Assembly (NCBI GenBank): GCA_024228115.1
Contig: JAAETT010000578.1
Span: 1-33,267, forward strand
Direction of reading: 5' to 3'
Length of the DNA stretch: 33,267 bases
Source: a bacterium
GTDB taxonomy: Bacteria > Myxococcota_A > UBA9160 > UBA6930
Part shown: one piece after another, positions 1-33,267 of the stretch
How the letters are laid out: the number at the start of each line of letters is the position of its first letter
Position numbering within the stretch: the first letter of the stretch is position 1
Translations under genes and position numbers: made by a program
Notes under the pieces: generated by a model
Seen by the model: only the letters and a program-made list of their open reading frames with translations
Told to the model about the DNA's origin: nothing
Database searches by the model: none

Positions 1-17
1 GACATTCACGTTGGCAA
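1..17. repeat. Left attachment-site core (attL side)
   Basis: The first 17 bases, GACATTCACGTTGGCAA, are identical to 12383-12399 inside the tRNA-Gly gene and diverge at the next base. On the tRNA strand they correspond to the anticodon loop, the 3' half of the anticodon stem and the variable loop. The repeat begins exactly at the window edge, so the true repeat may be longer and may include the T arm and acceptor 3' end. Confidence 0.85.
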
Positions 18-487
18 GGTCGGTGTACCCTCCGGGGGCACCGCAATTCCAGCTACTTGGCGCTCTCCGTGCTTGTCAGGACCGCACACGACCGCATCTC
101 ACCACCGCATCCGACCTCGGAGGTCGGGCATAGGTCGGGCAGAATCTTCCCGTGTGCGTGTCACCCACCGGCGTGACTCCCCACCCCCATGCTCCAACCT
201 CCCGGTCGCCTGCTGCCGCCCAAACTCCGTGGCCGCTTCGCGGTACCCCCGAAACCGCGTGACAGCGCACTCCTCCCAAGAGACGCGCCGCGAGGCGCAA
301 GCTCGGACCCTTCACGGTGCGGTGTTTCGATCCCGCCCGGCGTGAACCGGGTGTGGCTCTCTCCGCCTCCGCGTTGGTGCCGACACGCCGCTGGTCCCCG
401 CGGGAGCCAAGGTGGGAAACTCGTTGGGAAACAGGCGGAAGTTGCACGTGGCAACGCGGTAGGGTTCCCAGGAGAGGAGGAAGCGCC
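18..487. other. Gene-poor left end of the element with putative integrase arm sites
   Basis: No convincing gene is seen in these 470 bases. Two AGGTCGGGC copies at 121-129 and 132-140 are spaced 11 bp apart. With their flanks they form a 21-base stretch (121-141) identical to 12259-12279 at the other end. The first copy is also one arm of the inverted repeat CCGACCT-CGG-AGGTCGG (111-127). An imperfect copy, AGGTCGGTG, abuts the core at 17-25. The arrangement fits arm-type integrase sites, and possibly excisionase sites. Confidence 0.6.
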
Positions 488-742
488 GTGGAGGTCTACG
501 AGCCTGGCAAGGGCCAACGGGAGGACGAGAAACCGCAGCAGCCGATGCCCTCTTCGAGGACGTCCCCGAAGAGGAAGCCGCCGGCTCCGCCCTGGAAGCA
601 ACCCCCTGATGACGATGAGACTCGCTGGCGGTTCGAGTACCGCCGCCTCCTGATGTCGATTCAGTCGGCGGCTTGGATCGGGGTCTGCCTTCTCGTGGTG
701 ATCGCCTTTCTTCAGTGCGGAACTCGAGTGCTGGTCAGGTAG
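488..742 (+). CDS. Small single-pass membrane protein, unknown
   Basis: This 84-residue protein starts at GTG behind a strong ribosome site (GGAGAGGAGG, about 7 bases upstream). The N-terminal half is hydrophilic and rich in Pro, Lys, Arg and Asp (roughly residues 1-50). One hydrophobic segment near the C-terminus (about 57-76, containing WIGVCLLVVIAFL) predicts a membrane anchor with a short Arg-containing tail. No family is recognised. It is the leftmost gene of the element, and the next gene follows closely on the same strand. Length and composition fit a small membrane peptide, but no function can be assigned. Confidence 0.5.
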   Translation: MEVYEPGKGQREDEKPQQPMPSSRTSPKRKPPAPPWKQPPDDDETRWRFEYRRLLMSIQSAAWIGVCLLVVIAFLQCGTRVLVR

Positions 743-809
743 CGCCCTGCGGGTGCGCCCCTTCTTCTGGCCCAGCCCGCCTCTGCCGCAATCTGCCTCG
801 GAGACCACA

Positions 810-1487
810 TTGGTTGAACGCAATCCCCCGCTCACGCCGAAGCGAGCGAAACTGCTCATCCTGAAGTCCCTCGTAGAAGACCGGGGCCTCCACTCGCACA
901 AGTCGAGCGTCCTGGGGCGGATGTTCTCGGGAGGTCAGGGCACGATCGCCGCCCACATCGGCGATCTCTCTCGCGAGGAGTTTGGACTGGCCAACCGTTG
1001 CTGGGTAGAGATGCTTGCGGAGGGCCTGATCGAACCATCCGGCCACGATGCGATGGACCCGGACAACTGGTGCTGGCCGACGGAAGCTGGCCGAGCAGCG
1101 CTTGCCCGCGGCCTCGCCGATGATCTGGACGATGCCTTGGCCAGTCTTGGTGCGGACCTCCCTGGCTTGAGGGAGCGAGCACAGGAATTGCGGTGGGCTT
1201 CACACCCCGATCCGAGGGAGATCGCTGGCTGTCTCGTCGAACTCGTCGATCAGTCGCTACGCGCCGGGGCTCCGGAGCAACCTGATCGGCGTCGCAAGGC
1301 CAGAGCCATCGCCGAGGCCCGAGGCGCGGCGACGGAGGACCTGGACGACATCGCAGCCAGCTTGGTACAGACTCAAAAAAGGCTTCAGGGAGAAAAGCAC
1401 CGGCCTGTAGCGAGCATCCCCGGAAGGACAAAGGCGGAGCTCTTGGCCGCGGCGGAAGGAGTACTGCGGGACATCCTCCTTCCGTGA
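810..1487 (+). CDS. Unknown helical protein with N-terminal winged-helix-like region
   Basis: A TTG start at 810 is preferred because GGAG lies six bases upstream, giving 225 residues; a GTG at 753 would add 19 residues but has no good ribosome site. Residues 1-95 resemble a winged-helix module (KRAKLLILKSLVEDRG, then GGQGTIAAHIGDLSREEFG and a WPTEAGRAAL segment typical of phage or element DNA-binding proteins). The C-terminal half is predicted helical, with Leu- and Ala-rich heptads. It contains RLQGEKH near residue 192, an R-x5-H pattern compatible with the HEPN RNase motif, but this alone is weak evidence. No firm family is recognised. It follows the membrane-peptide gene on the same strand. 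Confidence 0.6.
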   Translation: MVERNPPLTPKRAKLLILKSLVEDRGLHSHKSSVLGRMFSGGQGTIAAHIGDLSREEFGLANRCWVEMLAEGLIEPSGHDAMDPDNWCWPTEAGRAALARGLADDLDDALASLGADLPGLRERAQELRWASHPDPREIAGCLVELVDQSLRAGAPEQPDRRRKARAIAEARGAATEDLDDIAASLVQTQKRLQGEKHRPVASIPGRTKAELLAAAEGVLRDILLP

Positions 1488-1883
1488 GCCTGTGCTGCGA
1501 GATGCATCGGCGTCGGCGCAGACGCCTCTTCGCAAGGAAGACGGTTCCTTGCAGTGAGCGCGTAGTCAACCTTGCCCGGGAGTCTCATCCGCCGCCTTCG
1601 ACTCAACGGGCCAGCGGAAATCCCCGGCAGTGTTCCCCGGCGCCCGCACATTCAGCTCTGGCTTGGAACGATGCCTAGAATCGCAGAAATCGTCGAACAG
1701 GAATCGCAGCGGAACTCTTGATCGGTGTAAACCTGTCGCGCTCGTTGGCCATCGCATGGGTTGTCTTCTAGGCAGTGAGGGCAGATCAGAGCGGGGCCGC
1801 CTACGTCAACCCTCCCTCTCAGTCGCGCAGAAATCCGATCTCCGAGAGCGCAGGTTTCGTGCCATCAACTGGGAATTCTGAGG
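1488..1883. other. Intergenic region without a recognisable gene
   Basis: These 396 bases lie between two convergent genes. Open frames here are short and have compositions expected of chance. A 16-codon frame at 1672-1722 starts well (ATG CCT AGA ATC) but stops early and could be a gene remnant. No clear terminator hairpin or repeat was found. Confidence 0.4.
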
Positions 1884-2528
1884 CTACTGCCGTATTACGA
1901 GTAGCTGCTCGTCATCCACAAGAAGGAACGTGCCTTCCGACGTCTCACAGATCTTTGCCCAGTACGGATACAGGTGCAGGAACTCCCAGTCATAGGTCGC
2001 GACCTCCCACAACTCGACATCCGCACCGTCCCGCACGACCACATTCTCGCCGTGGTTGCCAAGAAAAGGCCTCGGGCCGACAAACTGCACTTCGCGGCAA
2101 GAAGAACGCCGGTGAACTCGAGGTACGGTCGGAAAAGAAAGTGCGGGCACTAGCTGCAGATCGAAGCTCAACTTGCCCGGAGGGGTCTTTACCTGGCAAG
2201 CGTTGACTCGCTTGGTCTGAGTGGTGCCGCTATGGCCCCTTGGCGGGTACACGGTGACCTGGTAGAAGGCTTGGTCATAAGCCCAACCGCCTGGTGCGAC
2301 CGCGACGCCAACCCAACGCTTGCTGCATTGAAGTTGGATGTGAACAGGGGTTCGACCCAAGTCAACGCCATTGACGTCGACCTGGCCGCCGGAGGGGGAG
2401 CTTTGGACCAGAAACGGAACCATGGTCGACGTAGCGCAAGCAGAAGCCCAGGTCGCGAACAGAGCGGCGGCCGCAACCCGAAACGCTCTCTGGCTTCTTC
2501 CGGCCGAGTGAGATGACAACAGATACAC
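1884..2528 (-). CDS. PEGA-domain lipoprotein
   Basis: This 214-residue protein begins with an Arg-containing N-terminus and a hydrophobic stretch (about 17-30) ending ASAC, a plausible lipobox with Cys31 as the lipidated residue. A PEGA-type beta motif follows directly (SSPSGGQVDVNGVDLGRTP, about residues 43-61), a surface-layer-associated fold found in many bacterial lipoproteins. The middle holds WAYDQAFYQVTVYPPRG, and the C-terminal 90 residues are of unknown fold. The start is GTG, without a clear ribosome site. It stands alone on the minus strand within the element and is probably an envelope protein carried as cargo. The function is unknown. Confidence 0.65.
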   Translation of the reverse strand: MYLLSSHSAGRSQRAFRVAAAALFATWASACATSTMVPFLVQSSPSGGQVDVNGVDLGRTPVHIQLQCSKRWVGVAVAPGGWAYDQAFYQVTVYPPRGHSGTTQTKRVNACQVKTPPGKLSFDLQLVPALSFPTVPRVHRRSSCREVQFVGPRPFLGNHGENVVVRDGADVELWEVATYDWEFLHLYPYWAKICETSEGTFLLVDDEQLLVIRQ

Positions 2529-2796
2529 GGAGAAATAATAGTCGCTGAGGTATCAGGCGTACTGCCAGCAGATGAAGTTTATCGTGAGGACCGCAGGTAG
2601 TGAGTGGGGCTCCCGATGGCTGCCACAATCATCTCTGGGCCGCGGGGTTTTCCGCCGTTGGCGATGGTCTTGGTCGCACACTCGACACAAGAACGCGACA
2701 CGCAATCACCGACACCCCAAGCCCCCCCCCGGTTGGATCCGCGGATGATCACTCCACCCCGCGGTCACAGCAATCGGCGACGAAACCTATCGAAGG

Positions 2797-2994
2797 TCAG
2801 GCGATGGCCTCCTCGCCACGCAGTCCTCGAGACGAAGAGCGCCGACGCTTCAGTTGCTCCAACCCAACCAGTCCGCAAGCAGCGAGAAAGGTGAGCGAGG
2901 GCTCGGGGACGGAGACGGACTCAACGGAAACGGCCATCAACGTATCGAGGTCCGGAATCGAGGCGAGCCAACTCCGCCCACGCGGATCGGCCAT
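2797..2994 (-). pseudogene. PEP-CTERM-like sorting-signal fragment
   Basis: This 65-codon minus-strand frame encodes VPEPS, then a hydrophobic segment of about 15 residues ending GLVGLEQL, then KRRR. That is the tripartite layout of exosortase (PEP-CTERM) sorting signals, which normally end a much longer secreted protein. Here only about 29 residues precede VPEPS, there is no signal peptide, and an in-frame stop lies 13 codons upstream of the ATG. About 20 residues also follow the Arg cluster. It is most simply read as the decayed 3' end of a PEP-CTERM protein gene; chance resemblance is possible. No other gene is evident between 2529 and 3092. Confidence 0.35.
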
Positions 2995-3092
2995 ACTGGA
3001 CGACTTTCCTAGAACCGACCGAGAAGATTGTCAGTCCGAAGAACGGAAAGAAGGTTTCGGTGGCAACAGCCCGCGGCAATGGCTGAGAACCT

Positions 3093-3458
3093 TCAATTTG
3101 ACTGGTGCGCCTCCGAGAGCGTTGCTATGTGGGCAGCATTTGACTTGCTGCTACTGCGCCGTGCCTGGTGAACCCGGCAAAGCCTATGCGCCTTGGCTCG
3201 GCGCCACAGCGGCGCGTGATCCGCGAAACCCACGGCCCGTGCGGCCTTCCGCGCCGACACGCCCTCCAAGTAGAGCAGAAGCCCCAGTCGGTTCCGCTCC
3301 CCGAGGCGCGTGGAGGCCATGATGCGCAGGGCGGCCTCGCGGGCTTGGCGGTCGATGGAGTCCGCGGGAGGACACCAGGCACCGCTGATGCCGTCATCGC
3401 GAGCGTCGTGTTCCGTGCCAACGGAGCTGGCGACGGGCGGCGATTCGGCAGTAGGCAT
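3093..3458 (-). CDS. Small helix-turn-helix protein, sigma-region-4-like
   Basis: This 121-residue protein starts at ATG with GGAGGGGG a few bases upstream, a very strong ribosome site that makes the gene credible. Residues 39-95 are helical and contain LLLYLEGVSARKAARAVGFA followed by a basic segment (WRRAKAHRL), the pattern of an HTH resembling sigma-70 region 4 or a resolvase-type HTH. The N-terminal 35 residues look disordered and the C-terminal 25 are Ser/Ala/His-rich. It is probably a DNA-binding regulator of the element. It is divergent from the secreted-protein gene that begins at 3595, so the 136 bases between them should hold promoters for both. Confidence 0.55.
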   Translation of the reverse strand: MPTAESPPVASSVGTEHDARDDGISGAWCPPADSIDRQAREAALRIMASTRLGERNRLGLLLYLEGVSARKAARAVGFADHAPLWRRAKAHRLCRVHQARRSSSKSNAAHIATLSEAHQSN

Positions 3459-3594
3459 CGATCCCCCTCCAACCCATCAAGCTCGCCGCATCCCCCAACT
3501 GGGGTTACATGACGAGGCGACTTCCAGAGTATCATCCCGGGCGCGGCGGGCCCATCTCGCATCGATTCACGCCTCTGGCCCGAAGGAGAGAACC

Positions 3595-3933
3595 ATGAAG
3601 AGAGCGATCGTTTTCGCATTCATCCTGGTGCCGATGGCTGTGCCAGCCCGTTCCGGAGACTTTTGCGTCGACTTCTGGGCCAAGGCCGAACCGTTCCAGA
3701 GGGAACTGTTTGTCCGAAACTCCGACGACACAACGGTAGCCAATGTCGAAAAGCGCCTCGGCGGTGATGCCGACGTCTATGAGAAGTTCCGCGCCTGTTT
3801 TCGCGCGAGCACCATGGAATTCGTGAAGAAGCTCGACGCCGGTTGCGAGACAAAGATCAGCCCGGAGGGCCTTGTCGAGCTACTCAAAGATCGTGTAATG
3901 GGGTGCATGATCGGCATAGAAGCCAGCGACTAG
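3595..3933 (+). CDS. Small secreted protein, unknown
   Basis: This 112-residue protein starts at ATG with AAGGAGAG six bases upstream. The first 20 residues (MKRAIVFAFILVPMAVPARS) form a classic signal peptide with likely cleavage near ARS-GD. The mature part of about 90 residues is mostly helical and carries four cysteines (in DFCVD, RACFR, AGCET and MGCMI), which could form two disulfides in the periplasm. No family is recognised. It is a single-gene unit divergent from the HTH gene to its left. Gene-like composition, signal peptide and ribosome site together make it credible. Confidence 0.7.
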   Translation: MKRAIVFAFILVPMAVPARSGDFCVDFWAKAEPFQRELFVRNSDDTTVANVEKRLGGDADVYEKFRACFRASTMEFVKKLDAGCETKISPEGLVELLKDRVMGCMIGIEASD

Positions 3934-4079
3934 CCCGTGCCCCGAACCGGTGAATCCGGATCCGTCACGGCCGGCGACACCCGCCACCCATCGGTGCCCC
4001 TCGGGGACGCACCGCCCCGCCGAGGTCCGAGGGTGGTGATGTAGGGAGATCGCGCGCGCGAAAACCCCAACCCCCCCCA

Positions 4080-4271
4080 TCAACGCGTGCGCAGCTTTCC
4101 CGCTTTCTTTCGTCGCTCGTAGGCGTGGGCTTGCTGGCACTGGACAGAGCAGTAGGCCTCGTCGGTTCGACTTGGCTCAAACCACGTCTTGCACTGCCTG
4201 CACTCGTGCTCGTAGTAGGTCTCGATGACGGTGCGTTCGAGTTTTCGCCTCTTCGGCTTGATGCGTACCAC
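4080..4271 (-). CDS. Small zinc-ribbon protein
   Basis: This 63-residue basic protein contains the zinc-binding pattern HECRQCKTWF...YCSVQCQQAH, i.e. C-x2-C and C-x3-C separated by about 13 residues, flanked by Lys/Arg-rich ends. The layout resembles small treble-clef or FCS-like zinc fingers found in phage and island proteins. The start is GTG with AAGGA about 10 bases upstream. It is divergent from the small gene at 4397 that precedes the serine recombinase. A nucleic-acid-binding or adaptor role is inferred from the zinc ribbon and charge only. Confidence 0.6.
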   Translation of the reverse strand: MVRIKPKRRKLERTVIETYYEHECRQCKTWFEPSRTDEAYCSVQCQQAHAYERRKKAGKLRTR

Positions 4272-4396
4272 CCGTTCGTGTTCCTTGTTGTTACGCTTTT
4301 TCTCGTGAAACGCTTGACACGCCTACTCTCTTCACGGTAGTTGATGTGAGTGTCGCGCACCGCTTGAAGTCGCGCCCACGGTTGAGGCGAGAATCC

Positions 4397-4636
4397 ATGA
4401 CCGATTCGACTGTCCAGGTAGCCCCGGATGCTCAGGGGTCGATGAAGCCAACTCTATCCACACGCGCGACGGGCCTGCACCCGCTCCTCACGGAAGTCCA
4501 CCGGGAGAGCACGGAGCGTTTCAAAACCGTCTCGCCCGACGGCTTTAGCGAGCGATCTATCGCCGCGAGAATGCATGACCCACGAGGAATTGAATCCCCG
4601 GTTCAGAAACGGTCGATTCTGGAACGAATGAGGTGA
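4397..4636 (+). CDS. Small unknown protein preceding the serine recombinase
   Basis: This 79-residue hydrophilic protein ends four bases before the recombinase ATG, and the recombinase ribosome site (GAGGTGA) overlaps its last codons, which suggests translational coupling. The preferred start is ATG 4397 (MTDSTVQVAPDAQG); the ribosome site is weak (GAGGCGAGA). An in-frame start further upstream at 4346 is possible. The C-terminal part is rich in Arg, Ser and Glu (HRESTERFKTVSPDGFSE). No family is recognised. It may be an accessory factor to the recombinase, but only its position supports this. Confidence 0.45.
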   Translation: MTDSTVQVAPDAQGSMKPTLSTRATGLHPLLTEVHRESTERFKTVSPDGFSERSIAARMHDPRGIESPVQKRSILERMR

Positions 4637-4640
4637 GCTG

Positions 4641-5276
4641 ATGGCAAGGCGAGTAGCTCTCTACGCGCGAGTATCAACACGGGACCAGCATCCGGATGCC
4701 CAACTCGGTCGCCTTCGGACCTGGGCTGAACACGCGGACCTAGAGCCCGTCGAGTTCGTCGACAACGGCCAGAGTGGCCGCAAGGCTGAGCGCCCTGCCC
4801 TGCGCGAGCTTCTAAACGCCGTCAGGCGGCATGAGGTGGAGGTGGTTGCCACGGTGAAGCTCGACCGTCTGGCCCGGTCGACTCGTAACCTCTGCGAACT
4901 CGCTGACGTGTTCGAGGCTTCCAACGTGGACTTGGTCTGCCTGGATCAGGCTGTGGACACGCGCACGGCCGCAGGGAGGCTCCTCTACCGGGTCCTGGGG
5001 GCCTTCAGCGAGTTCGAGGCCGATCTCATCCGAGAGCGAACCCTCGACGGCCTAGCTGCCGCCCGCCGACGAGGCAAGCGCATCGGCCGACCACGAGCGC
5101 TCGGTTGCGAGGGAGTTGCCAGAGCGCAGCGAATGCATTCGAAGGGTCGGTCGTTGAGCCAGATTGCGGCGGTCCTGGGCGTGTCGAAGGCGACCATCCA
5201 CCGGGTCCTTCGCGGGTCACAAGGGGGCGAGAGGGGGAAGCGCCTAGAGTCGGACAGGAGATCCGCGATCGGGTGA
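4641..5276 (+). CDS. Serine recombinase (resolvase/invertase family)
   Basis: This 211-residue protein has the full small serine recombinase layout. The N-terminal catalytic domain has YARVSTRDQ with nucleophile Ser12, the conserved block KLDRLARSTRN, and FSEFEADLIRERT leading into the long E helix. RRGKRIGRP is the hinge, followed by a C-terminal HTH (about 150-195, SLSQIAAVLGVSKATIHRVL). Length matches resolvases and invertases (180-210). Such enzymes cut and rejoin DNA through a 5' phosphoserine bond at res or inversion sites. Its role here could be multimer resolution of a circular element or inversion of a segment; no inverted pair of crossover sites was found by eye. Confidence 0.93.
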   Translation: MARRVALYARVSTRDQHPDAQLGRLRTWAEHADLEPVEFVDNGQSGRKAERPALRELLNAVRRHEVEVVATVKLDRLARSTRNLCELADVFEASNVDLVCLDQAVDTRTAAGRLLYRVLGAFSEFEADLIRERTLDGLAAARRRGKRIGRPRALGCEGVARAQRMHSKGRSLSQIAAVLGVSKATIHRVLRGSQGGERGKRLESDRRSAIG

Positions 5277-5352
5277 GGTCGGCGGCAGCAGCCCGAGCGG
5301 CTCACCTGCCGACCCGGACACCGCGGGTTAGATTCTCCCTGACCGCGCCCTA

Positions 5353-5427
5353 CCGCCGGGGTAGCTCCTCGGCGGGACAATCCGGCCACCCAGGGCCGGT
5401 CGGGCGCGGCCTCAACTTCCCTGGGTG
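5353..5427 (+). promoter_or_regulatory. Structured leader with alternative hairpins upstream of the 5445 gene
   Basis: Three stem-loops can be drawn in the 168 bases between the recombinase and the next ATG. Stem 1 is CCGCCGGGG/CCTCGGCGG-type, 9 bp with loop TAGCT (5353-5375). Stem 2 is CCGGCC/GGCCGG with loop ACCCAG (5382-5399). Stem 3 pairs CACCCAGGG (5387-5395) with CCCTGGGTG (5419-5427), 9 perfect pairs ending eight bases before the ribosome site GGGAGGTG (5435-5442). Stems 2 and 3 share bases and exclude each other. This is the design of an attenuator or translational switch, or of a protein- or recombinase-binding site. No ligand or family is recognised. Confidence 0.4.
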
Positions 5428-5444
5428 CACCACTGGGAGGTGCG

Positions 5445-5747
5445 ATGGCCGAGAAGAAGCTCCGAAGGGTCGTCAAGAAAGCCCGGTCTGCGCCGGACGA
5501 TCCGGCAGGGGCCAGCGACAGCATTGCCGAATCCGCCCCGGTCAGCGCAGGGCGAGAAGCGCTGGCCGCTTCGACCGTGAGACTCCCGGTTTCCACGTGT
5601 CGGTCCACGAGCTGCTTCGTCCGGCTCGCTACTGGCCCAGGCCTGACGACGAGATCGGGGCGTGCGGCTCCCCCTTCGAAGCTCTCGGCCTCAAGCGGCG
5701 AGACGCCGCTCCTATCGGCCCGCCAACTTCGCCGGAGCCGGGTATGA
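5445..5747 (+). CDS. Unknown basic protein, ATGA-coupled to the next gene
   Basis: This 100-residue protein has a strong ribosome site (GGGAGGTG, two bases before ATG) and ends in TGA inside an ATGA overlap with the ATG of the following gene, a common sign of translational coupling. The N-terminus is Lys/Arg-rich (MAEKKLRRVVKKARSAPDD), followed by a Ser/Ala-rich low-complexity region. From about 5575 the alternative frame (shared with the downstream gene) reads more protein-like (VHELLRPARYWPRPDDEIG). A frameshift or sequencing error fusing the two genes is therefore a real alternative. No family is recognised. Confidence 0.45.
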   Translation: MAEKKLRRVVKKARSAPDDPAGASDSIAESAPVSAGREALAASTVRLPVSTCRSTSCFVRLATGPGLTTRSGRAAPPSKLSASSGETPLLSARQLRRSRV

Positions 5748-6922
5748 AGCGCCCGCCCGACGAGTGGAGGCGCCGACTTGAGGCGCGAATGGCAGAGCGA
5801 AAAGAGCGCCTTCGAAGAGCCAGCGAGAAACCTGGACAGCCGAGGGATGTCGACCCGGCCGAGAAGACCGGAGAGATCCAGGCCGAACCGAGCGACTTCG
5901 ACGACGCTGATATGAAGAAGCTCACCGGAATCGCCCACATGAGCGAACCGGCGGGTAGTGATCGGCCATCCGGGCCAGCTGCGGATGACGCCCCAGAGCC
6001 CGAGTTCGCACTTCCCCAAAGCCAGCGGGCTCGCGAGCTCACACAGGAAATGATCGAGCTGATCAAGCAAGTCCAGTTGAGCGAGCCGGCCGGAGGGGGC
6101 GACGATCGGCGACCTGCGCGGCCTGATTCGCTGGCCGATCCCCAGTTCGAGCAGGACCTGGACCTTCGGCGGGTGAGACAGGGAACCCCCGACTATCGCA
6201 TCATCTCCATGGTGGAAGCCGTCATCGGCCAGTACCGCGCGATGGCGGAATTGGCGCCCGACGAGCGGAAGCTCGTCGACATTGGACTCGACCTGCTCAG
6301 CCTGGCGACCTCGCTTGAGCGGGAAGATCCCGCGGCGTTCGAGAGGGCCGTCGATCGGCTGAGAGCTGCAAGAACTCGCGTGTCAGCACCTCTCAGGAGA
6401 GAAGTGCCCCGACGGGATCGACCCGCCGACTTCCAGCGGGCCCACGTGAAGCTCGAGCGTGGGCGCCGCAGTGAATCTCTCACGTTCCGGTTTCGCGGAA
6501 ACGTAGCCCAGCGTGGTGTTAGTGACCGTCCTCATTCGGAGAAGATGACCAAGCGCCTGGCGTTCATCGGGCAGCGCCTAATCTGGCTCGAGACGATTTC
6601 GACCTTAGGCCTGGATGAAGTCGTCGCTGGGTACGGCGATGCACGCGATCGAGAGAAGGAGGCACGGTGCAAGCTAGATAAAGGCAGCCCCATGCTGGAC
6701 GCGTTCTTGCTCGCGGCGGACCAACTCCTCCAGGAAGAGGCGAGGATCACTCGCAGCACCCTGTTTCGACGCACGATGCGGATCTCATGGAACGCTCAGG
6801 CACCAGATGACCCCTGCCGCAGCGACGCCACCATGACGAGCTGGGTCCAGAAAGCACGCGCGGTCGCCGACCAAAGCCCGGCCATCGTCCCGACCGCTAC
6901 GAAAGACCCAGAGACACGTTAA
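5744..6922 (+). CDS. Unknown 392-residue element protein
   Basis: The start is ATG 5744 with CCGGAG about six bases upstream, overlapping the previous stop. Residues 1-130 are charged and probably disordered or coiled (RRRLEARMAERKERLRRASE). Residues about 145-230 form a helical segment (DYRIISMVEAVIGQYRAMAE, then LVDIGLDLLSLATSLER). The C-terminal part has FRFRGNVAQRGV and a further helical bundle. No enzyme motif or membrane segment is seen. It is the last gene of the left unit: a hairpin directly follows its end and the next genes begin about 80 bases on. Its frame also stays open upstream to 5105, overlapping the structured leader. Confidence 0.6.
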   Translation: MKRPPDEWRRRLEARMAERKERLRRASEKPGQPRDVDPAEKTGEIQAEPSDFDDADMKKLTGIAHMSEPAGSDRPSGPAADDAPEPEFALPQSQRARELTQEMIELIKQVQLSEPAGGGDDRRPARPDSLADPQFEQDLDLRRVRQGTPDYRIISMVEAVIGQYRAMAELAPDERKLVDIGLDLLSLATSLEREDPAAFERAVDRLRAARTRVSAPLRREVPRRDRPADFQRAHVKLERGRRSESLTFRFRGNVAQRGVSDRPHSEKMTKRLAFIGQRLIWLETISTLGLDEVVAGYGDARDREKEARCKLDKGSPMLDAFLLAADQLLQEEARITRSTLFRRTMRISWNAQAPDDPCRSDATMTSWVQKARAVADQSPAIVPTATKDPETR

Positions 6923-6947
6923 ACCCCCTCTAGATTTCTGGGTTTAA
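6919..6947 (+). terminator. Terminator-like hairpin after the 392-residue gene
   Basis: TTAAACCC (6919-6926) and GGGTTTAA (6940-6947) are perfect inverted repeats with a 13-base loop. The stem overlaps the stop codon and could be extended by CAC/GTG beyond one mismatch. There is no long T run downstream (GTGCTGTTTC), so it may be a weak terminator or an operator for the operon that starts at 6999. Confidence 0.45.
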
Positions 6948-6998
6948 GGTGTGCTGTTTCGTGGACCGTGTCTGGAGTTTCGGCTGTCATGAACTCCC

Positions 6999-7178
6999 AT
7001 GAACGTCGTTCTCGGCACGATCCCGGCTACTGCGAAGGCTTGCGGGATCCACCCGCGCCATCTCCGGAAGGCCGTCAGAGATAACCAAGTCCCCGCCTTC
7101 AGGGTCGGGGCGTGGCTTCGGGTCCGCGAAGAGGATGTCCAACGCTGGCTCGACACGCTCAGGTATGTCCCGCCATGA
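6999..7178 (+). CDS. Excisionase-like MerR/HTH_17-type DNA-binding protein
   Basis: This 59-residue protein has the layout of small excisionase/AlpA-type winged HTH proteins. TIPATAKACGIHPRHLRKAV is the HTH, and VPAFRVGAWLRVREEDVQRWL is the wing plus the conserved final helix (compare the family pattern of R-x-G-x-x-x-R followed by D-x-x-x-W). It is the first gene of the right-hand operon containing the replication and integrase genes. Excisionases bend att-site DNA to direct integrase to excision, or act as operon activators; either would suit its place. The ribosome site is not obvious. Confidence 0.7.
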   Translation: MNVVLGTIPATAKACGIHPRHLRKAVRDNQVPAFRVGAWLRVREEDVQRWLDTLRYVPP

Positions 7179-7224
7179 CTGAAGGCCTTGGCTGACGGTC
7201 GGCCGGGCCCCTGAACGAACGCGA

Positions 7225-7253
7225 CCGGCCGGGGATTGACAAGCCCCGGTCGG
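7225..7253 (+). promoter_or_regulatory. GC-rich hairpin before the DnaB-N-like gene
   Basis: CCGGCCGGGG (7225-7234) pairs with CCCCGGTCGG (7244-7253) with one G-T wobble and a nine-base loop, seven bases upstream of the ATG at 7261. If transcribed it could hide or set translation of the downstream gene or act as a processing site. No T run follows. Confidence 0.35.
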
Positions 7254-7260
7254 CCACAAC

Positions 7261-7863
7261 ATGGAGTCCTTGAGTTTTGCGAACTTCGAACTCGATCGGA
7301 GGGTACCCCCTCCACCAGCTGCGTACAGCCCCTCCCCCTTCGGGCTCATTTGGGCCGCCGCACCCCCGACCTGGCGAGTACCCCCTGACCAGATGGCAGC
7401 TTCGCCGCGGCGGCCGGGGCCGGCAAAGATGAGCGCGGTCTTCCATGAGGCTGCTTTCTTCGACCCCGGCCCGGATCTCAAGGACCTGGGCCTCGAGACG
7501 CTCATCCTCGGAGCGTGCCTCATGGGCGACATGCGGTGGCCCGGTACCGAACTGTTTTGGAGCCCTGCCAATGCACACATCGCCGCCTACCAGGCCACAT
7601 CCGAGGGCGAACCGAACTTCGCCGAGATCCGCAATTCGGCGCCAGAATGGATGAGACCGCACGTCACGCGTTCGCTGATCGACGCCGTCGACTCGTACGC
7701 AGGACCGTGGATGCTCGACCGCTACCTGGAGATTCTGCGTTCGCTCGCTTACCTGCGACGGGTCTTCTCTACGGCAGACGACATGGCCGCCGCTCTTCGA
7801 AAATCCCGCGCTGATGATGTTCTCGTTGGTGCAAGCGAGTGGCTACGAGAGGTGATCGGGTGA
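7261..7863 (+). CDS. DnaB-helicase N-terminal-domain-like protein
   Basis: From about residue 75 this protein resembles the N-terminal domain of replicative helicase DnaB. LETLILGACLMGDMRWPG and FWSPANAHIAAY are like the first helices, and LDRYLEILRSLAYLRRVF through VLVGASEWLREV is like the family's YL-x-x-L-x-x-x-A-x-x-R-R-L helix and final helix. No ATPase domain follows, so it is a stand-alone domain, which could bind host DnaB, a primase or the neighbouring DUF3987 protein. The first 55 residues are Pro-rich and may not be translated; ATG codons at 7393 and 7429 are alternative starts. Its stop overlaps the next start as GTGA. Confidence 0.6.
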   Translation: MESLSFANFELDRRVPPPPAAYSPSPFGLIWAAAPPTWRVPPDQMAASPRRPGPAKMSAVFHEAAFFDPGPDLKDLGLETLILGACLMGDMRWPGTELFWSPANAHIAAYQATSEGEPNFAEIRNSAPEWMRPHVTRSLIDAVDSYAGPWMLDRYLEILRSLAYLRRVFSTADDMAAALRKSRADDVLVGASEWLREVIG

Positions 7864-9476
7864 ACGATCCGAGAAATCCCGCCCTGGAGTTGGTCCGGGA
7901 AGAACGCGAGAGCAGCTGGCCAGATCCTGAACCGCTGGAGGCTACGCCGCCCGAGCTTCCCGCCTTTCCGACCGACGCCATCCCGCACTGGCTCTCGGAC
8001 TTCGTCACTGAGGAGGCAAGAGCCACGCAGACACCCCCAGATCTCGCGGCACTGCTCGCGCTTGCTGCGGTGGCCACGGGTGTGCAGGGGAAGGCCGTGG
8101 TTGCGCCAAAGAAGGGAGACCCCGGCTACACCGAGCCAATGAACATCTTCGTCGTCGTGGCGCTCCCACCTGCCTCGCGCAAGAGCGCGGTCTTCCGGGA
8201 CGCGACTCAGCCGATCATCGATGTCGAGTGCCAAATGCGAGACACCGCTCGGGACCTGGTTGCCCGGGCAGAGGCCCGCCTGCAGATCCTGCGAGACGCG
8301 ATCGACGCCAAGCAACGAAACGCGAAGAATCCCAAGACCACCACGGCGCGCGCGGATGAGCTCGCCAGCGAGATCGCGGAGCTCACGGTCCAGCTCGCAC
8401 GCGACGAGGAGGCCTGCCCGAGAATGCCCCGCCTCCTCGTTTCCGACATCACACCCCAGGCACTCGGCATGCGCCTCGCTGAACATGGCGTCTTGACCCT
8501 CGCAACTGCAGAAGGGTCAGAGGTCTTCGAGACCGCACGGGGCCGCTACTCCGCCGACGCGAGACCCAACTTCGACGTGCTCAAGAAAGCCCACGCCGGG
8601 GATTGGATTGCGGTCGATCGGGTCAAGGGGGAGCCACTTCGGTGCGATCGGCCCGCGCTGACGTTAGCGCTGGCGATCCAGCCCGCGGTACTACGGGATG
8701 CGCGAGCAGTTGAGGTGTTTCGGGGGGAGGGCCTACTGGGTCGGTTCCTCTTCGCGTTGCCGCAGACGCTCGTGGGATCGCGAACCTGGGACCAAGCCGG
8801 CGTTCGCCCGCGAGTGCGCGACCTCTACGACCAGATGATCCGGAAGCTCATTGAAATCCCTCGACCGGCCGAGCCGTGGGTTCTCACTCTCGACGACCAG
8901 GCGGAAGCGGCACTTCGCAACTTCCACGACCGAATCGAATGCCAGCTATCAGAAAACGCGGCGCTTGGCTGGATGACGGATTGGGCCGGCAAGCTACCCG
9001 GTCTCACGGTGCGGATCGCCGGCCTGCTGCACTGCGTCGAGTGGCTGGACTCTGTGGACCAGATGTTCATCGTCCCGATCGATCGAACGACCGCCACGCA
9101 GGCGATTCAAATCGCCGAGTACGCCCTGGCCCACGCGCAGGCTGCCTTGCTCGAGGCTCCGGAGGACAAGCTCCTCGCGGACGCCCGCTACGTGTGGGGC
9201 CGCATCCTTCTCAAGCACCGAGAGGAGGGAAACTCGCTGCCAAGCACCCGGGAGATCCACCGTTGGGCAGGCGGTGGTGGAAAGGATCGTCGGATCCCGA
9301 CCGCAACCGACACCGAACGGGTTCTCCACGAACTCGAGATCCGCGGATATGCGCAACGACACGACCGGAAGAAGGGCGGCCCGTTGTGGGAGATGAACCC
9401 CAAAGCACTGCGGGCTTCGGCACCTGTCAGCACTGTCAGCGTGTCAGCAGGGGGTACAGATGGCTCGGAGAACTGA
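7860..9476 (+). CDS. DUF3987 (YfjI-type) element replication protein
   Basis: This 538-residue protein starts at GTG 7860, sharing GTGA with the previous stop and with GAGAGGTGA as ribosome site. After an N-terminal linker, FPTDAIPHWLSDFV then TPPDLAALLALAAVA and the P-loop-like VALPPASRKSA (about residues 106-116) match DUF3987/YfjI proteins, which occur next to primases in plasmids, phages and integrative islands. A central coiled segment (about 130-175) precedes a helicase-like core. The C-terminal 80 residues form a probable winged helix (LPSTREIHRWAG to ERVLHELEIRGYAQR). It probably powers or primes replication of the element. Its 3' end contains the first copies of the 9-bp repeat array. 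Confidence 0.85.
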   Translation: MNDPRNPALELVREERESSWPDPEPLEATPPELPAFPTDAIPHWLSDFVTEEARATQTPPDLAALLALAAVATGVQGKAVVAPKKGDPGYTEPMNIFVVVALPPASRKSAVFRDATQPIIDVECQMRDTARDLVARAEARLQILRDAIDAKQRNAKNPKTTTARADELASEIAELTVQLARDEEACPRMPRLLVSDITPQALGMRLAEHGVLTLATAEGSEVFETARGRYSADARPNFDVLKKAHAGDWIAVDRVKGEPLRCDRPALTLALAIQPAVLRDARAVEVFRGEGLLGRFLFALPQTLVGSRTWDQAGVRPRVRDLYDQMIRKLIEIPRPAEPWVLTLDDQAEAALRNFHDRIECQLSENAALGWMTDWAGKLPGLTVRIAGLLHCVEWLDSVDQMFIVPIDRTTATQAIQIAEYALAHAQAALLEAPEDKLLADARYVWGRILLKHREEGNSLPSTREIHRWAGGGGKDRRIPTATDTERVLHELEIRGYAQRHDRKKGGPLWEMNPKALRASAPVSTVSVSAGGTDGSEN

Positions 9477-9626
9477 AACGCTACGAGAGATCAACAGAGA
9501 AGAGAAGATTACTCAGACCCCCCTTATGGAGACTGCTGACAGTGCTGACAACGCGGACACTTTGGGGCCGAAGATCGCCTTGGATCGGCACCTCAAAGCG
9601 ACTGTCAGCACTCCGATGCTGACAGT
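9424..9626. repeat. Iteron-like array of CTGTCAGCA, candidate replication origin
   Basis: The 9-bp motif CTGTCAGCA occurs directly at 9424-9432, with one-mismatch copies at 9433-9441 and 9441-9449, and again at 9602-9610. Its complement TGCTGACAG occurs at 9534-9542, at 9543-9551 (one mismatch) and at 9617-9625. The last pair forms a perfect 10-bp inverted repeat (9601-9610 with 9617-9626). Tandem spacing is 8-9 bp. Between the opposed clusters lies a more AT-containing purine-rich stretch (about 9450-9530). Direct and inverted iterons beside a replication gene are typical of initiator-controlled origins. Binding by the HTH protein encoded next door is an alternative. Confidence 0.6.
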
Positions 9627-9774
9627 TCCAAGAGGGCAACGCGGCCTCTCCATCACCGATCTCGCCGACCTCTACCACGACTTCGGAGCGGCAAGCGACT
9701 CTGCATCGGGAGATCGCGCGGGCCGGAAGAAACGACCCCACTCTCGGCGGTTGGCGGGGAGAGGCGACCGCTGA
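9460..9774 (+). CDS. Small unknown ORF across the repeat array
   Basis: This 104-codon frame starts at ATG 9460 (AGGGGG just upstream) inside the 3' end of the DUF3987 gene, and its TGA shares a base with the ATG of the next gene, fitting the overlapping operon. The product is hydrophilic. Its middle contains repeated TADSADNADT and ATVST stretches that are simply the translated 9-bp repeats, and the C-terminus is very basic (GRKKRPHSRRL). No family is recognised. It may be a real small DNA-binding protein, or origin DNA that happens to be open. Confidence 0.4.
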   Translation: MARRTETLREINREEKITQTPLMETADSADNADTLGPKIALDRHLKATVSTPMLTVPRGQRGLSITDLADLYHDFGAASDSASGDRAGRKKRPHSRRLAGRGDR

Positions 9775-10091
9775 TGCTCGACGGGGCGGCCCAGCACCCC
9801 GACCTCGCGGAACTCCGCGAGCTGGCCGAGCGCTACGGGCTCTCGGTCGAAACCCTTGTCAGCCGTCTCGCCCTCAGCCTCGACGAGGTTGCCAGAGCGG
9901 TCGGCACCTCGAAACGCACCGCCGAGGGCTGGCTCGCCCGTGGCGAGTTCCCCAGCGCCTGGAAGGACGGTGCCGTAGTCCGGATCCCGACCCTCGACCT
10001 CCTCCGCTTCCAAGACCGCAAGCGCCTCACGCAGCGCCCCCGCAACCCCAGCAACCTCCGTGAGAAGGCTCGAGATGCACTTTTTCGGTGA
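9774..10091 (+). CDS. HTH (excisionase/helix-turn-helix) DNA-binding protein
   Basis: This 105-residue protein has a central HTH of excisionase/MerR type (about 38-80: LSLDEVARAVGTSKRTAEGWLARGEFP, then AVVRIPTLDLLRFQ as wing and final helix). The N-terminal 35 residues are a Leu-rich helix (LAELRELAERYGLSVETLV) and the C-terminus is basic. It overlaps the preceding stop by one base (TGATG) and its end lies 49 bases before the integrase start, so it is co-transcribed with the integrase. It may be the recombination directionality factor, an operon regulator, or the protein that binds the adjacent 9-bp repeats. Confidence 0.7.
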   Translation: MLDGAAQHPDLAELRELAERYGLSVETLVSRLALSLDEVARAVGTSKRTAEGWLARGEFPSAWKDGAVVRIPTLDLLRFQDRKRLTQRPRNPSNLREKARDALFR

Positions 10092-10140
10092 TGACAACCG
10101 CGATCGCGTTATGGTGCCCGCGAGCAGGGAGGCCGGTGGG

Positions 10141-11421
10141 ATGGCAAAGGCATGGCTCGCTCGGGGCAAGCGGGGAGAGCTGATCATTCATGCGAAGGGG
10201 CGCATCGGCGATCAGGTGCTCCGCCGGCAGAAGCGCGTCCCCGACGACGATCCCGAGCTCGGCGATGAGATGATCCGCCAGCTCAACCGTGACTTCCTGA
10301 TGAGCAACTTCTCCTGGCTGACCCGGGCAGCCGAGCGCGCCGACATCGGACCCATTCCCCGTAGGCGCCGCGGACCGGTCTTCTCTGAGTGGGCCGACCG
10401 GTGGCTCGAGGACCTGAAGGGTGAGATCGAAGAGAGCACCAGGCGAAACTACAAGAGCCATGTTGAGGACCTGAAGCGCCGCATGGGCAAGGAAACCCTG
10501 GCTTCGATCAGCCTGGGCGCAGTGAAGGTGTTGCGAAAGCAGCTCAGTAGTTCGCTCGCCGCCCGGACCGTCCAGTCGCGGCTCGGAGTCTTGCGACTCA
10601 TCCTGATCGATGCCCGGGAGGACGGCCTGATCGACTCGACGCCCTTCGACTCCCCCAGCCGCACCCGGCGGACCAAGAAAGGCACGGCCGCGACGTCGAC
10701 CCGTCGGATCACCTTCCAGCCCTACAGCTTCGAAGAACTCGCGGCGCTCGCAAAGGTGCTTCGCCAGCCGCGAACGCCTGACGAGCGGCGGTTCTTCCCG
10801 CTGACCGAAGCGCTCCTCTACACGGGCCTGCGGTGGGCCGAGCCCGCTGCATGGGTGTGGCCCGACCTCTCGATCGCGGGCGGCAGGATCGAAGTACTTC
10901 GCACGCTCCCCAAGCACGGCGTGATCCGGCTAGAGGAGTTCACCTCGCTCGAGAAGGTGAATGAGGCGTTCCCACCGAAGACCGGCACGTCCTGGGGCAT
11001 CACGGTTCGGCGGCCGCTGCGGGAGCTGTTGCTTCGACAGCGGCAGGTCAGCTACCTGGGGCGAGAGAACGGCTGGGTCTTCCCGAACAGCCGCAAGGGG
11101 CATCTTCACTATCCGAACTGGTTGCGCCGCGGCTGGGAGCCGGCGCTGCGCCGAGCTGGTGTTTCTCCGCGAGCTGGTGACGCGCAGAAGTCGCTACGCC
11201 GGACCTACGTGGTGAGTTCACTCGTCTGCGGCCGGAACCCGAAGGAGATCTCGGCCGAGGTCGGGCACACCACGAGTCGCATGGTGCTCGGCGTCTATGA
11301 CGCCTTCCTGGATGCCTCGGGGTGGCCGGCGGACCATGAGCGGCGAAAGCTGGCGGCGTTCTACGGATGGCCCGATCCTACGGTCCTGGCCCGTGAAGAC
11401 GCCGAGGAGCAGCAAGGATGA
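10141..11421 (+). CDS. int: Tyrosine integrase
   Basis: The ATG at 10141 is preferred (GGGAGG nine bases upstream), giving 426 residues; in-frame starts at 10075 or 10111 would extend it into the preceding gene. The N-terminus is a small arm/AP2-like segment (about 1-80). SAM-like core binding follows (about 83-180: FSEWADRWLEDLKGEIEEST). The catalytic domain has LYTGLRWAEP (Arg231), KSLRRT (Arg353), GHTTSR (His376) and VYDAF with nucleophile Tyr386. The first position of the usual H-x-x-R box is Lys350 rather than His. It catalyses integration and excision at the tRNA-Gly anticodon region. It lies in the element's last operon, and its stop overlaps the next gene as ATGA. Confidence 0.93.
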   Translation: MAKAWLARGKRGELIIHAKGRIGDQVLRRQKRVPDDDPELGDEMIRQLNRDFLMSNFSWLTRAAERADIGPIPRRRRGPVFSEWADRWLEDLKGEIEESTRRNYKSHVEDLKRRMGKETLASISLGAVKVLRKQLSSSLAARTVQSRLGVLRLILIDAREDGLIDSTPFDSPSRTRRTKKGTAATSTRRITFQPYSFEELAALAKVLRQPRTPDERRFFPLTEALLYTGLRWAEPAAWVWPDLSIAGGRIEVLRTLPKHGVIRLEEFTSLEKVNEAFPPKTGTSWGITVRRPLRELLLRQRQVSYLGRENGWVFPNSRKGHLHYPNWLRRGWEPALRRAGVSPRAGDAQKSLRRTYVVSSLVCGRNPKEISAEVGHTTSRMVLGVYDAFLDASGWPADHERRKLAAFYGWPDPTVLAREDAEEQQG

Positions 11422-12200
11422 GTGACAAGCAGCCGGAGTGCTTTGTGATCATGCCGATCTCGAACCCGAACCCGGAAAAGTACAAGCCGGATCACTTCCA
11501 ACGGATCTACGAAGACGTGTTCGTTCCAGCGTGCGAACAGGCGGAGTTCCATCCAACGCTCGCAAGCCGTTCCCCTGAAACGAACATCATTCACCTCGAC
11601 ATCCTTCGCCGTCTTGTGGAGGCGCCGATGGCCCTCTGCGACCTATCCGCGTTGAATCCGAATGTCTTCTTCGAACTGGGAATTCGGCAAGCATTCGACA
11701 AGCCGGTCGTACTCGTCCAAGAGGAAGGGACTCCTCAGATCTTCGACACTGGGGTGATCCGCACTCTGGACTACCGACCGAACCTAGACGTACGAGAGGT
11801 GCCCGAGGATCTCGCGAAGATCGCGGAAGCCCTGACCGAAACCTTCAATTCGCCGGCCGACTCCGTGAATTCGCTAGTGCGGCTGTTGGAACTCTTGCCC
11901 GCTCGATTGGGCTCGCCAGACGACGAGGAAGGCAAGCGGTTCGAGCTGATTCTCAATGAACTCCAGGCGATCCGTAGCGACTTGGCCAAATCACGCCTGC
12001 GAAGGGCGGCTGAGCTGGGTCCCCCGTTGGGGCTGGGCGGCCTCAGTCGAAGTACACCCAACTTGATGGACCTCCTCGGAAACCAGCAATCCCTCAGCTC
12101 GCACGACTTTGGTGGCAAGGAGGACCTGGCAGCCGGGATCTCCGCCCTCAAGCGTATCACGAGTGATGGTGCCGAGGACTCAAGTGACGACGGAAGCTAA
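11418..12200 (+). CDS. Nucleoside 2-deoxyribosyltransferase/TIR-like fold protein, possible defence effector
   Basis: This 260-residue protein has an N-terminal Rossmann-like domain (about 1-140). CFVIMPISNP, HLDILRRLVEAPMALCDLSA (Asp75), NPNVFFELGIRQAF (Glu86) and KPVVLVQ match the nucleoside 2-deoxyribosyltransferase superfamily. There the Glu in the N-x-x-x-E-L-G block is the catalytic nucleophile position, and relatives act as nucleotide- or NAD-cleaving immune effectors. The C-terminal 120 residues are helical, then Ser/Gly/Asp-rich, with no known domain. The start ATG overlaps the integrase stop (ATGA) with AGGAG upstream. It is the last element gene before the attachment site, a usual cargo position. 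Enzymatic activity is inferred, not shown. Confidence 0.65.
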   Translation: MSDKQPECFVIMPISNPNPEKYKPDHFQRIYEDVFVPACEQAEFHPTLASRSPETNIIHLDILRRLVEAPMALCDLSALNPNVFFELGIRQAFDKPVVLVQEEGTPQIFDTGVIRTLDYRPNLDVREVPEDLAKIAEALTETFNSPADSVNSLVRLLELLPARLGSPDDEEGKRFELILNELQAIRSDLAKSRLRRAAELGPPLGLGGLSRSTPNLMDLLGNQQSLSSHDFGGKEDLAAGISALKRITSDGAEDSSDDGS

Positions 12201-12258
12201 CCGGCTGGCTGGCCAAGCAGGTTCTCGATTCGCGCCGGACCTCCAGCCACACTGGGTC

Positions 12259-12288
12259 AGGTCGGGCATAGGTCGGGCAAGGTCGGGC
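12259..12288. repeat. Right-end phased AGGTCGGGC repeats (putative arm sites)
   Basis: Three direct copies of AGGTCGGGC start at 12259, 12270 and 12280, i.e. spaced 11 and 10 bp, one helical turn. The segment 12259-12279 is identical to 121-141 at the left end. The placement about 100 bp inside both ends of a tyrosine-integrase element fits arm-type binding sites. Confidence 0.65.
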
Positions 12289-12315
12289 TGGGCTGTTGTT
12301 AGTCTGAACCAGCCC
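12285..12315. terminator. Hairpin between the last element gene and tRNA-Gly
   Basis: GGGCTGG (12285-12291) and CCAGCCC (12309-12315) are perfect inverted repeats around a 17-base loop (12292-12308). The hairpin lies between two convergent transcription units and could stop the element operon before it runs into the tRNA. There is no strong T run, so termination is uncertain. Confidence 0.35.
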
Positions 12316-12354
12316 ATCCAGACACGCGTAACCTGCCGGAACCAGGGAGAAAAG

Positions 12355-12430
12355 TGGAGCGCGAGACCGGATTCGAACCGGCGACATTCACGTTGGCAAC
12401 GTGATGCTCTACCAACTGAGCTACTCGCGC
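12355..12430 (-). tRNA. tRNA-Gly (anticodon GCC)
   Basis: The minus strand gives a full 76-base cloverleaf. The acceptor is GCGCGAG/CTCGCGC with discriminator T and encoded CCA. The D arm is GCTC-AGTTGGTA-GAGC, the anticodon arm TCACG-TTGCCAA-CGTGA (GCC, reading GGC and GGT glycine codons), and the T arm GCCGG-TTCGAAT-CCGGT. All stems pair. It serves as the integration site of the element to its left and remains intact after integration. Confidence 0.97.
12383..12399. repeat. Right attachment-site core within tRNA-Gly
   Basis: This segment is identical to bases 1-17. It covers the anticodon loop (TTGCCAA on the tRNA strand), the 3' anticodon stem and the variable loop. The left side of it (12355-12382) is tRNA 3' sequence supplied by the element; the right side (12400-12430) is the original chromosomal 5' half. 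The crossover therefore probably falls in or near the symmetric anticodon stem-loop. Confidence 0.8.
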
Positions 12431-12442
12431 TCGGAGCCGGGT

Positions 12443-12471
12443 AGATTACCCAGCGTGGAGGGGACTGTCTA
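12443..12471 (-). promoter_or_regulatory. Putative promoter of tRNA-Gly
   Basis: On the minus strand TAGACA (12466-12471, five of six to the -35 consensus) is followed after exactly 17 bases by TAATCT (12443-12448, three of six to the -10), ending 12 bases before the mature tRNA 5' end. Spacing and position fit a housekeeping promoter; the -10 match is modest. Confidence 0.4.
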
Positions 12472-12492
12472 GGCTGGCGCCTCGCCCCTCCT

Positions 12493-13806
12493 CTAGAGCT
12501 TTCGGACCTTCTCCATGCCCTTTTCGACGTTTCGCGTCGCGTTGCGCGTGTCGTAGACGCGGCCCGCCTTGGCGACGACCCGGGCGTAATCCACGGCTTC
12601 GTGATCGGTGATGATCACCACCAAGTCGGCGGCAGCGAGCTCGTCATCCGTCAGTTCGACGTTCTTGAGGATCCCGTCTTCCACCACCAGCTCGGGAACA
12701 TGCGGATCGTGGTAGCGGATCACGGCGCCCTTCGTTTCGAGCAGGCGGATGATCTCGAGCGCCGGGGTCTCCCGCATGTCGCTGACGTTGGGCTTGTAGG
12801 CCACGCCGAGCAGCAGGACGCGTGCGCCATTCACGGCCAGGCGATCCTCGTTCAGCAGGTCGGCGATCGTATCGGCCACATGCTCCGGCATCTTGCCGTT
12901 GATATCCGTCGCCAACTCGATGAAGCGTGCATTGAAGTTCAGCGACTTCATCTTCCAGGCCAGGTAGGTGGGATCGACCGGAATGCAGTGGCCGCCCAGG
13001 CCCGGGCCCGGCTGGAACTTCATGAAGCCGTAGGGCTTGGTCGCCGCAGCGTCGATCACTTCCCAGACGTCGAGGCCCAGGCGATCGCACATCAGCGCCA
13101 CCTCGTTGGCCAGGCCGATGTTGATGGCGCGGAAGGTGTTCTCGAGGAGCTTCACCATCTCGGCGCTCTGGGTCGAGGTGACCGGCACCACGTCGTCGAA
13201 GATCGTCTGGAAGACCTTCACACCGAGCTCGGTGCAGGCGGGCGTCTCGCCACCGACGACCTTCGGCACCTCTCGCACTGCGAACTTCGTGTTGGCGGGG
13301 TCGATGCGCTCCGGGGCGAAGGCCACCGCGAAATCCGTTCCACATTCCAGCCCGGATTCCTCCAGCAGCGGCACGAACAAATCGTGGGTCGTGCCCGGGT
13401 AGGTGGTGCTGCCGAGGATCAGGAGTTGGCCGGAGCGCAGGCGCTTCCGGATCTCCTCAACGACCTTCACGATGTGGCTGACGTCCGGATCCTTGGTCTT
13501 GGTCAGCGGCGTCGGCACCGCCACGTTGACCACATCCTGGGCCGAGAGCGCCGTGAAATCCGTCGATGCCGAAAGCCGGCCGGCCGCCACTTCGCGGGCC
13601 ACGTCCTCCGCCGGGACATCCTCGATGTAGGTGCCCCCTTCGTTCAGGATTCGCACCTTCTCGCCGTCCAGATCGAAACCCGTCACGCGGAAACCTGCCC
13701 GGGCGAACTCCAGGGCGAGGGGCAAGCCTACGTAGCCGAGCCCGATGACTCCGATCCGAGCCTCGCGGCTGTCGATGGTTTTGCTCAGGCTCTCGAGACG
13801 ACTCAT
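12493..13806 (-). CDS. UDP-sugar 6-dehydrogenase (UDP-GlcNAc/UDP-ManNAc dehydrogenase family)
   Basis: This 437-residue protein has the three-domain UDP-glucose/GDP-mannose dehydrogenase layout. The N-terminal NAD fold has GVIGLGYVGLPLA (residues 18-30). The central domain has STTYPGTT and FAPERIDP, and the catalytic Cys lies in GGHCIPVDP. The C-terminal UDP-binding domain has LLLGVAYKPNVSDMRETP. The STTYPGTT/ERIDP signature is closer to WbpA/TviB-type enzymes oxidising UDP-N-acetylhexosamines than to UDP-glucose dehydrogenase. The product would be a UDP-uronic acid for surface polysaccharide. No glycan cluster is visible beside it. CGGAG lies eight bases before the ATG. A GGAGGGG/CCCCTCC inverted repeat lies downstream, before the tRNA. 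Confidence 0.9.
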   Translation of the reverse strand: MSRLESLSKTIDSREARIGVIGLGYVGLPLALEFARAGFRVTGFDLDGEKVRILNEGGTYIEDVPAEDVAREVAAGRLSASTDFTALSAQDVVNVAVPTPLTKTKDPDVSHIVKVVEEIRKRLRSGQLLILGSTTYPGTTHDLFVPLLEESGLECGTDFAVAFAPERIDPANTKFAVREVPKVVGGETPACTELGVKVFQTIFDDVVPVTSTQSAEMVKLLENTFRAINIGLANEVALMCDRLGLDVWEVIDAAATKPYGFMKFQPGPGLGGHCIPVDPTYLAWKMKSLNFNARFIELATDINGKMPEHVADTIADLLNEDRLAVNGARVLLLGVAYKPNVSDMRETPALEIIRLLETKGAVIRYHDPHVPELVVEDGILKNVELTDDELAAADLVVIITDHEAVDYARVVAKAGRVYDTRNATRNVEKGMEKVRKL

Positions 13807-13854
13807 GTGGGGGCTCCGGGCGGCTGCCTGGCAGCCTGGAGGGAGGAAGGGGGA

Positions 13855-14523
13855 TTAGCGGGACTCGGGCGCTTCGGCACCAAAGTACTCGGCGAAGTAC
13901 TCGTAGCCGGACCACAAGGTGAGTGCCGTTGCGAGGGTCAATAGTGCCAGACCTATGAGATGATTTGGAAAGCCCAACGTCCCCGCGGGGAACAACAAGG
14001 CTCCGATGGCCACATTCTGGGCCACCATCTTGATCTTTCCGGCGGGCCCCGCGCTGATCACCTGGCCACCGGCCGAGGCGATGCCCCGGAGGCCGGTCAC
14101 CGCGAGCTCTCGGCCCACGATCACGACCACGAGGACCAGGCCCTCGATCGGGATCCGATCCATGGCCAGCAGCACGATCAACGCGGTCGAAGCCGTGATC
14201 TTGTCCGCCAACGGGTCGAGCAGCTTTCCGATCCGGGTGATCTGCTGGCCCCAGCGAGCGGCCCACCCATCGACGATATCACCGACGGCGGCCACGATGA
14301 ACAGCCAGGCGACGATCCGTGAGCTCGCCGGGTCGGGGAACCAGGGAAAGGCCAGGAGAACCGGCAACACCGCGAGGCGTACGACCGTGATCGTGTTGGG
14401 CACGTTCCAGAAGTGTTCGCGATCGGAAGACAGCTCGTGAGGCTCCGGGCTATGAGCCCGATCCGGTGACGGAAGCCGGGCCCTGGTGGAGCCCAGCTGG
14501 GCCTCACCGAGAGAAGTCGCCAT
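13855..14523 (-). CDS. pgsA: CDP-diacylglycerol--glycerol-3-phosphate 3-phosphatidyltransferase
   Basis: This integral membrane enzyme makes phosphatidylglycerol-phosphate from CDP-diacylglycerol and sn-glycerol 3-phosphate, the committed step to phosphatidylglycerol and cardiolipin. The CDP-alcohol phosphatidyltransferase signature D-G-x2-A-R-x8-G-x3-D-x3-D is seen as DGWAARWGQQITRIGKLLDP then LADK, and several hydrophobic segments follow. With the ATG at 14523 it has 222 residues, including a hydrophilic extension of about 40 residues before NVPNTITVVRLA; an ATG at 14577 would add 18. Its start overlaps the end of the lytic transglycosylase gene by 20 bases, so the two are co-transcribed. 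Its substrate is made by CdsA, encoded at 22086-23087. Confidence 0.93.
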   Translation of the reverse strand: MATSLGEAQLGSTRARLPSPDRAHSPEPHELSSDREHFWNVPNTITVVRLAVLPVLLAFPWFPDPASSRIVAWLFIVAAVGDIVDGWAARWGQQITRIGKLLDPLADKITASTALIVLLAMDRIPIEGLVLVVVIVGRELAVTGLRGIASAGGQVISAGPAGKIKMVAQNVAIGALLFPAGTLGFPNHLIGLALLTLATALTLWSGYEYFAEYFGAEAPESR

Positions 14524-15178
14524 GGTAACGACGATAATACGAAAGGACCCGCCGAACGTATTCCCGCGTCTCGGCATAGGGCGGAACGCCTCGGTGGCGG
14601 TCTACCGCCGTCGGGCCGGCATTGTAGGCCGCCAGGGTGTGGGTCCAGCTGCCGTAGCGGTCGTGAAGGCGGGCCAGATAGCGCACCCCGCCGTCGATGT
14701 TGTCTTCGGCCTGAAACGGCTGGAGCACGCCCAGCATCTTCGCCGTGTCTGGCATCAGCTGCATCAGGCCCATGGCCCCTTTGGGTGAGACGGCCTGGGG
14801 ATCGAAGGCCGATTCTGCGTGGATCACCGCCTTCACCAGCGCGGGGGGAATCCCCTGCTCCAGGGAATGGGTCCGGATCACGCGGTCGAAGGTTCGCACC
14901 GGTCGGCGGCTCGCCTTCTTGGTCCTGGGCGCTGCCTTGTAGCTATTGGGCAGCTCGAAGCTGCGATAGCGGGCATCCGTCGGATCGACATTCGTGAAGT
15001 GGACGACGCCGCGGGCGTCGACATACCGGTAGAGCCCCTGGGCCAGGGCGCCCGTCGTGCCGATGCAGAGGGCGATCAAGACGAGGGCGAACGGGGCCAT
15101 CGCACCGAGCCGGCACGCGACACGATTTTTCCCCGGGGCGTTGTTCCCCATCCGGTTCGAGAGATAGACTCGCTCCAC
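14504..15178 (-). CDS. Lytic transglycosylase with DUF4124 domain
   Basis: This 224-residue protein cleaves the MurNAc-GlcNAc bond of peptidoglycan to form 1,6-anhydroMurNAc. The GTG start at 15178 has AGGAG seven bases upstream. A basic N-terminus precedes a hydrophobic signal (about 27-46, APFALVLIALCIGTTGALAQ). DUF4124 follows (LYRYVDARGVVHFTNV). The SLT domain (about 105-205) contains VIHAESAFDPQAVSPKGAMG with the catalytic Glu of the ES motif, GLMQLMP, and LAAYNAGP. It acts in the periplasm. It is divergent from nadB with only 33 bases between the starts, so the two promoters must overlap each other or the coding regions. Confidence 0.92.
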   Translation of the reverse strand: MERVYLSNRMGNNAPGKNRVACRLGAMAPFALVLIALCIGTTGALAQGLYRYVDARGVVHFTNVDPTDARYRSFELPNSYKAAPRTKKASRRPVRTFDRVIRTHSLEQGIPPALVKAVIHAESAFDPQAVSPKGAMGLMQLMPDTAKMLGVLQPFQAEDNIDGGVRYLARLHDRYGSWTHTLAAYNAGPTAVDRHRGVPPYAETREYVRRVLSYYRRYHGDFSR

Positions 15179-15211
15179 CGTCTCTCCTATCGGAGCACCC
15201 GAGGCCCATTC

Positions 15212-16834
15212 TTGAGCCCCCCGGCGAGCGGATCCAGACCCAACGATGCTGACGTTCTCGTCCTAGGAAGCGGGATCGCAGGGTTGTTCTATGCCCTGCG
15301 GGTGGCCGCCCATGCTCGTGTGGTGCTCGTCACCAAAAAGCAGGCGGCCCAGGCAGCGACGAATTTTGCCCAGGGGGGCATCGCGGCGGTCGTTTCCGGC
15401 GACGACACGGTGGAGGACCACATCCGGGACACCCTGGAGGCGGGGGCCGGGCTCTGCCGCGAGGAAATCGTCCGCTTCGTCATCGAGCGAGGAGCGGATG
15501 CGATCGCCTCCCTTCTCGAACTCGGCGTGGAATTCGACCGGGATGCCAAGGGTGCCTTCGCCCTGGGGCGCGAGGGCGGGCACGGCCGGCGCCGGGTGCT
15601 CCACCATCGGGACGCGACGGGCCGAGAGATCGAGCGTGCCCTGTTGGCCCGCGCCCGCGCCCATCCGAACATCACCCTGCTCGAAGACTTCATGGCGGTG
15701 GATCTGCTGACCTCTCGCCGTGCCGGCCTGCCCGGGCCGAACCGGGCGCTCGGTGCCTATGTGCTCGATTCCCACCGGGGCACGGTCCACCGCTTTCGCG
15801 CCCGCGCCACCTTCCTGGCGACCGGCGGAGCGGGCAAGGTCTACCTGTATACGAGCAACCCGGACATCGCCTCCGGGGATGGAATCGCCATGGCGTATCG
15901 CGCCGGCGCAACCGTCGCGAACATGGAGTTCTTCCAGTTCCACCCCACCTGTCTGTTCCACTCCCAAGCAGGATCCTTCCTGATCAGCGAAGCGGTCCGC
16001 GGTGAGGGCGGCGTGTTGCGAAATGCCGCCGGCGAAGCGTTCATGGAGCCCTACCACGCGATGGCCGATCTCGCGCCGCGAGACGTCGTGGCCCGCGCCA
16101 TCGATACCGAACTGAAACGCACCGGCGAGGATTCGGTCTACCTCGACATCACCCACCGCGACGCCAGTTGGCTGCGCGAGCGCTTCCCCACCATTCATCA
16201 GCGTTGCCTGGAGCTCGGCATCGATCTCACCCGGGATCCCATTCCGGTCGTGCCGGCCGCCCACTACTGCTGCGGCGGTGTCGTGACGAACCCACGCGGA
16301 GAGACCGATGTGGTCAATCTCTTCGCGGCCGGCGAAGTGACGTGCACGGGCCTGCACGGCGCCAACCGGCTTGCCTCGAACTCACTCCTCGAAGGCGTGG
16401 TCTTCGCCGAGGCCGCCGCCAACGAAACCCTCGCCCGCCTGCCGGACCTGCCGGCCATCACCAGCCCGATCGCCGGCTGGTCCGAGGGTGCCGCCACCGA
16501 GAGCTCCGAGGCGGTCGTGATCACCCAGAACTGGGATGAGATCCGTCGCTTCATGTGGAACTACGTCGGCATCGTACGAACGGACAAGCGCCTGGCCCGG
16601 GCGCAGCGGCGGATCGTCCTGCTGCGAGACGAGATCACCGAGTACTACTGGAACTTCCGCATCACCCCACCGCTCCTGGAGCTGCGAAACCTCGCCACCG
16701 TCGCGAAACTCGTCATTTCCTGCGCCAGCCAGCGCAAGGAAAGCCGCGGCCTCCACTACACCCTCGACCATCCCAACCGCGGCGACGACGAACTGGCCGA
16801 AGACACGCTCATCCGTCATCCCGACGCGCAGTAG
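15212..16834 (+). CDS. nadB: L-aspartate oxidase
   Basis: This FAD enzyme oxidises L-aspartate to iminoaspartate, the first step of de novo NAD synthesis (before NadA and NadC, which are not in the window). The TTG at 15212 is preferred, with GAGG seven bases upstream, giving 540 residues, the usual NadB length. The FAD-binding motif is VLGSGIAGL near the N-terminus. FAQGGIAAV, HRDATGREIE, the substrate segment FHPTCL, and GEVTCTGLHGANRLASNSLL are all typical of NadB rather than succinate dehydrogenase flavoprotein. The C-terminal helical domain is complete. It is the only plus-strand backbone gene here and is followed six bases later by the 99-bp palindrome. Confidence 0.95.
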   Translation: MSPPASGSRPNDADVLVLGSGIAGLFYALRVAAHARVVLVTKKQAAQAATNFAQGGIAAVVSGDDTVEDHIRDTLEAGAGLCREEIVRFVIERGADAIASLLELGVEFDRDAKGAFALGREGGHGRRRVLHHRDATGREIERALLARARAHPNITLLEDFMAVDLLTSRRAGLPGPNRALGAYVLDSHRGTVHRFRARATFLATGGAGKVYLYTSNPDIASGDGIAMAYRAGATVANMEFFQFHPTCLFHSQAGSFLISEAVRGEGGVLRNAAGEAFMEPYHAMADLAPRDVVARAIDTELKRTGEDSVYLDITHRDASWLRERFPTIHQRCLELGIDLTRDPIPVVPAAHYCCGGVVTNPRGETDVVNLFAAGEVTCTGLHGANRLASNSLLEGVVFAEAAANETLARLPDLPAITSPIAGWSEGAATESSEAVVITQNWDEIRRFMWNYVGIVRTDKRLARAQRRIVLLRDEITEYYWNFRITPPLLELRNLATVAKLVISCASQRKESRGLHYTLDHPNRGDDELAEDTLIRHPDAQ

Positions 16835-16840
16835 TCTCGG

Positions 16841-16939
16841 AACGCAACAGCGGGGACGGGGGTTACAATTGACTTGTTTCGGACGGGCTCTGCCCGTCCG
16901 AAACAAGTCAATTGTAAACCCCGTCCCCGCTGTTGCGTT
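16841..16939. repeat. 99-bp near-perfect palindrome (REP/BIME-like)
   Basis: Two 48-base arms (16841-16888 and 16892-16939) are inverted copies with one mismatch, around the loop TCT. The arms contain GCGGGGACGGGG, ACAATTGACTTG and CGGACGGGC. The palindrome fills the whole gap between convergent nadB (ends 16834) and the PilZ gene (stop begins 16940). As RNA either strand would form one very long hairpin, so it could end transcription in both directions. The size, symmetry and GGGGACGGGG core resemble elements spread by REP-associated tyrosine transposases, one of which lies at the right edge of this window. Confidence 0.85.
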
Positions 16940-18334
16940 TCAGTTCTGCGGGATGAGTACGCCCAGGTCCACCAAGGCGTTGACGGCTGCCAGGATGTCG
17001 GCGTCGGGCTCGGGGATGACGTCGATCAATCGGCGCAGGGTGAAGCCAGCTTCGGCCAGGTCGAGTACCGCCTGCTCGATCTTCGATCCGCCTGAGTCGG
17101 AGCGGCTGGCATCCCAGTTCACGGCAAATGTCGTCGTCAATTCCACCGGGACACCATCGACCCGTGCCCGCTCATCCATCTGGCGGACGGCATCGAGGAT
17201 CGCCGCTTCCAGTGATTGGGGTGCGTCCTCTTCGTCCAGGCCATCGACGTTGGAGAAGAACTCGAAGCGCCCGTCTTCCCATGCCAGCAAGCGCGAGAGC
17301 GCCTTGGTCCCGCAAAGGGCCCCGAGGCGTGCATAGCGCAGGAGTCCGCCCTCGAAGGCGATGACGCCCTCCTCCGCCCCGTGGGTCGCGATCAGGGTGC
17401 CTTTCGGTGAAGTGCTGCCGAGCATCTGGACGAGGTTCGGCATGCCCAGCTCTTCGATCTGGCCGCTGATGCCGGCCTCCTGGCGTTCGGCCGCATTGGC
17501 GCGAACATCTTCGACGAAATCGGCGATGACATCGGCCTCGCTGTCGCGGGATTCGAATTGCACGCCTACCGCCGCGACCGTTCCATCCGCCTCGATGTGC
17601 CTCGACACGCGACCCGTCACCTCGATGTGGTCGCTGGAATCCGGGCTCTGAAGGCGCAGCTTGACCTGCTTGCCGAGAGGGATCTCACTTGCGTCCGCTG
17701 AAATCAGCACACCGCTTTCGCTGAGATCACGGGTGTGCCCATCCAGATGGAAATCAGTCGTCGCCAGGCGCGCGGGAACGGAGGCACGGGATCGCGGGCC
17801 CTTTCGCCTTTCGTCCTCCTCCGCGACGGCGAGGTCTTCGTCGCGTAGTTCGGTGCCCGTCTCCTTCAACACCTGCTCGAGTTCACCAGGATCGATCTCG
17901 AGTTCGTCGGTTTCGGCGGCCGAGTCGAATTCGGGATGGGTGTATTCGGCTTCGACCTCGAGTTCCGGCTCGGCCTGAAGATCCGTAGCCGCGTCGAATC
18001 CGACGAGATCTTCGGAAGTCTCGGGCGTCTCGAAGAGCGAGGACTCCTCCGGCTCGGCAGGCGATCCGTCCAGGTGCTCGTTCAGCCGGGCGCGCAGCTC
18101 CGACGCCTGCTCCAGGAATTGCACCGCGACCGCGCCGGGCAGCTGATGAACGACCTCGGCTTCCAGCACGAACGTCTGTCCGCTGAAAAGGAGCGAAAGC
18201 TCTACCTCGACCTGCTCGCGCAATTCGAGGGCGTGCTCCGTGTGGACGAACGCCCCCCCAGCGCTCATGTTGCGCTCGTACTCCTCGCGGAACTCTTCGA
18301 GTTCCTCGAAAACGAGACGGAGCCTCTGGGTCAT
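16940..18334 (-). CDS. Double-PilZ and DUF4388 (PATAN) signalling protein
   Basis: With the ATG at 18334 (GAGGTG ten bases upstream) this protein has 464 residues. Residues 1-90 are a divergent PilZ-like domain (NMSAGGAFVHTEHALE, then VELSLLFSGQTFVLEAEVV). An acidic linker spans about 90-175. A second PilZ domain (about 178-275) has the c-di-GMP motif parts RASVPAR and DLSESG. DUF4388 (about 290-390) begins ISGQIEELGMPNLVQMLG, and a C-terminal helical region follows. Such proteins are common in Myxococcota and relatives and link c-di-GMP to motility or surface behaviour. The first PilZ domain lacks a clear RxxxR motif and may not bind the ligand. It is the last gene of the minus-strand run. 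Confidence 0.85.
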   Translation of the reverse strand: MTQRLRLVFEELEEFREEYERNMSAGGAFVHTEHALELREQVEVELSLLFSGQTFVLEAEVVHQLPGAVAVQFLEQASELRARLNEHLDGSPAEPEESSLFETPETSEDLVGFDAATDLQAEPELEVEAEYTHPEFDSAAETDELEIDPGELEQVLKETGTELRDEDLAVAEEDERRKGPRSRASVPARLATTDFHLDGHTRDLSESGVLISADASEIPLGKQVKLRLQSPDSSDHIEVTGRVSRHIEADGTVAAVGVQFESRDSEADVIADFVEDVRANAAERQEAGISGQIEELGMPNLVQMLGSTSPKGTLIATHGAEEGVIAFEGGLLRYARLGALCGTKALSRLLAWEDGRFEFFSNVDGLDEEDAPQSLEAAILDAVRQMDERARVDGVPVELTTTFAVNWDASRSDSGGSKIEQAVLDLAEAGFTLRRLIDVIPEPDADILAAVNALVDLGVLIPQN

Positions 18335-18458
18335 CGGGGCGGCACACCTCGACGGCGCCCGATCGCGATTCACAGTCGGGCGGCGTCTCGGGCCGTATCG
18401 GCGGGACGAGTGCACCGCATGACCGACGCGACCCCTTTTCCCCGAGGGGACAAGCCGC

Positions 18459-19193
18459 TCAGGCCTGTTCGACCAATGCCCGAAAGAGTCGCGCCTGGAC
18501 GGAGTCGAGCTCGAGCTCCGGATGCCACTGCACCGCCTGCAGCCAGGCTGCGCCCTCGAGTTCCAGAGCCTCCACGGTTCCATCCGCCGCGTAGGCGGCG
18601 GGCCTGAGACCTTCACCCAGGTGCCGAACGGCCTGATGGTGCCAGGAGGCAACCCGGTCCAAGGCTTCGCACCCGAAGAGTGTCGAGAGCGCCGATCCAG
18701 CCTCCAGCCGGACAGGATGATCGGTGGCCTCGATCTGGCTCTTCCGATGGGCGACCTCCTCACCCATCTCGTCGGGGAGGTGTGAGTGGATGTCTCCCCC
18801 GAGAGCGACGTTCAGCACCTGCATCCCGCGGCAGATTGCGAGCGTCGGAAGCGAGCGGGCCAGTGCGGATCGAATCAGCGTCAGCTCGAAATGGTCCCGC
18901 TCTTCACACATCGAATACATGTGGCCATGGGTCTCCGTTCCAAGAGTCTCCGGATGGAGATCCCCGCCACCGGTCATCACGAGACCATCCAGACGATCGA
19001 GAAGCGATGCGGGTGCGGGAGCGCCCGGCACGAGGAGCACTGGCTCACCACCCGCCCGGCGGATCCCATCGACGTAGGCATCCGGCAAGGTGAACCGGGA
19101 GCGCCCTTCTCGCTCGCGGTGGTAGGAGGTAACCCCGATCCAGGGAGAACCCGAGGCGGGTCTCGTCCGCCCGCCGTTCGCAGCTCCGGCCAC
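18459..19193 (-). CDS. PuuD-type class I glutamine amidotransferase (gamma-glutamyl-GABA hydrolase family)
   Basis: This hydrolase of the peptidase C26 family has the catalytic Cys in LAICRGMQVLN and the catalytic His/Glu in VQWHPE, plus VMTGGGDLHP as the oxyanion segment. Family members release GABA or other amines from gamma-glutamyl conjugates. The GTG at 19193 lies just after the stop of the glutamine-synthetase-like gene; a TTG at 19232 would add 13 residues and overlap that gene. Length (244 residues) is normal. Direct coupling to a GS-like ligase argues for a shared gamma-glutamylation pathway such as polyamine or GABA use, though the substrate cannot be read from sequence. The 124 bases downstream hold no gene. 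Confidence 0.85.
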   Translation of the reverse strand: MAGAANGGRTRPASGSPWIGVTSYHREREGRSRFTLPDAYVDGIRRAGGEPVLLVPGAPAPASLLDRLDGLVMTGGGDLHPETLGTETHGHMYSMCEERDHFELTLIRSALARSLPTLAICRGMQVLNVALGGDIHSHLPDEMGEEVAHRKSQIEATDHPVRLEAGSALSTLFGCEALDRVASWHHQAVRHLGEGLRPAAYAADGTVEALELEGAAWLQAVQWHPELELDSVQARLFRALVEQA

Positions 19194-19198
19194 CGGCT

Positions 19199-20581
19199 TC
19201 AGATCCGTTCGAAGTACCGCGCCCGTTCCCAATCGGTGACGGTACTGCGGAAGCTGGCCGCCTCGGTGCGCGCAAAGTGGAGCAGGTGATCGACGACATC
19301 GTCACCGAAGCTCGCCCGGGCGAATGAACTGCCGTCGAGAAGCTCGATGGCCTCCTCCAGGCTCGCCGGAATATGCGGAAGATCCTCGGCGTCGTAGACA
19401 TTTCCCTCGAACACCGGCCCTGGATCGAGCCCCTTTTCGATCCCATCGAGGCCCGCCGCCAACAAGGCGGCATACACCAGGTAGGGATTCGCGTCGGCAC
19501 CGGGGATCCGGCATTCGACCCGCAGACTCGGGCCCTTCCCCACCAGACGGAACCCAGCCGTGCGGTTGTCCCAGCTCCACGCGATGCCCGTCGGCGCGAA
19601 GGTTCCGGGCTGGAAGCGCTTGTAGCTGTTCACCGTCGGTGCGAGGAAAAAGGCCAGTTCGCGCGTGTGAGCCAGCAGCCCGCCCAGGAAGGCACGAAAG
19701 ACCGGCGAGCAGGTTGCCGGGGTGCCGGCCAGCGGCTCATCCCCACGGAAGCTCGACTCCCCCTCCGGGCTCCACAAGCTGGTATGCACATGGAAACTGC
19801 TTCCGGCCAGGCCCGAATCCCACTTCGCCATGAAGGTGAGCGACTTGCCCGTACGATGGGCGATCTCCTTGGCTGCCTGCTTGTAGATGACGTGACGGTC
19901 CGCCATCTCCAAGGCCTCCGCATAACGAAGGTTGATCTCGTGCTGGCCCGGGCCCCACTCGCCCTTGCTGAACTCGACTGGAATGGCCGAGTCATGGACT
20001 TCGCGGCGAATGGAGCCGATCACGTCCTCGGCCATCGTACCCGAGAGCAGGTGGTAGTCCTCGATGTAGTCCTGGCTCTTGTCGATCTCCCGGTAGCCCT
20101 TGCTGCGGGCCGAGCGGTATCCCTCGTCGAAGAGGAAGAACTCGAGTTCGCTGGCCATCATCGAAACGAAACCCATCCCCGCGGCTCGCTCCAGCTGACG
20201 CTTCAAGATGCTCCTTGGCGCCACGCTGACGGGGCCACCTTCCGGAGCCTGTGCGTCACAAAGCACGAAGGCCGTCCGGTCGAGCCAGGCGGCCCGGCGA
20301 AGGCTCCCGAGGTCGGGGACGGCGTGGAGATCGCCGTAGCCTTTCTCCCAGCTGGTGTAGGCATAGCCGGGGGTCGGATCCATCTCCATGTCGCAAGCCA
20401 GGAGGTAGTCGCAGACGTGCATGCCGTCTCCAAGGACTTCTTCCAGGAAGAAATCCCCGAGGATCCGCTTGCCGACCAACCGACCGTAGAGATCCGGGAT
20501 CGCCGTCACGACCGTTTCGATGGCGCCGGATTCGATCTCGCTGCGCAGTTCATCGAGGCCGAGGCGCCCCCGTTCCTTCAT
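19199..20581 (-). CDS. Glutamine-synthetase-like gamma-glutamyl ligase (PuuA/GlnT-like)
   Basis: This 460-residue protein has the GS fold. The N-terminal beta-grasp domain has PDLYGRLVGKRI. The ATP/metal domain has ASELEFFLFDE, GPGQHEINL, GSSFHVHTSLW, and NSYKRFQPGTFAP with RVECRIPGADANPYLVYAA. The LYGRLVGKR opening, the length, and the pairing with a PuuD-type hydrolase point to gamma-glutamylpolyamine or other amine ligases rather than the housekeeping GlnA. The expected reaction is ATP-dependent joining of glutamate to an amine. The start ATG overlaps the purF stop (ATGA), so it is translated with purF. The true amine substrate is unknown. Confidence 0.85.
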   Translation of the reverse strand: MKERGRLGLDELRSEIESGAIETVVTAIPDLYGRLVGKRILGDFFLEEVLGDGMHVCDYLLACDMEMDPTPGYAYTSWEKGYGDLHAVPDLGSLRRAAWLDRTAFVLCDAQAPEGGPVSVAPRSILKRQLERAAGMGFVSMMASELEFFLFDEGYRSARSKGYREIDKSQDYIEDYHLLSGTMAEDVIGSIRREVHDSAIPVEFSKGEWGPGQHEINLRYAEALEMADRHVIYKQAAKEIAHRTGKSLTFMAKWDSGLAGSSFHVHTSLWSPEGESSFRGDEPLAGTPATCSPVFRAFLGGLLAHTRELAFFLAPTVNSYKRFQPGTFAPTGIAWSWDNRTAGFRLVGKGPSLRVECRIPGADANPYLVYAALLAAGLDGIEKGLDPGPVFEGNVYDAEDLPHIPASLEEAIELLDGSSFARASFGDDVVDHLLHFARTEAASFRSTVTDWERARYFERI

Positions 20582-22065
20582 TCGGGCGCCTCGTCGCGGC
20601 TGCTCTCCCCAACGGGCTTGAAGAGCGAGAGTTGGGGAGCATCGTCGCCACGCTGGATCGGCACCGGATACTCATCGGAGAAGCAGGCGTCGCAATGGTC
20701 GTGCTTCAAGTGCTCGGAGAGCTTTCGCAGGCCGTCGACCGAGACGTAGCCCAGGCTATCGGCTCCGATGGCCTCGCAGATTTCGTCGACGCTGCGCCCG
20801 GAGGCCATCAACTCGCCGCGGGTCGGCATATCGATGCCATAGAAGCAGGGGGCAATGGTAGGCGGTGCTGAAATGCGCACGTGCACTTCTCGGGCGCCGT
20901 TGTTGCGCAACAACGTGGACATCTTGTTGAGCGTCGTGCCACGCACGATCGAATCATCCACGAGAGCCACTCGTTTTCCCTTGAGCAGCTCCCGGATCGG
21001 ATTGTGCTTGATCTTGACGCCGAAGTTCCGGATCGATTGGGCCGGCTCGATGAAGGTCCGGCCCACGAAGTGGTTGCGGATGATGGCGGTCTCGTACGGG
21101 ATGCCCGCTTCCTCGGCAAATCCCAATGCGGCAACGCTACCGGAATCGAGGAGGGGCACGACCATATCGGCTTGAACCGGATGTTCCCGGGCCAGGGCCC
21201 TTCCGAGTTCCTTGCGATAGGCGTAGACATTGCTGCCCTGGAGGTTCGAATCCGGCCTGGCGAAATAGATGTACTCGAAGATGCAGAACGCTTCCCGGGT
21301 GGGCTTCGGAAAAGGACGCATCGTGCGCAGGCGTCCGCGTCGGATCACGACCACCTCGCCCGGATCCACGTGGCGCTCGATGGTGGCACCGATCAGATCC
21401 AGGGCGCAGGTTTCGCTGGCCACGACCCAGGCGCCATCCAGGCGGCCCAGCACCAGCGGTCGGAAGCCATGGGGGTCGCGCACCGCAACCAGCGCATCAT
21501 GGGTGAGCATCACCAGGCTGAAGGCGCCCTTCACCCGTGAAAGTGCATCGATCAGCCGCTCTTCCAGCGAAGACTCGCGGGAACGGGCCAGCAGATGAAC
21601 GATCACTTCACTATCCGCCGTCGTGCTGAAGATGGCGCCGCGGCCCTCGAGTTCGCGGCGCACGGCGCCTGCGTTCACCAGATTGCCGTTATGCGCGATG
21701 GCTACCGGGCCGCCGTCGGTGTTGGCGCAAAAGGGCTGGGCATTCCGCACCAGGCTCTCGCCCGCCGTCGAGTACCGTACGTGCCCGATTCCATGGCGCC
21801 CGGGCAACCTGTCCAACACCTTCTCACTGAAGACATCGGATACGAGCCCCATACCGCGGTGGACGAATTGCTCGCCGCCCTGGGCCGTGCAGATCCCGGC
21901 GCTCTCCTGGCCTCGATGCTGGAGCGCATACAGCCCCAGGTAAGTGATGTTGGCCGCCTCGGCGTGCCCGTGGATGCCGAACACACCGCACTCATCCCGA
22001 GGCCGTTCGGAGGCGTGAGCCCGGAGCAGGCCGGAAAGGGACGCGTCGGGGGGACGGCACGACAT
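20578..22065 (-). CDS. purF: Amidophosphoribosyltransferase
   Basis: This enzyme catalyses the first committed step of purine synthesis, forming 5-phosphoribosylamine from PRPP and glutamine. The 495-residue precursor has Cys26 as N-terminal nucleophile (RDE-CGVFGI), so a 25-residue propeptide must be removed. The glutaminase domain has LQHRGQESAGI. The transferase domain has the PRPP loop RVALVDDSIVRGTT. Four cysteines in the positions of the Bacillus-type [4Fe-4S] ligands can be seen (REAFCIF, IAPCFYG, and HCDACF near the C-terminus), so the oxygen-sensitive cluster form is expected. It sits between cdsA (20-base gap) and the GS-like gene (ATGA overlap). Confidence 0.97.
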   Translation of the reverse strand: MSCRPPDASLSGLLRAHASERPRDECGVFGIHGHAEAANITYLGLYALQHRGQESAGICTAQGGEQFVHRGMGLVSDVFSEKVLDRLPGRHGIGHVRYSTAGESLVRNAQPFCANTDGGPVAIAHNGNLVNAGAVRRELEGRGAIFSTTADSEVIVHLLARSRESSLEERLIDALSRVKGAFSLVMLTHDALVAVRDPHGFRPLVLGRLDGAWVVASETCALDLIGATIERHVDPGEVVVIRRGRLRTMRPFPKPTREAFCIFEYIYFARPDSNLQGSNVYAYRKELGRALAREHPVQADMVVPLLDSGSVAALGFAEEAGIPYETAIIRNHFVGRTFIEPAQSIRNFGVKIKHNPIRELLKGKRVALVDDSIVRGTTLNKMSTLLRNNGAREVHVRISAPPTIAPCFYGIDMPTRGELMASGRSVDEICEAIGADSLGYVSVDGLRKLSEHLKHDHCDACFSDEYPVPIQRGDDAPQLSLFKPVGESSRDEAPE

Positions 22066-22085
22066 GGGATCGAACGCCTCGCAGA

Positions 22086-23087
22086 TCAGCCCGGCAGAGG
22101 CTGGTTGAGGAAGGTGTAGGCGAGAAGCAGATAGTACATCACGGGGATGGCCAACAGGTTCGAATCGATCCGGTCGAGAACGCCACCCGTTCCGGGCAAG
22201 ATGCCGCCGCTGTCCTTGACCTGCGCATCCCGTTTGAGGAGCGATTCGACCAGGTCACCCAGGATGCCCACGATGTTGAGCACGACCGCGAGAACGGCAC
22301 AAGCCAGGAAGCCGAGATCGTCAGAGAGTTCGGGCCAGAACGTATCGAACAGGACCTTGTTGAAGAGGGCCATGATCATTCCCGCCGCCATCGCACCCAA
22401 CGCACCTTCGACCGTCTTGTTGGGACTGACGAAGGGGGCGAGCTTGTGCTTGCCGTAGGCTCCGCCTACGAAGTAGGCGCCCACGTCGCCGCCGATGACC
22501 ACGGAGATCGTGAAGAAGAGGAAGAAGGCGCCCGCTGCGGGATCGATCCCTGCCGCCGCTTCCGGCCCGAAACGTTGGGCCACCTGGGCTTCGAAGCTGC
22601 GCAGCACGACCGCGTGGGAGAGCAGCCAGCCCACGTAGAAGACCCCGAAGAACGTTCCCGAGATGCTGGCCAGGGATTCGGCGATCCGGGCCTTGCCAAG
22701 CTGCGCCACCATCACGCCGAGCAGCACGGCCGAGAGCACCAACGTGGCCAGGTACTCGCTGCCGAGATAGGCGATCACCGGAAGCGCAGCGGCCGCCGTC
22801 ATGCCGAATGTCCGCAGGGGCTCCGCCCCCTTGGCCTCGATCATGTCGTAGAACTCGCTCACCCCGAACATGGTGATCACGAGGACGGCCCCGAGCACCC
22901 AGGGGCCGGGCTGGAAGATCACGAAGATGATCGGCGGGATCAGCATCGCGGCCGTGATCAGCCGCAGGGTGAGGTTCGAGCGAGGCTTCTTGCCCTTGGA
23001 TTCTCCGGAGTTCGGAGATTTGGACTCTCCGGAATCCGGTTCGTCTTGCGCACCCGTGGAACCTTCGTCCTGCGTCGCTTCGCTCAT
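22086..23087 (-). CDS. cdsA: Phosphatidate cytidylyltransferase (CDP-diglyceride synthase)
   Basis: This integral membrane enzyme turns phosphatidic acid and CTP into CDP-diacylglycerol, the precursor used by PgsA. With ATG 23087 (GGGAG at the end of dut as ribosome site) it has 333 residues. The N-terminal 38 residues are hydrophilic with repeated SGESK. About eight membrane segments follow. The C-terminal signature is present: SPNKTVEGALGA, GILGDLVESLLKRDAQVKDSG, and PGTGGVLDRIDS. The start lies one base after the dut stop, so translation is probably coupled. It ends 20 bases before purF. Confidence 0.96.
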   Translation of the reverse strand: MSEATQDEGSTGAQDEPDSGESKSPNSGESKGKKPRSNLTLRLITAAMLIPPIIFVIFQPGPWVLGAVLVITMFGVSEFYDMIEAKGAEPLRTFGMTAAAALPVIAYLGSEYLATLVLSAVLLGVMVAQLGKARIAESLASISGTFFGVFYVGWLLSHAVVLRSFEAQVAQRFGPEAAAGIDPAAGAFFLFFTISVVIGGDVGAYFVGGAYGKHKLAPFVSPNKTVEGALGAMAAGMIMALFNKVLFDTFWPELSDDLGFLACAVLAVVLNIVGILGDLVESLLKRDAQVKDSGGILPGTGGVLDRIDSNLLAIPVMYYLLLAYTFLNQPLPG

Positions 23088-23088
23088 C

Positions 23089-23556
23089 TCACTCCCGTCC
23101 GGTGGAGCCGAAGCCCCCGCCACCACGTGCGGTTTCGTCCAGACTCTCGCCCTGCTTCGCCAGCTCGAGACGGGCCCGCACGACCGGGGCGATGACGAGC
23201 TGCGCAATGCGATCCCCGCGCTGCACGACGAAGGGCTCTTCCCCTCCATTCCAGAGCAGCACCAGCAGCTCCCCCCGATAGTCCGAGTCTATCGTACCCG
23301 GAGCGTTCGGGAGCGTGAGGCCGTGGCGCAACGCCAAGCCGCTGCGCGGGCGCACCTGGCCCTCATAGCCTGTGGGAATGGCCAGGCGAAGGCCGGTCGG
23401 GATGGCCGCACGTCCGCCGGAGGCGATGCATACATCCTCCCGAACGGCCGCGCGCAGGTCGATTCCCGCGGAACCCGCGGTGGCATAAGCCGGCAGGGGA
23501 AGGTCGTCACATCCATCGAGCCGTTCGACCCGGACGACGACCTCCCCTGCCGTCAT
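23089..23556 (-). CDS. dut: Deoxyuridine 5'-triphosphate nucleotidohydrolase
   Basis: This enzyme hydrolyses dUTP to dUMP and pyrophosphate, keeping uracil out of DNA and feeding dTMP synthesis. All five trimeric dUTPase motifs are seen in 155 residues: [42 protein letters not shown], and the C-terminal [11 protein letters not shown]-loop-like arm. It lies three bases after the pnp stop and one base before cdsA, well inside the minus-strand run. Confidence 0.97.
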
Positions 23557-23559
23557 GCT

Positions 23560-25758
23560 CTAGGAACCAGGTGTACCTTCAGCAATCGCTCCAACCAGCG
23601 CTTCCTTGCGCGAGAGTCGGATGCGACCGCTCGGGTCGATGTCGATGCATTTGACCAGCACCTCATCGCCCTCGGCCAGCACGTCGGTCACCGAGTCGAC
23701 CCGGCCTTCGGCCAGGTGGCTGATGTGCACCAGCCCGTCGGTGCCCGGGAAGATCTCGACGAAGGCGCCGAAATCGGTGATGCGCTTGACCTTGCCCGTA
23801 TAGAGCTTGTCGATCTCAGCTTCCTGGGTGAGCTCCTCGACCATCGCCTGTGCGCGTTCGAGGGAGGCCAGGTCCGGCGCAAAGACCGAAACCGAGCCGC
23901 TGTCGTCCACCTCGACCTTCGATCCGCTCATCTCCTGGATGCCGCGGATCACGCGGCCTCCCGGTCCGATGATGTCGCGGATGCGATCCGGCTTGATCTG
24001 GATGACCTCCATCCGCGGCGCCCAATCGGAGAGCACCTGTCGGTGGCCGAAGCCCGGCAGGTCTTCCTTGGTGTCTCGCTCCATCGTCTCGAGGATGTGG
24101 AGCCGGCCGTCCCGAGCCTGGGTCAGCGCCTCTTCCATCACCGTCCAGTCGACGCTCTTGATCTTGATGTCCATCTGGAGCGCGGTGATTCCGGTCTTGG
24201 TGCCAGCGACTTTGAAGTCCATGTCACCCAGATGATCCTCGTCGCCGAGGATGTCGGAGAGCACGGCGTGTTTGTCGCCGGACACGATCAGACCCATGGC
24301 AATACCCGCCACCGGCGCCTTCAGCGGTACACCCGCATCCATCAGCGCCAGGCTGCCACCGCAGATCGTGGCCATCGAAGACGAACCATTCGATTCGAGC
24401 ACCTCGGACACGACCCGCACCGTGTACGGGAACTCCTCCTCCGTCGGCATGACGGCCCTGAGCGCGCGCTCAGCCAGGCTGCCGTGACCGATGTCCCGGC
24501 GCGACGGCCCGCGCAGGAAGCGCGCCTCCCCGACCGAGAAGGGCGGGAAGTTGTAATGCAGCATGAAGCGCTTGTCCGTGCGGCCTTGCAGCGAGTCGAC
24601 CGTCTGGGCGTCGGCGCCACTTCCGAGCGTGGTGTACACCAGCGCCTGGGTCTCTCCCCGCGTGAACAGCGCCACACCGTGAGCCCGCGGCAGGGGCCGC
24701 ACCTCACTGAAGATCTGGCGCACATCCGCCGGGGCGCGTCCATCGATGCGCACGCCGTCGTCGAGCAACCGCTCACGCATCAGATCGGAACGCAGATCGT
24801 GGAGCAGATCCTTGCTCTTGCCCGTCAGCGATCGGAGGCCCGCCTGGCGCTCCTCCACCGCGTCGAGGGTGTCGAGGCTGACCTTCTCCTGGCGGAACTC
24901 GGTGGTGATCTCGTTCATCACCCCCTTCTCCACGTCGCTGATCGCGTCGTAGCGCTCCTTCTTGGTCTGGATGCGAACGGCTTCGCGAAGCGTGGGCTCC
25001 GCCATCTTGCGGATGCGATCGCCGAGCGCCGTGTCCACTTCGGGGAGCACGACCTCGCGCTTCGGCTTGCCGGCCATCTCCCGAAGCTCGTCCTGGGCCT
25101 TCAGCAGCGGCTGGAGGTTCTCGTGACCGAACTGCAGGGCCTCCAGGATCTCGGCCTCGGTGGCCTCCTGCGCACCACCTTCGACCATCACCAGCGCCTT
25201 CTCGGAGCCGGCGACCACCAATTCCATCGCACTGGTCTGCAGCTGCTCATGGGTGGGATTGATGGTGAGCTGCCCATCCTGCTTCCCGATCCGCAGCGCC
25301 GCAATCGGGCCCTGGAACGGAAGATCGGAAATCGTCAGTGCCGTCGAGGCACCGATGAAGGCCGGCAGGTCGGGCGGGTTTTCGTTGTCGACCGCCAGCA
25401 CGGTGGCGACGACATGAACCTCGTCCACGTAGCCCGTCGGCCAGAGCGGCCGGATCGAGCGATCGATGAAGCGGCAGACCAGGATCTCACGATCCGAGAG
25501 CCGCGCCTCGCGCTTGAAGAAGCCGCCGGGGATCTTTCCCGCGGCGGAAGTCTTCTCGACGAAATCGACCGTGAGCGGGAAGAAATTCTGTCCCGGGCGC
25601 GGATCTCCGTGAGAAGCGGTGACGAGGACGACGGTGCCCCCGTAAGTGACGAGCGTGGCCCCTGCGGCCTGCTTCGCCATGCGGCCGGTCTCCAGCGTGA
25701 GCGGGCGACCTCCGAGATCGAGCGTCAAGCTCGACGGTTCGAACCAATATCCTGACAT
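23560..25758 (-). CDS. pnp: Polyribonucleotide nucleotidyltransferase
   Basis: PNPase degrades RNA 3' to 5' phosphorolytically and is part of the degradosome in many bacteria. The 732-residue protein has two RNase PH domains (GRMAKQAAGATLVTYGGTVV near the start; FFPLTVDF; second copy with RGETQALVYTTLGSG and GDMDFKVAGTKTGITALQMD). These are separated by the helical domain and followed by KH (IRDIIGPGGRVIRGI) and S1 (TDFGAFVEIFPGTDGLVHIS). The start is ATG 25758 with GGGAGGAGA nine bases upstream; nearby ATG codons are out of frame. The 230-base gap from rpsO holds a hairpin, the usual place where PNPase controls its own mRNA in other bacteria. Confidence 0.98.
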   Translation of the reverse strand: MSGYWFEPSSLTLDLGGRPLTLETGRMAKQAAGATLVTYGGTVVLVTASHGDPRPGQNFFPLTVDFVEKTSAAGKIPGGFFKREARLSDREILVCRFIDRSIRPLWPTGYVDEVHVVATVLAVDNENPPDLPAFIGASTALTISDLPFQGPIAALRIGKQDGQLTINPTHEQLQTSAMELVVAGSEKALVMVEGGAQEATEAEILEALQFGHENLQPLLKAQDELREMAGKPKREVVLPEVDTALGDRIRKMAEPTLREAVRIQTKKERYDAISDVEKGVMNEITTEFRQEKVSLDTLDAVEERQAGLRSLTGKSKDLLHDLRSDLMRERLLDDGVRIDGRAPADVRQIFSEVRPLPRAHGVALFTRGETQALVYTTLGSGADAQTVDSLQGRTDKRFMLHYNFPPFSVGEARFLRGPSRRDIGHGSLAERALRAVMPTEEEFPYTVRVVSEVLESNGSSSMATICGGSLALMDAGVPLKAPVAGIAMGLIVSGDKHAVLSDILGDEDHLGDMDFKVAGTKTGITALQMDIKIKSVDWTVMEEALTQARDGRLHILETMERDTKEDLPGFGHRQVLSDWAPRMEVIQIKPDRIRDIIGPGGRVIRGIQEMSGSKVEVDDSGSVSVFAPDLASLERAQAMVEELTQEAEIDKLYTGKVKRITDFGAFVEIFPGTDGLVHISHLAEGRVDSVTDVLAEGDEVLVKCIDIDPSGRIRLSRKEALVGAIAEGTPGS

Positions 25759-25952
25759 AACATACGTCTCCTCCCGGCCACCCGTCTGGGTCGGACCGGG
25801 ATTCCCATGGAGGCGGCGGGGGATGCCAGGCTCTCGTCGAAATGCGGAATCGGGGATGGGCGGAGGGGATTCGTTCCGTGCATCCCGGATTCTCACACTC
25901 CGGCTCGTGCCTGGCCCAGACCACATGGGGTGGGCCGCCTCGTTCTTGTAAC

Positions 25953-25971
25953 CCGCCCGTCTCTCGGGCGG
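25953..25971 (-). terminator. GC-rich hairpin between rpsO and pnp
   Basis: CCGCCCG (25953-25959) and CGGGCGG (25965-25971) form a perfect 7-bp stem with a five-base loop, 17 bases after the rpsO stop. On the minus strand only a short GTT follows, so it would be a partial terminator or an RNase processing site separating rpsO from pnp expression. Confidence 0.5.
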
Positions 25972-25988
25972 AGTGCCGCTCTCTCTTT

Positions 25989-26252
25989 CTAGCGGCGCAG
26001 ACCCAGACGCGAAATCAGGGTCCGATAGCGCTCGGGGGCGATGCCCCGAAGATAATCGAGCATCCGGCGTCGTTGACTCACGAGCTTGAGCAGCCCGCGC
26101 CGGGAATGATGATCCTTCTTGTGGGTCTGGAAGTGCTCGGTCAGCTCGGTGATGCGTTCGCTCAGGAGAGCGACCTGCACTTCCGGTGAGCCCGTGTCCG
26201 AGTCATGGGTCCGGTACTCACTCAGGATTTCCAGTTTTCGCTGGGCGATCAA
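25989..26252 (-). CDS. rpsO: 30S ribosomal protein S15
   Basis: This 87-residue primary 16S rRNA-binding protein of the small subunit platform shows the family core [35 protein letters not shown] and [12 protein letters not shown]. The start is TTG 26252 with AGGAAG about eight bases upstream, and the length matches the usual 88-89 residues. The 106-base gap after truB is large compared with its neighbours and is the place where S15 feedback sites lie in other bacteria. No specific pseudoknot could be confirmed by eye. Confidence 0.97.
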
Positions 26253-26358
26253 ATTCGTGTCTTCCTAACGGCTTGAATGGGTCGAAGGTTTATCAGAGCG
26301 GCATCGGGGCAGCAAGGAACGCCCCAAGATCGGGGAATTGCGAAGACGCCCCGCGGGG

Positions 26359-27312
26359 TCATCCGCTTCCCTCGAGCAGGCGAAGCGGGTGCAGCCAGCG
26401 ATCCGGCCGCAGTTCCATCACGGCCAACATCTCACCACTGGGGAGCAGGGCCGCAAGCTGATCGCCCGGCCGGGGCGGAGGGCCGGTCTCGAAGTCGCCG
26501 CTGGCCTCCGCAGCGGGAATGGCAGCGCCGTGGCCGACTTTTCTGGCCTGGACTGCGGTGAGACGCACCCGGGGAAGCTCGAGTGCCTCATCGGGCGGAA
26601 TCAGTGCGGTCTCGAGTTCTCCGGCATCGGCCAAAGCCTCCCAGGCCTCCGGAGTGCGTGCCTGCTCGAGCGTAAAGGGGCCACTGCGGGTACGCCGCAG
26701 GCCTGATAGATGGGCACCGCAACCGAGCTTCTCGCCCAGATCGGCGGCCAGGGTCCTCACGTAGGTCCCGGGCGAGCAGTGGACCTCGATGCTGATCTCG
26801 GGCTGCGCGTACTCGGGCATGGAGATCTCGTGGATCGTCACCGGCCGCAGTTCCCGCTCGACTTCCTCACCCTTGCGCGCAAGGCGGTAGAGAGGCACCC
26901 CGTCTTTCTTGACCGAGCTGTACATCGGCGGCAGCTGTTGGATCTCACCTACGAAGGATTGGAGAGCCTGCTTCACCACCTGCTCGTCGGGCAGCGGCCC
27001 GTCGTGCTCGTAGGTCACGCGGCCTTCGGCATCGAAGGTATCGGTCGATTCACCCAGGCGAATGGTTCCCACGTACGCCTTCTGGCCGGCGGCCAGGAAC
27101 GGTACGAGCTTGGTGGCGCCTCGAATCGCCAGGGGCAGGACGCCCGTGGCCAGCGGGTCGAGGGTGCCGAGGTGCCCGACTTTGCGAATGCCGAGCCAGC
27201 GGCGCGCTTCGTCCACGACATCGTGGGACGTCATTCCCACCGGCTTGTCCACCACCAGGAAGCCCATCGGCCCCGGCGTGTCGGGCCTCTTGCGCCGCCT
27301 ATTCCTCCCCAT
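26359..27312 (-). CDS. truB: tRNA pseudouridine-55 synthase
   Basis: TruB isomerises U55 in the T loop of tRNAs. With ATG 27312 (GGAGGTC seven bases upstream) it has 317 residues. The N-terminus has GFLVVDKPVGMTSHDVV, the catalytic Asp is in GHLGTLDPLATG, PPMYSSVKKDG follows, and GTYVRTLAADLG with LSGLRRTRSGPF close the catalytic domain. The C-terminal about 75 residues resemble a degenerate PUA domain. The start overlaps the end of rbfA by 14 bases. Confidence 0.97.
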   Translation of the reverse strand: MGRNRRRKRPDTPGPMGFLVVDKPVGMTSHDVVDEARRWLGIRKVGHLGTLDPLATGVLPLAIRGATKLVPFLAAGQKAYVGTIRLGESTDTFDAEGRVTYEHDGPLPDEQVVKQALQSFVGEIQQLPPMYSSVKKDGVPLYRLARKGEEVERELRPVTIHEISMPEYAQPEISIEVHCSPGTYVRTLAADLGEKLGCGAHLSGLRRTRSGPFTLEQARTPEAWEALADAGELETALIPPDEALELPRVRLTAVQARKVGHGAAIPAAEASGDFETGPPPRPGDQLAALLPSGEMLAVMELRPDRWLHPLRLLEGSG

Positions 27313-27670
27313 GGGAGACCTCCGCGAGCAGCCCGAGAGTACGCGCCCCGAGTTCGAGGGAATCATCGTGATGGAAGCGCAGCTCCGGCACGCGTTTGAT
27401 CGGCAGGTTCTGGGCGAGGCGTCGGCGCAGGAAGCCGGACGCGCTCTCCAGCCCCTCCTGGGTGGCCAGCACCGCCTCCGGGTCGCCCTCGCCGTTGTCG
27501 CCGTTCGCTGCCATGCAGCTCCAATCGATGCGCGCGTTGCGGAAGTCCGGCGAGAGATCGACGCGGGTGATCGTCACCAGCTCGATGCGCGGGTCGGTGA
27601 TCTCCTCGTGCAGGAGCCGGGCGAGTTCGCCGCGGATCTCCTCGCTCACTCTTTCGGTTCGACGCGTCAA
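27299..27670 (-). CDS. rbfA: Ribosome-binding factor A
   Basis: RbfA is a KH-like 30S maturation factor that binds near the 16S 5' helix. The TTG at 27670 shares TTGA with the stop of the DUF503 gene and gives 123 residues, the usual size. The family pattern is seen in RVSEEIRGELARLLHEEITDPRI, VTITRVDLSPDFRNARI, and FLRRRLAQNLPIKRVPELRFHHDDS. It is coupled to ylxP upstream and overlaps truB downstream. Confidence 0.95.
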   Translation of the reverse strand: MTRRTERVSEEIRGELARLLHEEITDPRIELVTITRVDLSPDFRNARIDWSCMAANGDNGEGDPEAVLATQEGLESASGFLRRRLAQNLPIKRVPELRFHHDDSLELGARTLGLLAEVSHGEE

Positions 27671-27948
27671 AGAATCTCGATCTCCTGAGAGGTCACCTCG
27701 GCCAGGTGCAGGCCCTCGATGAAATCCACGGCCTTCTCCAGGCGCTGGCGGGCGACCAGCCCTTCGTTCGCAGCTGTGGTCAAGCCGATCACAGCGATTT
27801 GCCAGGTGTCCTGGCCGCCAACCTCGGCGACGGACACGTTGAAACGGTTGCGCACCCTCTGCAGAATCGATTTGACGACGCCGCGCTTCTGTTTGAGTGA
27901 CTGGGACCCGTGAACGTGGAGCTCCACCCGAGCTGCGCCGACGAACAT
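27667..27948 (-). CDS. ylxP: DUF503 (YlxP-like) protein
   Basis: This 93-residue protein of the DUF503 family has VGAARVELHVHGSQSLKQKR at the N-terminus and VAEVGGQDTWQIAVIGLTTA in the middle, the conserved family blocks. The family usually sits between infB and rbfA, as here, and is associated with ribosome maturation, although its exact job is not settled. It starts 39 bases after infB ends, and its stop overlaps the rbfA start. Confidence 0.92.
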   Translation of the reverse strand: MFVGAARVELHVHGSQSLKQKRGVVKSILQRVRNRFNVSVAEVGGQDTWQIAVIGLTTAANEGLVARQRLEKAVDFIEGLHLAEVTSQEIEIL

Positions 27949-27987
27949 GGGCCCGAGCGGGCGTCGCCCGCTTGTTTCGCGAGCAGG

Positions 27988-30483
27988 CTAGAGCTCGGCG
28001 GCGTGTTCTTCGAGCTCGTAGGCCTCGATTACATCGCCGATCTTGACGTCGTTGAAGCCCTCGATGCCGATGCCGCATTCAAAGCCGGTCTGCACCTCGC
28101 GCGCATCGTCCTTGAAGCGCTTGAGCGAGGCGAACTTGCCCTCGAAGACGAGCACGCCATCGCGAACCAATCGACAACTGGCGTTGCGTCGCACCAAGCC
28201 ATCCGTGACGTACGAGCCGGCGATGGTACCGACCTTCGGAATCGTGAAGGTCTCCCGCACCTCGGCCTGGCCCAGCACCTTCTCCTTGACCGTCGGCGGG
28301 AGCAGACCCGCCATGGCGGCTTTGATCTCGTCGACGACCTGATAGATGATCTTGTAGATCCGCACGTCGACGCCGGCGCTCTCGGCCGCCTTGCGCGCCT
28401 TGACGTCCGGGCGTACGTGGAAGCCAACGATGATCGCGCCGCTCGCCTCGGCCAGCTGCACATCCTTCTCGGTAATCCCACCGACGGATGCGTGAAGCAC
28501 GTTCAGGTTCACCTTGTCGGTCGGAAGCTTGAGCAAGGACTCGCGAATCGCCTCGGCCGAACCCTGGGTATCGGCCTTGATGATCGTCGGGAGTTCCTGC
28601 GGTCCACCGCCCTCCGCGAGGGCGAAGAGGTCTTCGAGGTTGACCCGGGGCCGCTTCGGCGTGCCAGCACGCTTGCGTTCCTGGTCTTCCCGATGCGCCA
28701 CGATCTCCTTGGCCACCTTCTCGTTCTCGACGGCGTGGCCGACATCTCCCGCATTCGGAACGCCTGAAAGGCCCACCACCTGAACAGGCATGGACGGCGG
28801 CGCTTCGTTCAGCACCTCGCCCTTGTCGTTCATCATCGTGCGAATCTTCCCCGAATGGGTACCGACCACGAAGACATCGCCACGTTTGAGCGTGCCTTCC
28901 TGTACGAGCAAGGTCGCCACCGGGCCGCGGCCCTTGTCGAGCTCGGACTCGAGCACCACGCCCTTGGCGCGCACCGTCGGATCCGCCTTCGGATCGATCA
29001 ATTCAGTCTGGAGCAGCACGGCCTCGAGCAATTTGTCGAGGTTCGTCTTCATCTTTGCGGAGATGTCGATGGCGAGCACCTCACCGCCGAAATCTTCGAC
29101 GACGACGTTATGCTCCATCAAGCGCTGGCGGGCCACCTGCGGGTTCGCATCCGGCAGATCGCATTTGTTCACCGCGACCACGATCGGCACACCAGCTGCG
29201 TGCGAGTGATCGATCGCCTCGATCGTCTGGGGCATGATGCCTTCACCGGCGGCGATGACGAGGATCACGAGGTCGGTTGCCTGTGCTCCGCGCGCACGCA
29301 TGGCCGTGAAAGCCGCGTGGCCCGGTGTATCGATGAAGGTCATGGTGCCCTCAGGCAACGTCACCTGGTAGGCACCGATATGCTGGGTGATGCCACCCGC
29401 CTCGCCCGCAACCACGTCGGTCTGGCGCAGGGCATCGAGCAGCGAGGTCTTCCCGTGGTCGACGTGGCCCATCACGGTCACCACCACAGGACGCGACTGA
29501 AGGTTCTCCTCCGAGCCCTCGCTCGTGGCGTCCAGGAAATCCTGTTCCTGGAAACCCACATCCTGGACTTCGAAGCCGAACTCCTTGGCCACCTGCTCGG
29601 CGATCGCAACGTCGATGGTCTGGTTGACCGCAACCATCGTACCGAGCGCCATCAGCTTGCCCTGAACCTGGGCGGCTTTCGCGCCTAGCTGCTTGGCGAG
29701 TTCGCCCACGCTGATGTCGCCCTGGACGCGAACGACCTTGTTCTCGACCTTCGCGGCCTGGGCCACCTTCGCCTTCGCCGCGGGAGCATCGCGCCTTCGG
29801 CGACGCGGGTTCGAGATGACACGCGAATCCGCCGGTGCATGGCGTCCGGTCGTCCGGCTCGTCACCTGGCGGGCGATCTGTTCCTGCTCGCGGAGATTCA
29901 CGACCTCCTTGGCCTGCTTGCGCTGGCGTGCCGTCCGTGCGGCAGCGGGACCCGTCTCCGGTCCGCTCTGAGCGGCCGGGCGCCGCGGCGCACCCTCCGG
30001 CGCGGGCCGGGCAGGTGCCGGGCCCGGAGCCGGCCTCGCAGCGGGGTCGGGCGCCACTTCACGCTCCGGTTCCACTGCCGGCGCCTCAGGCTCGGCAACC
30101 TGGGCAGCAGCTTCTTCTGCGGGTTCACCGGCTTCTGCAACTTCCTCCGCTTCACCGACGGGCGCGACCTCAGCCTCCGCCGGCGGCGCAGCAACCTCGG
30201 CTTCTGCCTCGGGAACGACCTCGGCGACCGGCGCCTCAGGCTCCGGCGCGGCTTTCTTGCGCCGGCGAATCACGGCGGTTCCGCCTCGCGCCTGAACACG
30301 GGCCTCAGTGATGCGATTGGATTTCTTGGCGCCGAGCTTCTCGCGCAGCACGTCTGCCTGCTCGGGATCGACCGAAGCCATGGCGTTCTTCAACGCGATG
30401 CCGATCGCGTTCGCCTTTTCGACGAACTCGTTCCGCTCGATGCCGAGCTCTTCTGCGATCTTGTAGGCCCTTACGTTCGCCAT
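27988..30483 (-). CDS. infB: Translation initiation factor IF-2
   Basis: IF-2 is the GTPase that places initiator tRNA on the 30S subunit. With ATG 30483 (GGGAGA four bases upstream) it has 831 residues. An IF2_N module (about 1-50) is followed by a long Ala/Pro/Glu-rich linker (about 70-240), typical of large deltaproteobacterial IF-2. A second N2 domain has [20 protein letters not shown]. The G domain has [16 protein letters not shown] and NKCD, and domains II-IV follow to the end. The linker is low-complexity in nature and contributes long open frames on other strands. There is no ylxR gene in the 63 bases between nusA and infB. Confidence 0.97.
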
Positions 30484-30546
30484 GGTCTCCCGCGTCAACC
30501 TTGGAATGAGCTTCCGGATCGATCCGAAGTGCCGGATCGGTCGGGA

Positions 30547-31962
30547 TCAGCTCTCGCTCTCGTCCTCGCCGCTGCCCTCGGGAGCAGCCTCCGCCTCGTC
30601 CGGTGCTTCGGCGGCCGCAACGGCAGCGGCCTCGGCAGCCGCCTTTGCGGCAGCAGCCGCTTCAGCGGCCTCGGCCGCCTCACGCTCCGCCGCTTCGATT
30701 GCGGCACGCTCCGCTTCTTCGGCTTTCACGATCGCCAACTCGGCAGCCTTCTCCCTGATCCGCTGCGCGCCGGCCTCGTCGACACCAGGCAGCGTCATCA
30801 AGAACTCCGCGTCGCATTCGGCCAGGCCCTCGAGAGACGCGACACCCTGCTGGAGCAGATAATCGGCCTCGGCGTCGCCGCATCCCTCGATGACAGACAC
30901 CGCTTCCGCGAACCACTCGGCGACTTCGCGCATGCGCGATTCGCTCTTGATGTCGATCTTCCAGCCCGTCAGCTGTACAGCCAGGCGTACGTTCTGGCCC
31001 TTGCGTCCAATCGCCAGGGAAAGCTGGTCGTCGGGCACGATCACATCCATCGTCTGCGCCGGTTCGTCGATGATGACCTTCGAAACCTGGGCCGGCGAGA
31101 GCGCACTGCAGACATAACGAGCCGGGTCGCTGCTCCACGGCACGATATCGATGCGCTCGCCGCGCAGCTCCTGCACGACGGATTGCACTCGGCTGCCCTT
31201 CATGCCGACGCAGGCGCCCACCGGATCCACATCGCCGTCTCGAGAAGCGACCGCCACCTTCGAACGACCGCCCGGTTCCCGGGCCGCCGATGCGATCTGG
31301 ACGATGCCTTCGTAGATCTCCGGCACCTCTTGCTCGAAGAGCTTCGTCAGCAGCTTGATGCTGGCCCGCGAGAGGACGACCTGCGCACCCTTGGTCTGAT
31401 TGTTCACATCGAGCACGTAGGCGCGGATGCGATCACCGGGGCGATAATTCTCCCTCGGAACCTGTTCCTTGGCGGGAAGGACCGCCTCGGAGCGGCCCAG
31501 ATCGACGATGATCGAGCCCTTCTCGAAGCGGCGCACGATGCCGTTCACGACATCGCCGAGCCGATCCTTGAACTCGTCGAAGACGATCTCGCGCTCGGCA
31601 TCGCGAACGCGCTGGATGATCACCTGCTTCGCGGTCTGGGCAAGGATCCGCCCGAAACCGTCGGTGTTGAGCTTGATCCCGATCTCATCACCCAGTTCGG
31701 CTTGCGGATCGAACTCCCGGGCCTCGTCCATGGTGATGTGGGTGTCCCGATTGGAGACGACGTCGACCACTTCACGGAATTCGAAGAGCTCGATCTCGGC
31801 CGTTTCTTCGTTGAAGCGCGCCTCGATCTCCTTGTCCTGGCCATACTTCTTGCGTGCGGCCTGCTTCATCGCCTCTTCAAGGGCATGGATGATCGACATG
31901 CGATCGATGCCTTTGTCCTTGGCGATCTGATCGATCTCGCGCTTGAGCGGGTCGAGGTTCAT
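30547..31962 (-). CDS. nusA: Transcription termination/antitermination factor NusA
   Basis: NusA binds RNA polymerase and controls pausing, termination and antitermination. The 471-residue protein has the N-terminal polymerase-binding domain (1-125), S1 (about 130-200: GDVVNGIVRRFEKGSIIVDL), and two KH domains (GACVGMKGSRVQSVVQEL and LSLAIGRKGQNVRLA). A C-terminal helix-hairpin-helix repeat follows (about 350-410: FLMTLPGVDEAGAQRI). The last 60 residues are Ala/Glu-rich (EAAEREAAEAAEAAAAAKAA) and acidic at the end, an unusual tail of unknown role. It is 18 bases downstream of rimP in the same operon. Confidence 0.97.
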   Translation of the reverse strand: MNLDPLKREIDQIAKDKGIDRMSIIHALEEAMKQAARKKYGQDKEIEARFNEETAEIELFEFREVVDVVSNRDTHITMDEAREFDPQAELGDEIGIKLNTDGFGRILAQTAKQVIIQRVRDAEREIVFDEFKDRLGDVVNGIVRRFEKGSIIVDLGRSEAVLPAKEQVPRENYRPGDRIRAYVLDVNNQTKGAQVVLSRASIKLLTKLFEQEVPEIYEGIVQIASAAREPGGRSKVAVASRDGDVDPVGACVGMKGSRVQSVVQELRGERIDIVPWSSDPARYVCSALSPAQVSKVIIDEPAQTMDVIVPDDQLSLAIGRKGQNVRLAVQLTGWKIDIKSESRMREVAEWFAEAVSVIEGCGDAEADYLLQQGVASLEGLAECDAEFLMTLPGVDEAGAQRIREKAAELAIVKAEEAERAAIEAAEREAAEAAEAAAAAKAAAEAAAVAAAEAPDEAEAAPEGSGEDESES

Positions 31963-31980
31963 GACGTCTCCTCGAAGGCT

Positions 31981-32496
31981 TCAGGACGCACGGTCGGCGC
32001 GCTTGGCGCCAGACGCGAAATCGTCCCTGGTAAACTGATAGAGCGTGCGGGCGCGGGCGACGGCCTCGAAGGGGACCTCGCGAGGCTCGCCGTCGACTTC
32101 GACCTCGATCACGCGACCGTCGAAGGCAAGCATCTTGCCCTTGAAACGGCGCCGACCCTCGACGGGGTGGCGGGTCTCGATCTTCACCTCTTGCCCACAG
32201 GCGTTGTGAAAATCTTTCTCTCGGGAAAGCGTGCGATCGAGCCCGGGCGAGGAAACCTCGAGCTGGTACTGGCTCTGCACCAGATCGGCAGCATCGAGAC
32301 CGACCGCGATCTCCCGCGACACGGCGACACAACGATCGATCGGAACCTTTCCATCGGACAGGGGCGTATCCACGACGACACGCACGGTCCAGGGGGAGCG
32401 CCCCTGCCGCAACTCGACGTCGACCAATTCCAGGCCGTGATCTGTGACGATCGGCTCGATCAAAGCTCGGTACCCATCCGGGATGTCCCGGTACAT
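31981..32496 (-). CDS. rimP: Ribosome maturation factor RimP
   Basis: RimP helps early assembly of the 30S subunit. With ATG 32496 (weak ribosome site AGGGG) it has 171 residues; a farther upstream start would add 24 unlikely residues. The N-terminal domain shows LIEPIVTDHGLELVDVELRQ, then VRVVVDTP and VSREIAVGLD, and the linking segment YQLEVSSPGLDRTLSREKDF is the family signature. The C-terminal SH3-like domain is complete. It is the first gene of the rimP-nusA-infB operon, with a promoter and terminator-like leader upstream. Confidence 0.95.
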   Translation of the reverse strand: MYRDIPDGYRALIEPIVTDHGLELVDVELRQGRSPWTVRVVVDTPLSDGKVPIDRCVAVSREIAVGLDAADLVQSQYQLEVSSPGLDRTLSREKDFHNACGQEVKIETRHPVEGRRRFKGKMLAFDGRVIEVEVDGEPREVPFEAVARARTLYQFTRDDFASGAKRADRAS

Positions 32497-32628
32497 GCTG
32501 CCCCTGTTCTGCCGGTTCCTGTCCTCGGCTTGACCAGACGAGAGCTGCTTCAAACCTTCCTGACACAAGAAGTGCGCTCAGGCGATAGCGATCCCCTTGC
32601 CTGGAAGCCCGAAACCAGCCCCACAAAC

Positions 32629-32652
32629 AAAAAAAGTGGACGGAGCGCCCAC
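32629..32652 (-). terminator. Intrinsic terminator in the rimP leader
   Basis: On the minus strand GTGGGC-GCTCC-GTCCAC (32636-32652) makes a six-pair stem with one G-T wobble and a five-base loop, followed at once by seven T (32629-32635). It sits about 130 bases upstream of the rimP start and downstream of the promoter-like site at 32689-32717. It could therefore be a leader attenuator of the operon or, less likely, the end of an upstream transcript. Confidence 0.6.
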
Positions 32653-32688
32653 CTCTTGCACACGCTTACACGCGCCCTAAGCCGGCGT

Positions 32689-32717
32689 AACCTATCCAAA
32701 CCATTGAGGTTTGGCAA
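32689..32717 (-). promoter_or_regulatory. Putative rimP-nusA-infB promoter with embedded inverted repeat
   Basis: On the minus strand TTGCCA (32712-32717, five of six to -35) is followed after 17 bases by TAGGTT (32689-32694, a weak -10). The spacer and -35 carry a perfect inverted repeat, CCAAACC-ATTGA-GGTTTGG (32696-32714), which could be an operator for a dimeric repressor. No other gene start lies between this site and rimP. Confidence 0.4.
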
Positions 32718-32987
32718 CCAGAACCCTTTCCACACAGAGCCCAATCCTCCCCGCGGGGGAGACCAATTGATTGCCACATTGAGGCACGCGACACCTGATG
32801 GCACGCACCGCCGCCTGCGCGGCGTCGCGGTTGGCCAGCCTGGCGCTCGCGGGCTGTTGAGGGGGATCGGTCGGGGCGTTCGGGAGTTCCTTCGATCCTG
32901 CGGGGCGTTTCCGGATGGCCAACGGACGGGTGCGGCGCCTTGGGCCCACATCTATGAGGCGGATGCCGGCTCTCGCCCGCGGGTCGG

Positions 32988-33267
32988 CTACACGGCGCTC
33001 GGGATCTCGGCCGGGTCGAGCCGCGGGCCAGCCTTCCGCCAGCCCTCGGCCAGGAGCCATGTATGTGGGTTGGCGATAGCCACCACGTTTCCCCCAGGTC
33101 GCTCCCGCGCCTGGGCGACGAGCCTTCCGGCAGAGCGCCGCCAGCCCTCGAACCAGCGCCCAGAGGATGCAGGATCGATTCGGGCCGTCCGAGGCTTCGT
33201 CTTCATGTGCCTACGAGCATTCAGAAGCACGTAGCGCATCGCATTCCGCACCTGGGTCGGCGTCCGC
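32988..33267 (-). CDS. REP-associated tyrosine transposase (Y1_Tnp), C-terminal part
   Basis: The window edge cuts this gene; only its last 93 codons are inside. The visible part reads TPTQVRNAMRYVLLNARRH, then IDPASSGRWFEGWRR, and NPHTWLLAEGWRKAG at the end. These blocks match the C-terminal region of HUH-type RAYT transposases common in Deltaproteobacteria (VRNA-YVLLN-RRH, DP-SS-WF-GW, TWLL--GW). The catalytic HUH motif and tyrosine would lie beyond 33267. RAYTs mobilise small palindromic REP elements, like the one at 16841-16939. The 270 bases between its stop and the rimP promoter hold no gene, only a small CTCCCC-GCG-GGGGAG hairpin (32747-32761). Confidence 0.75.
   Translation of the reverse strand, partial: RTPTQVRNAMRYVLLNARRHMKTKPRTARIDPASSGRWFEGWRRSAGRLVAQARERPGGNVVAIANPHTWLLAEGWRKAGPRLDPAEIPSAV

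Follow-up and report, generated by a model that had tools for sequence, protein, structure and literature searches.

The contig JAAETT010000578.1 (assembly GCA_024228115.1), from a bacterium of the lineage Myxococcota_A; UBA9160; UBA6930, carries a cluster of short repeats in and just past the end of a gene for a DUF3987 protein, which raises the question of what these repeats do and which protein recognizes them. The window that we analyzed, 33,267 bp, is one whole contig of a 700-contig, 6.4-Mb assembly. A preliminary description had proposed that the repeats form the replication origin of an excised circular element. With a probability of roughly 0.8, we conclude that the array is the replication origin of an integrative element of about 12.4 kb and that it is bound by the C-terminal winged helix of the DUF3987 helicase.

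Facing repeats at the 3' end of a DUF3987 gene

Within positions 9425-9624 we located seven exact copies of a 7-bp word, which reads TGTCAGC on the plus strand at 9425, 9434, 9442 and 9603 and on the minus strand (GCTGACA) at 9535, 9544 and 9618. These positions bear out the seven copies, the direct and inverted orientations and the tandem 8- to 9-bp spacing first described, and a repeated word is indeed present, but the exact word shared by all copies is 7 bp rather than the 9 bp originally given. An 8-bp version, CTGTCAGC, is exact in five of the seven copies. The copies are spaced by 9 and 8 bp in the left block and by 9 bp in the right block, which is extended at an exact 9-bp step by an eighth, degenerate copy (GCGGACA, 9553-9559; core GGACA at 9555, one change). 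The core therefore consists of three left-pointing copies, 86 bp, and three right-pointing copies, with an outer inverted pair following, such that three TGTCA copies in the last DUF3987 codons face three (T/G)GACA copies. The features of this region are as follows:

7860-9476, plus strand: DUF3987 (PF13148) gene, predicted AAA+ initiator helicase; its start codon, GTG, is shared in part with the stop codon of the ORF before it (GTGA)
9425-9448, minus strand: left iteron block, three TGTCAGC copies (9425, 9434, 9442) within the coding end of DUF3987
9451-9534, no strand: proposed DNA unwinding element, low in GC and purine-rich, between the facing blocks
9460-9774, plus strand: 104-aa ORF across the array, with weak codon periodicity and no family match
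9535-9559, plus strand: right iteron block, GCTGACA at 9535 and 9544 and GCGGACA at 9553, in exact 9-bp steps
9601-9626, no strand: outer inverted pair, ACTGTCAGCA-6 bp-TGCTGACAGT, with TGTCAGC at 9603 and GCTGACA at 9618

The left block lies inside the DUF3987 gene, which ends at 9476, and the array is thus partly embedded in coding sequence, as had been noted. The perfect 10-bp inverted repeat reported at the end of the array was also recovered (9601-9610 / 9617-9626), and a longer inverted repeat of 16 bp with 100% identity connects the two blocks (9425-9440 / 9535-9550). We rejected a terminator reading of the outer pair, which is not terminator-like. The 104-aa ORF may be fortuitous.

To gauge the array against chance, we shuffled the segment 9300-9750 while preserving dinucleotides; none of 3000 shuffles contained any 7-mer at five or more non-overlapping copies, compared with the seven observed. 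By this 7-mer copy statistic, no other 203-bp window of the contig ranks above the array region. Elsewhere in the 33-kb contig TGTCAGC has just two further copies, at 6381 and 9857, and TGTCAGCACTGTCAGC has no other occurrence in the 6.4-Mb assembly.

The stretch between the blocks fits its earlier portrayal as a purine-rich segment of lower GC, with 50% GC compared with 65% for the contig and a purine fraction of 0.63-0.67. Its GC content falls within the lowest 0.4% of similar-size windows, and of all 50-bp segments in the contig, the second least stable (start 9468) lies here. No DnaA box (TTATNCACA, one mismatch allowed) was found in or around 9424-9626, and no promoter-like site in 9300-9900.

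The array lies in an integrative element at tRNA-Gly

The left third of the contig is an integrative element of about 12.4 kb, which extends from window position 1 to about 12399 and has a tRNA-Gly attachment site. The features that define its ends and its integration genes are as follows:

1-17, plus strand: left att core, which has the same sequence as 12383-12399; the contig start falls within the repeat
9774-10091, plus strand: HTH_17 protein (HTH_17, 5e-10; PHROG excisionase, 6e-8; TIGR01764, 1.1e-5, under its cut-off)
10060-11421, plus strand: tyrosine integrase (PHROG_1 integrase, 6.7e-33; Phage_integrase, 3.4e-4)
12383-12399, plus strand: right att core, located within tRNA-Gly(GCC) (12355-12430, minus strand), in its anticodon arm

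The 17-mer att core occurs at only these two sites in the assembly. Direct repeats of AGGTCGGGC, which lie on the left at 121 and 132 (121-140) and on the right at 12259, 12270 and 12280 (12259-12288), are placed 103-124 bp inward of each att core, at near-equal distances, and are probably arm-type sites of the integrase that mark the ends of the element. In two sister genomes that contain the tRNA and the right flank (L129 and L131), homology to the window ends about 8 bp past the tRNA 3' end, which is consistent with different sequence beyond that point. In a third sister genome (L130), homology extends to 12258, so that the segment 12258-12355 may belong either to the element or to the old chromosome. 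Beyond the tRNA 3' end, window positions 12258-12355 match L130 positions 1273-1360 (genome G004) at 87-88% identity, and G004 encodes an ankyrin-repeat gene further left; this stretch of the window may stem from an att flank that was captured, or from another element inserted at this tRNA. Compared with three sister genomes, the anticodon arm carries C to T at 12388 and G to A at 12405, apparently a compensated base pair.

At the replication-integration end, the gene order is HTH (7000), a 200-aa ORF (7261), DUF3987 (7860-9476), the array, HTH_17 (9774), integrase (10060) and a TIR/nucleoside-deoxyribosyltransferase-like gene (11418). The last of these (11418-12200) shows a weak match to a PADLOC TIR-type defence effector model (1.3e-5) and a Pfam nucleoside deoxyribosyltransferase match (0.027), and could be defence cargo. 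Besides the tyrosine integrase, the element encodes a serine resolvase (4641-5276; PF00239, 9e-42), whose role may be to resolve multimers of the circle. The scan of element proteins, which took in a subset of the element's ORFs, recognized no primase, matched no plasmid Rep family and brought up no genes for helper-phage induction, packaging or interference.

The DUF3987 protein as the likely iteron binder

The DUF3987 protein matches PF13148 with an E-value of 6.1e-83 and 279.4 bits, compared with a curated cut-off of 27, over profile positions 1-362 of 364. This is its sole Pfam match, and the protein has no fused primase domain. It also matches the PHROG family annotated as DNA helicase (1.8e-50) and contains a P-loop-like motif, PPASRKS, of which K108 is invariant in the alignment. 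The AlphaFold2 model, built from an alignment of 51 sequences, has a pLDDT of 91.8 and a pTM of 0.86, and predicts a winged-helix domain at the C-terminus:

9159-9407, plus strand: codons of the winged-helix C-terminal domain, the proposed iteron binder (residues 434-516, AlphaFold2 model)

The predicted elements of this domain are helices at residues 434-456, 463-469 and 482-494 and strands at 498-501 and 509-512, and its residue R464 is present in at least 90% of sequences. A fold search of the PDB returned winged-helix matches to MntR/Fur and weak helicase matches to MCM/CMG (TM about 0.33-0.35), and a search of PDB sequences with the protein found no relative. In a viral library, the matches were phage DUF3987 proteins and helicases. 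The tail residues 525-538, which are encoded over the left iteron block, have a pLDDT below 50 and are predicted to be disordered. Based on this model, we consider the winged-helix domain of DUF3987 itself the likely binder of the iterons.

The 200-aa ORF upstream (7261-7863) is translationally coupled to DUF3987. Its assignment as a DnaB N-terminal domain is unsupported, as it has no family match and its single-sequence model has a pLDDT of 44.

The preliminary description had named the HTH protein at 9774-10091 as candidate binder. That assignment now appears less likely; the protein resembles excisionases, which by its sequence matches appears the more likely role, and arrays also occur where the next annotated genes are not HTH or integrase genes, as described below.

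Arrays recur at the 3' ends of DUF3987 genes

DUF3987 loci were gathered by alignments and Pfam searches that covered the genomes of relatives, the phylum, viral contigs of IMG/VR, phages and plasmids, and for every locus we determined where the DUF3987 stop codon lies. Single-protein scans for close relatives in genome and viral collections had yielded almost no matches. The final survey comprised 105 loci at less than 80% identity, and repeats spaced by 8-10 bp were found at the DUF3987 3' end in 55 of them, as against 4 of the 315 windows drawn as controls from those loci; this count combines a repeated word with 8- to 10-bp spacing and, like those that follow, overstates independence, as the surveyed loci share ancestry. 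A blind search for repeated words found significant arrays near the stop codon in 25/73 loci, compared with 7/292 random windows of the same loci. Among all 4-mers, GACA was the most enriched at 9-bp same-strand spacing (35/73 loci; controls, 8/730), and after clustering at 50% identity it was found with 8- to 10-bp spacing in 13/40 loci, compared with 17/800 control windows. With the GACA hypothesis fixed beforehand, held-out new viral loci gave 13/31, compared with 34/620 (Fisher p=2e-8). The preliminary description had tied its reading to conservation of the repeats in related elements, and this comparison favors it, as the arrangement is seen again at the 3' ends of DUF3987 genes from phages, plasmids and islands, the held-out loci among them.

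The geometry of the array recurs as well. Adjacent copies are separated by 9 bp in 77 cases, by 8 bp in 14 and by 10 bp in 8. TGTC copies peak at the stop codon, GACA copies lie 80-230 bp downstream, and among loci with both orientations the inward-facing arrangement (24) exceeds the outward-facing one (7). For blocks of opposite orientation with 30-180 bp between them, 39 of the 42 loci have a lower GC content in the intervening DNA than in the locus itself (p=3e-10; median difference, -15 points). Roughly half of the DUF3987 loci yielded no array with the methods used; K-12 yfjI of E. coli and a yfjI gene on an E. coli plasmid are among those without one.

Arrays were also found on two circular plasmids, an 18-kb plasmid of Streptomyces sp. 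NBC_00562 (L124, NZ_CP107792.1), where the array lies at about 14540-14800, and a 19-kb plasmid of Pseudomonas (L125, NZ_CP043577.1). The replication-type genes listed for these plasmids are DUF3987/YfjI, plus a prim-pol gene in Streptomyces, with no other obvious plasmid replication initiator. GC-skew of the two plasmids showed no clear switch at the array. These small plasmids are good experimental models.

The word itself varies. One locus (L139) carries copies of GCTGACA, identical to the word in the window, at 9- to 10-bp steps, and TGACAGAA is common to Streptomyces and one viral relative. The layout is retained around a different word in some relatives (CGCACAAC, GTTCAAC or GCCATCA), several island copies use CGCACAAC or CCCACAAC, GCCATCA or AAATCGAA, and arrays of the same kind with other words are present at L004, L024, L027, L036, L170 and L141. 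The clearest different-word version is that of the viral locus L170, in which direct GTTGAAC(G) copies on both sides of the stop codon face three CGTTCAAC copies across a 68-bp gap, partly within coding sequence. The layout outlives the word, in keeping with an initiator and a target that change together. Motif similarity was associated with winged-helix identity beyond AAA+ identity (partial correlation 0.20, Mantel p=0.002), an effect confined to closer relatives, with no correlation among pairs below 40% identity. We regard this correlation as suggestive and do not use it as proof of the binder, which we therefore name as a proposal.

Comparison with known replicons

Classic iteron plasmids of the RepA/Rep_3 type carry short direct repeats beside a replication gene and an unstable stretch. 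In contrast, the window has no Rep family among the proteins scanned and no DnaA box in the region, and its repeats are set downstream of a helicase gene, in facing blocks on either side of the unstable stretch. The proposal of a replication origin for an excised circle therefore survives as the best reading in a form like that of SaPI, PICI and SCC elements, but not with the organization of a classic iteron plasmid.

In PICIs, two sets of iterons flank an AT-rich stretch, the rep-ori segment drives plasmid replication, and this organization was once called unique to PICIs (PMC6092414). SaPI Rep and SCCmec Cch2 each use a C-terminal domain to recognize iterons that lie shortly past the end of the gene encoding them, and three 5-nt direct repeats are required for Cch2 (PMC7581432). 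Like the SaPI/PICI replicon (pri-rep-ori), the window has iterons directly 3' of the gene for an AAA+ initiator and two iteron sets around an AT-rich stretch, in this case three facing three, and the C-terminal origin recognition of SaPI Rep is paralleled by what we propose from the model for the DUF3987 C-terminus. The window differs from SaPI/PICI in that its initiator belongs to the DUF3987 family by Pfam match, no primase was recognized and the repeat word is another one. The proposal also resembles SCCmec Cch2 and its putative origin, in which the C-terminal domain of a helicase binds direct repeats that lie in the intergenic DNA after the helicase gene. By analogy with these systems, a SaPI/PICI-style origin is the best explanation of the array.

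DUF3987 proteins have themselves been linked to mobile elements. The detection model for PICMI satellites defines 'prim' by DUF3987 and DUF5906 profiles, and 'prim' is required for normal replication, its deletion lowering satellite copy number (PMC10803314). PICMI and the window share the gene set of integrase, AlpA/HTH_17 and DUF3987, but PICMI lies at fis in Vibrionaceae whereas the window element lies at tRNA-Gly; no iteron or origin is described for PICMI (PMC10803314), whereas the window has the order DUF3987-array-HTH-integrase. The DUF3987 domains of PrimPol-PV1 are predicted helicases of mobile elements, and winged-helix origin recognition has been suggested for this DUF3987 family of primase fusions as a prediction without DNA sites (PMC5862659). 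In contrast to PrimPol-PV1, no primase domain is fused to the protein in the window, and candidate sites are identified. The layout thus has precedents in PICIs and SCC elements; in the open-access literature searched, we found no description of it for DUF3987, of a DUF3987 DNA target or of the origin of DUF3987-carrying elements, which does not by itself prove novelty.

Alternative readings

The position of the array just upstream of the HTH and integrase genes allows the reading that the repeats are operators through which the HTH protein at 9774-10091, or another regulator, controls those genes. HTH_17 proteins bind DNA, and the outer 10-bp inverted pair resembles a dimer site. However, two phage loci (L022 and L023) have arrays beside DUF3987 genes whose next annotated genes encode neither HTH proteins nor integrases, the window shows no promoter-like site in the region searched, and operators would not be expected to enclose the low-stability stretch that separates facing blocks in 39/42 loci. 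We consider regulation of the downstream genes an unlikely function for the array.

Iterons outside origins occur in plasmids, and the array could accordingly be an incompatibility or copy-control locus, or an accessory DUF3987 site for helicase loading during helper-dependent replication, with the true origin elsewhere in the element. The half of DUF3987 loci that lack an array speak for this possibility, as some must use another site. The unstable stretch between facing blocks, however, is the expected core of an origin, and the same position is a working origin in PICIs (PMC6092414); we rate a non-origin site as slightly less probable than operators. The array might also consist of chance repeats with no function at the DNA level, arising from short tandem duplication or from codon bias in the disordered tail, and the left block does lie in disordered-tail codons. 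Yet both strands carry copies, some copies fall beyond the gene, the frames differ, none of the shuffles approached the observed number, and the family-wide and held-out enrichment refutes chance statistically at the level of the family, which makes this explanation very improbable.

A model for replication of the element

The window fits the scheme drawn from these systems closely. We infer that DUF3987 binds the TGACA copies of the array, melts the stretch between the blocks and starts replication, and that it does so after excision. In the SaPI/PICI-style origin that we favor, the AAA+ helicase encoded just upstream would bind the (T/G)GACA-core iterons of the excised element through its C-terminal winged helix, with one DUF3987 oligomer assembling on each facing block. 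The two oligomers would jointly melt the low-GC stretch (9451-9534) and be loaded as helicases, after which a primase, from the host or of other origin, would begin synthesis on the excised circle. With the left-block iterons written into the codons of the disordered tail, helicase and target would travel together.

With less confidence than we place in the origin of this one element, we lean toward a broader conclusion, namely that DUF3987/YfjI helicases are a large and ancient class of self-contained replication initiators in phages, satellites, integrative elements and small plasmids. Each would have its origin at its own 3' end, in which facing, 9-bp-phased iterons surround a melting stretch and an ancestral GACA core has turned over with the winged helix. 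DUF3987 is still classed as a domain of unknown function; if this conclusion is true, one could test directly what the family does and where its origins lie in many phages, Streptomyces and Pseudomonas plasmids, PICMI-like satellites and genomic islands, and the changes in repeat word would offer a natural set for the study of joint change of initiator and origin. The PICI-type organization of origins would then be far more widespread, and origins would be predictable from sequence for thousands of mobile elements whose origins are unknown.

Follow-up and report, generated by a model that had tools for sequence, protein, structure and literature searches.

The palindrome downstream of nadB

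The window, by which we mean the whole stretch of 33,267 nucleotides analyzed, carries a 99-bp palindrome in a convergent gap between nadB and a gene encoding a PilZ protein (Table 1). As described in the initial annotation and borne out by an inverted-repeat search and an alignment of the arms, it consists of two 48-nt arms (16841-16888 and 16892-16939) that are 98% complementary and separated by 3 nt. The sole arm mismatch opposes a G at 16862 to an A at 16918. The motifs GGGGACGGGG and ACAATTGACTTG are also present inside the palindrome as that annotation stated. Its fit between the two stop codons, in contrast, is exact on one side only: the palindrome edge is flush with the stop codon of the downstream gene (16940-16942), but a 6-base spacer separates it from the stop codon of nadB (16832-16834). 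The start of the nadB open reading frame is uncertain, since the family match begins only at residue 142-143.

Table 1. Features of the window discussed in the text
Feature	Position	Strand	Basis
nadB, L-aspartate oxidase	14819..16834	+	TIGR00551, 596.7 bits (cut-off 452.75)
Whole palindromic dimer	16841..16939	.	Inverted repeat, fold, 39 other complete dimers in the same genome
Left outer repeat, AACGCAACAGC	16841..16851	+	Consensus in the same genome: AAGTCAAC + variable bases + GC
Left conserved core, consensus GGGGACGGGGTTTACAATTGACTT	16852..16875	+	Contains the sole mismatch (16862)
Self-complementary tip, TCT loop at 16889-16891	16876..16904	.	Tip alignment across dimers of the same genome
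Right conserved core, inverted copy	16905..16928	-	0 mismatches to core pattern
Right outer repeat, plus-strand GCTGTTGCGTT	16929..16939	-	Sequence and comparison with copies of the same genome
PilZ + DUF4388 protein	16940..18763	-	Domain match; stop codon touches palindrome
DNA-invertase-like serine recombinase	4641-5276		
DUF3987/helicase	7839-9476		
Excisionase-like HTH	9774-10091		
Tyrosine integrase	10060-11421		

No other close inverted repeat of the window approaches the palindrome in length, the runner-up within 400 bases measuring 27 nt (81%). The predicted RNA fold of positions 16830-16950 reached -103.6 kcal/mol, compared to -37.2 (sd 4.1) for shuffled sequences (z -16.3), and 0 of 200 shuffles were as good. 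A chance palindrome was thus ruled out by the length and complementarity of the arms together with the shuffle test. A GC hairpin followed by a T-run, as in an intrinsic terminator, was not found: the T-run after the stem is absent on both strands, and a terminator scan of 16600-17200 returned no match. Scanning the window against Rfam at gathering scores yielded tRNA only, and the palindrome belongs to no known RNA family in that scan.

Elsewhere in the window, positions 1-12430 represent a probable integrative element adjoining tRNA-Gly(gcc) (12355-12430). The first 17 bases of the contig recur inside this tRNA gene, starting at 12383, and may mark an att site.

Copies of the palindrome and a linked Y1 transposase

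The genome to which the window belongs (G000, 6.4 Mb in 700 contigs) holds many copies of the palindrome, as had been anticipated for a mobile element. The 99-mer gave 81 alignments, a figure in which each palindrome scores on either strand. For the arm motif there were 92 matches, compared to 0 for the reversed control pattern. In the 51 stretches from which copies were extracted, we counted 40 complete dimers; a further 12 arms were single or truncated, comprising 9 cut by contig ends, 1 at the stop codon of a transposase gene and 2 true single arms. Because 9 of the 12 partial arms end at contig ends, the true number of dimers is probably higher. Many contigs of G000 and of the sister genome G003 end within palindromes (L063, L072, L083 and L170-L189, for example), indicating that the assemblies are broken there and that copy numbers are lower bounds.

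All copies follow a constant layout, namely, AAGTCAAC followed by 2 to 4 variable bases and GC, the core, a variable self-complementary tip, and the inverted copy. Measured between the 24-nt cores, the tips are 9 to 31 nt long, and 37 of the 40 are distinct. Watson-Crick pairs make up 392/403 of the pairs in the tips, 952/960 in the cores and 306/312 in the outer arms. The 25 arm mismatches (3 G-T, 6 A-C, and 16 other) give no sign of RNA wobble tolerance. Pairing extended at least 4 bases past the 12-nt outer arm in 10 of the 40 dimers, compared to 2.4% with swapped partners, which we tentatively read as partly the end of the element and partly copying or pre-existing hairpins.

The initial annotation noted that the palindrome fills a convergent gap. 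Such a position applies to 19 of the 36 placed dimers, compared to 15 of 62 other gaps, and none is inside a gene; the count relies on a home-made gene finder, is limited to dimers flanked on each side by 150 bases, includes background gaps that were sometimes counted repeatedly, and excludes the "mono" rows, which contain false motif matches. Placement in convergent gaps may reflect tolerance rather than function.

A Y1 transposase gene lying outside the window (contig C203, 11252-12235) sits between two copies. Its open reading frame (L051:949-1935, 328 aa) is flanked by a single arm (L051:927-961), which provides the stop codon, and by an upstream dimer that starts at 1929 and runs into the contig end. 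The first arm of this dimer is a direct copy of the single arm (83% identical). The protein contains the NHVH and YVCRNP motifs and matches Y1_Tnp with 40.6 bits (cut-off 23); its score against REP_Tyr_transpos (NF047646) is 51.3 bits, below the cut-off of 80. A C-terminal HTH_23 match (residues 276-302, E 0.011) is under the Pfam cut-off, as are the HTH_23 (1.7e-4) and Bac_DnaA_C (0.0039) matches of a paralogue. A sequence search for a relative of solved structure gave no credible match, one antibody matching at E 0.026. Relatives at E 1e-40 or better were found in 19 of 90 genomes across the class, and at about 21 of 27 of their loci an inverted repeat carrying GGG(G)NC lies close to the gene (exact GGGGAC in 13; GGGAC, GGGGTC or GGGGCC, read by eye from alignments, in about 8 more).

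The paralogue (L103 on contig C653 of G000; L097 on contig C140 of the sister genome G002) is a second Y1 transposase with its own 36-39 nt inverted repeats, which contain GCGGGGACGTTCTTTCCGCTGTTTCC. Its palindrome family has 50 motif matches in G000 and 94 in G002, and in several pairs of arms both members share one departure, for example on contigs C148 and C193 of G002.

The orthologous transposase of G003 is 68% identical to that of G000, and a CBS-domain gene adjoins it in both genomes. Its flanks are 48-nt inverted repeats, 88% complementary, that differ in sequence and carry GGGGCCGGAGTTAAGAATTCACTT. With a pattern covering both versions, 36 of 36 matches in G003 started with GGGGCCGG or GGGGTCGG, compared to GGGGACGG in the G000 and G002 matches listed. 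At sites common to G003 and G000/G002, the elements in G003 have the G003 version, some of these alignments being one-sided on the G003 contig. As far as sequence comparison goes, this shows that the transposase and its repeat diverged together between G000 and G003. G002 seems to have lost its transposase; its contig C153 runs from the end of the CBS-domain gene (only about 22 bases of it) through one arm to the next gene. The exact G000/G002 core also occurs in a dimer of a record titled Alphaproteobacteria bacterium OFTM70 (L109), possibly through transfer, mislabelling or contamination.

Neither the repeat nor the orthologous transposase was found in G001 and G004, where the best transposase matches were 46% and 42% identical in G004 and none at E 1e-20 in G001. 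A single-copy, family-wide nadB terminator, which the initial annotation opposed to a mobile element, is ruled out by the copy number, by the empty terminator scan, by the absence of the element from 11 of the 14 family genomes searched, and by the nadB/PilZ junction of G004, which has the same genes and a 33-nt gap with no element. A second G004 copy of this locus (L123, contig C374) has tandem repeats after the nadB 3' end, possibly an assembly artifact.

Changes at orthologous sites in a sister genome

In G002, the nadB/PilZ gap contains a collapsed element, AAACTCAACAGC-GGGGAC-GCTGTTGAGTTT. Its left outer repeat reads AACTCAACAGC, and the right arm carries the matching change. Between the window and G002, the outer arms show a single G:C to T:A pair change, present on both sides.

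We then compared six orthologous dimers of G000 and G002 (248 pairs). Thirteen changes were two-sided, all of them Watson-Crick, and 6 were one-sided, the counts at outer positions including register shifts from symmetric 1-nt indels. A hand calculation for independent arms at the divergence of the flanks (288/2383, 12.1%) predicts about 1 two-sided complementary change and about 53 one-sided ones. The two-sided changes comprise 7 transitions and 6 transversions. A seventh orthologous pair in which both genomes have a dimer (L062/L154) was excluded, L154 being degraded at one end. The pair L074/L157 shows three two-sided changes and no one-sided change, and neither the L157 core TCTACGATT nor the two-sided change TTGGCTT of L151 occurs in any other copy among those listed. 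At L003/L151 and L087/L133, the tips differ wholesale between the orthologues. The outer bases are genome specific, CGAGC being common in G002 and CCAGC in G000.

Other sites differ by the loss of an arm. The difference between a dimer and a single arm corresponds to a deletion between direct repeats, TTGACTT at L015/L138 and L088/L131 and GTAAA at L018/L216. From 20 G000 sites queried, 14 were aligned in G002 and classed by eye: G002 has 4 single arms (L013, L018, L073 and L080), 2 end remnants (L092 and L019), 2 doubtful cases (L065 and L093), and 6 sites without a recognizable element (L006, L011, L012, L014, L066 and L077). At L093 (contig C153 of G000), the outer arms consist of flank sequence, GGCGTTGACTTC, paired with an inverted copy of it; in the G002 counterpart (L206), which lacks a core, a similar sequence occurs once, a pattern that would arise had the palindrome duplicated its own flank. 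Conversely, 7 G002 sites were aligned with both flanks and likewise read by eye; at these, G000 has 5 end remnants and 2 decayed single arms, an eighth site (L147) being aligned on one side only. Since all 7 keep at least a remnant in G000, recent movement is unsupported. Faster decay in G002 after loss of its transposase was considered and dropped, because G000 is likewise decayed at 7 of 7 G002 sites. No clean target duplication was found at the insertion sites.

Origin of the palindromes and relation to known repeats

These observations establish the copy number, the common anatomy, a transposase gene between two copies and, in a sister species, a transposase and a repeat that have changed in step. 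We consider it probable that the palindrome is a non-autonomous repeat, made of two inverted copies of the terminal repeat that belongs to a TIRYT-kind Y1/HUH transposase, and that its hairpin rewrites itself. A transposase that cuts single strands very probably spread the palindrome. Single-stranded recognition and cutting are known for IS200/IS605 and TnpA-REP enzymes in the available text of PMC8266576, and by analogy the transposase may recognize and cut the single-stranded arm or hairpin. Spread would have been into gaps beside stop codons, where harm is presumably small. Arm-to-arm copying by a template switch is described in the accessible part of PMC8794818. A polymerase switching template in the hairpin would copy a mutation of one arm to the other arm or erase it, and both arms would thereby change together; the two-sided changes support such a step. 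Slippage between the short direct repeats TTGACTT and GTAAA would shorten dimers, leaving single arms or end remnants. If the hairpin has an RNA role, double-stranded at the 3' ends of two mRNAs, that role would simply follow from where the element sits.

A serious, if partial, rival is replacement by other copies. Whole-copy overwriting, by ectopic conversion or by re-insertion at the same site, would make the arms change together with no arm serving as template, and we regard it as possible but not as the likelier course. It fits the wholesale tip differences at L003/L151 and L087/L133 better than correction in place does. The presence of the G003 version at shared sites is in agreement with it, and the genome-specific outer bases hint at exchange between copies. 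However, the two-sided changes of L157 and L151 have no listed copy as a source, and at the window's own site the outer arms differ by the paired change described above. We also propose, tentatively, a self-editing family, in which hairpin-templated copying would keep the copies of about 100 bp palindromic and the transposase would overwrite residents with its current terminal repeat. If so, dozens of old fixed insertions would shift with the transposase across sister species with no new insertion sites.

Selection on RNA structure, for a bidirectional terminator or an mRNA 3' stabilizer, would turn the two-sided changes into ordinary compensatory mutations. Such selection is consistent with the very stable fold and with the convergent placement obtained with our crude gene finder. 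We nevertheless find it improbable. The ratio of 13 two-sided to 6 one-sided changes, the six transversions and the lack of a G-T bias favor DNA-level arm copying or replacement by palindromic copies over RNA selection. Moreover, T-run and terminator matches are lacking, the tips of both arms alter length and sequence simultaneously, and the sister genome holds merely single arms or remnants at several sites.

The proposed self-rewriting terminal-repeat dimer bears on the open issue of what maintains REP-like elements in bacterial genomes and keeps them uniform. The genus is a natural experiment, with old common insertions, three sister genomes, and two transposase-repeat pairs in one genome. 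Paired arms record both two-sided and one-sided changes, so that arm correction and transposase-repeat coevolution become directly testable. The palindrome family also helps account for broken assemblies.

The initial annotation assigned the palindrome to a REP/BIME-type element. This stands for the general REP/BIME/REPIN type, the element being dispersed and repeated, but not for classical membership, given the lack of GTAG, the subthreshold transposase score and the resemblance to TIRYT. A classical GTAG family moved by a canonical RAYT is very improbable: inverted doublets forming hairpins, mostly intergenic, and a vertically inherited Y1 transposase recall what the available text of PMC3116915 describes, but GTAG occurs neither beside a short stem-loop, which already contradicts this reading, nor in the conserved G000 arm and its consensus, the transposase falls below the REP_Tyr_transpos cut-off with weak C-terminal HTH matches, and the repeats are long, GGGG-led terminal repeats. 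Like the REPINs of Bertels and Rainey (2011), as portrayed in that text, the present elements are inverted doublets folding into one long hairpin. Compensatory changes in REPIN hairpins were already noted there; unlike those, the changes reported here are found at orthologous sites, many of them are transversions, and entire tips are altered symmetrically.

CGTC-tagged REPs (PMC3733652) are also intergenic palindromes containing CGTC; they have stems of 8-9 bp, loops of 4-5 nt and a CGTC tag that stays unpaired, and they lack a linked transposase. In our family, by contrast, CGTC lies within the long paired core, and a transposase is linked. Quasipalindrome correction by template switching, in which one arm is rewritten from the other with two-sided changes arising at once, has been reported in RNA genes and in coding sequence (e.g. 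PMC8794818, PMC8604942). Among the matches listed from one literature library, none joined template switching with REP-like elements, and those obtained with five exact motif strings look unrelated by title.

The match is of the TIRYT/TIRtron kind, not GTAG REP/RAYT. In the available parts of Di Nocera et al. 2013 (PMC3733652), a Y1/HUH transposase lies between terminal repeats with a GGGG-led motif. The Y1 gene is likewise flanked by long terminal repeats here (48 nt in G003; an arm and a dimer cut by the contig end in G000), and the repeats are also dispersed as singles and inverted dimers. The published motif GGGGWSAS differs from GGGGACGG at position 7, and the published transposases (subclass 2.1 in the accessible text of PMC6006769) have a C-terminal HTH. 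Near-perfect palindromes of about 80-100 bp, copy-specific tips, and paired arms followed between sister species set the present family apart. The present family offers unusually clear evidence, drawn from sequence comparison, for a concerted evolution of the two arms.
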